From a virus: DNA of 41,476 nt. This document shows, piece after piece, positions 1-41,476 of this stretch. Under the pieces are notes generated by a model that was given only the letters and a program-made list of their open reading frames with translations, ran no database searches and was not told the origin of the DNA. The stretch is taken from IMG/VR virus record IMGVR_UViG_3300012988_000022, positions 1-41,476 of that record; one strand, given 5' to 3'. Within the stretch, counting starts at the first letter, position 1. Every line of letters starts with the position of its first letter. Made by a program: the position numbers and the translations under genes.

Positions 1-92
1 CTTCGTCAAAAAAAACCTCGTTTCTGGTTTGAATGAGGGGGTCTTTAGGATAGTTCGATTTTGAATCAAATTCTCAATTTTGGAATGAAATT

Positions 93-431
93 ATGGAGTA
101 TTTAAGTGATCGGGGAAAGGTAGTTTTAGCGATGATTATCGAGCATTGCAAGGAATGTAAATTGCCCGTGGAGCGGTTGAAATTGGAGGCTTCCATGCTG
201 GCAAATAGCTTCGCTTTGTATGAGGAAAGCGCGCAATTTGTTAACGAAAAAGGGCCTTCGATGGAGTTCCAAACGGAGAAGGGTGGCGTTTATCAGCAGA
301 TCAGGCCGGAATATACGGTGATGACGAAAGAGTACGCCAATGTGTTAAAGCACGCGCCTAAGTTCGGGCTTAATCCGGCAGACTTTGACAAAATAAAGAC
401 ATCGAGTAAACTAAAAAAGAAGGCACTTTAA
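93..431 (+). CDS. terS: terminase small subunit (P27-like), probably the C-terminal main part
   Basis: The 112-residue product resembles the P27 family of small terminases, which bind phage DNA and hand it to the large subunit. The family-like parts are a helical core and a C-terminal segment around residues 77-100 (EYANVLKHAPKFGL then NPAD), typical of P27 proteins. It stands just upstream of the large terminase. The first ATG (93) gives a protein that lacks the usual N-terminal 40 or so residues. The same frame is open upstream to 54 (WNEI precedes the Met), where a TAG at 51 stops it. A second frame entering from the other end of the window could supply the missing N-terminus by a +1 shift near 59-64. 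Family call is by recalled pattern, not a search. Confidence 0.72.
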   Translation: MEYLSDRGKVVLAMIIEHCKECKLPVERLKLEASMLANSFALYEESAQFVNEKGPSMEFQTEKGGVYQQIRPEYTVMTKEYANVLKHAPKFGLNPADFDKIKTSSKLKKKAL

Positions 432-432
432 C

Positions 433-651
433 ATGGAAAAATTAAGATATTACGAGATTAAATCTCAACTTAACAAGGCTGGAATTGAATTCACGTCTAA
501 TGACCAAGAAAAGAGAATTATCAGACTCCTTATTGCAAGAAGTGATGATGATTTAGATTCTTTTTTGAGTACCCTATTTAATCCAATAGATAAATCTAAC
601 ATTGAAAAACTTGTTGATTTCTATCTTCAACCAGCAAAACCAAAATTGTGA
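433..651 (+). CDS. small hypothetical protein between terS and terL
   Basis: A 72-residue, mostly helical, charged protein with no family that I recognise. It starts one base after the terS stop and its TGA (649-651) overlaps the GTG start of terL, so it is part of the packaging operon and probably translated in series with it. Its A/T-rich codon use is lower in G+C than terL, which may mean a separate origin. A role in packaging is only suggested by position. Confidence 0.7.
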   Translation: MEKLRYYEIKSQLNKAGIEFTSNDQEKRIIRLLIARSDDDLDSFLSTLFNPIDKSNIEKLVDFYLQPAKPKL

Positions 652-2399
652 GCGCAGCGGAGCAATACGCCAGATGGGTTTTAGAGCCGGGAAATGAACA
701 TGAAACAGGCTACCTTATAAAGCTGGCGGCAGTACGGTTTGTAAACGACCTACAGCGGGACGACCTGTATTTTGACCAGGAAGATGCGGACAAGTTCACC
801 AAGTTCGCGGAGGAACATTGCTGTCTGTGGGAAGACAAGTGGAGGGGCAAGCCGGTAAAGATAATGCCGTGGATGCACTTCATTTTCGATCAGATTTACG
901 GATGGAAGGTGAAGGCTACTGGGCTAAGACGGATTAAGTCGGTTTACGTACAAATCAGCAAGAAGAACGCGAAAAGCACACTGGCGGGGATATTGGGACT
1001 GTTTCACTTGTATTCAGATAAGCGGGTAAATACTCCGAAAGTATTCGTAGGGGCCAATAACGAAGATCAGGCGAAAATCTGCGTGAACATTACCGGGAAG
1101 ATTATTGAACAATCTCCCGACCTGATGGACTACGTTGACGATGATACCGTTAGCCTTTTCAGGTACAAAGAGAACATAGTCAACATCGTTCACAACGAAC
1201 GGGACGGCTTTATTAAGGCACTTTCCAAAGAAGGTAGCGATAAGAAGAGCAAAACATCAGGAGGTAAGCATGGTCTCAACCCTTCTTTGGGCCTAATAGA
1301 TGAGTATGGTATGGCCACTACGGCCGACCTATTAGATACGCTTGAGTCCGCCCAAGCAGCACGCGAAGAGCCTTTAATGGTCACTATTACGACATCAGGT
1401 TTTAACCTGGACGGGCCTTGTTATCAGAAGCTCCGGAAAGGTGGAATTGAGATTTTAGAGGGCATTGTTGAGGATGATTCTTATTTGCCGTTCATCTTTG
1501 AAATGGACAAACCGCTAGGCGCGGACGGTAAACCGGAGGAAATAACCATAGATTGGTTGATTGCGAATGAAGATAAGTGGAGACAGAGCAATCCGAACCT
1601 GATAACATCGGTAAATATCGACTTCCTTCGGACCCGATTGAAGAAAGCCAAGCGGGAGGGCGGGACCACAGAGGTAGACGTTAAGACCCTGAATTTTAAT
1701 ATTTGGTGCGATAGTCCAGAGGTATGGATTCCGACAGATACATGGATGAAAAATAGCCACGGATTTAGTGAGGACATTTTGAAAAACGTTTACCAATGCT
1801 ATGCCGGAATAGAGATAATCAGCGGGCTAAGTTTGAATAGTTTGTGCCTTATGTTCCCAAATGCAAGCGGAGATATTCACGCTTTTAAGTGGATATTCTG
1901 GATGCCGGAAGAAAAAGTAAAAGTGAACGATATTAAATTCGACTTCTCCAATTTTGTTGACGAAGGATGGATAAAGACAACGCCCGGAAACGTAGTGGAT
2001 AATGATTTGATGTTCGATATTATTCATGAGGAACTACAAAAATACTACGTGCATTCAATGGCCTTTGACGCGAACATACAGAACAACGACATTCTACAGG
2101 CATTAGTAAAATCAGGACTGCAAGCAAATCCAATTTCCCAAAGCTACCGGGGACTTTCCGAACCTACAAAAGAATGGGAAGCATTGGCGACCAAATGCGA
2201 GATAGAACATTTTAACAATCCGGTTATCAAGTGGATGAATTCTAATTGCATGGTTTTGCGAAAGGGGAATGATGTAATGTTGGAAAAATTACAGGGTAGG
2301 ATTTCTGGAATACGGGCAGGGATACACGCGCTGGCTCAGTGGAAGACAATCGAAGCGCAGAAAATAACAGGGGACGAAATTATACAATCTTGGGGATGA
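648..2399 (+). CDS. terL: terminase large subunit (packaging ATPase/nuclease)
   Basis: A 583-residue packaging motor that pumps DNA into the prohead and cuts concatemers. The ATPase domain shows a Walker A-like SKKNAKST at 104-111 and a Walker B LGLIDEY at 214-220 (Asp218, Glu219). The C-terminal half has the layout of a RuvC-like nuclease, but the usual acidic residues look replaced: GIEIISGLSLNSL at 387-399 has Glu389 and Ser395 where Asp is common, and GRISGIRAG has Ser553 at the place of the late Asp. Asp474 (FDAN) remains. The GTG start at 648 overlaps the upstream stop. The stop overlaps the next gene as ATGA, indicating coupling. Confidence 0.95.
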   Translation: MSAAEQYARWVLEPGNEHETGYLIKLAAVRFVNDLQRDDLYFDQEDADKFTKFAEEHCCLWEDKWRGKPVKIMPWMHFIFDQIYGWKVKATGLRRIKSVYVQISKKNAKSTLAGILGLFHLYSDKRVNTPKVFVGANNEDQAKICVNITGKIIEQSPDLMDYVDDDTVSLFRYKENIVNIVHNERDGFIKALSKEGSDKKSKTSGGKHGLNPSLGLIDEYGMATTADLLDTLESAQAAREEPLMVTITTSGFNLDGPCYQKLRKGGIEILEGIVEDDSYLPFIFEMDKPLGADGKPEEITIDWLIANEDKWRQSNPNLITSVNIDFLRTRLKKAKREGGTTEVDVKTLNFNIWCDSPEVWIPTDTWMKNSHGFSEDILKNVYQCYAGIEIISGLSLNSLCLMFPNASGDIHAFKWIFWMPEEKVKVNDIKFDFSNFVDEGWIKTTPGNVVDNDLMFDIIHEELQKYYVHSMAFDANIQNNDILQALVKSGLQANPISQSYRGLSEPTKEWEALATKCEIEHFNNPVIKWMNSNCMVLRKGNDVMLEKLQGRISGIRAGIHALAQWKTIEAQKITGDEIIQSWG

Positions 2400-3127
2400 T
2401 TTGCGCGAATGATGATCTAGGAAGTCCATGCGTTGGGTGCAAATGTCACCTTAATCCGGTGGTTATTATCGCTACTCATAACAGATTAATAATCACAACC
2501 AAGAACATAGAGCTACTTCAACAGCAACGATGTAAAATAGTTTTAGTGGTCAGTTACAAAGAAGAGTTCAACTACTATTCAAACAGATTTCCAGAAATTG
2601 AAATAGTGAGAGCGCAAAACGATCCTTTGGGTGCCAAGTGGCAAGCGGGAGTAAATTGGGCGGTGACTATTGGTGCGAACCCTTTAATTATTGTTGGTAG
2701 TGATGACATTTTAGGGAAAGATTACATCAACAGAGCTTTGGATTTAATGGTCAAAGGTTACGATCTTATCGGAACTACTTCGTGGTATACATACGAAAGC
2801 GAAACGAATTCTTTGTATAAGATGAAGTACATAAACCAGAACGCACACTTTCCAATCGGATCAGGAAAGGTATTTTCTAAATCGTTACTTGAGAAGATAA
2901 ACAACCAGGTATTTGACGTAAAAGCGAACAGAAAATTGGACGACTTAGGTTATCACAATACCATGAAAGCAAAAGCACCAATTGTTTTGGATGATGATTT
3001 AAACGTGCTGGCAGTTAAAGGCCAATGGAATGAAATGAACAGCCTTAAAGATTATCTGAGATCACGAAATATAAAATCAGAACCAGCAGACACGGAAATA
3101 TTAAAAGAACTTTTCAACTATGAGTGA
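2396..3127 (+). CDS. glycosyltransferase-like protein (GT-A fold, family 2-like), copy 1
   Basis: A 243-residue protein with the N-terminal pattern of a nucleotide-sugar glycosyltransferase: a first beta strand VVIIATHNR at 22-30, NDPLGAKW at 75-82, and a hydrophobic strand ending in GSDD at 101-104, at the place of the metal-binding DxD. Start at 2396 is chosen because it makes an ATGA overlap with terL; an open frame reaches back to 2339. Cysteines at 3, 12, 15 and 17 could bind metal. It shares the N(D/E)PLGxK and GSDD signatures with the gene at 9765-10475, so the two are probably paralogues. It is followed by a methyltransferase and an amidotransferase gene. The sugar and the acceptor are unknown. 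Confidence 0.78.
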   Translation: MICANDDLGSPCVGCKCHLNPVVIIATHNRLIITTKNIELLQQQRCKIVLVVSYKEEFNYYSNRFPEIEIVRAQNDPLGAKWQAGVNWAVTIGANPLIIVGSDDILGKDYINRALDLMVKGYDLIGTTSWYTYESETNSLYKMKYINQNAHFPIGSGKVFSKSLLEKINNQVFDVKANRKLDDLGYHNTMKAKAPIVLDDDLNVLAVKGQWNEMNSLKDYLRSRNIKSEPADTEILKELFNYE

Positions 3128-3653
3128 AGCAAAGGAGTTTTATAAAACGTATGTGGCCGATGATAATTTATCTCCATTGAGTGAAGAGGTAATTTTCAGA
3201 ATCGAAGAACTTGAGCCAAAAAGCGTTTTGGAGTTTGGATGCGGGACAGGTAAGAATCTGAAACTAATTAACGATGATATTTTCAAAGCTGGCATAGATG
3301 TAAGCTGGCCGAATATGACGATAGCAAGTCAAAAAGGGTTATCAAATATCATTCTCGGAGATGAAGAAATGCTAAAGCACATTCAAAACTTTGACATTGT
3401 GTTTACCGTTTCTGTTTTAGATCATATCGAAGACGTGGCTGCAATAATCGAAGAGTTTAAACGCATCGCCAACAAAGCTGTATTCCTTGCAGAGACTACA
3501 GAAGTTCCAAGTAAGTTCTATTACTGGCATGACTTCGAGTCCATGGGATTTAAAAAAGAGGATGACTTTATGGTTAATGTTCCTTGGCGTTGGAAGTCAG
3601 AAGGCGAAACCGGAGATGGTTGCGAATACTTTATTTGGTCATGGTATAAATAA
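3120..3653 (+). CDS. class I SAM-dependent methyltransferase (type 11-like)
   Basis: A 177-residue methyltransferase. The SAM-binding motif I is VLEFGCGTG at 36-44, the acidic end of strand 2 is Asp60 (GIDVS), and FDIVFTVSVLDHIED near 95-109 matches the motif IV region of small-molecule methyltransferases. There is no DPPY/NPPY motif, so a base methylase is unlikely; sugars or small molecules fit better. The start overlaps the glycosyltransferase stop by 8 bases and the amidotransferase follows 6 bases later, so the three are one transcriptional unit. The substrate is unknown. Confidence 0.85.
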   Translation: MSEAKEFYKTYVADDNLSPLSEEVIFRIEELEPKSVLEFGCGTGKNLKLINDDIFKAGIDVSWPNMTIASQKGLSNIILGDEEMLKHIQNFDIVFTVSVLDHIEDVAAIIEEFKRIANKAVFLAETTEVPSKFYYWHDFESMGFKKEDDFMVNVPWRWKSEGETGDGCEYFIWSWYK

Positions 3654-3659
3654 AAATCT

Positions 3660-5225
3660 ATGTGCAGGATTTCAGGGACGGTTAATTATACAAAAGAAAT
3701 GATTGAAAAAATGGTTAACCACCAAAAGCGTGGAGGGCCTGACTATTCCAATATTCAGGAAGTGTCAAGCAATATATTTTTTGGTCATAATCTTTTATCG
3801 ATAATTGGAGATCAGGTTCAGCCGTTAAATGGAGGGGACGCTTTAACGTATAATGGCGAATGGTATAATTACAAGGATTTCTATCCGTATGAAGAAAGTG
3901 ATACAATGGCTTTGTGGTTGTCAATTCATAAACACGATCAAAAGCCAAGGAATGGGAACTCATTTAGGGATGCTATAAATGATATTAATGGAATGTTCTC
4001 CATTGGCTACTTTGATTGTGAGAGAAAAAAAATTTACTTAGCAGTTGACAGGTTTAGTCAAAAGTCGATTTACTACTACCAGGAAGGCGACAAATTTGCT
4101 TTTGCTTCATCCCCTGGCGCGCTACTTCACCTGAAACCAAAATGGGAGATTGATAAAGACATGATGCAATCCTATTGGCTTTTGGGTTCCTGCATGGGCT
4201 CCATGTGGAAGGGAATTAAGAAGCTGGGAGCCGCTGAAATGCTAACCTATGACGTTTCACGTGGAACCATTGAAATAGAACGCTACTGGGAACCAAAATT
4301 CCAAGAAAACACGTCAGGAATAGAAGATTTGGTACTGGATGCCATCAATAAGGTTAAAATTTCAGACGTTCCGATTCATATTTTCCTGTCTGGCGGCATA
4401 GATTCTACTTTGGTTGCTTCTCAATTCGCTTGCGGATCCGCCATACACTTGGACAGCCCTGAGCGGAAATATGCCCAGCAAGTGGCCGACAAGTTCGGGA
4501 TAGACATGAAAGTGGTTGACCCGGAAGAAATAAAAGTAGCTGAATATCTGACGGATTACTCTTTGGAGTGCGGAGAGCCGACAATGGCTGGTCTTATTCC
4601 ATACATGACCTCAAAAGAAACTTCTAAATTCGGGCGGGTGGCGATTACCGCTAACGGAGCGGATGAATTGTTTTTCGGGTATGACAGGACACATGAATTA
4701 AATGGAAAGCCTCAGATGGATCATACTTATCGATCAATAGAAAGGCCTAAAAATTGGAAATGGCCTTTTCCTATGTCATTCCAATATAGCGAAGAGCCGA
4801 AAGGAAGGTTGGTTGAATTGGAGGGGTACGTACAATACGACCTAAACAAAACCTTAGATTTCGCATCCATGTGTCACGGTTTGGAAGTTCGGTCGCCTTT
4901 CCTGGATCATCGATTAGTAGAAATGGCCCTTTCGATAAATGAAAAAGAACATCGAGTAGCTGGGAATAAAAGCATTTTAAAGGACATGCTACGAAAGATG
5001 GGATTCAGTGAGCAGTTTTTGAATAGGCCAAAATTAGGATTTTCACTACATAAACAGCCGGATAACATTGATAAACTAATTTCTATGACTTGGAAATGGG
5101 TAAAGTCAGAAGGCTTTCTGCAATGTGATGATTCTAAACTTTCAGGAAGGGATAAGAAGTATTTAGAGATGAGCGCGTTGGGATTCTACTATTGGTATGC
5201 TTGTCATTCTAATAAAATTTTGTAG
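3660..5225 (+). CDS. asparagine synthase-like glutamine amidotransferase
   Basis: A 521-residue two-domain protein. The N-terminal glutaminase domain starts Met-Cys, so Cys2 can be the exposed nucleophile after Met removal. RGGPD at 24-28 and YNGEWYN at 64-70 match class II glutaminase motifs. The C-terminal synthetase domain has the ATP-pyrophosphatase signature SGGIDS at 244-249, NGADELFFGY at 332-341 and SPFLDHR at 412-418. All key parts are present, so the enzyme looks active: it should release ammonia from glutamine and form an amide on an AMP-activated carboxylate. True asparagine synthesis is possible, but relatives in polysaccharide loci amidate uronic acids, which suits its glycosyltransferase and methyltransferase neighbours. 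A terminator follows at 5272. Confidence 0.9.
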   Translation: MCRISGTVNYTKEMIEKMVNHQKRGGPDYSNIQEVSSNIFFGHNLLSIIGDQVQPLNGGDALTYNGEWYNYKDFYPYEESDTMALWLSIHKHDQKPRNGNSFRDAINDINGMFSIGYFDCERKKIYLAVDRFSQKSIYYYQEGDKFAFASSPGALLHLKPKWEIDKDMMQSYWLLGSCMGSMWKGIKKLGAAEMLTYDVSRGTIEIERYWEPKFQENTSGIEDLVLDAINKVKISDVPIHIFLSGGIDSTLVASQFACGSAIHLDSPERKYAQQVADKFGIDMKVVDPEEIKVAEYLTDYSLECGEPTMAGLIPYMTSKETSKFGRVAITANGADELFFGYDRTHELNGKPQMDHTYRSIERPKNWKWPFPMSFQYSEEPKGRLVELEGYVQYDLNKTLDFASMCHGLEVRSPFLDHRLVEMALSINEKEHRVAGNKSILKDMLRKMGFSEQFLNRPKLGFSLHKQPDNIDKLISMTWKWVKSEGFLQCDDSKLSGRDKKYLEMSALGFYYWYACHSNKIL

Positions 5226-5271
5226 ATTCGTTTACTGGTTTAATTTTGGTGAGTAGGTCAGATTTGTGGGG

Positions 5272-5299
5272 AAAAGGCTGTCATTTGGCAGCCTTTTTT
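5272..5299. terminator. bidirectional intrinsic terminator
   Basis: AAAAGGCTG (5272-5280), an 8-base loop, then CAGCCTTTT (5289-5297) form a 9-bp hairpin followed by a T-run to 5299. The A-run on the left makes it work on the other strand as well. It closes the packaging and amidotransferase operon, and it contains the last codons of the leftward gene at 5281-5466. Confidence 0.88.
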
Positions 5300-5466
5300 C
5301 GTTGCTTTCTGAGGGCATTGAAACTATCCCAACTTGAATAAGGCGTAAACTTTAGATCCGATTCGATCTTATCGGTGGCCCGCTGAAAGGCATCTTGCAT
5401 TGTCTTTGATGATGGTAATTCGCTTTTAAATCTCTCTTCGAAAAAGTCGTATAGCCTTCTTCCCAT
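5281..5466 (-). CDS. small leftward hypothetical protein
   Basis: A 61-residue basic protein, the only leftward gene in the left part of the window. It looks truly coding: balanced composition, aromatic and charged residues in amphipathic spacing, and a C-terminal KQRKKAAK tail. Nothing is coded on the opposite strand here. Its stop lies inside the hairpin of the shared terminator. A possible -7 element TCACTTTG lies 18 bases upstream of its start (5483-5490, minus strand). I do not recognise a family; an early regulatory or host-directed role is possible because it opposes the late genes. Confidence 0.65.
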   Translation of the reverse strand: MGRRLYDFFEERFKSELPSSKTMQDAFQRATDKIESDLKFTPYSSWDSFNALRKQRKKAAK

Positions 5467-5547
5467 ATTAAGACGATAGTGTCAAAGTGAAAAAAATTAC
5501 CCTTTCGGTACTATAAATTTAGTGAATATTGTCCCATTCACGCAAAC
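5467..5547. promoter_or_regulatory. divergent intergenic region, possible promoters
   Basis: This 81-base spacer separates the leftward gene from the portal gene. On the + strand TAAATTTA (5514-5521) differs by one base from the Bacteroidota -7 consensus TAnnTTTG. On the - strand TCACTTTG (5490-5483) also differs by one. Neither has a convincing TTTG about 19 bases upstream. Because a terminator precedes, the head genes need a promoter near here, so these are candidates only. Confidence 0.35.
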
Positions 5548-6852
5548 ATGGGGGCAATTTTTCAAAACTTCGTTGAAAAATACATTTGGGAAACACCCAA
5601 AAAATCAGCCTACGGCCCCGGTGAAGGTTATACATACGACCTTAAAGGCAGCATCACAGCAGATAAGATTTTCGGAAGCCTTGATAATTTCAGCAATGAG
5701 AGAGTCACTGAGCAGCGCGCATTAGGACTATCAGCGGTTTGGACTTGTATCAATGTTAGGTCCAGAACAATAGCCAGTCTTCCGATAAACATTTACCAGG
5801 AGGATGAGAATGAGCAAAAGATAAGCCTCGAAGATCACCCAGCTTATTACCCTCTTGCTCATCAGCCGAACAGCTACATGAGTTCGGCCAATATGTTCCT
5901 GACCTCAATGGTGCATTCTGATGCATGGGGCAATTCAGTTATCGGCATCAACAGGGACGGCAACAACCGCCCGCGATCATTCGATTTGATTTGTCCTGGT
6001 GAATGGGATGTAACCAAGAGCGGTGGCCGCGCATGGTACAGGATCAACGGTGAAATGTACTCTTCTGATGACGTTTTGCACTTCCGTTGGTTTTCACTTG
6101 ACGGGCTTTGCGGTCTATCTCCGATCAGGCAAAATGCCATTACAATGGGCGCGGCATTCAAGCAATCCCGATATTCCACGATGGCAATGGGTGAGCGTCC
6201 GCCTGGGTTCCTTTCGTATGAGGGGCAACAAAACCCGACCCAGAGGGCGGAAAACCAAAAATCTTGGCAGGAGGACCGGCTAAACGGTAAGGTCCCGATT
6301 CTTACCGGGAACTGGAAATATAATTCCGTTCTTATTCCGCCAGGGGATGCCGAATACTTAGGCACCGCAGGATTGACCGAACAGCAAATTTACGGTATTT
6401 ATCAACTTCCTCCATCCTTCGCGCAAAACTACCAGCGCATGACGTGGAGCAATTCAGAACAGTCTGACTTGGTTTATGCAAAACACACTATTGCGCCAAT
6501 CTGTAGAGTAATCGAACAGGAGTGCAACATGAAGCTATTCACCGAGAAGGAGAAGAAAAATACTTTTGTAAAGTTCAACATGAACGGACTTTTAAGGGGT
6601 GATTTAAAGGCGCGCGCAGAGTATTACACAGCTATGCGAAACATCGGAGCAATGAACGGGGATGAGATCAGGGATCGTGAAGATATGAACAGTTATGAAG
6701 GTGGCGACATCTATACAATAAATGCAGCTACTATCCCGGTAGATCAATTAAGAGAGTTTTATTCTACAAAGGTTGATCCGGGCACAGATCCAAATCAGCC
6801 AACTAAAAAGAATGGTCACAAAGTAAACGGATTTCAACATGAGCTCAACTAA
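5548..6852 (+). CDS. portal protein (HK97 family)
   Basis: A 434-residue portal protein that forms the dodecameric ring at one capsid vertex, where DNA enters and leaves and where the terminase and connector dock. The family pattern is clear: an N-terminal segment with SAVWTCINVRSRTIASLP near 64-81, HPAYYPLAHQPN near 98-109, and a central DDVLHFRW followed by GLSPIRQNA. The C-terminal end is Asn/Pro/Lys-rich. It begins the head module (portal, protease, capsid in standard order) and overlaps the protease gene by 14 bases. An overlapping frame starting at 5522 is a shadow. Confidence 0.94.
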   Translation: MGAIFQNFVEKYIWETPKKSAYGPGEGYTYDLKGSITADKIFGSLDNFSNERVTEQRALGLSAVWTCINVRSRTIASLPINIYQEDENEQKISLEDHPAYYPLAHQPNSYMSSANMFLTSMVHSDAWGNSVIGINRDGNNRPRSFDLICPGEWDVTKSGGRAWYRINGEMYSSDDVLHFRWFSLDGLCGLSPIRQNAITMGAAFKQSRYSTMAMGERPPGFLSYEGQQNPTQRAENQKSWQEDRLNGKVPILTGNWKYNSVLIPPGDAEYLGTAGLTEQQIYGIYQLPPSFAQNYQRMTWSNSEQSDLVYAKHTIAPICRVIEQECNMKLFTEKEKKNTFVKFNMNGLLRGDLKARAEYYTAMRNIGAMNGDEIRDREDMNSYEGGDIYTINAATIPVDQLREFYSTKVDPGTDPNQPTKKNGHKVNGFQHELN

Positions 6853-7564
6853 ATACAATCAGTCAATATTTAAAGCGCAGTTCGATGAAAAGACAGTTCG
6901 TGAAACACGAAAGGTTTCTTTCATCATTGCAGCAGAGAAGACAGGACGTGATCACAGAAACAAGTTTGTTTATAATTGGAGCAATTGGGACCTAACGAAG
7001 TTTAACTCAAACCCAATTGTAGGTTATCAGCATAATGTATATGGGGACAATATGTGTCTTGCCCCAAACCCTGACGATGTTATTGCGAAAGCAACCGCAG
7101 GAATAGACACTTTCGATGGCTATAAAGTTTTGGTAAGCGAAGCCACTTTTGAGCCAGCAGAAATAAACCCAACTGCCGAAAAGGTACTTTCAAAAATCAT
7201 TTTTGGCTCCTTAAATGCCTCAAGTGTTGGAGTTATGCCTATAGGCAACATCAAAAAAGAGACCTTTAAAAATGACATGGGTAAGGATGACTATACCCTG
7301 AATTTTGAAGGTCAGGAATTGTTAGAATGGAGTGTTGTACAGATTCCAGCCGATCCGGCAGCGTTAAGGCGATCGATTAAGAATCACGCACATTCAGCAT
7401 TGTCATTTCTACAGCGGTTCACTCCTCAATTAAGCTATGCAGAGATGCAGTCCATGAAAGTATCTGATCTTATCGCGTTGCTTGAAGGAAAGGACTATGA
7501 ACAAAAGGGACCAGATCCCGAATTAAATTCAATGAAGGAGTATTTAAAATCAATCAAAAAATGA
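6839..7564 (+). CDS. prohead maturation protease (HK97 / S78 family)
   Basis: A 241-residue serine protease that processes the capsid precursor and itself inside the prohead. His65 in GYQHNV and Ser128 or Ser129 in LNASSVGV stand where the catalytic His and Ser of the family are found. It sits between portal and capsid, as usual. The start overlaps the portal stop by 14 bases, and the stop overlaps the capsid start as ATGA. Length is normal for the family. The C-terminal 50 residues are polar and probably act as a scaffold-like tail. Confidence 0.9.
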   Translation: MSSTKYNQSIFKAQFDEKTVRETRKVSFIIAAEKTGRDHRNKFVYNWSNWDLTKFNSNPIVGYQHNVYGDNMCLAPNPDDVIAKATAGIDTFDGYKVLVSEATFEPAEINPTAEKVLSKIIFGSLNASSVGVMPIGNIKKETFKNDMGKDDYTLNFEGQELLEWSVVQIPADPAALRRSIKNHAHSALSFLQRFTPQLSYAEMQSMKVSDLIALLEGKDYEQKGPDPELNSMKEYLKSIKK

Positions 7565-8916
7565 AAAACCTAAAAGAACTCAAAGAAAGTCGGGCGGAGA
7601 TACAAACAAAAGTTGAAGCCCTTATCGCGGTCGGTGAAAAAAGCGAACTGACGGCAGAGCAAAAAACAGATTGGAAAAACTTTCAATCTCAAATCGAAGC
7701 AATCGATGCTGACATTGTAATTGCTGAACAGATGGAAGCGGAAGCGAAAAAGATTGCAGCACGCAAGATTGCAAGCGGTGCAAGTGCGTTGCCTGGTCCT
7801 ACTCAAGACGGTGATTCTGAATATAAAGAATTGCTATCTTTATCCAAGAAGTTCTCAATTGGACGTGCGTTGAAAATGGTTTCTTCTCGTAAGGAATTCA
7901 ACGGAGCAGAAGAAGAAGTATTCCAGATTGCAAAAGCGGAAGCCAAAGAGCAGGATATTAGCCTGTCTGGAAACATGCATATTCCTCATTCATTTATTAA
8001 AATGGGGCGTAGATCTGCGTTGACTGTAGGAACAGAAGGGGCGGATGTTGTATTTACTGAATATGGAGGTAAGATCATTCCATATTTAAATCCTATGCCG
8101 GTTGCTGATCAACTTGGCGTGACATTTCTTAATGGATTGAATGGTAACGTACAATGGCCACGATCCACAAACCGTCTTACTCTTGGTTTTGAAACCGAAA
8201 CTTCGGACGTTGATGAAACAACCCCAACTTTTGATAATATCTCAATCTCACCAAAGCGTTTCGGTGGTTATGTTGATTATACTTTGCAAATGCAAAAGCA
8301 AAGCGTTTTCAATGTAGATGAGTACATCAAAAGACAATTGACCATTGCTCACGAATATCTAATCGATGATCAATTGTTCAATGGTTCTGGTTCAGCAAAC
8401 CAAACTACTGGTATTCTTGCATTCTCCGGTGTAAATAACCTATCATTAGGTACATCTGGCGGTGACATGACTTACGCAGCGGCTTTGTCTATGATTAGAG
8501 ATACTGAGATTGCAAATGCAAGAGATGGAAAACGTGGTTTCGTAACCAATGCAAGGGGTAAATTCGCGTTAGCAGTTACGCCTAAGCAAGTATCTGGCGT
8601 TGAGGGTAATTTTATATTCAATGTAAAAGATAAGAGCTTGTTAGCTGAGCCATTCTACCTTTCAAATGTAATTCCATCAAACCTGACAGATACAAGCGGA
8701 GGAACAAACCTTTCTGCTATGATTTTCTCATCTAACTGGGCAGGATGGATTGTAGGATTCTGGGGTGGACTTGATTTGACTTTTGATCCATTCACTCAGA
8801 AGCTTGGAGGTAAAAACAGGATCGTTGTTAACGGATTTATGGACCAGGATTGCGAACAGCCAGCAGAGTTTTCAATCTCTAAAGACTGGAACACAACTAC
8901 ACCAGCATTGACATAA
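7561..8916 (+). CDS. major capsid protein (HK97 fold)
   Basis: A 451-residue protein of the HK97 capsid family. Residues 1 to about 80 are a charged, Lys/Glu/Ala-rich coiled coil, the delta domain that serves as internal scaffold and is cut away by the protease just upstream. The remainder carries the shell domain with the family-like stretch VQWPRSTN and a C-terminal segment in which FDPFTQKLGGKNRIVVNG matches the usual end of the fold. Start and order (portal, protease, capsid) are standard. No separate scaffold gene is needed. Confidence 0.94.
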   Translation: MKNLKELKESRAEIQTKVEALIAVGEKSELTAEQKTDWKNFQSQIEAIDADIVIAEQMEAEAKKIAARKIASGASALPGPTQDGDSEYKELLSLSKKFSIGRALKMVSSRKEFNGAEEEVFQIAKAEAKEQDISLSGNMHIPHSFIKMGRRSALTVGTEGADVVFTEYGGKIIPYLNPMPVADQLGVTFLNGLNGNVQWPRSTNRLTLGFETETSDVDETTPTFDNISISPKRFGGYVDYTLQMQKQSVFNVDEYIKRQLTIAHEYLIDDQLFNGSGSANQTTGILAFSGVNNLSLGTSGGDMTYAAALSMIRDTEIANARDGKRGFVTNARGKFALAVTPKQVSGVEGNFIFNVKDKSLLAEPFYLSNVIPSNLTDTSGGTNLSAMIFSSNWAGWIVGFWGGLDLTFDPFTQKLGGKNRIVVNGFMDQDCEQPAEFSISKDWNTTTPALT

Positions 8917-8929
8917 TTTTTATAAAACC

Positions 8930-9139
8930 ATGAAAGTAATACCAAATAGAAGTTTCCTTGTTCGTCAGGATGACGTGGAAGGTGGCGGCAAAAAAGATGT
9001 GTTCGCAAAAGCGGGACAAAAGATGGAAATGTCCGAAAGAGAGGCTGTAAAATTTTGGGGATCACTTAATTTAAGTGATTCAGAAAAAAAGACTCTCAAT
9101 ATTGTTGCTCGGAAAAACGGATACACAAGATTGTGCTAA
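8930..9139 (+). CDS. small protein after the capsid gene
   Basis: A 69-residue basic protein of unknown family, 13 bases after the capsid stop and 3 bases before the connector gene. It has a Gly-rich segment near residue 20 (VEGGGKKDVF) and a helical C-terminal half. Its place is often taken by head decoration or minor head proteins, but no motif shows that role here. Confidence 0.72.
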   Translation: MKVIPNRSFLVRQDDVEGGGKKDVFAKAGQKMEMSEREAVKFWGSLNLSDSEKKTLNIVARKNGYTRLC

Positions 9140-9142
9140 AAT

Positions 9143-9781
9143 ATGATAACGTACAGTAAGGTAATTGAACTTTCCGACAGTGAACCGGTAACTTTAGAAG
9201 AGGCTAAATCTCATCTTGAGGTGCAAGGAACGTCAAAGGACGATTACATTACTGTACTAATCAAAGTAGCACGTAAGGCATGCGAGAACTATGCGGGATT
9301 GAGTTTCATTACCCAAACCCGCAGAGTTACTTTAGATCATTTCCCTGGATGTGGGCACTGGCAGACATCGGCAAAAGAAATAATTCTACCATACGGACCG
9401 GTTCAAAGCATTGAATCATTTACGTATGCGGCAAGTGATAAAACGGAACAAACTATAAACGAAGGAGATGACGGTTATCTTTTAGATGATCATTCTGGAC
9501 TTGCGCGAGTTGTACCGATGTCAGGCGGTGAGATTGGTAGCTGGCCTTCAACGGCAGTAAGGCCCAATGCAGTGGTAATTGATTATGTATGTGGTTACGA
9601 TTCTGTAAGTGGCGATACGGATTTTCCAACTGAAGCAATACAGGCAATTTTATTGCAGGTAGGAACGATGTTTGAGAATAGACAGGATGAAGTAATAGGA
9701 ACAACAGTGACGGAGTTAAATACGAATTCGCGGGCATTGCTTGACAATATTAAAGTTTATTGGAATGCAAACCAGTACTAA
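9143..9781 (+). CDS. head-tail connector protein (HK97 gp6 / phiE125 gp8-like)
   Basis: A 212-residue adaptor that docks under the portal. It begins with the family pattern SEPVTLEEAKSHLEV (near 12-26), followed by a helical DDYITVLIKVARKACENY and a C-terminal helix in which PTEAIQAILLQVGTMFENR matches connector proteins. The middle domain is beta-rich and contains the GP-V-SI segment typical of phiE125 gp8 relatives. Head genes lie upstream, and head closure follows after the inserted glycosyltransferase. Confidence 0.85.
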   Translation: MITYSKVIELSDSEPVTLEEAKSHLEVQGTSKDDYITVLIKVARKACENYAGLSFITQTRRVTLDHFPGCGHWQTSAKEIILPYGPVQSIESFTYAASDKTEQTINEGDDGYLLDDHSGLARVVPMSGGEIGSWPSTAVRPNAVVIDYVCGYDSVSGDTDFPTEAIQAILLQVGTMFENRQDEVIGTTVTELNTNSRALLDNIKVYWNANQY

Positions 9782-10475
9782 ACTTTTGATCTTCTTAGCT
9801 GTGTGGAAACGTCCATACATTACTGAGATTTGTTTTAACGGGATCAAAAGATTGAAAGAGCATCCAGACTACGATGTTCAGGCATTGGCAGTTATTAGCG
9901 AAGAGGAAATGATTCCGCTTTGTGAGCAGTACGGAATTAATTGGGTGATGTATAAAAACGAACCACTCGGAGAAAAGAAAAACTACGGACTGCAAAAGGC
10001 AAAAGAATTTGATTTTGATTATTTGTTGGAGATAGGTAGTGATGACTTAATAACAAACGAGTTACTAACATACTACAAAGGATTTTTGGATTACGGTTTC
10101 TTTGGTGTTAAAGATGTAGCATACATTGATAGCGCAGACGGATCTTGCAGAAGATTGCAAAGTAAGTCAACATATGGAGCCGGCAGGATGATCAGCCGCC
10201 AGAATTTAGAGAAATTAAACTTTAAAAGCTGGAAAGATCAAATAAACAAAGGCATGGACAATAACAGCGTGTTTGCGTTTATGCGAAATGGGATTGATTA
10301 CAAACAGGTACCCTCAATGGAAGTTCCTGGTGTGATCGACATTAAAAGCGAAGTAAACATTTGGCCGTTCAATCACTTAACAGGGATTGAATACGACAAA
10401 GAAAAGATATTTGAAAAACTGTCAGAAGTAGAGGTAAACATGATTGAAGAATGCTACAGTCTAAAGAGCAAATAG
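9765..10475 (+). CDS. glycosyltransferase-like protein, copy 2, inserted among connector genes
   Basis: A 236-residue protein related to the product of 2396-3127. It has a first strand LLIFLAVWKRP (7-17), NEPLGEKKNYG at 65-75 and the strand-end GSDD at 91-94, which corresponds to NDPLGAKW and GSDD in the other copy. The start at 9765 overlaps the connector gene by 17 bases, and the stop overlaps the head-closure gene by 25 bases, so it is embedded in the structural operon and should be expressed late with the virion proteins. That timing hints at a virion or late surface target. The sugar and the acceptor are unknown. Confidence 0.78.
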   Translation: MQTSTKLLIFLAVWKRPYITEICFNGIKRLKEHPDYDVQALAVISEEEMIPLCEQYGINWVMYKNEPLGEKKNYGLQKAKEFDFDYLLEIGSDDLITNELLTYYKGFLDYGFFGVKDVAYIDSADGSCRRLQSKSTYGAGRMISRQNLEKLNFKSWKDQINKGMDNNSVFAFMRNGIDYKQVPSMEVPGVIDIKSEVNIWPFNHLTGIEYDKEKIFEKLSEVEVNMIEECYSLKSK

Positions 10476-10822
10476 GGCGTTTTGATCGTGAAATTACTTT
10501 CATACAGAGTATAGAAGTAGACGGAATAAGTAACGAGGATAAAAAAATAGGATGGGAAGAAATAGAAAACTATCCAACAGTTTCGGCAAAGAAAAGGAAC
10601 CTAAAAGGTAATGAGGTTCCAATAGCTGACAGATTGAACGCAATTTATCCAGTTGTTTTTACCATTCGCTACAGGGATGACTTGAATGAAAAAATGAGGG
10701 TGGTTTGTGATGGGAAAGTTTATGAGATCACAGCCCCGATAGAAGAACCGGAAGATGGGAGACGTAGATTTTTGAATGTGTACGCGAATTATTTGGATAA
10801 TGAACCTAATCCGATAACATGA
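10451..10822 (+). CDS. head closure / head-tail adaptor (SPP1 gp16-like)
   Basis: A 123-residue beta-rich adaptor that seals the head after packaging. The pattern GRFDREITFIQS near 9-20, followed by a WEE segment, then YPVVFTIRYRDDLNEKMRVV and a short YEITAPIEE, fits the SPP1 gp16 / phage head-tail adaptor family. It starts within the end of the glycosyltransferase gene and ends in an ATGA-type overlap with the next tail gene. Confidence 0.85.
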   Translation: MLQSKEQIGRFDREITFIQSIEVDGISNEDKKIGWEEIENYPTVSAKKRNLKGNEVPIADRLNAIYPVVFTIRYRDDLNEKMRVVCDGKVYEITAPIEEPEDGRRRFLNVYANYLDNEPNPIT

Positions 10823-11289
10823 TTCAGGTAAAAGGCATAAAGGAAATTAACGATGTGTTTAGAGGTTGGACAAACGAACTACAACACAAAACACTTCAAG
10901 CGGTCCACGCTGAGGCGGCTGTTCCTTTGGTTAATATGGCTCATTTGCTTGCACCGGTAGGCAAGACAGGAAATTTAGCAGACTCAATAGGCGTTGAAAA
11001 ACCAAGCGTAGCAAAGGCAAACATGGTCGGAGAGGTTACGGTAGGCCCGCGCAGGAGTTCAAGATATAAAGGTTTTGCGGCCCATTTGGTTGAATACGGA
11101 ACCAGACAGCGCAAGACCAGAAGTGGAGCTAATCGCGGATCAATGCCACGTCATCCATTTATGAAGCCGGCTTTTGATGCGACCAATGGCCAGTTATTTA
11201 ATAAGATCGATGAGATATTGGGTCGTAAAATGGTGGCGGTGATGAAACGGAATTTAAAAGCAAATGGCGGGACATGGTTGAAAGTGTAA
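10819..11289 (+). CDS. tail completion / head-tail joining protein (HK97 gp10 family)
   Basis: A 156-residue protein matching the HK97 gp10 family: an N-terminal helix, then APVGKTGNLADSI near 47-59, VGPRRSSRYKGFAAHLVEYG in the middle, and MPRHPFMKPAFD near 110-121. The family helps join tail to head at the neck. Order is as expected between head closure and the tail terminator. It overlaps the next gene by 16 bases. Confidence 0.92.
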   Translation: MIQVKGIKEINDVFRGWTNELQHKTLQAVHAEAAVPLVNMAHLLAPVGKTGNLADSIGVEKPSVAKANMVGEVTVGPRRSSRYKGFAAHLVEYGTRQRKTRSGANRGSMPRHPFMKPAFDATNGQLFNKIDEILGRKMVAVMKRNLKANGGTWLKV

Positions 11290-11675
11290 TTGACATATTG
11301 AAAGCGAATAATGATCTGGTTCAGCTTGTTGGCATGAATGAAGCAGGAGGCAAGGCTAAAATTTATCCTGTCATTGCACCACAAAAAGAGAAAGCTCCTT
11401 ACATAACAGTGCGGCAGACCGGTAAAGTAAGGCAGGGAAAGAGTTGTAGTTACCAGGGAAGTTTCGCGGTATTCGCTTATCACGAGAACTATGATGACTG
11501 TAAGGCGATTGATTTAGCGGTAGTGGCGGCACTGGAAGCAGTTAAGGCAAACGTAGGAGTAGCATTTGTGAATCTCACAGGAACGTCAGACGATTATGTT
11601 TTTCAGGGAGAGGGGAACGGATTGTATAGCAGGATTTCACAATTTGATTGTACTTACGATGAGGGTGGAACTTAA
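11274..11675 (+). CDS. tail terminator-like protein (DUF3168 / gp17-like)
   Basis: A 133-residue protein of the DUF3168 pattern: an N-terminal helix ending in a loop, then KIYPVIAPQKEKAPYITVRQ around 29-48 (typical Y-P-ITV), and a C-terminal YSRISQFDCTY strand. This family caps the tail tube at the head-proximal end. The position before the major tail protein agrees. Confidence 0.85.
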   Translation: MVESVIDILKANNDLVQLVGMNEAGGKAKIYPVIAPQKEKAPYITVRQTGKVRQGKSCSYQGSFAVFAYHENYDDCKAIDLAVVAALEAVKANVGVAFVNLTGTSDDYVFQGEGNGLYSRISQFDCTYDEGGT

Positions 11676-11844
11676 AAAAAGTTGGACAAATACTTTCGGA
11701 AAAAAGTATCCAGTAGGAACCATCTTACAAGTAGGCAAGGAACTTAGAAAAGAATTGAAAGAGCGGGGATTTGCGGATGATTATTCAGGCAAGTATCCGC
11801 CAGAAGGAAAGAAAAAAATAGAATTAGCAAACCTTAAATATTAA
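11659..11844 (+). CDS. small basic protein before the major tail protein
   Basis: A 61-residue Lys-rich protein. The start at 11659 (MRVELKKSW) overlaps the upstream gene by 17 bases; an open frame reaches 11596, but that longer form would overlap the previous gene much further. It has no recognised domain. It is cotranscribed with tail genes, four bases before the major tail protein. Confidence 0.65.
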   Translation: MRVELKKSWTNTFGKKYPVGTILQVGKELRKELKERGFADDYSGKYPPEGKKKIELANLKY

Positions 11845-11848
11845 TAAA

Positions 11849-12241
11849 ATGGCTGTTGTAAATGGAAATAACGTTGGCCTCTATGTTGAAAATCAACTGA
11901 TCGGGTGCCTTACTACGAATAGTTTCAATTCTCAGAATGATGAGATTGACGTAACGTGCAAAGATGATAATGGAGCCCGCAAAGTTTTGGCTGGCGGCAA
12001 TCAATCATCTTTCCCCTTTGCTGGGTTGTTTAATCCGGCTTCAACTTATGGATTTCAAGATTTAATCGTGATTCATAAGAACAAAACAAGGGTATGGGTA
12101 AAAATGCTTGTTGATGATGAGTTGGCGATCACTTGCTTTGCTTATCTGAATACATTGGCATGGGAAGGCCCATTGAATGCCGGCAGCACGTTCTCAGGAA
12201 CGTTTACCGTAGATGGTGAGTGGTCATATAGCACAACTTAA
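11849..12241 (+). CDS. major tail protein (TP901-1 family)
   Basis: A 130-residue tube protein of the TP901-1 major tail family: N-terminal NGNNVGLYVENQLIGCLTT, then EIDVTCKDDNGARKVLAGG near 31-49, and a C-terminal GTFTVDGEW strand. It polymerises around the tape measure to form the tail tube. It lies directly before the tail chaperone gene, the normal order. It is one of the shorter family members. Confidence 0.92.
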   Translation: MAVVNGNNVGLYVENQLIGCLTTNSFNSQNDEIDVTCKDDNGARKVLAGGNQSSFPFAGLFNPASTYGFQDLIVIHKNKTRVWVKMLVDDELAITCFAYLNTLAWEGPLNAGSTFSGTFTVDGEWSYSTT

Positions 12242-12244
12242 TAA

Positions 12245-12604
12245 ATGGTAAAAAAAATCTTTACAATGGAAGTCGATGGTAAAAAAGTCGGCTTCCGATT
12301 CAATATGCTTTGTCACGGCAAAGCATGTGAACTGGAAAAATGTTCTATGGACGAGCTTTGGAAAAGGCTTGGCATAACACAAGAACAAGAAACTAGTATT
12401 GTAACGTTGACAAACTTCTTTCGAGCAGCGGCCATTAATTACAACGAAGGAGAAGGGGATTTTTCAAACGTTCCAAGCGCGCAAGATGTGTCCGATTGGT
12501 TAGATACCATAGGACTGATCGAAGCCATGCGAATGATGACAGAGCATTTTAAAACGCCTGAAATAAAAAACCAGGAAGCCCCGACACAGGAAGCGGGGCA
12601 GTAA
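12245..12604 (+). CDS. tail assembly chaperone, unshifted form (gpG-like)
   Basis: A 119-residue chaperone that coats the tape measure during tail assembly, named by position between the major tail protein and the tape measure and by the frameshift that extends it. The N-terminal half (FTMEVDGKKVGFRFNM) is beta-rich and the rest is helical and acidic. The last 12 codons overlap the frameshift signal: the A AAA AAC heptamer at 12565-12571 lies in this frame, followed by a stable hairpin. Most ribosomes should end at the TAA at 12602. Confidence 0.88.
   Translation: MVKKIFTMEVDGKKVGFRFNMLCHGKACELEKCSMDELWKRLGITQEQETSIVTLTNFFRAAAINYNEGEGDFSNVPSAQDVSDWLDTIGLIEAMRMMTEHFKTPEIKNQEAPTQEAGQ
12565..12599 (+). 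promoter_or_regulatory. programmed -1 ribosomal frameshift signal
   Basis: The heptamer A AAA AAC (12565-12571) is in the correct phase of the chaperone frame (ATA AAA AAC). Six bases later GCCCCG (12578-12583), a 10-base loop and CGGGGC (12594-12599) form a perfect 6-bp G/C stem. The -1 frame is open through the signal and runs on for 120 codons to 12930. Slippery site, spacing and stem all match the standard signal. Confidence 0.93.
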
Positions 12605-12930
12605 CATTTGAAGATTCGCTACAGTTGGCAGTGGCAGAAATTGGGCTAATGCCGAATGAGTTTTACGAATTGAGTTTATACGAGTGGATGCTTTTTATAG
12701 ACAGGCACAACCGTAATTTAGAGAGGACGAAGTTGGATGAAGAGATAAAATTACACCATACATGGGAGTTGATTGCAGCTATTTATAATACTGTAAGGGA
12801 TTCAAAGAAAAAACCAGAACCATATCAGAGGAAGGATTTTATAAAACTTTCCTTTGACAAGGAGGAAGAAAAAGAAGAGATAAAAAGCGTGCCGCTAACA
12901 CCGGACGAGGTCACAAATAGATTTAATTAA
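12571..12930 (+). CDS. tail chaperone frameshift extension (gpT-like part of gpGT)
   Basis: This frame is open from 12562 and lacks an ATG near its start; the first usable codon is TTG at 12625. It is best read as the C-terminal part of a fusion made by a -1 shift at 12565-12571, giving join(12245..12571,12571..12930), 228 residues. The extension is helical and acidic, with EFYELSLYEWMLFIDRH, resembling gpT parts of other tail chaperones. The tape measure starts 2 bases after its stop. In lambda-like phages the fusion binds both the tape measure and the tail tube protein. Confidence 0.88.
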   Translation, partial: PGSPDTGSGAVTFEDSLQLAVAEIGLMPNEFYELSLYEWMLFIDRHNRNLERTKLDEEIKLHHTWELIAAIYNTVRDSKKKPEPYQRKDFIKLSFDKEEEKEEIKSVPLTPDEVTNRFN

Positions 12931-12931
12931 A

Positions 12932-15016
12932 ATGGCTCAGAGTGTTTTAGCTAAGATGGCAGTGCAGATTACCGCAAATAATGCGGAATTCAATGCTTCC
13001 ATCAGGAGCATGCAGGCACAATTAGGGCTACTTCAAAATACCCTTAAATCAGTCGGTCAATCTTTAGGCGTCACATTCGGAGCGCAGACCGTTTACAATG
13101 GACTGAAATACGGGGTCGGTGTTATAATGGATTTTGAAGCCTCAATGTCGGAGGTTAAAGCAATCACGGGGGCAACCGGTGTAGAATTCGACAAGCTGAC
13201 CAAAAATGCTTTAGAACTTGGCGCAGCTACAAAATTCACAGCAAAGGAAGTTTCTCAATTACAGGTAGCTTATGGCCGTTTAGGATTTAGTACAAAAGAA
13301 ATCCTGAATGCCACAAAAGCAACACTGGATCTTGCGGCAGCTACCGGGGAAGACCTGGCAAAGTCAGCAGACATAGCCGGATCGACCGTGCGGGCATTTG
13401 GTTTGGATGCCAGCGAAACCCAGCGTGTGGCCGATGTGATGGCGTCCAGCTTCAATAAATCCGCCCTTGGGCTTGAAAACTTTGGGGAAGCCATGAAATA
13501 CGTTGCCCCTGTGGCAGCGAATGCAAACCTTTCATTGGAGCAAACCACGGCCCTTTTAGGGGTATTGGCAGATAACGGTATTCGCGGATCGATGGCCGGA
13601 ACATCCCTAAGAAAGATCATTTCCGATTTAGGTCAGGGAGCGGGTCCAATACTCACCAAGCGATTAAAAGAGCTTGCGTCAGCAGGATTAAGTGGGGCAG
13701 ATGCCATGAGTGAAGTAGGCCGTACGGCTTATGCTTCTCTTTTGATCCTGGCAAAGAATACCGAAAAAGTAGATGCAGCGGCAGCGGCTTATAGTAATGC
13801 GGAAGGTGAGGTTGCAAAGATGGCCGCAACCATGCAGGATAACTTGCAAGGTGATGTAATTAAGCTTACCAGCGCATTCGATGGTCTTATTTTAAAGGCC
13901 AGTGGAGTAACTAGCTTTTTAAGAGAGATTACACAAGAACTAACGGTACTTGTAAAACTTACCGGACAGGGAAAAGGAGCGGGATTATTTACTAGTCTTT
14001 TGGCTTTGACTAATGGACCCCTGGGTCTGAAAATGTTGAAAGACTTCAATGATGAGCTAGATAAGGTTACCGATAAATTAGAAAAACAAAAGGCCGTAGC
14101 AGCCAAAAAGGCTTCTTTTATACCGGCTTTTGAGGTTGATCCATTAAGTGGATTGCCATTAAACGGTGAGGGAGGAAGACAAACTTCACCATTTGATAAA
14201 TTATCAACAGGAGCAAGAACAGTTGATTTTTTAAAGAGTGCTATTAAGGAACTTGAGGATTCAATAGGAGGTCTTTCTGAGAGAGGTGCAATAAGAAGCG
14301 TTCAAGATCAGATCAAGAATCTGACAAAAGAAATGAATTCCCTTCTTGGTGTTGTTGAGAAAAGTTCAAATGCTTTTAAATATCAAAATGGAGGCATACT
14401 TGATGAGTACACCAAGAAAATGAAATCCATTGGAGATATTTTAGAGAAGATTGCAGAAATAAGAAAATACGGAGATATTAAATTACCTGACTTCTCTGAG
14501 TTTTCAAAGAATTTCAAATTACCAAGCGTTGAACCTATAAAAAACTTCTTCAATGAGTTCAAAGAGATCAACGTTGAACTAGCTCCAATTGTTACTGAGT
14601 TCGCTCAGACATTAGGTGAGTTCTTTGCTGATTTAAATAATGGAGTTGGTCAATTACTTCCTTTCGGAGATAGATTAAAGGCTTTAGTAGGCGGCATTAT
14701 GCAATCAGTTGGAGGAGCTTTAATAGCTATCGGATTAGGAAAGATCGCCATTAAACTACCTGGTCCGCAAGCAGTGGCCGCTGGTATTGCATTAGTAGCA
14801 GCAGGAGCAGCATTAAGCAAATCTGCAAATAACGCAAAGAGGGCAATTAATGGAGGGGTAGGTTCGTCTGGCGGTGAGAATACATCACGGGCAGCGGATA
14901 ACGTTCAATCAAAACCGCTTGAATTAAAGATAGAGGTTGTCGGCAAGCAATCAGGAAAGGATATTTATTGGGCCGCAAAAAATTATGAGTATACAAAAAG
15001 CAGAGGGGGCGGATAA
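12932..15016 (+). CDS. tape measure protein (TP901 family core)
   Basis: A 694-residue protein that sets tail length and is ejected with the DNA. Residues about 65-260 match the TP901 tape-measure core (FEASMSEVKAITGATGVEF, then KFTAKEVSQLQVAYGRLGF, later GIRGSMAGTSLRKIISDLGQG). Long helical and coiled-coil segments follow. Near the C-terminus, about 575-635, two Ala/Gly-rich hydrophobic stretches could insert into membrane. The length predicts a fairly short siphovirus tail, near 100 nm if 1.5 angstrom per residue holds. The gene follows the chaperone frameshift pair, as expected. Confidence 0.94.
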   Translation: MAQSVLAKMAVQITANNAEFNASIRSMQAQLGLLQNTLKSVGQSLGVTFGAQTVYNGLKYGVGVIMDFEASMSEVKAITGATGVEFDKLTKNALELGAATKFTAKEVSQLQVAYGRLGFSTKEILNATKATLDLAAATGEDLAKSADIAGSTVRAFGLDASETQRVADVMASSFNKSALGLENFGEAMKYVAPVAANANLSLEQTTALLGVLADNGIRGSMAGTSLRKIISDLGQGAGPILTKRLKELASAGLSGADAMSEVGRTAYASLLILAKNTEKVDAAAAAYSNAEGEVAKMAATMQDNLQGDVIKLTSAFDGLILKASGVTSFLREITQELTVLVKLTGQGKGAGLFTSLLALTNGPLGLKMLKDFNDELDKVTDKLEKQKAVAAKKASFIPAFEVDPLSGLPLNGEGGRQTSPFDKLSTGARTVDFLKSAIKELEDSIGGLSERGAIRSVQDQIKNLTKEMNSLLGVVEKSSNAFKYQNGGILDEYTKKMKSIGDILEKIAEIRKYGDIKLPDFSEFSKNFKLPSVEPIKNFFNEFKEINVELAPIVTEFAQTLGEFFADLNNGVGQLLPFGDRLKALVGGIMQSVGGALIAIGLGKIAIKLPGPQAVAAGIALVAAGAALSKSANNAKRAINGGVGSSGGENTSRAADNVQSKPLELKIEVVGKQSGKDIYWAAKNYEYTKSRGGG

Positions 15017-18000
15017 ATGGAACATCTAATATCAGCCATAACGCTTGCTAAAAACTACGCATTACCAGCAGTAGATGATTCTGATTTCTCTGATCTTACA
15101 AATTGGACTTCTGTAAACGAAGATAGCAAGGCTTCAAATCTAATAGTATTCACTGGTGGAGTTCAAATGACATCTCCCGCGTTCTCACCAAAAATAGACG
15201 TCAGTTACGGTAATAATTTTGCATTAACATTTGATCTTACTCTTACTGGAACGGATGACACAGCAACATTCAGAATCCAGGTATACAATGGAGTTTCTTT
15301 GATTTCAGATCAATTTGTTTTAGCCCCTGAGGGCGCAAGCACAATAACATATAATTTCAACGCAGGTGGGTATACTTTTGATAGAGCATTTATAACATCA
15401 ACATTTGTTTTAGACGCTGTTTGGGAATTGTCAAACATGAGTCTGACGTCTACTGATAGTAGTGAATTTGCCCTATTCAATACAGGCGATAGAATTATAT
15501 CTTACTGGGATGATGTTGCCGTAGCCATTAAAGTATACAGAGAAGATAATCCAGGAGCAACAACAACACTGATTACAAGCGGCCCTGATTTGGGGACAAT
15601 GCTAGAAAGTCAATTTTCAAACTGGCATAGGATAGAAAATCCAGCAGCAAGAATCAACACAAACATATTAATTTCAAATTTTGCGTTTTGTTCTGGTAAT
15701 GATAAGAACGAATTCAGATCAACATTAGCAAATGCAAGTTTCCCATACTGGACTGTTTTTATTGAAGAAAATAGCCCTTATTGTGTGCTTAATCCTGACC
15801 CTGACGACCCGCCAATAGTTTGTGATATTCATTTTGATGAACCTTACGAAATATTAGCTTATCCATCTTCTCCATATTCTCTAAATGGGGGGTTCAGGGT
15901 TCATGCGGTAAGTTCACACGCAACAACAGAAAATCCAGTAAAATATTCTACGTTAAGTCCTACTAATTTTGGTTACTACGGAAGAGCAACTAATGAAACT
16001 GGAATTTTTAATAACACTGATGAGGGATACAACAATTACATAGGAGTTGGTGTCCATGATATTTATGCCTATGACGTTTATAATTGCGTGGCTTTCATCA
16101 GGGTTATAATGACTGTTGATCCCTCTTTTTACGGGACTCTTTACCGTCAGGAATTTAAGGATATTCAAAACCTTGTCACCTCACGGATGGACATAAAACA
16201 GAGCCAATATACTGGTACTGTAAATGATGAGATTTCAGACGGTGATGCGCCTGTAACGCTTAACAAAGTAGCTGGCGACATAAATAACAAATTCCAAGTA
16301 ATAAGAGGAACTAACGCGCAGATCAGCTTAATAAGCACTTCTGATTTGAGATACATAGGTATGTTTTCTCAGAACGACAGGAAGTTCATGCCTGTATTTC
16401 AGAAGCCAGTAGGAACAGAAGTTTGGCGCGGGTTCGTAACTCCTTCAATATACAGCGAGCCTTATATCTCTAAGCCTTATCCTGTAAATCTAAATGCGGT
16501 AGACGGATTAGATACTTTGTCAAATTATACGTTTCAGGACGACAGCGGTAATAATTTTACTGGGAGAATGTCTTTGATTTCGATAATCATGATCTGCCTG
16601 AATAAATTAAACATGAATTTAGGAGTACGATCTTCTGTTAATAAGTATGCAACAGGATTCGATACAGGGGCAAACGATGATCCATTAGACCAGACCTATT
16701 TTAACGTTGATTCTTTTTATGATGAAGATGGAGAGCCATTGAATTGTGATGAAGTGTTGGAAGCGATATTGAAACCATTTGGCGCAGAAATTATTCAGTG
16801 CTTAGGATGGTTTAACATCGTTGAAGTAGATAACAAAACACAGGCGTATAATTACCGGACATTTACAAAAGACGGAGTAAAGATAGTTGGCGGGAATGGT
16901 ACTTTTGACCCTATTGTCTCGATAGTTTCACCGAATGCCGGCAATGGAATTTTGTTCGCTGATCAGGATGCCAATTTGGACATATTGCCAGCTTATGGGA
17001 CAATTACAATAAATCACCAATTAAAAATACGCAACAGTTTATTTAGTCGTAGTCTTGATATTCTTTGGCAAGCTAATATATACCATACAACAGGTCACAT
17101 AAGCTTCTTTGATGAGGACATTGACGATAAGCAAATAGTAAGTGATGGTAAAATAATAACTGTACCAAGAAAAAATAAGTTTAAGGGGATAAGTGTAATA
17201 GACAATGATAACAATTTCGGTCATTATGTAACCATATCCTCAAACACATTTCAGTTCACTACCCAAAATGATTCTTTAAAGATTTCATTCGACTACCAAT
17301 ACTTACTATCACAGGCTTACACAGATGTAGACGAATTCGATCCGATAGTGCCAGCAAAAACAGTAGATCCTAAATGGATAAAACTAAAATGGACTTTGTT
17401 TTTAGATGTAGGAAGTACAACCTATAAATATAGTGAGCGCATAGGATGGAATACGTTTACTTCTGGATTCTATGTTCAGAATGAAATTCTGGTAACTCAG
17501 TTTGAAAGAGAGTTCAAATCATTTGACAGGACCATAGAGTTACCATCATTCACCAGCGAACAATTAGTTGGCGTTAGATTAACTTTTCAAGTTGACACTT
17601 CTTATAGTGAAGATTTCGCCACACTAGCACAATTAACAGCTATACCAACAGGTGTTTTGCCTCTTGGTGTAAAAGTAAAAGGTAGAATTTCAGGAGTATT
17701 CAGATATTTCTTTTTGAGATTGGCTACAGGAGATACAATTGATGACGGTGAGCGTAATTATATTCACGATAACCCAGGTAATAACCCACTACCAACAGAC
17801 ACAGATACGCCACAGTTAAGAGTAGTTCCGGACGATTATGCCGATCCTAATAATGTGGTCATTTGGGAGGAGGAAATTAACGAAGGGTTGATTATTCCGG
17901 TTGACAGATTTGATCTAAAACGAGTGATTGCATCGGTGCTACCAAACAAAAAAGCACCTATACAATCTGAAACTATAACTTTAGTTAATGATGCTAACTT

Positions 18001-18964
18001 CAAAGAAAAACTTGACTACCCGATAATTGCGGGAGATCACCCAACTTCGATAATTCAGAAGGAGATATATACAAATTGGTTTTCTGATTCTGACGGAAAC
18101 CCTACTTCTGGATGGTCAAGATCAGGATTTTCAGAGACCACGACAGTTCAGCAAATTCTAATGAAGGGGTTGTCTAATCAATATTCAATACCTACGTGGA
18201 AAATTTCCGGTTCGTTCTTGGACTTGGTGCAGACTAATTTCCTGAGCGTAATTAAAAGCACCACGGTACCGGCTGACATTGCAGTTTTAGATTCTGAATT
18301 TTCCGACACCGATACACCATCACAGAAATGGAACAACTACGGCATAGGTTCCGATTGGGTCGGAAACGCTACCCCTAAACCACAGGTAGATTTTATTTCT
18401 GTTTCGCAGGATAGCAAATATTATGTACAATTAAATCCTGTAGAAATCAAATCAGGAACCCGTATAAATGTCGATATTTACTTGGTCAGAATTAACACCG
18501 ATACAGATTTTCCAAGGCTTGATAGATTGGTAATCGTTCTTTTAAATAGCGGGGTAGTAGTTCAGAAAGTAACGGCAGTCGATGGCATGAGTTACGATGC
18601 TGATTTCACTAAAAGCATAAAGTTTAATACTATAGCAGATAGTGATAACATCGGATTTTTTATTGAAAACATTGACGGAATAAGTGGAACAGCTTCTTAC
18701 TATTTGGATTATTTCATATTGAAAGGATTGACTGTTATCAGATATTTTGGAAGTAACTCACTTTCAATAAATGACCGACACAATAATCTGAGCGCAGAAC
18801 TTTTTCAATTGATACCAGCAATATCTAGCTCTGATCCGGATGTGGATGACACGGGCGGAGGGTCTACTGATCCAGGTGACGGTAATCCAGGTAATGGAGG
18901 CGGAAGTTATAGTGGGGATTATAACAATGATTATTCGAGTGATTTTGAAACTATTTTAACCTGA
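15017..18964 (+). CDS. large tail-tip / baseplate protein
   Basis: A 1315-residue, beta-rich protein directly behind the tape measure, where distal tail and tail-associated (Tal-like) proteins are coded. The N-terminal 150 residues look like a jelly-roll carbohydrate-binding domain. Around 455-505 the segment GTEVWRGFVTPSIYSEPY, followed by YPVNLNAVDGLDTLSNYTF, is a pattern I associate with Bacteroidota phage tail proteins similar to the Dit/Tal region. The last 35 residues are a Gly/Asp/Ser/Tyr-rich tail. No lytic motif is seen. It probably builds the tail tip and touches the host surface. Confidence 0.8.
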   Translation: MEHLISAITLAKNYALPAVDDSDFSDLTNWTSVNEDSKASNLIVFTGGVQMTSPAFSPKIDVSYGNNFALTFDLTLTGTDDTATFRIQVYNGVSLISDQFVLAPEGASTITYNFNAGGYTFDRAFITSTFVLDAVWELSNMSLTSTDSSEFALFNTGDRIISYWDDVAVAIKVYREDNPGATTTLITSGPDLGTMLESQFSNWHRIENPAARINTNILISNFAFCSGNDKNEFRSTLANASFPYWTVFIEENSPYCVLNPDPDDPPIVCDIHFDEPYEILAYPSSPYSLNGGFRVHAVSSHATTENPVKYSTLSPTNFGYYGRATNETGIFNNTDEGYNNYIGVGVHDIYAYDVYNCVAFIRVIMTVDPSFYGTLYRQEFKDIQNLVTSRMDIKQSQYTGTVNDEISDGDAPVTLNKVAGDINNKFQVIRGTNAQISLISTSDLRYIGMFSQNDRKFMPVFQKPVGTEVWRGFVTPSIYSEPYISKPYPVNLNAVDGLDTLSNYTFQDDSGNNFTGRMSLISIIMICLNKLNMNLGVRSSVNKYATGFDTGANDDPLDQTYFNVDSFYDEDGEPLNCDEVLEAILKPFGAEIIQCLGWFNIVEVDNKTQAYNYRTFTKDGVKIVGGNGTFDPIVSIVSPNAGNGILFADQDANLDILPAYGTITINHQLKIRNSLFSRSLDILWQANIYHTTGHISFFDEDIDDKQIVSDGKIITVPRKNKFKGISVIDNDNNFGHYVTISSNTFQFTTQNDSLKISFDYQYLLSQAYTDVDEFDPIVPAKTVDPKWIKLKWTLFLDVGSTTYKYSERIGWNTFTSGFYVQNEILVTQFEREFKSFDRTIELPSFTSEQLVGVRLTFQVDTSYSEDFATLAQLTAIPTGVLPLGVKVKGRISGVFRYFFLRLATGDTIDDGERNYIHDNPGNNPLPTDTDTPQLRVVPDDYADPNNVVIWEEEINEGLIIPVDRFDLKRVIASVLPNKKAPIQSETITLVNDANFKEKLDYPIIAGDHPTSIIQKEIYTNWFSDSDGNPTSGWSRSGFSETTTVQQILMKGLSNQYSIPTWKISGSFLDLVQTNFLSVIKSTTVPADIAVLDSEFSDTDTPSQKWNNYGIGSDWVGNATPKPQVDFISVSQDSKYYVQLNPVEIKSGTRINVDIYLVRINTDTDFPRLDRLVIVLLNSGVVVQKVTAVDGMSYDADFTKSIKFNTIADSDNIGFFIENIDGISGTASYYLDYFILKGLTVIRYFGSNSLSINDRHNNLSAELFQLIPAISSSDPDVDDTGGGSTDPGDGNPGNGGGSYSGDYNNDYSSDFETILT

Positions 18965-18971
18965 TTTAGAG

Positions 18972-19655
18972 ATGGCACGCAGAGATAGGGCAAATTATAT
19001 ATCGGCAAAAAATTCCAGAATTAAAACAAATGGAGTTGGCGCGATCACTGGTCAGGTTGATTCAGAAGACAGACAGGATATAGCTGAAAGCGCATGTTTT
19101 ATAAAAGATGAATTCTTTATCGGTGTTGATTGGACCGGGCTAACTGATGGGAATACATTGACATGGAATTTACAAAACCGAATCACTGCTTTTGGGTGGA
19201 TGGACTGCGCAGTAGGAAGATCTGCGGTAGCATTAACACTGCAAGGATTGAACAATGGTGGAGAGTACAATCTTATCATAAATAAGAGGAATTCTAACCC
19301 ACTTACTTTAACCATCGACACAACTCAAATAAAGTCACTTTATGCTTTACGTAATGCTGGCGCAACATCTGTTTTGACTCCTATCGTTCTGTCTGGACCG
19401 GCAAATACTCTGTACAAGTTCAAGTTTAACGTAACTGATGCCTACATATTTGTAGAGATCCCAAAAGCAGCATACAATAGGGGGGCGTGGTCAACTACGG
19501 ATACATTGCCACCATCAACAAATCACGAAGAGGATTTTTGGAAAGTACCAATTGGTAGCACTTGGACCTATGGAGATGACATCTGGCCGCAGAATACAAT
19601 AATTCAGTCAATGGTTGACGGGGCAAGCACTTACGCACAATTTAAAAAATATTAA
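18972..19655 (+). CDS. tail accessory or fibre-associated protein, unknown fold
   Basis: A 227-residue protein with no family that I recognise. It is beta-rich, with repeated short hydrophobic strands and many Asn, Thr and Gly, like phage fibre or adaptor proteins. Its place between the tail-tip protein and the fibre gene suggests a virion component or a receptor-binding adaptor. There is no signal peptide and no membrane segment. It starts 7 bases after the tail-tip stop and reads in the same operon. Confidence 0.72.
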   Translation: MARRDRANYISAKNSRIKTNGVGAITGQVDSEDRQDIAESACFIKDEFFIGVDWTGLTDGNTLTWNLQNRITAFGWMDCAVGRSAVALTLQGLNNGGEYNLIINKRNSNPLTLTIDTTQIKSLYALRNAGATSVLTPIVLSGPANTLYKFKFNVTDAYIFVEIPKAAYNRGAWSTTDTLPPSTNHEEDFWKVPIGSTWTYGDDIWPQNTIIQSMVDGASTYAQFKKY

Positions 19656-19665
19656 CTTTACGTCT

Positions 19666-19965
19666 ATGGAAGAGCAAAGAAAAGAAAACAGCTTGATTCA
19701 CATTGATAACGTGAACATAAAGCGAAACCCGGTAACCTCAATTATCGGAGGTATTTTCCTATTAATCACTGCGTTAATGTACGTAGTTAAATACATCATA
19801 CCCGCTTTTGTGGTATTAAAGCAGGACATCCCGTACGAGTGGTATATACCTTTGGTTCCGCTATTGATCGGGATAGTATTGATTTTTATCAATGACGATT
19901 ATTTTTCACGGATCTTTAATCGCGTTGATAAGGTAGCAGCAAAAAAAACAGATACACCGCAATGA
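19666..19965 (+). CDS. membrane protein with two transmembrane helices
   Basis: A 99-residue protein with a polar N-terminus, two hydrophobic helices (about 25-47 and 62-80) joined by a short loop, and a Lys-rich tail. The start at 19666 (MEEQRKEN) lies just after the upstream stop; an open frame reaches 19615. The size and two-helix hairpin fit a holin, but the lysis genes are 4 kb away, so membrane anchoring of another process is equally possible. The stop overlaps the fibre gene start as ATGA. Confidence 0.72.
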   Translation: MEEQRKENSLIHIDNVNIKRNPVTSIIGGIFLLITALMYVVKYIIPAFVVLKQDIPYEWYIPLVPLLIGIVLIFINDDYFSRIFNRVDKVAAKKTDTPQ

Positions 19966-22871
19966 GAAAATTAATCCTAATACCGTTTTTACTTTTATCG
20001 CTTTGGTCTTTCGGGCAGACGAGTTTGGCTACCTATAGCCTACCATCAGCCACAGGAACAGATACCTATTCGTATAGTCCGACTACTGCAATGACTCTAA
20101 CTAACGGGGCAACTTTGCGATTAAAATTCACCAACGCCAACACAACTACAGCAACGCTAAACATTAGCAGCACTGGTGCAGTTGCTTTGACAAAAGCAGA
20201 CGGCACAGCTTTAAGCTCAGGAGATATTACGGCTGGTTCTGTTTGGTGGGTTATTTACGATTCAGCGGCTAATAAATGGAAACTATCAGGCGGTAGTGGT
20301 GGTGGTGGTGGAACTGTAAGTAGCATTGCGACCACCTCACCAATTACCGGTGGAACGATTACAACCACAGGAACCATAGGTATAAATAATGCGGCAGCGG
20401 ATGGATCGACAAAGGGAGCGGCTAGCTTTACGGCAAATGATTTTGATGCATCCAGTGGAAATATTTCGATTGATTATACGAATGGTCAGGAATCAAGCGG
20501 AAGCAATAAAGGATTTTTGACATCTACAGATTGGACAACATTCAACAATAAACAATCAGCTATAACTTTTGGAACAGGCGTACAAACTGCATTGGGTGTA
20601 AATATTGGGACGGCTGGATCTTTTATCGTTAACGGTGGGGCATTAGGTACGCCTTCAAGTGGAGTGGCTACAAACTTAACCGGCACTGCATCAGGTCTTA
20701 CTGCCGGAACAGTAACAACAAATGCGAATTTAACAGGCGCAATTACTTCATCGGGAAACGCTACTTCATTAGGTTCGTTTACTTCATCTAATTTGAGAGG
20801 TGCCTTAACTGATGAACTTGGAACAGGAGCAACATTATTTGATGGTGCTACCCCTACTTCGTTAATCGGAACAAACATAACTGGCATTCCAATAAGTACA
20901 GGATTAACAGGAGGTAGCACGAACAGGATTCCTTATTTTACAAGCTCCACGGCTTTATCTGTTTCAGGTGCTCCAATTTTTGACGGAACAAATTTAGGTA
21001 TTGGAGTAACCCCTCAATCCCTATTAACTGTTTCAAGGCAGTCAAGTATTCAATCCCCAGTGAGCGGATCAACTGAACATATTATCGGACTAGATGCAAA
21101 CCCTTTACGAATAACTTTCGACACACATAACAACGCAAGCGCAAGCGGTACGGCTTTCATGGTTAGAAGATCACGCGGTACATCCGCATCTCCATCTGCT
21201 TTATCTTCCGGAGATGTTATTGCGGCATTTAGTGGAAGGGGGTATGGGACGACTCAATATGCAGCAGCCTCAACCGGATTGATAAACATCAAAGCGAATC
21301 AAACCTTCACAGATGCTAATAACGGAACCTATATATCATTTGACGCAACGCCTGACAATAGCGTAACAGCGGCAGAAGTTTTCCGTTTTGGTGGATCTGG
21401 GCAACTTGGAATAGGTGGTGCAAATTTTGGTTCATCAGGCAATACTATTTTATCTGGCGGTAGTGGTGCGGCTGTTTCTTGGGGACAATATGCGCAATCA
21501 AATCTAAGTGGCCTTGGTACAGGTGTTTCTACATGGTTAGGCACTCCATCTTGGACCAATTTTAATTCGGCTATAACCGGAACAGCTCCGTATTGGAGCC
21601 TTGCTTCTGGCGGTACGCTTACTGGGAATCAAACAATAACTGGTCCAACGTTATCGGGCTTAACTGCGTCAACGGAATCAATAAGATTAAATTTTGATTT
21701 CAGCCAAACTAAAACCTTTAACACTGGCGCGATAACGACACAAAGAGAGGTTGTTTTTCAAAAGCCTACTTACTCGGTTGCCTCTACAATAACAAAAGCG
21801 GCCACGGTTGCGATTGCCGATTCGCCCGCTATTACTGGCGGTGGAACAATTACAAACCCTTACTCATTATGGGTACAAGCGGGGGCGACACAGTTAGACG
21901 GTAATTTAGCGGTAGTTGGAACGGCAAATATTACCGGCTCATTAAATGCAAGTTCAAATACCGCTATTCAAAACTACTATCGAATTGCGCCAACGTATAC
22001 GATGACGTCAAATAACTCCACTGCTTTTATTATGCAAGGAAGTCCAACTTTGAGAGCTTCTGCAAGCGATATTTATAGGGGGTTCCACCAAAATCAAACA
22101 ATAAGCGCTAATGCTGCAACGCAAACTATTTATGGATGGGTTGTGGATAATACCTATGGAGGCATGACAAATAGCCCATCCATAATAAATATTGCGTATT
22201 TATCTGGTTTATCGTCTAGCTCAGGTACTGCATCTTTTAAAAATTTGATACAACCAACTTACAATACATTAGGAAGCTATTCGGGTACTGGTATAGATTT
22301 AGATATTGACCCTGTACTAACATCAACAACGGGACTTACTCATTTGGCTTTGCGAGCCACATCAGGACAGGTGCTTTTAGGAGGCACCACAGTTACAACC
22401 AGCACTCGCGTAGATCAACGTGGGTTAGGTACTACTAACTCTACTATTAATCATCGTTGGGCTGATTCAGGTAATACTTTATTAGGAACAGTAACAGATG
22501 ACGGAACATTGAAGATAAATCATATAGGCGGTAACACATCTGCCCCATCTATTGCAGCAGGAGCAGGAGCCGGAACAGGACCAACAGTTGTAGTAACTAA
22601 CGCGACTGATATGAGTGGAATCGTTGACGTTACTACAGGAACAACACCAACCGGAACAAACTCTACAATAGCAACGATTACTTTTAATAAATCATTTGCT
22701 TCTGCGCCAAATATTCAGCTTACTCCTAACAACGCAAACGCAGCAGGACTTGCAGCGGCCCTTACGATGGTTTACGTCACAAGTACTACTACAACTTTTG
22801 TTGTCACAAGTGGAACTACTGCTTTAACAGCGTCAACTCAGTACAAATGGTTTTATTCCGTAATCCAATAA
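19962..22871 (+). CDS. tail fibre-like protein with an N-terminal signal peptide
   Basis: A 969-residue protein, very rich in Gly, Thr, Ser and Ala, made of low-complexity beta-structured repeats of the kind found in trimeric fibres (TGNQTITGPTLSG and similar), with a Gly run near 112-117. The first 19 residues are a textbook Sec signal peptide: MRKLILIPF, a Leu-rich core, and cleavage after SFGQ. That is unexpected for a virion protein assembled in the cytoplasm. It may instead be a secreted, fibre-like surface protein. It follows tail genes and precedes another signal-peptide protein whose leader is similar in DNA and protein. Confidence 0.82.
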   Translation: MRKLILIPFLLLSLWSFGQTSLATYSLPSATGTDTYSYSPTTAMTLTNGATLRLKFTNANTTTATLNISSTGAVALTKADGTALSSGDITAGSVWWVIYDSAANKWKLSGGSGGGGGTVSSIATTSPITGGTITTTGTIGINNAAADGSTKGAASFTANDFDASSGNISIDYTNGQESSGSNKGFLTSTDWTTFNNKQSAITFGTGVQTALGVNIGTAGSFIVNGGALGTPSSGVATNLTGTASGLTAGTVTTNANLTGAITSSGNATSLGSFTSSNLRGALTDELGTGATLFDGATPTSLIGTNITGIPISTGLTGGSTNRIPYFTSSTALSVSGAPIFDGTNLGIGVTPQSLLTVSRQSSIQSPVSGSTEHIIGLDANPLRITFDTHNNASASGTAFMVRRSRGTSASPSALSSGDVIAAFSGRGYGTTQYAAASTGLINIKANQTFTDANNGTYISFDATPDNSVTAAEVFRFGGSGQLGIGGANFGSSGNTILSGGSGAAVSWGQYAQSNLSGLGTGVSTWLGTPSWTNFNSAITGTAPYWSLASGGTLTGNQTITGPTLSGLTASTESIRLNFDFSQTKTFNTGAITTQREVVFQKPTYSVASTITKAATVAIADSPAITGGGTITNPYSLWVQAGATQLDGNLAVVGTANITGSLNASSNTAIQNYYRIAPTYTMTSNNSTAFIMQGSPTLRASASDIYRGFHQNQTISANAATQTIYGWVVDNTYGGMTNSPSIINIAYLSGLSSSSGTASFKNLIQPTYNTLGSYSGTGIDLDIDPVLTSTTGLTHLALRATSGQVLLGGTTVTTSTRVDQRGLGTTNSTINHRWADSGNTLLGTVTDDGTLKINHIGGNTSAPSIAAGAGAGTGPTVVVTNATDMSGIVDVTTGTTPTGTNSTIATITFNKSFASAPNIQLTPNNANAAGLAAALTMVYVTSTTTTFVVTSGTTALTASTQYKWFYSVIQ

Positions 22872-22884
22872 ACAAATAACGACA

Positions 22885-23286
22885 ATGAAAAAATTAATCT
22901 TACTTTCGTTTTTACTTATCTCATTATCTGCTAGTGCGCAGCTAACACTATCTCAAAAATCAACACTTGCGCAAACATCCTCTTTTAGGGATAGAATTGT
23001 TCAGGCGTTAATGTCCAAAGCCAATGTTTACCTTCCGCAAACACCATCAAATTTAGCATGGCAGAAGCAGGTGAACTACGCTAAGAACTTTACTAAAGGC
23101 ACAGTAACTTTGGATGTAGTCGCGATTACAAGATTTTGGCTAGCTAATTATAATGGCGTTCCGGTACTCGATGGTAACGGCCAACCAACAGATTCAGAGA
23201 TACTAAATAGTGCTGGGCTAGACGTAGTTTACAATACATTAGCAAATGTATTACCAGGGGATCAATCATTACCTATTGAACAATAA
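22885..23286 (+). CDS. secreted or fibre-associated small protein with signal peptide
   Basis: A 133-residue protein starting MKKLILLSFLLISLSASAQ, a signal peptide cleaved after SAQ. The mature part, about 114 residues, is mixed alpha/beta and not recognised. It follows the fibre-like gene by 13 bases and has a very similar leader, so both may be exported together, for example to the periplasm or surface of the infected cell. A chaperone or partner of the preceding protein is one possibility. Confidence 0.8.
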   Translation: MKKLILLSFLLISLSASAQLTLSQKSTLAQTSSFRDRIVQALMSKANVYLPQTPSNLAWQKQVNYAKNFTKGTVTLDVVAITRFWLANYNGVPVLDGNGQPTDSEILNSAGLDVVYNTLANVLPGDQSLPIEQ

Positions 23287-23328
23287 AAGCTATGGCAAAG
23301 AAGAAAAAGAAATTAAATAAAAATAGAT

Positions 23329-23556
23329 ATGTGCGACAAAAAAGATTGTAATTGCAAAGATAAGGCGGTAGTATTCCCGTCCTTTTTGAGTTACCAAAGC
23401 AGTAACGAAAGTAAGGAAATGATGGAGCTGGTTTTTAAATGCGCTGGAGAACTCATGATTGAGGCCAAAAAGCACGATATAAAACTGTACACAAACATTC
23501 AGGCCGGAGTACCTGGCAACTTATGCGGGTTCACTGGTTATCCCCCATGTAAATGA
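23329..23556 (+). CDS. small Cys-rich N-terminus protein
   Basis: A 75-residue protein with a Cys-rich start (C2, C7, C9) and further Cys residues at 38, 66 and 74. The middle is a helix (KEMMELVFKCAGELMIEAKK). The end, NLCGFTGYPPCK, could be a metal site or disulphide loop. No family is recognised. The stop overlaps the next gene's ATG as ATGA. It sits at the beginning of the lysis region. Confidence 0.65.
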   Translation: MCDKKDCNCKDKAVVFPSFLSYQSSNESKEMMELVFKCAGELMIEAKKHDIKLYTNIQAGVPGNLCGFTGYPPCK

Positions 23557-23936
23557 AGCCTATAATTTTCACACTGGTAATAATTTCACGATCAATATTC
23601 CTTTGGTTTGAGAATATTACTGGCGTGTTTGTCCATCCAATTACAGGTCATTCTGTTTCAAAAGTGGGTTTTATCTGGCACATAGGTAACTTCGTGCCAG
23701 TTATTTTGCTAAGTTTTATGTCCATTTTTGGGGACAAGTCGTGGACTATAACATCGATTGTAGTTACCGTATTAAACATTTTTGATTATGCGGACTGGAT
23801 TTTGGAGGGAAATAATGTTTGGTGGAGCAATGGATTAATTCCAGTTAGCATGAATACTTTAACCGGGTTTATTTTTGCGCTAACTTTCATGTATGAATTC
23901 ATGAAATATGGAAAATCCGGATGGCTCAAAAATTGA
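23553..23936 (+). CDS. polytopic membrane protein, about four helices
   Basis: A 127-residue hydrophobic protein with four likely membrane helices (near 2-18, 39-60, 65-85 and 101-118) and many Trp and Phe. It is not a recognised enzyme. Its place directly upstream of two small membrane proteins and an endolysin makes a holin or superinfection-related role possible. Its end overlaps the next gene by 29 bases. Confidence 0.72.
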   Translation: MKPIIFTLVIISRSIFLWFENITGVFVHPITGHSVSKVGFIWHIGNFVPVILLSFMSIFGDKSWTITSIVVTVLNIFDYADWILEGNNVWWSNGLIPVSMNTLTGFIFALTFMYEFMKYGKSGWLKN

Positions 23937-24081
23937 ACTACTCATTATACTTGGATCGATAGCGATAGGATTTGGATTGACGTACTACACAAAAACACAG
24001 CGGGATATAGCCCGAAAGCAAAAGAAGGAACGAAAACAAATGGCTAGTGATCTGGCCGAATTAAAACAAAGACTGAAATGA
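23908..24081 (+). CDS. 57-residue membrane protein with basic tail (lysis cassette)
   Basis: A short gene starting MENPDGSKIE. It has one transmembrane helix (about 9-27, LLIILGSIAIGFGLTYY) followed by a strongly basic, helical tail (RKQKKERKQ). It overlaps the upstream gene by 29 bases and the following gene as ATGA, so it is part of the same translated series. The helix-plus-charged-tail form fits a small holin or antiholin. The overlap arrangement supports it as real despite its size. Confidence 0.68.
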   Translation: MENPDGSKIELLIILGSIAIGFGLTYYTKTQRDIARKQKKERKQMASDLAELKQRLK

Positions 24082-24293
24082 TACCATTCTTTTTTCCTCC
24101 AAATATACTTTCGCAAATCAATTCCTCAGGGGGCATTGACGGAAACTGGTTCATGGGTATAATTATGGCCGTTTTGGGTTTTATTTTGGTATCTCAGATC
24201 CGCGATGTAAAGGACGAAATAAAGGACAATCAGGAGGGAATAAATCAGTGCAAGACTGATATTGCCGTAATTAAAAACCATCTTGGGTTATGA
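24078..24293 (+). CDS. holin candidate, membrane helix plus coiled coil
   Basis: A 71-residue protein: a short N-terminal part, one transmembrane helix near 24-40 (FMGIIMAVLGFILVS), then a charged coiled coil to the end (DVKDEIKDNQEGINQCKTD). Size, topology and the ATGA overlap with the endolysin gene fit a holin or XhlA-like lysis protein that lets the signal-less endolysin reach the cell wall. Which of the three small membrane genes is the actual holin cannot be settled by sequence alone. Confidence 0.7.
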   Translation: MIPFFFPPNILSQINSSGGIDGNWFMGIIMAVLGFILVSQIRDVKDEIKDNQEGINQCKTDIAVIKNHLGL

Positions 24294-24766
24294 AAATATC
24301 AAAATACGTCACCTACGAAGAGGCCATTAAAAGCCAGACAGCCATAAGGCTAGGCATACCAAATATCCCAAACGAGCAGCAATTAGATGCCATGAAATAC
24401 GTAGCTTCGGAGATATTTGATCCGGTCCGCGAATACGTTAACGGCCCCCTGGCGGCAAGTTCTTTCTTTCGTTGCCATGAGTTAAACACGGCCATTGGCG
24501 GAAGCTCTACGACTAGCCAGCATATGAGGGGGGAGGCGATTGACATCGATGCCGATACATTTGGATACGGCACAAACCACTCTATTTTTGAATTCATTAA
24601 GCACAGCCTTGAATTCGATCAGCTTATTGGAGAATATCCAGATCCATCCGGAAACTTCGCATGGGTACATTGCAGCAAGAAAAAGACAGGAAACAGAAAA
24701 GAGGTACTGATAAAATTGAAGGACCGATATATTCCTTTTAACGACTGGAAGCCGGGAATGATTTAA
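24290..24766 (+). CDS. endolysin, M15 family zinc peptidase
   Basis: A 158-residue D-Ala-D-Ala-type carboxypeptidase or L-Ala-D-Glu endopeptidase of family M15A. The zinc ligands are His78 and Asp85 in SQHMRGEAIDID, and His127 in FAWVHCS, with the usual HxxxxxxD and WVH spacing. It cuts cross-linking peptides in peptidoglycan to lyse the cell. There is no signal peptide, so release needs a holin. The genes on both sides (small membrane proteins before, spanin after) form a lysis cassette. Confidence 0.92.
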   Translation: MKISKYVTYEEAIKSQTAIRLGIPNIPNEQQLDAMKYVASEIFDPVREYVNGPLAASSFFRCHELNTAIGGSSTTSQHMRGEAIDIDADTFGYGTNHSIFEFIKHSLEFDQLIGEYPDPSGNFAWVHCSKKKTGNRKEVLIKLKDRYIPFNDWKPGMI

Positions 24767-24772
24767 ACTTGA

Positions 24773-24861
24773 GGTAGGAACAAAGGGAGCCTCATTTTTA
24801 GCTATCAGGTAAACACCCCTGACCGCAAGGCTCCTAATGTTTTTCTCGAGGTTTTTCTACC
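24773..24861 (+). other. nested inverted repeats between endolysin and spanin
   Basis: Three nested arms are visible: GGTAG (24773-24777) with CTACC (24857-24861), GGAGCCT (24786-24792) with AGGCTCC (24828-24834), and inside these TCAGG (24805-24809) with CCTGA (24818-24822). The RNA could fold as a long branched hairpin. T-runs follow the inner arm at 24840-24844, so a weak terminator or processing site is one reading. The spacer has no ORF. Confidence 0.55.
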
Positions 24862-24903
24862 GTTTTAGTGCATCACCGTAGACGTGCAATATTACACAAT
24901 GTT

Positions 24904-25422
24904 ATGTTAAATACAAAAATAGCCCTATTCCTTTCGATTACAGCCACTATCTTTTTCACCTCATGCAGGGTTCAGAAAAACATTTCTAAGCAGGAGACTC
25001 AAAAGGAAGAGGCCAACAAGGTAGATTCAGCGGCCACAGTAAAGAACGATATTCAGAAGGAAACAAAAGCGGTTACTGAGACAACGGAGATAATCGATTC
25101 AGCCGCCTTTATTACGCCTGACGGGAAGCTCATCAACGACCCGAAGGATGTCACCAAAGAGTCAATAAAGGTTCCGATTAAGAAGAAGAAGACCACCAAA
25201 CGAACCGAGGACATCAAAGAGACTGATCAGTCCAAAAGCGAAGTACAGGTAAATAAGAAAGAAGAAAAGAAGGAGGAAACAAGCGAAAAAGTAAAGGTTA
25301 TCGAAAAGACCGGCTTTACATTACCCTGGTTTTGGTGGATCATTATTATTGTTCTGGTGGCTGGGTATCTGGCGTGGAGGTATCGGAAGTTTCTACCTTT
25401 CGGAATGTTCGTTCAAAAGTAG
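24904..25422 (+). CDS. unimolecular spanin (u-spanin)
   Basis: A 172-residue protein that combines the two membrane anchors of a spanin: an N-terminal lipoprotein signal MLNTKIALFLSI with lipobox FTSC (Cys21), and a C-terminal transmembrane helix near 138-158 (WFWWIIIIVLVAGYLAW) followed by a basic tail. The region between is highly charged, Lys/Glu-rich and helical, suited to spanning the periplasm. Such one-piece spanins fuse the outer and inner membranes at the last step of lysis in Gram-negative hosts. It follows the endolysin. The start at 24904 is chosen because it opens the signal peptide. Its 3' end overlaps the opposing leftward operon by 77 bases. Confidence 0.88.
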   Translation: MLNTKIALFLSITATIFFTSCRVQKNISKQETQKEEANKVDSAATVKNDIQKETKAVTETTEIIDSAAFITPDGKLINDPKDVTKESIKVPIKKKKTTKRTEDIKETDQSKSEVQVNKKEEKKEETSEKVKVIEKTGFTLPWFWWIIIIVLVAGYLAWRYRKFLPFGMFVQK

Positions 25423-25654
25423 CCACAACCCATTCACGTTCACGTCTAGAAAGTTTAGATTTCTTATTCTGGATAAGCCCGTACTCAGTAATTAAATCGA
25501 CTCTTGGGCCTTTCCGATCACGTCCCCCAACGTCCATAAATCCGCCTGCCATCACCATGGTTGCCATCATTAAATGTGACATGCTTTTGCTAAAGCGTCT
25601 TGGGGATTGTGGTATCTCCTGATATGTCACCCCGTTAATTTCAAATGTTTTCAT
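25346..25654 (-). CDS. hypothetical protein, last gene of the leftward operon
   Basis: A 102-residue protein, unrecognised. It begins KTFEINGVTYQEIPQ, has a Met/Ala/Gly-rich short hydrophobic patch near 30-40 (MMATMVMAGGFMDVGG) and a Pro/Thr-rich end. It starts one base after the stop of the small Cys-rich gene upstream. Its end runs 77 bases into the spanin gene on the other strand. No terminator is visible on this strand after it. Confidence 0.7.
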   Translation of the reverse strand: MKTFEINGVTYQEIPQSPRRFSKSMSHLMMATMVMAGGFMDVGGRDRKGPRVDLITEYGLIQNKKSKLSRREREWVVATFERTFRKVETSDTSTPDTQPPEQ

Positions 25655-25655
25655 T

Positions 25656-25775
25656 CTACTTACTCGTTTGTTTTGGAAGTGAGGCTATCTTTCGACATTG
25701 CTCACAAGTTATCCGGCATTTCTTAGGGCCACCATTTGCGCAAAGCAGCTTACTTTTTAATGGGTCAATTTTCAT
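25656..25775 (-). CDS. 39-residue Cys-rich mini-protein
   Basis: A very short gene of the leftward operon. The start (MKIDPLKSK) overlaps the stop of the upstream gene as ATGA, and the next gene starts one base after its stop. Four cysteines arranged C-x7-C-x3-C-x2-C (CANGGPKKCRITCEQC) suggest a zinc-binding knuckle. The tight packing between two genes supports its reality. Function unknown. Confidence 0.62.
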   Translation of the reverse strand: MKIDPLKSKLLCANGGPKKCRITCEQCRKIASLPKQTSK

Positions 25776-25972
25776 TTTCCGTGGTAGTCTTTATCCGTTA
25801 ACCATTTTAAATCCGATCTTGAAGAAGGAGGTATTCCGGCACTGCGTTTCATTAGCCCATTCATGAAGTTTTTAATGCGTCCTTTTATTGGCCTTTGTCC
25901 TTCGACTATAACCCAAAAAGTATCATCTCCTTCACGCTTATATTTTATCTTACTTTGTGATGAGGACTTCAT
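25772..25972 (-). CDS. small basic hypothetical protein of the leftward operon
   Basis: A 66-residue protein with a beta-like middle (FWVIVEGQRPIKGRIKNFMN) and many Lys, Arg and Ser. It overlaps the upstream gene by 23 bases and the downstream mini-protein as ATGA. It shows no known motif. Confidence 0.68.
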   Translation of the reverse strand: MKSSSQSKIKYKREGDDTFWVIVEGQRPIKGRIKNFMNGLMKRSAGIPPSSRSDLKWLTDKDYHGK

Positions 25973-26198
25973 TTTTATTCACGGTTAGAAAAGAAGGCGT
26001 TAATGGCTTATTGAAAGTTAATAAACTAACCCAAATTTTTCCAGTTAAAAGAAGTTTTAATCTTTCCTTAAAAGAAAGACCCATGCAAAAGACTACTTCA
26101 CCTTGTGGTGAATCATTCCTAAACGCTGGTAATGGTAGGTATTCTGGTTGATCTTTAGCGAATATCGTGTTTTGTTCTTTAAATTCGATTGCTTTCAT
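25950..26198 (-). CDS. hypothetical protein of the leftward operon
   Basis: An 82-residue protein starting MKAIEFKEQNTIFAKDQPEY. It holds a pattern GEVVFCMGLSFKERLKLLLTGKIWVSLLTF in which two hydrophobic helices are possible. It resembles short proteins that I associate with Bacteroidota phages, without known function. It is in the middle of an operon with short overlaps. Confidence 0.7.
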   Translation of the reverse strand: MKAIEFKEQNTIFAKDQPEYLPLPAFRNDSPQGEVVFCMGLSFKERLKLLLTGKIWVSLLTFNKPLTPSFLTVNKNEVLITK

Positions 26199-26228
26199 CC
26201 TTTAAATAGGTTTAAGTTTTCGGGCCGG

Positions 26229-26507
26229 TTAAATCTTTTTCCATTCATCCCAAGTCATTACTCGGATCATTTTTACCATTTCGTCACCAGCTTTACGCCT
26301 AACTTCTAACGGCAATGGTGGAGATTCTTTAATAGTTGAATATCGTTTATTGTAGTTATCCCAAAATGAAACCATTTTCCATGCGCGTTTACCTTGTGGC
26401 TTTCGTTCTTCGCGGACGCCAACAAGCACCACGTTCATATCAAAAGTATTGAACTCATAGATATGTCGGCATTCTTTGGATAAGTCAACTGTTACTGTTA
26501 TTCTCAT
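26229..26507 (-). CDS. hypothetical protein of the leftward operon
   Basis: A 92-residue protein. The start at 26507 (MRITVTVDLSKE) is chosen because it lies just outside the upstream gene (stop at 26533); a longer frame reaches 26645 but would overlap that gene heavily. The C-terminal part is helical and basic and ends MTWDEWKKI. No family is recognised. Confidence 0.66.
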   Translation of the reverse strand: MRITVTVDLSKECRHIYEFNTFDMNVVLVGVREERKPQGKRAWKMVSFWDNYNKRYSTIKESPPLPLEVRRKAGDEMVKMIRVMTWDEWKKI

Positions 26508-26532
26508 GGTTATCTCTGTATTGTTGGGTAGG

Positions 26533-26829
26533 CTAAACACTGATCTTTTCAAACTCTGTTTTAAGCTCTTGAAGCGTTTCGATAACCGCATCAATAGACT
26601 CTTTCTTTTTAAAGACGAACAGTGTTTTAATTTCGGACATTTCATCTACGGGTTTTCCAGCGTATTCATTTGTTGTGCGACCTATTTCGCCCTCAGATCC
26701 AATATGAAAGGCAATACATAGTTCCCTGTTTTCCTGTAGTAACATTTTAGTCATTTGAATATCACCGGTTCCAAACTCGATAATATTCACGTCTTTATGA
26801 CGCCAAAAATCTGATTTTACAAAAGGCAT
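26533..26829 (-). CDS. hypothetical protein of the leftward operon
   Basis: A 98-residue acidic, mixed alpha/beta protein with a C-terminal helix (ESIDAVIETLQELKTEFEK). It begins MPFVKSDFWRHKDVN and lies 4 bases after the upstream stop. No family is recognised. Confidence 0.7.
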   Translation of the reverse strand: MPFVKSDFWRHKDVNIIEFGTGDIQMTKMLLQENRELCIAFHIGSEGEIGRTTNEYAGKPVDEMSEIKTLFVFKKKESIDAVIETLQELKTEFEKISV

Positions 26830-26833
26830 AATT

Positions 26834-27046
26834 TTAAAATTTAATTGGTTTGCAGTTTCTTACCCAAGCACCATAGCAATAAAACCATCCGGCTGATTCT
26901 TCTGGATAATCGATATATCCAACCAATGCAGGTTCTCCAAAAGTACCATCAACTCGTTTAGTTAATTGCTTTATTTTAGCTATTCGAGGGCCGGGATGAG
27001 GTCCAGAAGGATCACACTTTACTACCTGACCTATTTTAAGCTTCAT
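26834..27046 (-). CDS. small beta-rich protein of the leftward operon
   Basis: A 70-residue protein (MKLKIGQVVKCDPSG) with short beta strands, Gly-Pro turns and two Cys residues. The form suggests an SH3-like or KOW-like small domain, but this is only a shape guess. Its ATG overlaps the stop of the upstream HTH gene as ATGA. Confidence 0.66.
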   Translation of the reverse strand: MKLKIGQVVKCDPSGPHPGPRIAKIKQLTKRVDGTFGEPALVGYIDYPEESAGWFYCYGAWVRNCKPIKF

Positions 27047-27216
27047 GCCTCAATAAATATTTTCCCCGCTACCTTAATTTTTTTAGCATCATACATTTTT
27101 AGGCGTTTCTCCTGATCCTTGTCAGTCACCCAACGCCATACAGTAGAACGGGCCAATTCGTGTTTTTTAGCAAATTGGGCTATTGTGTACTGTTTTGGTG
27201 GTCTGTTTGTAAGCAT
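27043..27216 (-). CDS. 57-residue helix-turn-helix DNA-binding protein, first gene of the leftward operon
   Basis: A compact helix-turn-helix protein. YTIAQFAKKHELARSTVWRW at residues 10-29 reads as helix, turn and recognition helix in the manner of small transposase or MerR/excisionase-like HTH domains. The C-terminus is basic. It starts 14 bases downstream of a Bacteroidota-type promoter that contains a palindrome, so autoregulation is plausible. ATGA coupling links it to the following gene. It could control the divergent early genes at 27333 onward as well. Confidence 0.78.
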   Translation of the reverse strand: MLTNRPPKQYTIAQFAKKHELARSTVWRWVTDKDQEKRLKMYDAKKIKVAGKIFIEA

Positions 27217-27230
27217 GCTCAAAAGTAAAA

Positions 27231-27260
27231 CAAAAATATTTTATATGCAACTGTTGCAAA
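27231..27260 (-). promoter_or_regulatory. leftward Bacteroidota-type promoter
   Basis: On the minus strand TTTG (27260-27257), an 18-base spacer and TATTTTTG (27238-27231) match the -33 / -7 consensus TTTG and TAnnTTTG of Bacteroidota housekeeping promoters completely. The HTH gene starts 14 bases further. The palindrome at 27246-27258 lies within it. Confidence 0.85.
27246..27258. promoter_or_regulatory. palindromic operator candidate
   Basis: TGCAAC-T-GTTGCA is a perfect inverted repeat with 6-bp arms. It covers part of the -33 element and the spacer of the leftward promoter, and sits at the likely -33 region of the rightward promoter. A bound protein would block one or both; the adjacent HTH protein is the natural candidate. 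Confidence 0.65.
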
Positions 27261-27285
27261 TATGAAACGGCTTTATTTACTTTAC
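27253..27285 (+). promoter_or_regulatory. rightward early promoter candidate
   Basis: GTTG (27253-27256), 21 bases, then TACTTTAC (27278-27285) resemble the Bacteroidota -33/-7 pattern, with mismatches. The element lies 47 bases upstream of the first rightward gene. A promoter is expected here because the early genes begin divergently, but the match is only moderate. Confidence 0.42.
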
Positions 27286-27332
27286 ATCATAATCGAAAGC
27301 GAAACAGCAACACTTTAACAGATAAAAGACAA

Positions 27333-27587
27333 ATGAACAAATTTGATGCATCCAAGAAACTTTCAAAAGTTATAAATGCGCATAGAAAATACATGAGTTC
27401 GCTTAAAGAATTAGAGCAATCAATTAAACCAATGTGTGAATTTGATGCTTCTATTGAATGGCAACCAGCAGACGGATTTGTTATCTGTGATGAGGAAGCA
27501 AACGTTGCCCCTATTGCGGACTGCTTATCTGTAATGTACACAAAGCGGAATTTATCATCGGAAGACTTTTTGAGACTTTGTATCTAA
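27333..27587 (+). CDS. hypothetical early protein
   Basis: An 84-residue protein, the first rightward early gene. The N-terminal half is helical (FDASKKLSKVINAHRKYMSS), followed by a segment with Cys and Asp. It is unrecognised. As the first product from the early promoter, an antihost or regulatory role would fit, but nothing proves it. Confidence 0.72.
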   Translation: MNKFDASKKLSKVINAHRKYMSSLKELEQSIKPMCEFDASIEWQPADGFVICDEEANVAPIADCLSVMYTKRNLSSEDFLRLCI

Positions 27588-27615
27588 TCCCCTAACCCAT
27601 TAAAGACTACCCACT

Positions 27616-27813
27616 ATGTCAGTTTACACAAGCAATAACCCCAACTTTAGCCCAGCAGAACACACGTTCTTTCGTAACTTCGTTAAGTGCGATTTCTGCG
27701 ATTGCTCACACGATGAAGAATACATCGACAAAGTAGACGGCTATGATCTGTGTGTTTCCTGCAAAGAGGAGTATTTAGAAGACCAGAAGAACAACGCAGA
27801 ACTAACCAATTAA
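27616..27813 (+). CDS. small zinc-ribbon-like early protein
   Basis: A 65-residue protein with two Cys pairs, CDFCDC near 25-30 and LCVSCKE near 45-51, that probably hold one zinc. The form resembles short zinc-ribbon phage proteins that bind nucleic acid or other proteins. It belongs to the early rightward series. Confidence 0.7.
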   Translation: MSVYTSNNPNFSPAEHTFFRNFVKCDFCDCSHDEEYIDKVDGYDLCVSCKEEYLEDQKNNAELTN

Positions 27814-27817
27814 TTAT

Positions 27818-28072
27818 ATGAGCTACCCAAAAGACCTTAACGGAAAAGAAACAACCAAAGAGCAGTGGGACAGATACGAATCTGATTGTGCTGAATTTGA
27901 AGCCAGAATGAGACTAATAGAACCTAAGAAAAAAGACTATGGTTTCGACAATAAAATGTGGCCTGACTTTGAAAGTGAGAAGGCTTTTAATGAAGCTTAC
28001 AGTGAGTGGCATAAATCATATTTTATGGATGCTCCAAACAAGCCCGGATACTATAGAGCAAACAACGATTAA
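27818..28072 (+). CDS. hypothetical early protein
   Basis: An 84-residue acidic, helical protein rich in Tyr, Trp, Glu and Lys (KEQWDRYESDCAEFEARM). It shows no known motif. It starts 4 bases after the zinc-ribbon gene. Confidence 0.68.
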   Translation: MSYPKDLNGKETTKEQWDRYESDCAEFEARMRLIEPKKKDYGFDNKMWPDFESEKAFNEAYSEWHKSYFMDAPNKPGYYRANND

Positions 28073-28076
28073 CAAT

Positions 28077-28265
28077 ATGAAACAGCGATTTACAGAAGGC
28101 CAATTAGTCCGCTTAGACGGAATGATGGACACCTTTATAGTGAAGATATTATCATTCAACGAGGGTAACTATAGCGTTATGCTTATGAGTAGTAACGGAC
28201 TCTATGCCAATACGTACAGAACCGAGACAACCTTACCAGACAGTTACCTTTCACCCCTTTTCTAA
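28077..28265 (+). CDS. small beta-rich early protein
   Basis: A 62-residue protein beginning MKQRFTEGQLVRLDG. It has short strands and a Gly-rich turn, compatible with a small SH3-like fold. The start at 28077 is preferred because the frame reaching 27939 overlaps the previous gene for most of its length. Function unknown. Confidence 0.62.
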   Translation: MKQRFTEGQLVRLDGMMDTFIVKILSFNEGNYSVMLMSSNGLYANTYRTETTLPDSYLSPLF

Positions 28266-28283
28266 CCAAAACGATTAAAGAAT

Positions 28284-28463
28284 ATGAACCAGACAAGAAT
28301 TCCTCGTAAACTAAAAAAAGCCTTAAAATCGCAATGGCTTAAGCATCGTGAAATGTGGAAATCGCATGAAATAGTTATCGACTCAATCCAGAGGCATTAT
28401 AAGCACTGGCGTAAAGTTGAGCATGTTGGTAGTGTTTCTTTAACTGCAATGCACACCGTTTAA
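28284..28463 (+). CDS. 59-residue basic early protein
   Basis: A small, strongly basic, His- and Trp-rich helical protein (MNQTRIPRKLKKALKSQWLK). It fills the gap between two genes in the early series, with 18 and 16 bases on either side. The charge would suit nucleic acid binding. No family is recognised. Confidence 0.58.
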   Translation: MNQTRIPRKLKKALKSQWLKHREMWKSHEIVIDSIQRHYKHWRKVEHVGSVSLTAMHTV

Positions 28464-28479
28464 CCCCCTTTTTAGAACA

Positions 28480-29058
28480 ATGGACAACCAGCAATTAAAA
28501 AAGACCGTACCGGAGCAGCCGGAACATTCAAAACTTCCAACACTGGCAGAACTATTTGACGATAGTATTGCAGTGGCTGGAAAGTCAGAGGGACTAAATG
28601 CAATCCTGGGAACGCCCCCACCTCAGAAATGGGTAAAAGAGCATCCTTACATTAAAGGGCATTTATACCTTCCTATTGACAAGGTAGAGCATTTGCTAAG
28701 AAAGATTTTTAAGGCCTACAGAATCGAAATTACAGGGCAAGGAACGGCTTTTAATGGTGTGTGGGTTACCGTTAGGGTTCACTATTTCAATCCAGCTACG
28801 GGGCAATTTGAGTACCATGACGGAATCGGGGCAGCGCAGTTGCAAACAGCTAAGGGAACCAGCCCGTCAGATTTGATAAACATCAATAACGGTGCGGTTT
28901 CTATGGCTTTCCCAATCGCTAAGAGCTTGGCAATAAAGGATGCCTGCGATATGTTAGGTAACATATTTGGCGCAAATCTAAACCGTAGAGATGTGATTTC
29001 ATTTGAACCAGATCAGAAGATTATCGACAAGTACGCAAACGCAATGAAAGATGAATGA
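28480..29058 (+). CDS. Rad52-like single-strand annealing protein
   Basis: A 192-residue recombinase of the Rad52/22-like phage group. The core has KVEHLLRKIFKAYRIEI, then VWVTVRVHYFNPATGQFEY and DGIGAAQLQTA, and ends with AFPIAKSLAIKDACDMLG followed by FGANLNR, the usual signature. It anneals complementary single strands and promotes recombination-dependent replication. The gene overlaps the following exonuclease gene by 8 bases, forming a Red-like pair. Confidence 0.85.
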   Translation: MDNQQLKKTVPEQPEHSKLPTLAELFDDSIAVAGKSEGLNAILGTPPPQKWVKEHPYIKGHLYLPIDKVEHLLRKIFKAYRIEITGQGTAFNGVWVTVRVHYFNPATGQFEYHDGIGAAQLQTAKGTSPSDLININNGAVSMAFPIAKSLAIKDACDMLGNIFGANLNRRDVISFEPDQKIIDKYANAMKDE

Positions 29059-29938
29059 CGGGATTTACGATAACATCTCAATAGAAGACTACCACGCGAA
29101 CCAAACGCACGTTTCGGCAACTACATTGAAGTACGCCAAGACATCGCTAAAACATTTCGATTGGTATCGTAGGGGATGTTTGCCACGCGAAGAAAAGAGC
29201 CAGTTCGCTTTCGGTAATGCGTTTGAGCTTGCTTTGCTGTCTGGCACTGAATACCTGGAAAAAGTGGCGATCTTTCCTGATAAGGAACTGATTGAAAAAG
29301 CCTTGAATGAGAATAAGGACTTGAAGGTTCCAAGAAATTCTACAGTTTACAAGGACGGAGCAAAAGAGTTCTACGAAAAGAACAAAGGCAAGTACATCAT
29401 TCAGGATACCGGAAACGAAAGTTTTGACGTGGTTGAAGAAATGCTTTCATCCTGCTATCAGGATAAGGCGATACAGGCACTAATAAAGAATACAGAGTAT
29501 CAGCTATCCCTATTCTGGACGGACCCGGAAACAGGCGTTAAATTGAAAACACGCCCCGACATTTGCAAGCGAAAAAAGAATGTAATCGTAAACCTTAAAA
29601 CAACTTTGGACGGATCACCGGAAGCATTCAGTAAGGAGATGAACAAATGGGATTACCCTTTACAAGCTTGTGTAGAAATCACCGGATGTTTAAGGTCAGG
29701 TTTGATGGAACAAGTAGATAGTTATTTTTGGCTTGTCGTGGAGAAAGTTCCTCCATACAATGCAACTATCTACGAGTTTTCCGAGCAAGATATTGGCTCC
29801 GTTATGGACGGATTTCACTACCTATTGAGTAAATTATCTAAGGCAGAAAAGGAAAACAAATGGCCCGGTTATACTCAGGAGGCATCAAATGAATTTGGAA
29901 TACTAGAGGCAAGAATTCCTCTTTGGTACAAACGATAA
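29051..29938 (+). CDS. PD-(D/E)XK exonuclease, RecE/DUF3799-like
   Basis: A 295-residue nuclease. The N-terminal part (HVSATTLKYAKTSLKHFDWY) and the core RPDICKRKKNVIVNLKTT near 173-190 match the RecE-type PD-(D/E)XK fold, where Asp and the Lys of LKT are catalytic. DYPLQACVEITG follows as the typical helix. It should degrade one strand from DNA ends to provide single strands for the annealing protein coded just upstream. The length fits the DUF3799 group. Confidence 0.83.
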   Translation: MNDGIYDNISIEDYHANQTHVSATTLKYAKTSLKHFDWYRRGCLPREEKSQFAFGNAFELALLSGTEYLEKVAIFPDKELIEKALNENKDLKVPRNSTVYKDGAKEFYEKNKGKYIIQDTGNESFDVVEEMLSSCYQDKAIQALIKNTEYQLSLFWTDPETGVKLKTRPDICKRKKNVIVNLKTTLDGSPEAFSKEMNKWDYPLQACVEITGCLRSGLMEQVDSYFWLVVEKVPPYNATIYEFSEQDIGSVMDGFHYLLSKLSKAEKENKWPGYTQEASNEFGILEARIPLWYKR

Positions 29939-29949
29939 AAAATAAACAA

Positions 29950-30156
29950 ATGAACCGCACAGAGTCACAAAATTCTATTTGCCGTAGACTTCTAAAGTCA
30001 GGCCGAAAACTTACACCTTTGAGAATGCTACGCGACTACGGGATATACAGATTAGCCGCCCGCGTAAACCAGTTGAGGAACGAAGGCATGAACATACAGA
30101 CGGAGATTATAAATCTGTCTCCCGTTCGCTTCGCAAAGTACTCACTTAAAAAGTAG
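29950..30156 (+). CDS. winged helix-turn-helix-like protein (HTH_39 pattern)
   Basis: A 68-residue protein. KLTPLRMLRDYGIYRLAARV near 21-40, followed by NQLRNEGMNIQTEII, matches the short helix-turn-helix family often found in phages (HTH_39). The start at 29950 is taken because the frame further upstream runs inside the exonuclease gene. A regulator of the early genes or a replication accessory is possible. Confidence 0.72.
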   Translation: MNRTESQNSICRRLLKSGRKLTPLRMLRDYGIYRLAARVNQLRNEGMNIQTEIINLSPVRFAKYSLKK

Positions 30157-30187
30157 GTATCACCACTAACCCCCAAACAGTAAGATA

Positions 30188-30433
30188 ATGGAAAAGAAAA
30201 AGAGACTCGCCTATCCAACATGGAAATACAAAAGTCGTATTGGCTATTTAAAGGCTAAACAAAAGCAACTTGAAAAAGCATACAATGCACTACTTAAAGT
30301 TCGTCAAGGGTCAGCATGGATGCCAAAGAAAGTAAGGGATCGAATTGATGTTATGCTGGACGTTTATTTTGAACTATTATATACTGAGTTATCGGGATTT
30401 ATAAAAAGATTGAAAAGACATAAATCAAAATAG
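30188..30433 (+). CDS. basic helical hypothetical protein
   Basis: An 81-residue Lys/Arg/Tyr-rich protein, nearly all helical (MEKKKRLAYPTWKYKSRIGY). Its high charge would allow nucleic acid binding. Unknown family. Confidence 0.66.
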   Translation: MEKKKRLAYPTWKYKSRIGYLKAKQKQLEKAYNALLKVRQGSAWMPKKVRDRIDVMLDVYFELLYTELSGFIKRLKRHKSK

Positions 30434-30440
30434 CAGTATC

Positions 30441-30644
30441 ATGGAAGCAAACAAACCAAAATTCAAAGTTACTGAAACAGCTATAAATTCTTTATCTATT
30501 GAATCCAGTGATGGTGTAGAATGGGCATCAACATATTCAAATGAAGGCAGTACCACCTTTAAACAAAGGAAGAGGGCTGAGTTAATTGTTAGGCTATTGA
30601 ATGAGGAAACGAAAAAGAATATAAAACAATTTGATTATTTATGA
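30441..30644 (+). CDS. hypothetical early protein
   Basis: A 67-residue protein with a beta-like first half (KFKVTETAINSLSIESSDG) and a basic helix (KQRKRAELIVRLLNEE). Such an arrangement is common in small phage proteins of unknown function. Its stop overlaps the next start as ATGA. Confidence 0.66.
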   Translation: MEANKPKFKVTETAINSLSIESSDGVEWASTYSNEGSTTFKQRKRAELIVRLLNEETKKNIKQFDYL

Positions 30645-30754
30645 CATTAGATACAGTATCTATAATAGCGTTAATCACAATTGTAGTAGGACTCTTATCT
30701 ATGCTAGGTTGGGCTTATTACGATGAACACATTAGAGACGATGAACAAAACTAA
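30641..30754 (+). CDS. 37-residue single-pass membrane protein
   Basis: A very short gene starting MTLDTVSIIALITIVV. It has one transmembrane helix (about 6-27) and an acidic C-terminal tail (YDEHIRDDEQN). Its ATGA overlap with the upstream gene supports it. Function unknown; small membrane proteins among early genes can act on host envelope functions. Confidence 0.58.
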   Translation: MTLDTVSIIALITIVVGLLSMLGWAYYDEHIRDDEQN

Positions 30755-30763
30755 AAGTAACCC

Positions 30764-31021
30764 ATGGAAGCAAAGACAAAGGAGACGAACAGTAAATTTT
30801 CAAATAGTCAAATAGGCTCACATCATTGGTCGGCTACGGTGCTGTCTTTTGTGATGAGAGTGGGCGAATATTTGGCTGATCACGAAGGCTCAGGAATAAA
30901 ACCATCCGAGCGCATTCACTACCAGCAATGGGGTGAAGAGTTGAAAGCGCGGGCTATAGAGGTTAACGATTATCTGCAATCACTGCCAGACGTTGATAAA
31001 AGGCCCACCGAGAGCGCATAA
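30764..31021 (+). CDS. hypothetical early protein
   Basis: An 85-residue helical protein with a HHWSATVLSFVMRVGEYL segment near 20-37 and a charged end. No family is recognised. It follows the membrane mini-gene by 9 bases. Confidence 0.66.
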   Translation: MEAKTKETNSKFSNSQIGSHHWSATVLSFVMRVGEYLADHEGSGIKPSERIHYQQWGEELKARAIEVNDYLQSLPDVDKRPTESA

Positions 31022-31057
31022 ACCTTACGCGAAGAGAGGGCTTAAAAAGACATAGAT

Positions 31058-31306
31058 ATGATACACTATTTAAAAACTTGGCCAAAATACTATGTTCGGG
31101 TATTCATGAACGATAAGCCGTTTGAGGTTCGTAAGAATGATCGCGATTATCAAATAAATGACATCCTTTGGCTAAAGGAATTTGATCCTGATAAACAGGA
31201 GTATACAGGAAATGAATGCAGACGAAGAGTCACGTACATTTTACACGGTGGAGATTTTGGTATTGAAAAAGGGTATTGCGTTATGGGGCTTTCGCCTGAG
31301 CCTTAA
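31058..31306 (+). CDS. DUF3850 (ASCH/PUA-like) protein
   Basis: An 82-residue protein. HYLKTWPKYYVRVFMNDKPF, FEVRKNDRDYQINDILWLKE, YTGNECRRRVTYIL and GYCVMGL follow the DUF3850 pattern from end to end. The family has an ASCH/PUA-like fold, which suggests binding to RNA or modified nucleotides, though the precise role in phages is not settled. It is the last gene before a terminator at 31342. Confidence 0.85.
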   Translation: MIHYLKTWPKYYVRVFMNDKPFEVRKNDRDYQINDILWLKEFDPDKQEYTGNECRRRVTYILHGGDFGIEKGYCVMGLSPEP

Positions 31307-31341
31307 ATCACTTTTTAATTCGCGCCTATTTTTTCGCGGTG

Positions 31342-31368
31342 GCCCTGTAGAAATGCAGGGCTTTTTTT
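31342..31368 (+). terminator. intrinsic terminator after the early genes
   Basis: GCCCTG (31342-31347), an 8-base loop, CAGGGC (31356-31361) and seven Ts (31362-31368) form a canonical terminator. It ends the early rightward operon. Directly after it is a -7-like element for the next gene. Confidence 0.92.
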
Positions 31369-31370
31369 AT

Positions 31371-31378
31371 TATATTTG
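31371..31378 (+). promoter_or_regulatory. promoter -7 element (TATATTTG)
   Basis: TATATTTG is a full match to the Bacteroidota -7 consensus TAnnTTTG. It lies two bases after a terminator T-run, so a new transcript must start here for the following gene. No good -33 TTTG is visible; the terminator hairpin occupies that place. Confidence 0.55.
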
Positions 31379-31382
31379 TCCC

Positions 31383-31514
31383 GCCTCCTCTAATGGAGAT
31401 ATGAAAGATCCGAACTACAGATCAAGATTGATCTACAACTCTGCTCCTAAGTTTAGGAGTGGTTATAAGAAGGTTAATCCCGGGGACGAGGGCCAAATCG
31501 AACGAACAACAATT
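31383..31514 (+). promoter_or_regulatory. leader with tandem short hairpins
   Basis: The leader before the ATG at 31515 contains two perfect hairpins with 6-bp stems and 4-base loops: AGATCA-AGAT-TGATCT (31419-31434) and CTCCTA-AGTT-TAGGAG (31444-31459), 9 bases apart. A smaller CTCC / GGAG pair lies at 31385-31398. The frame is also open here from an ATG at 31401, so it might instead be coding for a 38-residue extension of the next protein. Confidence 0.5.
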
Positions 31515-31802
31515 ATGGAAACTTTCAAAAAAGTTACAATGAAGCTAACCTGTGGGCCTGTTACGGATCACATTGGCGGGGTCAAGTCTTACACTGTATC
31601 CCAAAACAATGGGGCGGTGGAGACGAGAGAGTACATTCAAAAGAACATAGTATTGAATGCTGTCTATGGGAAACCAGAAGACAACAACTACGCGCAAGCT
31701 ACTCCTTCTGGAAAGCTTGAATTTTCTTTGACAAATCCTGGAGCTGATATTTTTGTGCCTGGAAAACAGTACAAAATAACGCTTGAAGAATGGACTGAAT
31801 AG
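31515..31802 (+). CDS. 95-residue protein from its own transcription unit
   Basis: A beta-rich protein starting METFKKVTMKLTCGPV, with NNYAQATPSGKLEFSLTNPG and a final VPGKQYKITLEEW. The ATPSG-L-SNP-FxPGKxY pattern is one I recall from many small phage proteins of unknown function; this is from memory. It is bounded by a terminator on each side and preceded by a consensus -7 element, so it has a private transcript and may be abundant. An upstream in-frame ATG at 31401 would give 133 residues, but the shorter form begins where the familiar pattern begins. Confidence 0.72.
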   Translation: METFKKVTMKLTCGPVTDHIGGVKSYTVSQNNGAVETREYIQKNIVLNAVYGKPEDNNYAQATPSGKLEFSLTNPGADIFVPGKQYKITLEEWTE

Positions 31803-31833
31803 GTGTTAGCACGAACACTTAGCTTTTAAAAAT

Positions 31834-31869
31834 GGGCTGTTTGACTTCATGTCAGCAGTCCTTTTTTTT
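31834..31869 (+). terminator. intrinsic terminator with extended stem
   Basis: GGGCTG (31834-31839) pairs with CAGTCC (31856-31861) with one G-U pair, and TGAC (31842-31845) pairs with GTCA (31851-31854) inside. Eight Ts follow (31862-31869). It ends the one-gene unit at 31515-31802. Confidence 0.88.
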
Positions 31870-31928
31870 ACACATAATTTCCACAGGTATAAAAGTTTAC
31901 AGATTGTTGAAAAATATTGTGCCATACG

Positions 31929-31960
31929 TTTGGTTTACACAGGGTGACCATATAATTTTA
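31929..31960 (+). promoter_or_regulatory. promoter candidate for the replication region
   Basis: TTTG (31929-31932), a 20-base spacer, then TAATTTTA (31953-31960) fits the Bacteroidota pattern with one mismatch in the -7 element. It lies between a terminator and the structured leader of the replication gene, where a promoter is needed. Confidence 0.6.
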
Positions 31961-31975
31961 CAATCACATTAATAC

Positions 31976-32060
31976 GGCTGCCGACACAGTCAAATGTAAA
32001 AGCATCAAAGAACCTTCGGGTGGGAGTAGCTGTCGGGCGAAACCAAACGAGGGTTTTTTT
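31976..32060 (+). promoter_or_regulatory. structured 5' leader with a terminator-like end
   Basis: CCGACA (31981-31986) pairs with TGTCGG (32031-32036), enclosing a cUUCGg tetraloop hairpin ACC-TTCG-GGT (32012-32021). An alternative pairing, GGCTG (31976-31980) with CAGTC (31987-31991), would exclude the long stem. AAACC (32040-32044) with GGTTT (32052-32056) and a T-run to 32060 make a weak terminator just before the start codon at 32072. The arrangement suggests attenuation or a riboswitch-like control. No known riboswitch class was recognised. The gene-free stretch 31803-32071 (269 bases) holds only this leader, the terminator and the promoter candidate. Confidence 0.55.
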
Positions 32061-32071
32061 ATTTTACGTCT

Positions 32072-32749
32072 ATGCCAAAACGCTTTACCGACACAGAGAA
32101 ATGGAAGAAGCCCTTTATAAGGGGCTTAGATGGGGCTTACAAACTGCTTTGGATGTATATCCTAGACGATTGTGACCACGCTGGTATTTGGCAGGTAGAC
32201 TTTGAAGTAGCTCGAATTCGAACTGGGGAACCTGGATTGGATTACGAAAAAGCAAAGGCAATTTTTGGTGATAGAATTGTAGCTATTGATAAATTCAAAT
32301 GGTTTGTGCCCGATTTTATTTCTTTTCAGTATGGTGAATTGAAGGACTCAAACCGGATGCATGTATCTGTAATTTCAATTTTAAATAAACATAACCTACA
32401 TAAACCAAAGGGGCATACAAGCCCCTTACAAGGGGCCAAGGATAAGGAACAAGATAAGGATAAGGTTATGGAACAAGTAAAGGAAAAGGAATCGCGATTT
32501 GAAGAAAATTGGAATCTTGCCTTTGATTCAATGACTTTAGAATCATACAAGATGAATTACCGATTTTTAAACCTAACAGAGGAACTTTCTCATTTCAAGC
32601 TAAAATGTGACGCTGATCCGGAAGACTATCACCAGAGGGATTGCAGCGGCCTCAGACAGGCCTTTCTTTACCAGTTGAAGAACGGTAAGCAAAAAGTAGA
32701 TAAATTGAACGGTAAACCAGTAGAACGATTTAACCTAGATGGAATATGA
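32072..32749 (+). CDS. replication protein (replisome organiser-like)
   Basis: A 225-residue protein. The N-terminal domain, KRFTDTEKWKKPFIRGLDGA then YKLLWMYILDDCDHAGIW, resembles the start of phage replication proteins that recruit the host helicase. A Lys/Glu-rich linker near 125-145 joins it to a C-terminal part that may hold the helicase- or loader-contact region. It heads the second rightward operon, behind a structured leader. No helicase or polymerase gene is seen, which agrees with recruitment of host enzymes. The stop overlaps the next start as ATGA. Confidence 0.72.
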   Translation: MPKRFTDTEKWKKPFIRGLDGAYKLLWMYILDDCDHAGIWQVDFEVARIRTGEPGLDYEKAKAIFGDRIVAIDKFKWFVPDFISFQYGELKDSNRMHVSVISILNKHNLHKPKGHTSPLQGAKDKEQDKDKVMEQVKEKESRFEENWNLAFDSMTLESYKMNYRFLNLTEELSHFKLKCDADPEDYHQRDCSGLRQAFLYQLKNGKQKVDKLNGKPVERFNLDGI

Positions 32750-33363
32750 CACTACAAGAAGCAAAAGAGATAAGGGCAAAACAGTTAAAGTATAAAGACT
32801 GGGAACATTTATTTAATTCCCAATCTAAAGATGGATTAGAAACTACTTTTGGAGAAGTTATAAAAATATATACTGAATCTCTACAAATAGAAGATATTAA
32901 CAAACCAATATTAGACGCTTGCTGTGGTAGTAAAATGTTTTGGTTTGATAAAGAAAACCCTAAAGTTTTATTTGCTGATATAAGATCTGAGGTATATACG
33001 CTTTGTGACGGTAGACCATTAGTTGTGAAACCTGATCAAATTCATGATTTTAGAAAAATGCCATACCCTGATAATTCATTTAAAATGGTAGTATTAGATC
33101 CACCGCATATGAAAAAATTAGGGAAGGATACATGGATGGCGCAAAAATATGGTGTTCTTCTTCCTACTTGGGAAGATGATATTCGCGCGGGTATGGACGA
33201 ATGTATGAGAGTTTTACAACCACACGGCACTTTGATATTTAAATGGAACGAGGCACAGATAACTTTGAATAAAGTATTAAGCGTTATCAATCATAAGCCT
33301 TTATTCGGTCATGTCACAGGTAAACATGGTAGAACTATTTGGTTAGCATTTATGAAATTTTGA
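32746..33363 (+). CDS. class I SAM methyltransferase with DPPH motif (DNA-methylase-like)
   Basis: A 205-residue enzyme. ILDACCGSKMFWFDK near 54-68 has the SAM-binding place, and VVLDPPHMKKLGKD near 115-128 carries DPPH, a variant of the DPPY/NPPY motif of N6-adenine and N4-cytosine methylases. VLQPHGTLIFKW is the following strand. The DPPH form is frequent in phage methylases of this size. No restriction partner is present, so it may protect phage DNA or regulate its replication. Target base not determined. Confidence 0.82.
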   Translation: MTLQEAKEIRAKQLKYKDWEHLFNSQSKDGLETTFGEVIKIYTESLQIEDINKPILDACCGSKMFWFDKENPKVLFADIRSEVYTLCDGRPLVVKPDQIHDFRKMPYPDNSFKMVVLDPPHMKKLGKDTWMAQKYGVLLPTWEDDIRAGMDECMRVLQPHGTLIFKWNEAQITLNKVLSVINHKPLFGHVTGKHGRTIWLAFMKF

Positions 33364-33369
33364 TTTTTT

Positions 33370-33951
33370 ATGAGAGAATTCTTTAAACAGGAGCTAAAGA
33401 CCTTAAAGGCAAAGACAGGTCTTAACCAATACGAGAACATAGGAGCCATGCCGGACGCTCAGTTTCAGTTTAAGATCCTTCTGGACTCAATGGAACTGGC
33501 CTGCGCAGAATTTTCATACATACCAGACAATGACAAGCAGCGGATAATCAGGGAACAGATATTACGTGACCAGGATTTCACAGGCTTAAACTCTCGAGTA
33601 ATATGGAAATGGCTCAACCTAAACAAAGACCACTATTGGGCTGTGAAAGTTGCCAAAGAGGAACCCACGGCATTTGAACCATGCCCTCCTGAGAAGGTAG
33701 ACTTTTACGCAAAGCAGCTACTCGAAAACATAGCCAAGATAGGCAATGTAACCACGCCACAGCCACGGGAGGAGAGGTATGGACAAACAGTATCGGTAGG
33801 AATAAAAGTGTCTACAAGCGAACAGGAATTAGCCGAAAAGGAATTACACCGGAGATATCTTTTAGAAAATTATGAACCTAACACAGGGCATAAAAAAGAT
33901 TGCTGGATGGAAGAAAATGAATGGAGGGAATTAATAAATGGAGATTTATGA
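33370..33951 (+). CDS. hypothetical protein, replication region
   Basis: A 193-residue, mostly helical protein with QYENIGAMPDAQFQFKILLD near 20-39 and a Lys/Glu-rich C-terminus (EQELAEKELHRRYLLENYEP). No family is recognised. Its place after the replication protein and methylase suggests a part in DNA metabolism, such as a loader, but no ATPase motif is seen. The stop overlaps the next ATG as ATGA. Confidence 0.74.
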   Translation: MREFFKQELKTLKAKTGLNQYENIGAMPDAQFQFKILLDSMELACAEFSYIPDNDKQRIIREQILRDQDFTGLNSRVIWKWLNLNKDHYWAVKVAKEEPTAFEPCPPEKVDFYAKQLLENIAKIGNVTTPQPREERYGQTVSVGIKVSTSEQELAEKELHRRYLLENYEPNTGHKKDCWMEENEWRELINGDL

Positions 33952-34127
33952 GCAAGCCTAAAGGATGTAAGAACGGATTCAAAGGGGATGAAGTAAAGAC
34001 TTTTGAGGGAGGCATTTTCTATTTGAACAATTACTATTTCATCAAAAAGGAAAAGCCAAAAAAGGTAGTACAACAGTCATTTAGTACCTTCACTGAGGAT
34101 ATGTATTTTGGCCCGTTACATGGATAA
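33948..34127 (+). CDS. small protein with C-terminal FTEDMYFG motif
   Basis: A 59-residue protein. The start at 33948 is chosen because it overlaps the upstream stop as ATGA. It is Lys-rich, and near its end is QQSFSTFTEDMYFG, very close to NQSYSCFTEEMYLG in the product of 35280-35633. The shared motif suggests a common peptide used for the same binding or processing event. Function unknown. Confidence 0.68.
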   Translation: MSKPKGCKNGFKGDEVKTFEGGIFYLNNYYFIKKEKPKKVVQQSFSTFTEDMYFGPLHG

Positions 34128-34153
34128 AGGAACTGGATTAAAAGGAAAGACAT

Positions 34154-34540
34154 ATGATTAGACACATGAGCGTAAACATTGCTGGACTTCTTAGAAATAC
34201 CGGCAAGAAATCAATGAAGGGATTTTTTACCAAAGAAGATGGCAATCCATGTTCTGATCAGGAAGCCAGAATTTACATAGCAGAATGCCAAAATAAAGGA
34301 TGGAAACTAATACCCATGTCAGATAAATGTGAAGGATTTGACCCATTTGGTAGTGGATGCCCAGGACACGAAACAGAAAATGAACTTATAGTGATTGCTG
34401 AAAACGATCCTGATGACGAAAAAGCAAAGATGGCTATGAAAAAATTACGAGAACAATTTGATTCCACATATGGATGGTGCAACGACTGTGACGGCTTGGT
34501 ATGTAAGGAAAAAGATTGTTGCAAAAACACCAGTTTTTGA
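34154..34540 (+). CDS. Cys-rich hypothetical protein
   Basis: A 128-residue protein. It has an N-terminal NIAGLLRNTGKKSMKGFFTK, a central KLIPMSDKCEGFDPFGSGCP, and a Cys-rich end (WCNDCDGLVCKEKDCC) that could bind zinc. An alternative start is the Met at 34169. No function is known to me; the N-terminal pattern is one I associate with Bacteroidota phages. Confidence 0.68.
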   Translation: MIRHMSVNIAGLLRNTGKKSMKGFFTKEDGNPCSDQEARIYIAECQNKGWKLIPMSDKCEGFDPFGSGCPGHETENELIVIAENDPDDEKAKMAMKKLREQFDSTYGWCNDCDGLVCKEKDCCKNTSF

Positions 34541-34814
34541 CCCGATAAAGAAGCATGAAAATATTTTTGGTGGAAGGCTTGACTTTCAAAATGAAACAGT
34601 TACATTTACATCAGATTTCAAAATGAAAGGAAAAATGGAAAAGTTTAAAGTAATATCTAAAAAAGATCAGGGAGTTTATAAAAAGGGTGAATTGATAAGA
34701 ACGTTCACTACTTCTAATGTTGCCGAGTATTTCGGATTTCCTAAAAATTACAATCTAAATATTTCAGATATTTCTAGTGATGGAAACAACAGAGTCATTA
34801 TCGAAAAGGCTTAA
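34488..34814 (+). CDS. hypothetical protein, start uncertain
   Basis: An open frame of about 108 codons from a GTG at 34488; it can also start at 34458 (ATG, overlapping the upstream gene by 83 bases) or at 34623 (ATG, 63 residues). The C-terminal part, EKFKVISKKDQGVYKKGEL onward, looks like real protein and has beta-strand character. The function is unknown. The stop lies inside the beginning of the next gene. Confidence 0.52.
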   Translation: MTAWYVRKKIVAKTPVFDPIKKHENIFGGRLDFQNETVTFTSDFKMKGKMEKFKVISKKDQGVYKKGELIRTFTTSNVAEYFGFPKNYNLNISDISSDGNNRVIIEKA

Positions 34815-35013
34815 TCGGGTTGAGAAACAACTAGAAAAGGTAAGAGGTTGCAGTCCAATAACTCATGGATGGCAGACTCAGAAACTTGCTAAAGCTCAAA
34901 GGAAATGGGATGAATTAGCAAAGTTGAAAAATGAACTACTGGAAAAATTGTATAGTCATCCTGATTATGAAGATGGCATGCGAAAAGCAGAAAAAGAAAC
35001 TATAATTGATTAG
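34780..35013 (+). CDS. small coiled-coil protein
   Basis: A 77-residue, almost entirely helical protein with heptad-like Leu spacing (LNRVEKQLEKV, then WDELAKLKNELLEKL). GTG at 34777 is an alternative start. It probably forms a dimer or binds other proteins. Unknown function. Confidence 0.66.
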   Translation: METTESLSKRLNRVEKQLEKVRGCSPITHGWQTQKLAKAQRKWDELAKLKNELLEKLYSHPDYEDGMRKAEKETIID

Positions 35014-35017
35014 AAAA

Positions 35018-35152
35018 ATGGAGTCACCAAATTTTGGCCCTTCATGGGTTTATAAAGTAATTATGTTTTTATCTGTAGCAGGATTAATCTGTATAATTTT
35101 CTTAATTGTGAAGTGCCTAATTTGGATGTTGGAACATATTCATATCTCATGA
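35018..35152 (+). CDS. 44-residue single-pass membrane protein
   Basis: A small gene starting MESPNFGPSWVYKVIM. It has one hydrophobic helix (about 13-37, with VAGLICIIFLIV). It starts four bases after the upstream stop, and its own stop overlaps the next ATG as ATGA. Function unknown. Confidence 0.58.
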   Translation: MESPNFGPSWVYKVIMFLSVAGLICIIFLIVKCLIWMLEHIHIS

Positions 35153-35283
35153 AAAAGAAGCGAACTAAGCCAAAAGGATCAGGCCGTAAGAAAGGCCTTC
35201 CTTCTAAGGTGATTAGAATACCAAACGAACACATTAAAGAAGTTGAACAGTTAATCGACCGTACTAAAACAAAAGACAAATGA
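35149..35283 (+). CDS. 44-residue ribbon-helix-helix-like protein
   Basis: A basic mini-protein: MKKKRTKPKGSGRKKGLPSK followed by VIRIPNEHIKEVEQLIDRT. The strand VIRIP and a following helix resemble the half of a CopG/Arc-like ribbon-helix-helix DNA-binding protein; a second helix is short or missing. ATGA overlaps on both sides support it as a gene. A regulatory role is inferred. Confidence 0.58.
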   Translation: MKKKRTKPKGSGRKKGLPSKVIRIPNEHIKEVEQLIDRTKTKDK

Positions 35284-35633
35284 CAAAGAGCCGTATAGCC
35301 AGACGCATTTACGAAGAGACTCCAAAGGAGACTAAGGACATGGTACGGCTATACGGTAAATACATGGTTGAGCGTGAAAAGAAATCATTGAATCAGTCTT
35401 ACTCCTGCTTTACTGAGGAGATGTATTTAGGTAAAAATATACCGTCCAGTTCGGGAGGCGGTTTTTGGGAAACTGTCAATGACTCGCGGATTAGCCTAAA
35501 TGAGGTAAATGTCATTGGAAACAACAGGATTACCGAAAGCGAGGAATACCTGGGATTGCGAAATGAGATCAGTAGCAATCGAGAAGCCTCCCATCTTTTA
35601 ATTTTTCAGAGCAGCATTAACCCAAAGAAATGA
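35280..35633 (+). CDS. hypothetical protein with FTEEMYLG motif
   Basis: A 117-residue protein. Its N-terminal half is basic and helical, with NQSYSCFTEEMYLG near 39-52, a near copy of the motif at the end of the 33948-34127 product. A Ser/Gly-rich stretch follows (PSSSGGG). No family is recognised. Overlaps on both sides (ATGA) place it inside a densely packed operon. Confidence 0.68.
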   Translation: MTKSRIARRIYEETPKETKDMVRLYGKYMVEREKKSLNQSYSCFTEEMYLGKNIPSSSGGGFWETVNDSRISLNEVNVIGNNRITESEEYLGLRNEISSNREASHLLIFQSSINPKK

Positions 35634-35908
35634 AAACAGTTTATAAGTATCCAATTCAAATTAAGGATGAACAATGGATAGCAATTCCGGGCGGAGAAAT
35701 ATTGACCGTTGGCGTACAGCGTGGAGAACCATTCATTTGGGCTAAAGTAAAACCATCAATCCAAAGTGATAATCGTAAATTTAGATTAGTGGGCACAGGA
35801 CATCCAATTGACGAAAAGGAAACATTAGTCTACATAGGAACATTTCAACTTAGTGAATATGGTGATTTAGTTTTTCATTTATTCGAGGTTGATTTAAAAC
35901 CTTTCTGA
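35630..35908 (+). CDS. hypothetical beta-rich protein (DUF7352-like pattern)
   Basis: A 92-residue protein starting MKTVYKYPIQIKDEQW. It has a pattern known from many phage and bacterial small proteins: IPGGEILTVGVQRGEPFIWA, then a C-terminal YIGTFQLSEYGDLVFHLFEV. The family label is from memory, and the function is not known. The stop and the next start share one base (TGATG). Confidence 0.72.
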   Translation: MKTVYKYPIQIKDEQWIAIPGGEILTVGVQRGEPFIWAKVKPSIQSDNRKFRLVGTGHPIDEKETLVYIGTFQLSEYGDLVFHLFEVDLKPF

Positions 35909-36297
35909 TGAATCCTTTTTGCTCAATAGATGGATGTAACAATTTTTCGTTCATAAACGGGCTATGTTATTCTCATGACAAAGAGAAGAAACGAGAAGAG
36001 AAGGCAAAGCTAAATGTGAAGAAAGTTTACGTTATTCCTAAGCGTAGCGATAAGAAGAAAAAGGCGGATAGTGAGTACACGAAGTTACGGAAAGAGTTTT
36101 TGCAAGAATACCCTCTTTGCCAGTGTTCATTAAACGGGCCCTGCAATCAGAAGTCAGAAACTATACACCACACTAGCCTGAGCGCAAAGAACTATTTGAA
36201 TACAGAAACTTGGATGGCATTAAGTTTGGAGCATCACATTATAATTGAAAACCTAGGCGCAGAGTTTAGAAGATCGAAAGGACTACTTAAAGATTAG
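35908..36297 (+). CDS. HNH-like nuclease, NinG-like pattern
   Basis: A 129-residue zinc-binding protein. It has an N-terminal zinc-finger-like part (C4, C10, C20, H23), a basic linker, then LRKEFLQEYPLCQC, a Cys pair region and ETIHHTSLSAKNYL, ending LSLEHHIIIEN. Paired Cys and conserved His spacing match recombination nucleases of the NinG or HNH type, which act on branched DNA during phage recombination. The call is moderate because one core motif is atypical. Confidence 0.6.
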   Translation: MNPFCSIDGCNNFSFINGLCYSHDKEKKREEKAKLNVKKVYVIPKRSDKKKKADSEYTKLRKEFLQEYPLCQCSLNGPCNQKSETIHHTSLSAKNYLNTETWMALSLEHHIIIENLGAEFRRSKGLLKD

Positions 36298-36301
36298 AGA
36301 T

Positions 36302-36520
36302 ATGAAACTTTCAAGAGTAATAAAAGAGCATAATTCAAAATGCTTTATGAAGGGAAGAGATAACCCTTGGAGCGGAATTATTGAGAAAGATTTTTATGGA
36401 ACTTTTGCAGCGAATCCAAAAGGCAAAAGCACTCACCATAAATGGTATGCTATTTCGTGCAATGATCCTAATTGTCCTGCATTGAAAGCCGTTCACTCAA
36501 AGGTTTTAAAAGAAGCATAG
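36302..36520 (+). CDS. hypothetical protein
   Basis: A 72-residue basic protein (MKLSRVIKEHNSKCFMKG) with a CNDPNCPA turn near 53-60 that may bind metal. No family is recognised. It lies between two zinc-site proteins in the same operon. Confidence 0.68.
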   Translation: MKLSRVIKEHNSKCFMKGRDNPWSGIIEKDFYGTFAANPKGKSTHHKWYAISCNDPNCPALKAVHSKVLKEA

Positions 36521-36525
36521 TTTTT

Positions 36526-36771
36526 ATGACAGACAGCAGCGCACAGGGAAGCAAATGCAAAGAATGTCAGAAAGAATTTACTTCTTGGAACCGAGTGATA
36601 ACTTGCCCGAATGGCTGTGACGATGGTATTTATGAATCAGATCGTGACTACGGTATTGTTCAGACTACCTGTCATGGATGCAAAGGAATGGGTGAAATTA
36701 CTATAACCGAAACAGATTTTTGCTCGGAGGATTGTATTGAAGAACACATTTATAAAAACTCAGATTATTAG
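36526..36771 (+). CDS. zinc-finger protein with multiple CxxC motifs
   Basis: An 81-residue protein with CKECQKEF near 11-18, CPNGC near 27-31, CHGCKGMG near 49-56 and CSEDC near 67-71. The middle part resembles the DnaJ-type zinc ribbon (CxxCxGxG). It is probably a nucleic-acid or protein-binding adaptor. The start at 36526 is chosen because an upstream frame from 36472 overlaps the preceding gene. Confidence 0.68.
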   Translation: MTDSSAQGSKCKECQKEFTSWNRVITCPNGCDDGIYESDRDYGIVQTTCHGCKGMGEITITETDFCSEDCIEEHIYKNSDY

Positions 36772-36773
36772 TC

Positions 36774-37316
36774 ATGGAAAGTAAAGAGCAGGGTAAACAG
36801 GGGGAACAAATGCTAGAGGCAATGGATCATGTTGCCAAAGTAAACGGCTGGGATACATGGAAAGAATTGGTTAAATGGCATCAAGAAAGTGGATTAGGTC
36901 ACGAAGTTCACGAAGACTATGTAAAAGAGGTTGCGGAATCTTACGCCTCCCTGAGAGTATCGGAAGCAGTAGATGCGAAGGATAAAGAGATTGCCGAACT
37001 GAAAGAAGCAATTAATACTTTCGATAATGATTTAGGAGATGCATTAAAGGATAGAGATTTCTTCTTCAATAAATCAGAAGAATTTCGAGCCCAGTTAGAG
37101 CAAGCGAAGAATGAGGCGTGGGGAAAGGCTTGTGAAGAAACATTGATTTCTTTAGAAAGGTCAATTTTATCAGTACCGACAATTAATCCAGCAGCAGACA
37201 GAGCATTGAAAATTTTGGCAAATAATCTTAAAACTTTTCCTAGACCTGAATATATTGGTTCGGGTTCTGTATCTGTAAGCACTGAGAAGGAGGAACAGCA
37301 TACTAAAAATCGATAA
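36774..37316 (+). CDS. coiled-coil hypothetical protein
   Basis: A 180-residue acidic protein with a long coiled coil near 60-125 (KDKEIAELKEAINTFDNDLG onward) and a Ser/Lys-rich end. It probably forms dimers or trimers. No family is recognised. Confidence 0.72.
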   Translation: MESKEQGKQGEQMLEAMDHVAKVNGWDTWKELVKWHQESGLGHEVHEDYVKEVAESYASLRVSEAVDAKDKEIAELKEAINTFDNDLGDALKDRDFFFNKSEEFRAQLEQAKNEAWGKACEETLISLERSILSVPTINPAADRALKILANNLKTFPRPEYIGSGSVSVSTEKEEQHTKNR

Positions 37317-37329
37317 AATCAAAATAAAA

Positions 37330-37632
37330 ATGGAGATTCAATTTGCAACTAGAGAGACAAGAATGGTCACTACTTTTAAACAAGTAACGTATGAAGAGTT
37401 TGCGATAATTATTGAAAAGTATAAACCAAGAGAAATATGCAATTCTCAGTGGTCAGCAAAAATTCCGTTCATTGTAATTACCGAGTACATCGAATCAGAT
37501 AAAATGATGTTGTATTGTAATGCGGAGGCCTCCAAAAATCATACCATAAAGACATATTACGAATTATTTGATTTTATGAAATATCAAGGATTATCGGACT
37601 GTTTTTTTGTTGTCGATGAAGATAAAATTTAA
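37330..37632 (+). CDS. hypothetical protein
   Basis: A 100-residue mixed alpha/beta protein starting MEIQFATRETRMVTTFK. It has a strand-rich centre (IPFIVITEYIESDKMMLY) and a C-terminal helix. No motif is recognised. Confidence 0.68.
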   Translation: MEIQFATRETRMVTTFKQVTYEEFAIIIEKYKPREICNSQWSAKIPFIVITEYIESDKMMLYCNAEASKNHTIKTYYELFDFMKYQGLSDCFFVVDEDKI

Positions 37633-37665
37633 CATTGTAATCTAAAGGACTAAACCATAAACACC

Positions 37666-37896
37666 GTGAACCACAGAATTAAAATCCAGCAAGCCCGAGG
37701 TATTCCTTTCAACCAGGTAATGCTAAAGTTTTTCGGCTATCTTACATTATTTGGAATAACAGGAGCCGCGATTATCGCAGTTTTGGCCAATTACGAAGAG
37801 ATAGATAAAGACGTTTGGATGGCTTTTGACATCATAGGTTTCTTATCTTTGGTTAGTTTTTCAGCGTGGCGGGTTAGTAAAATGGTAAGGAAATGA
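37666..37896 (+). CDS. two-helix membrane protein
   Basis: A 76-residue protein from a GTG start, with two transmembrane helices near 20-42 (FGYLTLFGITGAAIIAVLAN) and 52-70 (MAFDIIGFLSLVSFSAW). The Lys/Arg distribution would place both ends in the cytoplasm. Unknown role. The stop overlaps the next start as ATGA. Confidence 0.65.
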   Translation: MNHRIKIQQARGIPFNQVMLKFFGYLTLFGITGAAIIAVLANYEEIDKDVWMAFDIIGFLSLVSFSAWRVSKMVRK

Positions 37897-38171
37897 GAAA
37901 GCCAGAGATAGAATCAATAGTCCTCACCGAAGATGAAATGAGCGCAGCCATTTACGAAGGCAAGGTAAAGAAGCATTTCCACCAAAAGGCGATTGGCAAC
38001 GGTGTTAAGTGGGATACAGAGCATCCGGACTTTGGACAGACAGTTAAAGAAAAGAAATATCGCAGACCAAGGCAGAACGACTTTAAAAAGCCAGATGGAT
38101 TTGATAAGTTTTTAGACCACATGAAAACAGTACATGAAGCAAATGGGTTTAGGAAAATCGACACGCTTTGA
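37893..38171 (+). CDS. hypothetical basic protein
   Basis: A 92-residue protein with an acidic N-terminal segment (IVLTEDEMSAAIYEGKVKKH) and a basic end (KKYRRPRQNDFKKPDGFD). No family is recognised. Its end overlaps the next gene by 38 bases. Confidence 0.64.
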   Translation: MRKPEIESIVLTEDEMSAAIYEGKVKKHFHQKAIGNGVKWDTEHPDFGQTVKEKKYRRPRQNDFKKPDGFDKFLDHMKTVHEANGFRKIDTL

Positions 38172-38349
38172 TGGTGAAGGATTGCCACCACAGAGCAAAA
38201 GAAAGAGCAAATCAAGCACTAACGATGCCTGCGGACAACATCCTTACATGAGAAATGACTTTTGGAAACAGGCCAGAAATCAATTTTGGCTAAGGAGTAT
38301 TTACAGCGAAGAATCGAGAGAATATTTATCAACACATATTACCGTTTAA
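38134..38349 (+). CDS. small hypothetical protein
   Basis: A 71-residue basic protein (MKQMGLGKSTRFDGEGLPPQ), with a helical, Trp- and Arg-rich second half. An alternative start is the Met at 38143. No family is recognised. The larger overlap with the upstream gene makes the start uncertain. Confidence 0.56.
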   Translation: MKQMGLGKSTRFDGEGLPPQSKRKSKSSTNDACGQHPYMRNDFWKQARNQFWLRSIYSEESREYLSTHITV

Positions 38350-38352
38350 ACC

Positions 38353-38538
38353 ATGACAAAACCGCACGAAGAATTGGAAGCCCAATTAAAGGAACTATTA
38401 GCCAAAAGCGAGGCATTGAGGCAGCAGAGCTTTAAAATGAAGATCCAGGCTAAGATCATCGACAAGCAGATCAAGACCATAACGGATGGGATCGCAGAGT
38501 TGAAACAGTTGGATGGTGAGTCTAAAATACCGGCATGA
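38353..38538 (+). CDS. short coiled-coil protein
   Basis: A 61-residue helical protein with Leu/Glu/Lys heptads (HEELEAQLKELLAKSEALRQ). It is typical of small phage coiled coils. ATGA overlap with the following gene. Function unknown. Confidence 0.64.
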   Translation: MTKPHEELEAQLKELLAKSEALRQQSFKMKIQAKIIDKQIKTITDGIAELKQLDGESKIPA

Positions 38539-38723
38539 TGGCAACCAAAAGTAAAAATCTAATCGAGGTGCCTTACAATCATCCAAAATTACCAATAGGA
38601 AGATTTATTCCAAATAAGCGAGTATTCACATTGGCTGAATTGATTTTAGGCATCATATTATCCTTAATAATCGGCTTTTTAGCAGGTTTTTTGCCTCACT
38701 GGTTAATACACTTTTGGTTATGA
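38535..38723 (+). CDS. single-pass membrane protein before the deacetylase gene
   Basis: A 62-residue protein with one strong transmembrane helix near 35-58 (LAELILGIILSLIIGFLAGF). The stop overlaps the deacetylase ATG as ATGA. The tight coupling hints that it may anchor or assist the downstream sugar-modifying enzymes at the membrane. That is inference. Confidence 0.64.
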   Translation: MMATKSKNLIEVPYNHPKLPIGRFIPNKRVFTLAELILGIILSLIIGFLAGFLPHWLIHFWL

Positions 38724-39313
38724 AATATCTCTTCATAGGTGCCCACGCTGACGACATAGAGCTTTGCGCAGGCGGAACAGTGGCGAAATTGATCGAACAA
38801 GGGCATAAGGTAAGATCATATACGCTATCAAATTGCCTGAGTAATGAAATATCAATTGAATGGGAGAACGCAAAAGGTATATTGGGATTAAATGGATCAA
38901 TCGATTATTTGGCGAACCGGACATTTGATGAACGCAGACAGGATATTTTGCATAGGTTAATAGAGATCAATAGGTTCAACGCTGATTACGTCTTTACCCA
39001 TTCAGTACATGATAACCACCAAGATCATAAAGTAGTTGCCGAGGAATCAATCAGGGCTTTCAAATACAATAACAATCTACTAACCTATATAGCCCCGTGG
39101 AATCAAACAGGATCACAGCACATCGATAACTATTTCGTGGAGCTTGAAGCAAAGCACATGGAATTGAAAATAGCGGCTTGCCGGTGCTACGAAAGCCAAA
39201 AATACCGTCCCTACATGAAAGAATCTTTTTTATGGGCTCAGGCGCGAACAACAGGCATTAAATGCCAATCGGAATACGCAGAATCATTTCAGGTTTTAAA
39301 GATGAAAGCATGA
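38720..39313 (+). CDS. PIG-L / LmbE-type N-deacetylase
   Basis: A 197-residue zinc-dependent deacetylase. The signature AHADDIELCAGGT at 8-20 supplies zinc ligands (His9, Asp12), and near 95-105 the third ligand site HDNHQDHK is present. The family removes acetyl groups from N-acetylglucosamine-type sugars. The start at 38720 makes an ATGA overlap with the membrane mini-gene; an upstream TTG exists. A small membrane protein and an LpxD-like acyltransferase follow, so the chain remove-acetyl then add-acyl is plausible. Confidence 0.9.
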   Translation: MKYLFIGAHADDIELCAGGTVAKLIEQGHKVRSYTLSNCLSNEISIEWENAKGILGLNGSIDYLANRTFDERRQDILHRLIEINRFNADYVFTHSVHDNHQDHKVVAEESIRAFKYNNNLLTYIAPWNQTGSQHIDNYFVELEAKHMELKIAACRCYESQKYRPYMKESFLWAQARTTGIKCQSEYAESFQVLKMKA

Positions 39314-39534
39314 TATTTGAAATAACCATTTCTATCATTTTATCAAATATAATCGTTCATCTATGGAGGTGGATTATTAAACGTGCAAAATTACCGAGAT
39401 TTAAATTATTTGGTTATTTATTCGCTTACACTTACGGAGGCGATTACACCATGTCAAAAGACGATAAAATTAAAATTTGGTTTACTTCGGAATCATCCAG
39501 ACAGTTCTTTAAATATCAAAAACAGATAAAATGA
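39310..39534 (+). CDS. membrane-anchored small protein between deacetylase and acyltransferase
   Basis: A 74-residue protein with an N-terminal transmembrane helix (MIFEITISIILSNIIVHLWR) and a basic, aromatic tail. ATGA overlaps with both neighbours show translational coupling. It may tether the enzymes at the membrane. No family is recognised. Confidence 0.62.
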   Translation: MIFEITISIILSNIIVHLWRWIIKRAKLPRFKLFGYLFAYTYGGDYTMSKDDKIKIWFTSESSRQFFKYQKQIK

Positions 39535-40046
39535 ACAAAGAGCGTTTAGATTTTGCCCGCCAAAGCATAGAAGAGCATCCCCGCCATGAGATCCACGAAA
39601 CGGCAATTATTGCCAAGTCGGCAAAAATAGGCAAAGACGGTTTCGGATGGGCACGAGATGAGAATAAGCAATTGGTGAAAATAAACCATTCAGGTTGGGT
39701 AATGATCGGCCCAAACGTTGAAATAAGGGAATTCTGTACGGTTGACAGAGGTGTTTTAAAAGGCACAGAGATAAACGAAGGCACTAAAATCGATCACCAT
39801 TGCCACATAGCTCACAACGTTAAAATAGGCAAATGGAATACCTTTGCAGCAGGCTGTTACATAGAAGGAAGCTGCCAAATAGGCGATTTCAACACGTTTG
39901 GAACCGGTGTAATCGTTCAGAAGAAGATAAAAGTAGGAAGTCATACAATAATCGGCAGCGGAGCGGTGATCACCAAAGACGTTCCTGATTACGCAGTGAT
40001 TGTTGGCAATCCCGGAAGGCTTTTAAGAATGAAAGATGAAGATTGA
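39531..40046 (+). CDS. LpxD-like hexapeptide acyltransferase (short form)
   Basis: A 171-residue left-handed beta-helix protein. It matches the middle of UDP-3-O-acylglucosamine N-acyltransferase (LpxD): GFGW near 36-39, VEIREFCTVDRGVL near 63-76, then KIDHHCHIAHNVKIG near 85-99 with the His of IAHNV that is catalytic in LpxD, followed by hexapeptide repeats and VIVGNPGRLLR. The N-terminal uridine-binding domain and the C-terminal helices of LpxD are missing, so it is about half the usual length. It probably acylates an amino sugar. The deacetylase lies upstream and an HNH gene overlaps its end. Confidence 0.86.
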   Translation: MNKERLDFARQSIEEHPRHEIHETAIIAKSAKIGKDGFGWARDENKQLVKINHSGWVMIGPNVEIREFCTVDRGVLKGTEINEGTKIDHHCHIAHNVKIGKWNTFAAGCYIEGSCQIGDFNTFGTGVIVQKKIKVGSHTIIGSGAVITKDVPDYAVIVGNPGRLLRMKDED

Positions 40047-40389
40047 AACAATCAAAAGGCCCTGGCAAAAGACCTCCTCTTACGGAACCCGCTATAAGCG
40101 AGATCCTTTTTATAATTCCAGCCAATGGCAGCGAACAAGGAAAGCCTTTTTACTATCCGAACCATGGATTAAACTTCCCCCAATCGGAGTAATTCAATAT
40201 AGAAATACATTTTGCGTAGATTGTTGGAACGAAGGCAAGATAAACGATAAAAAGATCGAAATAGACCACGTAATACGCATAGAAGATGGGGGAAGCAGGA
40301 CAGAATTCACTAATCTTTTAAGCCGTTGCAATAGTCACCATTGTAGTAAATCGGCCAAGGAAGGAAATGAGCATAGAAGAGGAAAATAG
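40036..40389 (+). CDS. HNH endonuclease 1
   Basis: A 117-residue HNH nuclease. CVDCWNEGKI near 55-64, EIDHVIRIEDGGSRTEFTNL near 75-94 (DH and the GG turn) and CNSHHCSKSAKEG near 98-110 form the metal-binding core. HNH proteins beside terminase genes help cut cos-type or concatemeric DNA in HK97-like phages. With the window joined as a circle, this gene is about 1.1 kb upstream of the small terminase. Confidence 0.9.
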   Translation: MKIETIKRPWQKTSSYGTRYKRDPFYNSSQWQRTRKAFLLSEPWIKLPPIGVIQYRNTFCVDCWNEGKINDKKIEIDHVIRIEDGGSRTEFTNLLSRCNSHHCSKSAKEGNEHRRGK

Positions 40390-40516
40390 GTTAAAGGCGA
40401 TAATCAGCTATTTAATAAGTGATGTCCTTGAAATAGAGGATAGAATATTTATCATTGAGGAGCATATTACGCCTGAAGACATTAAATTTTTGAGAGAATT
40501 TACACAAACCAAATAA
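40367..40516 (+). CDS. 49-residue acidic helical protein
   Basis: A short gene beginning MSIEEENRLKAIISYLISDV. It overlaps the HNH gene by 23 bases and is followed by the next gene after six bases. It is almost wholly helical and acidic (EIEDRIFIIEEHITPEDIKF). No family is recognised. Confidence 0.58.
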   Translation: MSIEEENRLKAIISYLISDVLEIEDRIFIIEEHITPEDIKFLREFTQTK

Positions 40517-40522
40517 ATAATA

Positions 40523-40792
40523 ATGGAAGAGAATAAGCCAATGGTAAACGAATCTGAATGGGAAGAATTCAGGAAAACCGGATTATTAGTATTAATAAAC
40601 GGTATTCTTCACGCCTTTGGATGGGCTATTTGTGTTAAGGTTGATAAGGACGGAATAGCTACAGAAGCATTCCCAGCAAGGGTTAAATTCAGAGGATTTG
40701 ATAATAATGTTACTGATGAATCCTATATAAGAATAGGCAAATATCTAAAAGATAATGCAGACGAATTATACAACGAAACAATAGAGCCATGA
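40523..40792 (+). CDS. hypothetical protein
   Basis: An 89-residue protein with a mixed alpha/beta core (LLVLINGILHAFGWAICVKV) and a C-terminal helix. The WAI-V-VDKDG segment is one I recall from phage-encoded small proteins. Function unknown. The stop overlaps the next start. Confidence 0.7.
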   Translation: MEENKPMVNESEWEEFRKTGLLVLINGILHAFGWAICVKVDKDGIATEAFPARVKFRGFDNNVTDESYIRIGKYLKDNADELYNETIEP

Positions 40793-41010
40793 TGAGCAAT
40801 AGAACACACAAGGCAATAGTAAGAGGAACAAACGTACTTATTGCCACCCATAACGTACTACAGCACAGCGAGGCAGCAGATAGCTTCAATGAGTGTATAA
40901 GCAAAGGAGAACAGGATGAACTATTAGTCATATTGGATGAGATGAGCGAACAAAATGAATTGAATAATGTGGTATCCGGGAACGAAAAGGTTAAGAAAGA
41001 AGACCAATAA
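40789..41010 (+). CDS. small hypothetical protein
   Basis: A 73-residue helical protein with an N-terminal NRTHKAIVRGTNVLIATHNV and an acidic end. The second Met (40792) is an alternative start. Its end overlaps the second HNH gene by 44 bases. Confidence 0.62.
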   Translation: MMSNRTHKAIVRGTNVLIATHNVLQHSEAADSFNECISKGEQDELLVILDEMSEQNELNNVVSGNEKVKKEDQ

Positions 41011-41431
41011 AAAGTATACGCATAAGTGCCTATCGTGTGATAACATCATAAGAATAAGCAGGAAGAAGTGTGCTATTTGTGTTCATTATGATCATAAAAT
41101 GCGACAGAAAAACAAAGATCACATTAGGAGGGCAAGAATAAAAGATAATGGTTATGAGCATATAAACTTCATTAAAGTATTCGATGAGGCTAAATGGAAA
41201 TGTAAGATGTGTGGCAGTCGAACACCAAAGACCAAAATGGGAACAATGGAAGATAATGCACCTACTTTGGATCATATTATACATATTAGTAAAGGAGGAA
41301 GTCACACATATAACAATGTTCAATTGCTTTGTAGACATTGTAATTGTATAGTTAAAAGGGATTCAGTTCCCACAATAGGAATGATAAACGTGATAAGTAC
41401 CAATGTGGTACAAATACCAATTATGGAATAA
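40967..41431 (+). CDS. HNH endonuclease 2 with N-terminal zinc finger
   Basis: A 154-residue protein. The N-terminal part has a zinc knuckle (CLSCDNIIRISRKKCAICVH, near 21-40), followed by a basic linker. The HNH core is CKMCGSRTPK, then TLDHIIHISKGGSHTYNNVQ and LLCRHCN. A typical recombination or homing-type HNH enzyme would look the same, but its place just before the terminase genes suggests a packaging helper. It overlaps the upstream gene. Confidence 0.88.
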   Translation: MWYPGTKRLRKKTNKKYTHKCLSCDNIIRISRKKCAICVHYDHKMRQKNKDHIRRARIKDNGYEHINFIKVFDEAKWKCKMCGSRTPKTKMGTMEDNAPTLDHIIHISKGGSHTYNNVQLLCRHCNCIVKRDSVPTIGMINVISTNVVQIPIME

Positions 41432-41432
41432 C

Positions 41433-41476
41433 ATGGGTAGGGGAGGTCGACAATTTCTTAATAAAAAAGGCGAAAC
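41433..41476 (+). CDS. partial ORF at the right edge, probably N-terminus of the small terminase
   Basis: Starts MGRGGRQFLNKKGE, one base after the HNH stop, and is cut by the window end. MGR is the usual start of P27 small terminases. If the ends are joined, the frame continues through base 1 and stops at 62-64 (TGA), 35 residues in total. The main terS frame is open from 54. Whether a +1 shift or a sequencing error links them is unresolved. Confidence 0.6.
   Translation, partial: MGRGGRQFLNKKGE

Follow-up and report, generated by a model that had tools for sequence, protein, structure and literature searches.

The interval between the large terminase gene (terL) and the portal gene of the virus record IMGVR_UViG_3300012988_000022, analyzed here over its entire length of 41,476 nucleotides (the window), is shown by gene order in related contigs to be a recurrent, optional, and exchangeable cassette site of a group of uncultured phages. 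The enzymes encoded at this site very probably serve in sugar tailoring. Given such a role, the virion is a somewhat favored target; the complete reading, an exchangeable glycan-tailoring cassette that is expressed with the packaging and head genes and most likely decorates the virion, is given an even chance.

Organization of the terL-portal interval

In the window, the gap contains the glycosyltransferase gene GT1, followed by a methyltransferase gene (MT) and an AsnB-like gene, all three of them intact ORFs. The coordinates confirm the compact arrangement reported in the preliminary description: the end of terL (2399) and the start of GT1 (2396) share a 4-base overlap, ATGA, the end of GT1 (3127) and the start of MT (3120) overlap by 8 bases, and 6 bases separate the end of MT (3653) from the start of AsnB (3660). 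The relevant features of the window are as follows.

648..2399, + strand: terL, large terminase, left flank (PF03354, 4e-22; PF20441, 5e-10; phrog_9, 3e-105)
2396..3127, + strand: GT1, soluble GT-A glycosyltransferase with the GSDD metal/nucleotide motif (AlphaFold2, Foldseek, and invariant residues in the 12-row family)
3120..3653, + strand: MT, class I SAM methyltransferase (PF08241, Methyltransf_11, E 4e-9)
3660..5225, + strand: AsnB-like glutamine-dependent amidotransferase of the phage ANGADE clade (PF00733, Asn_synthase, 2e-36; PF13537, GATase_7, 5e-13)
5269..5300, + strand: terminator-like Rho-independent hairpin, 14 pairs and a T-run
5281..5466, - strand: conserved basic ORF of ~61 aa; right edge of the cassette site
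5548..6852, + strand: portal protein, right flank (PF04860, 3e-75)
9765..10475, + strand: GT2, second GT-A glycosyltransferase, between the head-tail adaptor Ad1 and the head closure Hc1

The terminator that had been said to close the unit is indeed present as the 14-pair stem listed above. It is the strongest of the 9 terminator-like hairpins in 12 kb, a number also obtained from shuffled sequence, and overlaps the 3' end of the minus-strand ORF, so that it probably serves both strands as a bidirectional terminator. All relatives checked gave a profile match to this small (~60-aa) ORF between terL and portal, whether the cassette was present or absent. The GC content of the cassette (0.38 to 0.41, against 0.40 for the genome) gives no mark of foreign origin. 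None of the GT1, MT, AsnB, and GT2 proteins has a hydrophobic segment (maximal KD19 values of <1.4). A separate DNA methyltransferase (phrog_954) is encoded at positions 32746-33363.

Variation of the cassette among related phages

The position between terL and portal had been considered unusual for metabolic enzymes. In these phages, however, such enzymes recur at that position: among 27 related contigs, the gap holds the small ORF only in 12, the same ORF with a GT1-AsnB cassette in 10, including the window, and with a GT-WbuX cassette in 5. In the 10 contigs of the second type, GT1 and AsnB are adjacent at identities down to about 37%, a recurrence beyond chance. The set thus occurs in relatives and is not a random insertion confined to the window. 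The original view of the three genes as a unit needs revision, since the MT gene is found in only 4 of the 10 AsnB cassettes (those of the window, L009, L010, and L050) and is absent from those of L002, L003, L045, L026, L051, and L052; it is optional, and the core consists of GT1 and AsnB.

In the 5 GT-WbuX contigs, the GT gene adjoins terL and the AsnB position is occupied by a WbuX sugar amidotransferase (TIGR03573, E 2e-47), which scores 150-162 bits against a cut-off of 203; no HisH/HisF-like partner was seen in the slot of these relatives. The cassettes also acquire LpxD-like acyltransferases, PIG-L deacetylases, methyltransferases, and HNH genes. An LbH N-acyltransferase in the slot matches TIGR01853 (E 6e-48), and a PIG-L deacetylase matches PF02585 (E 1e-15). 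The slots of L010, L013, and L050 contain or adjoin ORFs of the HNH type, and such ORFs also lie beside the relocated cassettes of L047 and L049; the slot of the window has none. The portal and AsnB trees conflict (AU test, p=0.0016 and 4e-29); the cassettes recombine freely relative to the portal gene.

L053, a larger phage contig, encodes an AsnB of the same type in the neighborhood of LbH, PIG-L, MT, and GT genes, along with a UDP-sugar dehydrogenase (PF03721), NeuB (PF03102, 2e-57), and a CTP-transferase; these partners are predicted makers of sugar carboxylates (uronate and nonulosonate). The relative L223 keeps the same cassette near an unrelated terminase. Among 395 Bacteroidia genomes, one has the gene order PIG-L-LbH-GT1-AsnB; the contig also bears a terminase-like ORF, which is unlike the terL of the window and has no Pfam match. 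Searches of cultured phages with tblastn retrieved no relative of GT1 or GT2 and only generic AsnB matches of about 25%; profile searches of genome contigs gave no match for GT1 and, for AsnB, only ordinary bacterial enzymes without the ANGADE motif. The MCP C termini, considered as candidate glycosylation sites, proved uninformative: they are the same whether or not a phage has a cassette in the slot, and so do not point to an acceptor site that varies along with it.

Glycosyltransferases GT1 and GT2

GT1 is a soluble GT-A glycosyltransferase, an assignment considered established at the sequence level. Its AlphaFold2 model, a check proposed at the outset, has a clear GT-A fold (pLDDT 94), and Foldseek matched it to the GT-A enzymes 6p61, WrtF, TarP, and ppGalNAc-T2. 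The SDD (DXD-type) motif at residues 102-104 is kept in the family. With 17.3 bits (E 0.005) against the Pfam Glycos_transf_2 model, GT1 does not reach the curated cut-off of 23.3 bits, and the model suggests a distant GT2-like member that is recognized by fold alone.

The second glycosyltransferase gene, GT2, in the head-connector region, was overlooked in the preliminary description. Its product is likewise predicted to adopt the GT-A fold (AlphaFold2 pLDDT 95; Foldseek match to 6p61, E 4e-9). GT2 is a paralogue of GT1, as judged by the match of L002 GT1 to the window GT2 (26%, E 2e-9) and of the window GT1 to L002 GT2 (28%, E 3e-8). Its neighbors are phrog_442 and phrog_25, and it is present in every relative with a portal identity of at least 55% whose Ad1-Hc1 junction is visible. 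The PHROGs collection contains no family for GT1 or GT2, so that both would be missed by annotation from families alone. The GT-A matches span teichoic acid, polysaccharide, and protein enzymes, and the fold therefore cannot indicate the acceptor.

The AsnB-like amidotransferase

The AsnB-like protein of the window combines the PF13537 and PF00733 domains of class II glutamine amidotransferases of the AsnB superfamily with the corresponding Cys and PP-loop. Non-conservation of catalytic residues, which would have spoken against a functional set, was not found: along with the SDD motif of GT1, the catalytic Cys2 and the SGGxDS (SGGIDS-type) PP-loop are invariant in all 12 aligned AsnB sequences, and the enzyme retains the glutaminase nucleophile and the ATP-pyrophosphatase loop. 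In the phage clade, ANGADE replaces the GEGSDE of asparagine synthetases, and the equivalent of the catalytic Glu348 (E348) of the E. coli enzyme is Asn in 12 of 12 sequences. The ANGADE motif was found in 35 phage-derived loci, of which 33 lie on viral contigs and the remainder, L222/L223, represent a phage-like contig from a bacterial genome bin; all other bacterial AsnB loci fetched lacked the motif.

The best NCBIfam match of the window AsnB is TIGR01536 (E 1.5e-60), with 205.7 bits against a curated cut-off of 267.1; for TIGR03108, the WbpS type, it scores 151.1 bits against 816.9. In the glutamine site, the equivalents of N74 and D98 are kept, and those of R30 and R49 (E. coli numbering) are Gly and Leu, so that glutamine may be poorly used or replaced by ammonia. 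Phage AsnB is best read as a putative amidotransferase for sugar carboxylates. The earlier suggestion of a modified (amidated, in some cases also methylated), phage-made sugar is well supported by the conserved neighbors and by the replacement of AsnB by WbuX at the same site. No uronic-acid-making enzyme was found in the window, so the AsnB substrate there would need to come from the host.

Possible functions of the cassette

Late in infection, GT1 would draw on a nucleotide-sugar of the host, or in large relatives on one made by the phage, and transfer the sugar to an acceptor. AsnB, or WbuX in other phages, would then amidate this sugar at a carboxylate or acetamido group, with glutamine or ammonia as the nitrogen source. 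Where present, MT would add an O-methyl group, and the LbH acyltransferase and PIG-L deacetylase would exchange N-acyl groups. A virion protein would be the most likely acceptor, given that the cassette is carried along with the packaging and head genes, that a GT paralogue has a fixed place in the operon of the head connector, and that membrane, flippase, and polyprenol-linked components are all missing. Linkage of GT genes to structural genes is seen for both GT1, next to terL, and GT2, between Ad1 and Hc1, and is kept in relatives. The variability of the cassette suggests a pressure on the modified sugar to vary, e.g., for recognition avoidance or adsorption tuning. Tentatively, a broad group of tailed phages may be swapping glycosyltransferase, amidotransferase, methyltransferase, acyltransferase, and deacetylase sets by recombination in a dedicated slot behind terL, with the resulting amidated (uronamide or amidine) virion sugars differing from phage to phage as a form of particle serotype variation.

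The main competing explanation, rather unlikely in itself, is that the cassette alters an envelope glycan of the infected host, be it LPS, capsule, or a surface-protein glycan. Receptors would thereby be masked from superinfection or from re-adsorption of progeny to debris. AsnB-like WbpS, WbuX, LpxD-like, and PIG-L enzymes are classic tailors of surface polysaccharides (PMC7468200), GT1 structurally resembles polysaccharide and teichoic acid glycosyltransferases, and the cassette is retained near an unrelated terminase on L223. However, the window cassette includes no membrane glycosyltransferase, flippase, polymerase, or transmembrane segment and, with proteins devoid of hydrophobic segments, does not resemble the membrane GtrA/GtrB/GtrC set of serotype conversion (gtr). 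Judging by its position and coupling, the cassette would be expressed late, when little time is left to rebuild the envelope. A tyrosine integrase is absent from the window and present in 1 of 13 related records, which may be incomplete; this rarity argues against lysogenic serotype conversion as the typical lifestyle. Decoration of a modified base in phage DNA as a defense against restriction is improbable. The window does encode its own DNA methyltransferase, and phage glycosyltransferases, methyltransferases, and amidotransferases are generally known in such pathways (Pyle 2024, as cited in PMC12619734). However, no base hydroxymethylase of the thymidylate synthase type (PF00303) was found in the window and 12 related records, some possibly incomplete (the control was positive in 9 of 14 genomes), the cassette adjoins head genes, away from the replication genes, and the PIG-L, LbH, and NeuB partners indicate amino sugars and acid sugars.

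Just as improbable is a role in auxiliary metabolism, in which AsnB would supply amino acid pools as a conventional asparagine synthetase, with GT1 and MT as unrelated passengers. The best family match of AsnB and the labeling of 'asparagine synthase' as an ammonia-assimilation auxiliary gene in rumen and groundwater viromes (PMC10465536, PMC10980836) would fit this explanation, but the score stays below the curated cut-off, the Glu348 position is uniformly Asn, and every terL-linked AsnB cassette couples AsnB to GT1, with WbuX in the place of AsnB elsewhere. Slightly less probable still is a selfish passenger that is maintained mainly by homing, with small benefit to the phage. The HNH-type ORFs at three slots and two relocated cassettes are consistent with it, but the window slot lacks such a gene, and the gene order GT1-AsnB, like the active-site residues, has been preserved across deep divergence. 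This conservation, combined with the replacement of AsnB by another amidotransferase, argues for selection on the chemistry.

Phage-encoded glycosylation is already known; no description of this swappable, amidating version was found in the open-access literature searched. If decoration of the virion is confirmed, virion glycans would no longer be an oddity of mycobacteriophages, environmental phages would possess them as a trait that is both diversified and exchangeable, and amidation and N-acyl swapping would be chemistry for which the same literature held no report on phage particles. The data also suggest that sugar amidotransferases may be among the virome 'asparagine synthase' genes to which an auxiliary role in ammonia assimilation has been assigned; a simple test for these is the ANGADE motif with a neighboring glycosyltransferase gene. 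Relatives without the cassette provide natural controls.

Comparison with known systems

In mycobacteriophages, phage-encoded glycosyltransferases attach sugars to the proteins of the capsid and tail tube (PMC12363180, PMC12619734); for Che8, Corndog, and Myrna, virion glycosylation is attributed in these two papers to Freeman 2023. Phage-encoded glycosyltransferases are common to both systems; here, they are linked to structural genes, and there, according to the same accounts, the sugars have been shown on particles. In contrast to the mycobacteriophage systems, the set described here is a multi-enzyme one (amidotransferase, methyltransferase, acyltransferase, and deacetylase) that is swapped in one slot and has a putative acceptor. 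The hosts of mycobacteriophages are actinobacterial, whereas the host group of the window appears Bacteroidota-like.

In Porphyromonas gingivalis, the AsnB-like WbpS makes a uronamide on glycans of secreted proteins, together with the deacetylase VimE, the acyl/amino-acyl transferase VimA, and glycosyltransferases (PMC7468200). Like the pathway proposed for the phages, the Wbp/Vim linking-sugar pathway and the WbpS/WbqG O-antigen enzymes direct an AsnB-like amidotransferase, a deacetylase, an acyl-group transferase, and glycosyltransferases to one amino-uronic sugar, are protein-linked, and belong to Bacteroidota, the apparent host group here. Unlike WbpS, phage AsnB falls below the TIGR03108 cut-off and has ANGADE instead of GDGGDE, the small phages lack the WbpA/B/D/E synthesis enzymes, and their deacetylase is of the PIG-L rather than the CE4 type and their acyltransferase of the LbH type. 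Asparagine synthetase B (TIGR01536) shares with phage AsnB the two-domain architecture, the catalytic Cys2, and the SGGxDS loop but differs in the family score, the Glu348 position, the R30/R49 equivalents lost in the window, and the linkage to a glycosyltransferase. The WbuX/WbpG/PseA proteins (TIGR03573) belong to a different family without a glutaminase domain, yet they take the same position in the slot in 5 relatives.

Gene order in the window

The virus contig (41,476 bases; GC content, 0.40) carries a three-gene cassette between terL and the portal gene and a second glycosyltransferase gene further downstream:

648-2399, terL
2396-3127, GT1 glycosyltransferase
3120-3653, class I methyltransferase (MT)
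3660-5225, AsnB-like protein
5269-5300, terminator hairpin of 14 pairs
5281-5466, minus strand, basic open reading frame (ORF) of ~60 aa
5548-6852, portal
9765-10475, second glycosyltransferase (GT2), between the head-tail adaptor (Ad1) and head closure (Hc1) genes

The overlaps from terL through AsnB that were listed in the preliminary description proved exact when the coordinates were checked. Most starts in the window lack a Shine-Dalgarno-like motif and are preceded mostly by A/T-rich stretches, which is compatible with a Bacteroidota host without proving it. Elsewhere, the window encodes a phage DNA methyltransferase (32746-33363; phrog_954, E = 2e-73), distinct from that of the cassette, an exonuclease VIII-type homologue (29051-29938; phrog_412), and a 969-aa putative tail protein (19962-22871) with a weak H-type lectin-like C terminus (E = 0.045), a possible sugar-binding partner.

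Predicted enzymes of the cassette

GT1 has the conserved GT-A fold, while scoring 17.3 bits against Pfam Glycos_transf_2 (cutoff, 23.3) and matching no PHROG family. Its AlphaFold2 model, built from 31 aligned sequences, had a pLDDT of 94, and GT-A enzymes ranked top in Foldseek, including Leptospira 6p61 (E = 3.5e-10; TM score by target, 0.80), the WrtF fucosyltransferase, TarP, and ppGalNAc-T2. The best BFVD matches were uncultured Caudovirales proteins, one labelled "Glyco_tranf_GTA_type." GT2 is a paralogue of GT1, as seen from cross-matches between the window and relative L002 (L002 GT1 region to window GT2, 26% identity, E = 2e-9; window GT1 to L002 GT2, 28%, E = 3e-8). GT2 has no Pfam or PHROG family; its model (pLDDT 95) retrieved the same GT-A matches.

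The AsnB-like protein contains both AsnB domains, and its active-site Cys2 and SGGxDS motif are invariant across 12 homologues. In E. coli AsnB, E348, R30, and R49 have functional roles. The glutamate of its GEGSDE motif is replaced by Asn in all 12 homologues (ANGADE), and the window protein has Gly and Leu at the positions of R30 and R49. With these two glutamine-site arginines substituted, it may take its nitrogen from either glutamine or ammonia. ANGADE was seen in 35 phage-derived loci (33 on viral contigs, plus L222/L223, whose phage-like contig had been binned with a bacterial genome); the remaining bacterial AsnB loci fetched all lacked it. The window protein scored below the curated cutoffs of both the asparagine synthase family (205.7 versus 267.1 bits) and the WbpS-type family TIGR03108 (151 versus 817 bits); the closest solved structure by sequence was the hydroxyamidotransferase 7ylz, followed by E. 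coli AsnB.

An optional and exchangeable cassette

IMG/VR was searched with GT1, AsnB, and portal profiles, and gene orders were then compared by script in 27 contigs with both terL and portal visible. Because these contigs were collected by similarity searches, the counts below are not population frequencies; viral records may also be fragments. The linked GT1-AsnB cassette is optional: it lies between terL and the small basic ORF in 10 of the 27 contigs, while in 12 that ORF is alone in the interval (gap, 230 to 470 bp), 3 of these "empty" contigs carrying GT1-AsnB upstream of terS instead. The methyltransferase is present in 4 of the 10 AsnB cassettes; other additional members are an LpxD-C-terminal-like acyltransferase, a PIG-L/BshB-like deacetylase, and HNH ORFs. 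In the remaining 5 contigs, the place of AsnB is taken by a WbuX-type N-acetyl sugar amidotransferase (150 to 162 bits against TIGR03573 in the two tested, under the cutoff of 203), accompanied by GT1b and, constantly between the two, a 243- to 250-aa protein that is possibly a second glycosyltransferase; its L011 copy had no Pfam or NCBIfam match. Its positions are as follows:

L011, 3084-3827
L012, 3578-4321
L013, 3639-4370
L022, 2940-3692
L137, 3450-4193

The small ORF was found in all 27 intervals (in L051, by profile match only in one of two comparisons); 24 copies are on the minus strand, and those of L010, L050, and L139 are on the plus strand. It has the consensus ...YSSYDSFR..KKRKK, is convergent to terL, and is kept in cassette-bearing and cassette-free phages alike. 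Further copies include the following:

L012, 5475-5660
L009, 7573-7752
L134, 2156-2359

Wherever the Ad1-Hc1 junction is visible in a relative whose portal is at least 55% identical, GT2 occupies it; therefore, GT2 is a core late gene and GT1-AsnB is accessory.

The cassette has also been exchanged between phages. Relatives L045 and L026 share 55 to 59% identity with the window in AsnB but just 26 to 27% in the portal, whereas L052 shares 60% in the portal and 37% in AsnB. In AU tests, the AsnB alignment rejected the portal split (p = 0.0016) and the portal alignment rejected the AsnB clade (p = 4e-29). On the Bacteroidia genome contig L223, a PIG-L-LbH-GT1-AsnB cassette (LbH being an acyltransferase type) lies near a terminase-like ORF unlike the window terL; this ORF had no match in a Pfam search and is a putative terminase recognized by reading its sequence. 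Beside that cassette, a 318-aa ORF (6917-7873, minus strand) without a Pfam match looks like a putative Stealth-type sugar-phosphate transferase.

Carboxylate-bearing sugars are products of dehydrogenases and NeuB, and the carboxylate is the group amidated by AsnB-type enzymes. The larger phage contig L053 groups a GT1-containing fusion, LbH, AsnB, PIG-L, MT, a glycosyltransferase, a UDP-sugar dehydrogenase, and NeuB. Its region 2268-12203 appears to encode a nonulosonic-acid pathway (NeuB, CTP-transferase) with an ANGADE-type AsnB. The fusion protein has 532 aa, and similar GT1 fusions occur with AsnB in L054, L055, and L057.

Proposed function and comparison with known systems

In the late phase, GT1 would attach a sugar, whose carboxylate AsnB would convert to an amide, as WbpS does; MT and the other cassette enzymes may vary this sugar further. 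The virion is favored as the acceptor because of the gene neighborhood, the link of GT2 to the connector genes, the lack of membrane components among the window cassette proteins and GT2, and the precedent of virion glycosylation in mycobacteriophages (PMC12363180, PMC12619734). The main competing explanation is that the cassette remodels the host surface, a role against which the same lack of membrane components counts. A role in DNA modification is unlikely: a thymidylate-synthase homologue was found in none of the 13 records searched, some of which may be fragments. Virome studies label viral AsnB as an enzyme of amino-acid metabolism (PMC10465536, PMC10980836), an assignment that is likewise unlikely to describe the protein of this cassette.

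The proposed sugar modification resembles the WbpS pathway of P. gingivalis, in which WbpS converts a carboxylate to an amide and a deacetylase and an acyl-group transferase act on the same sugar (PMC7468200); some phage cassettes likewise pair an AsnB-type protein with enzymes of these two kinds.
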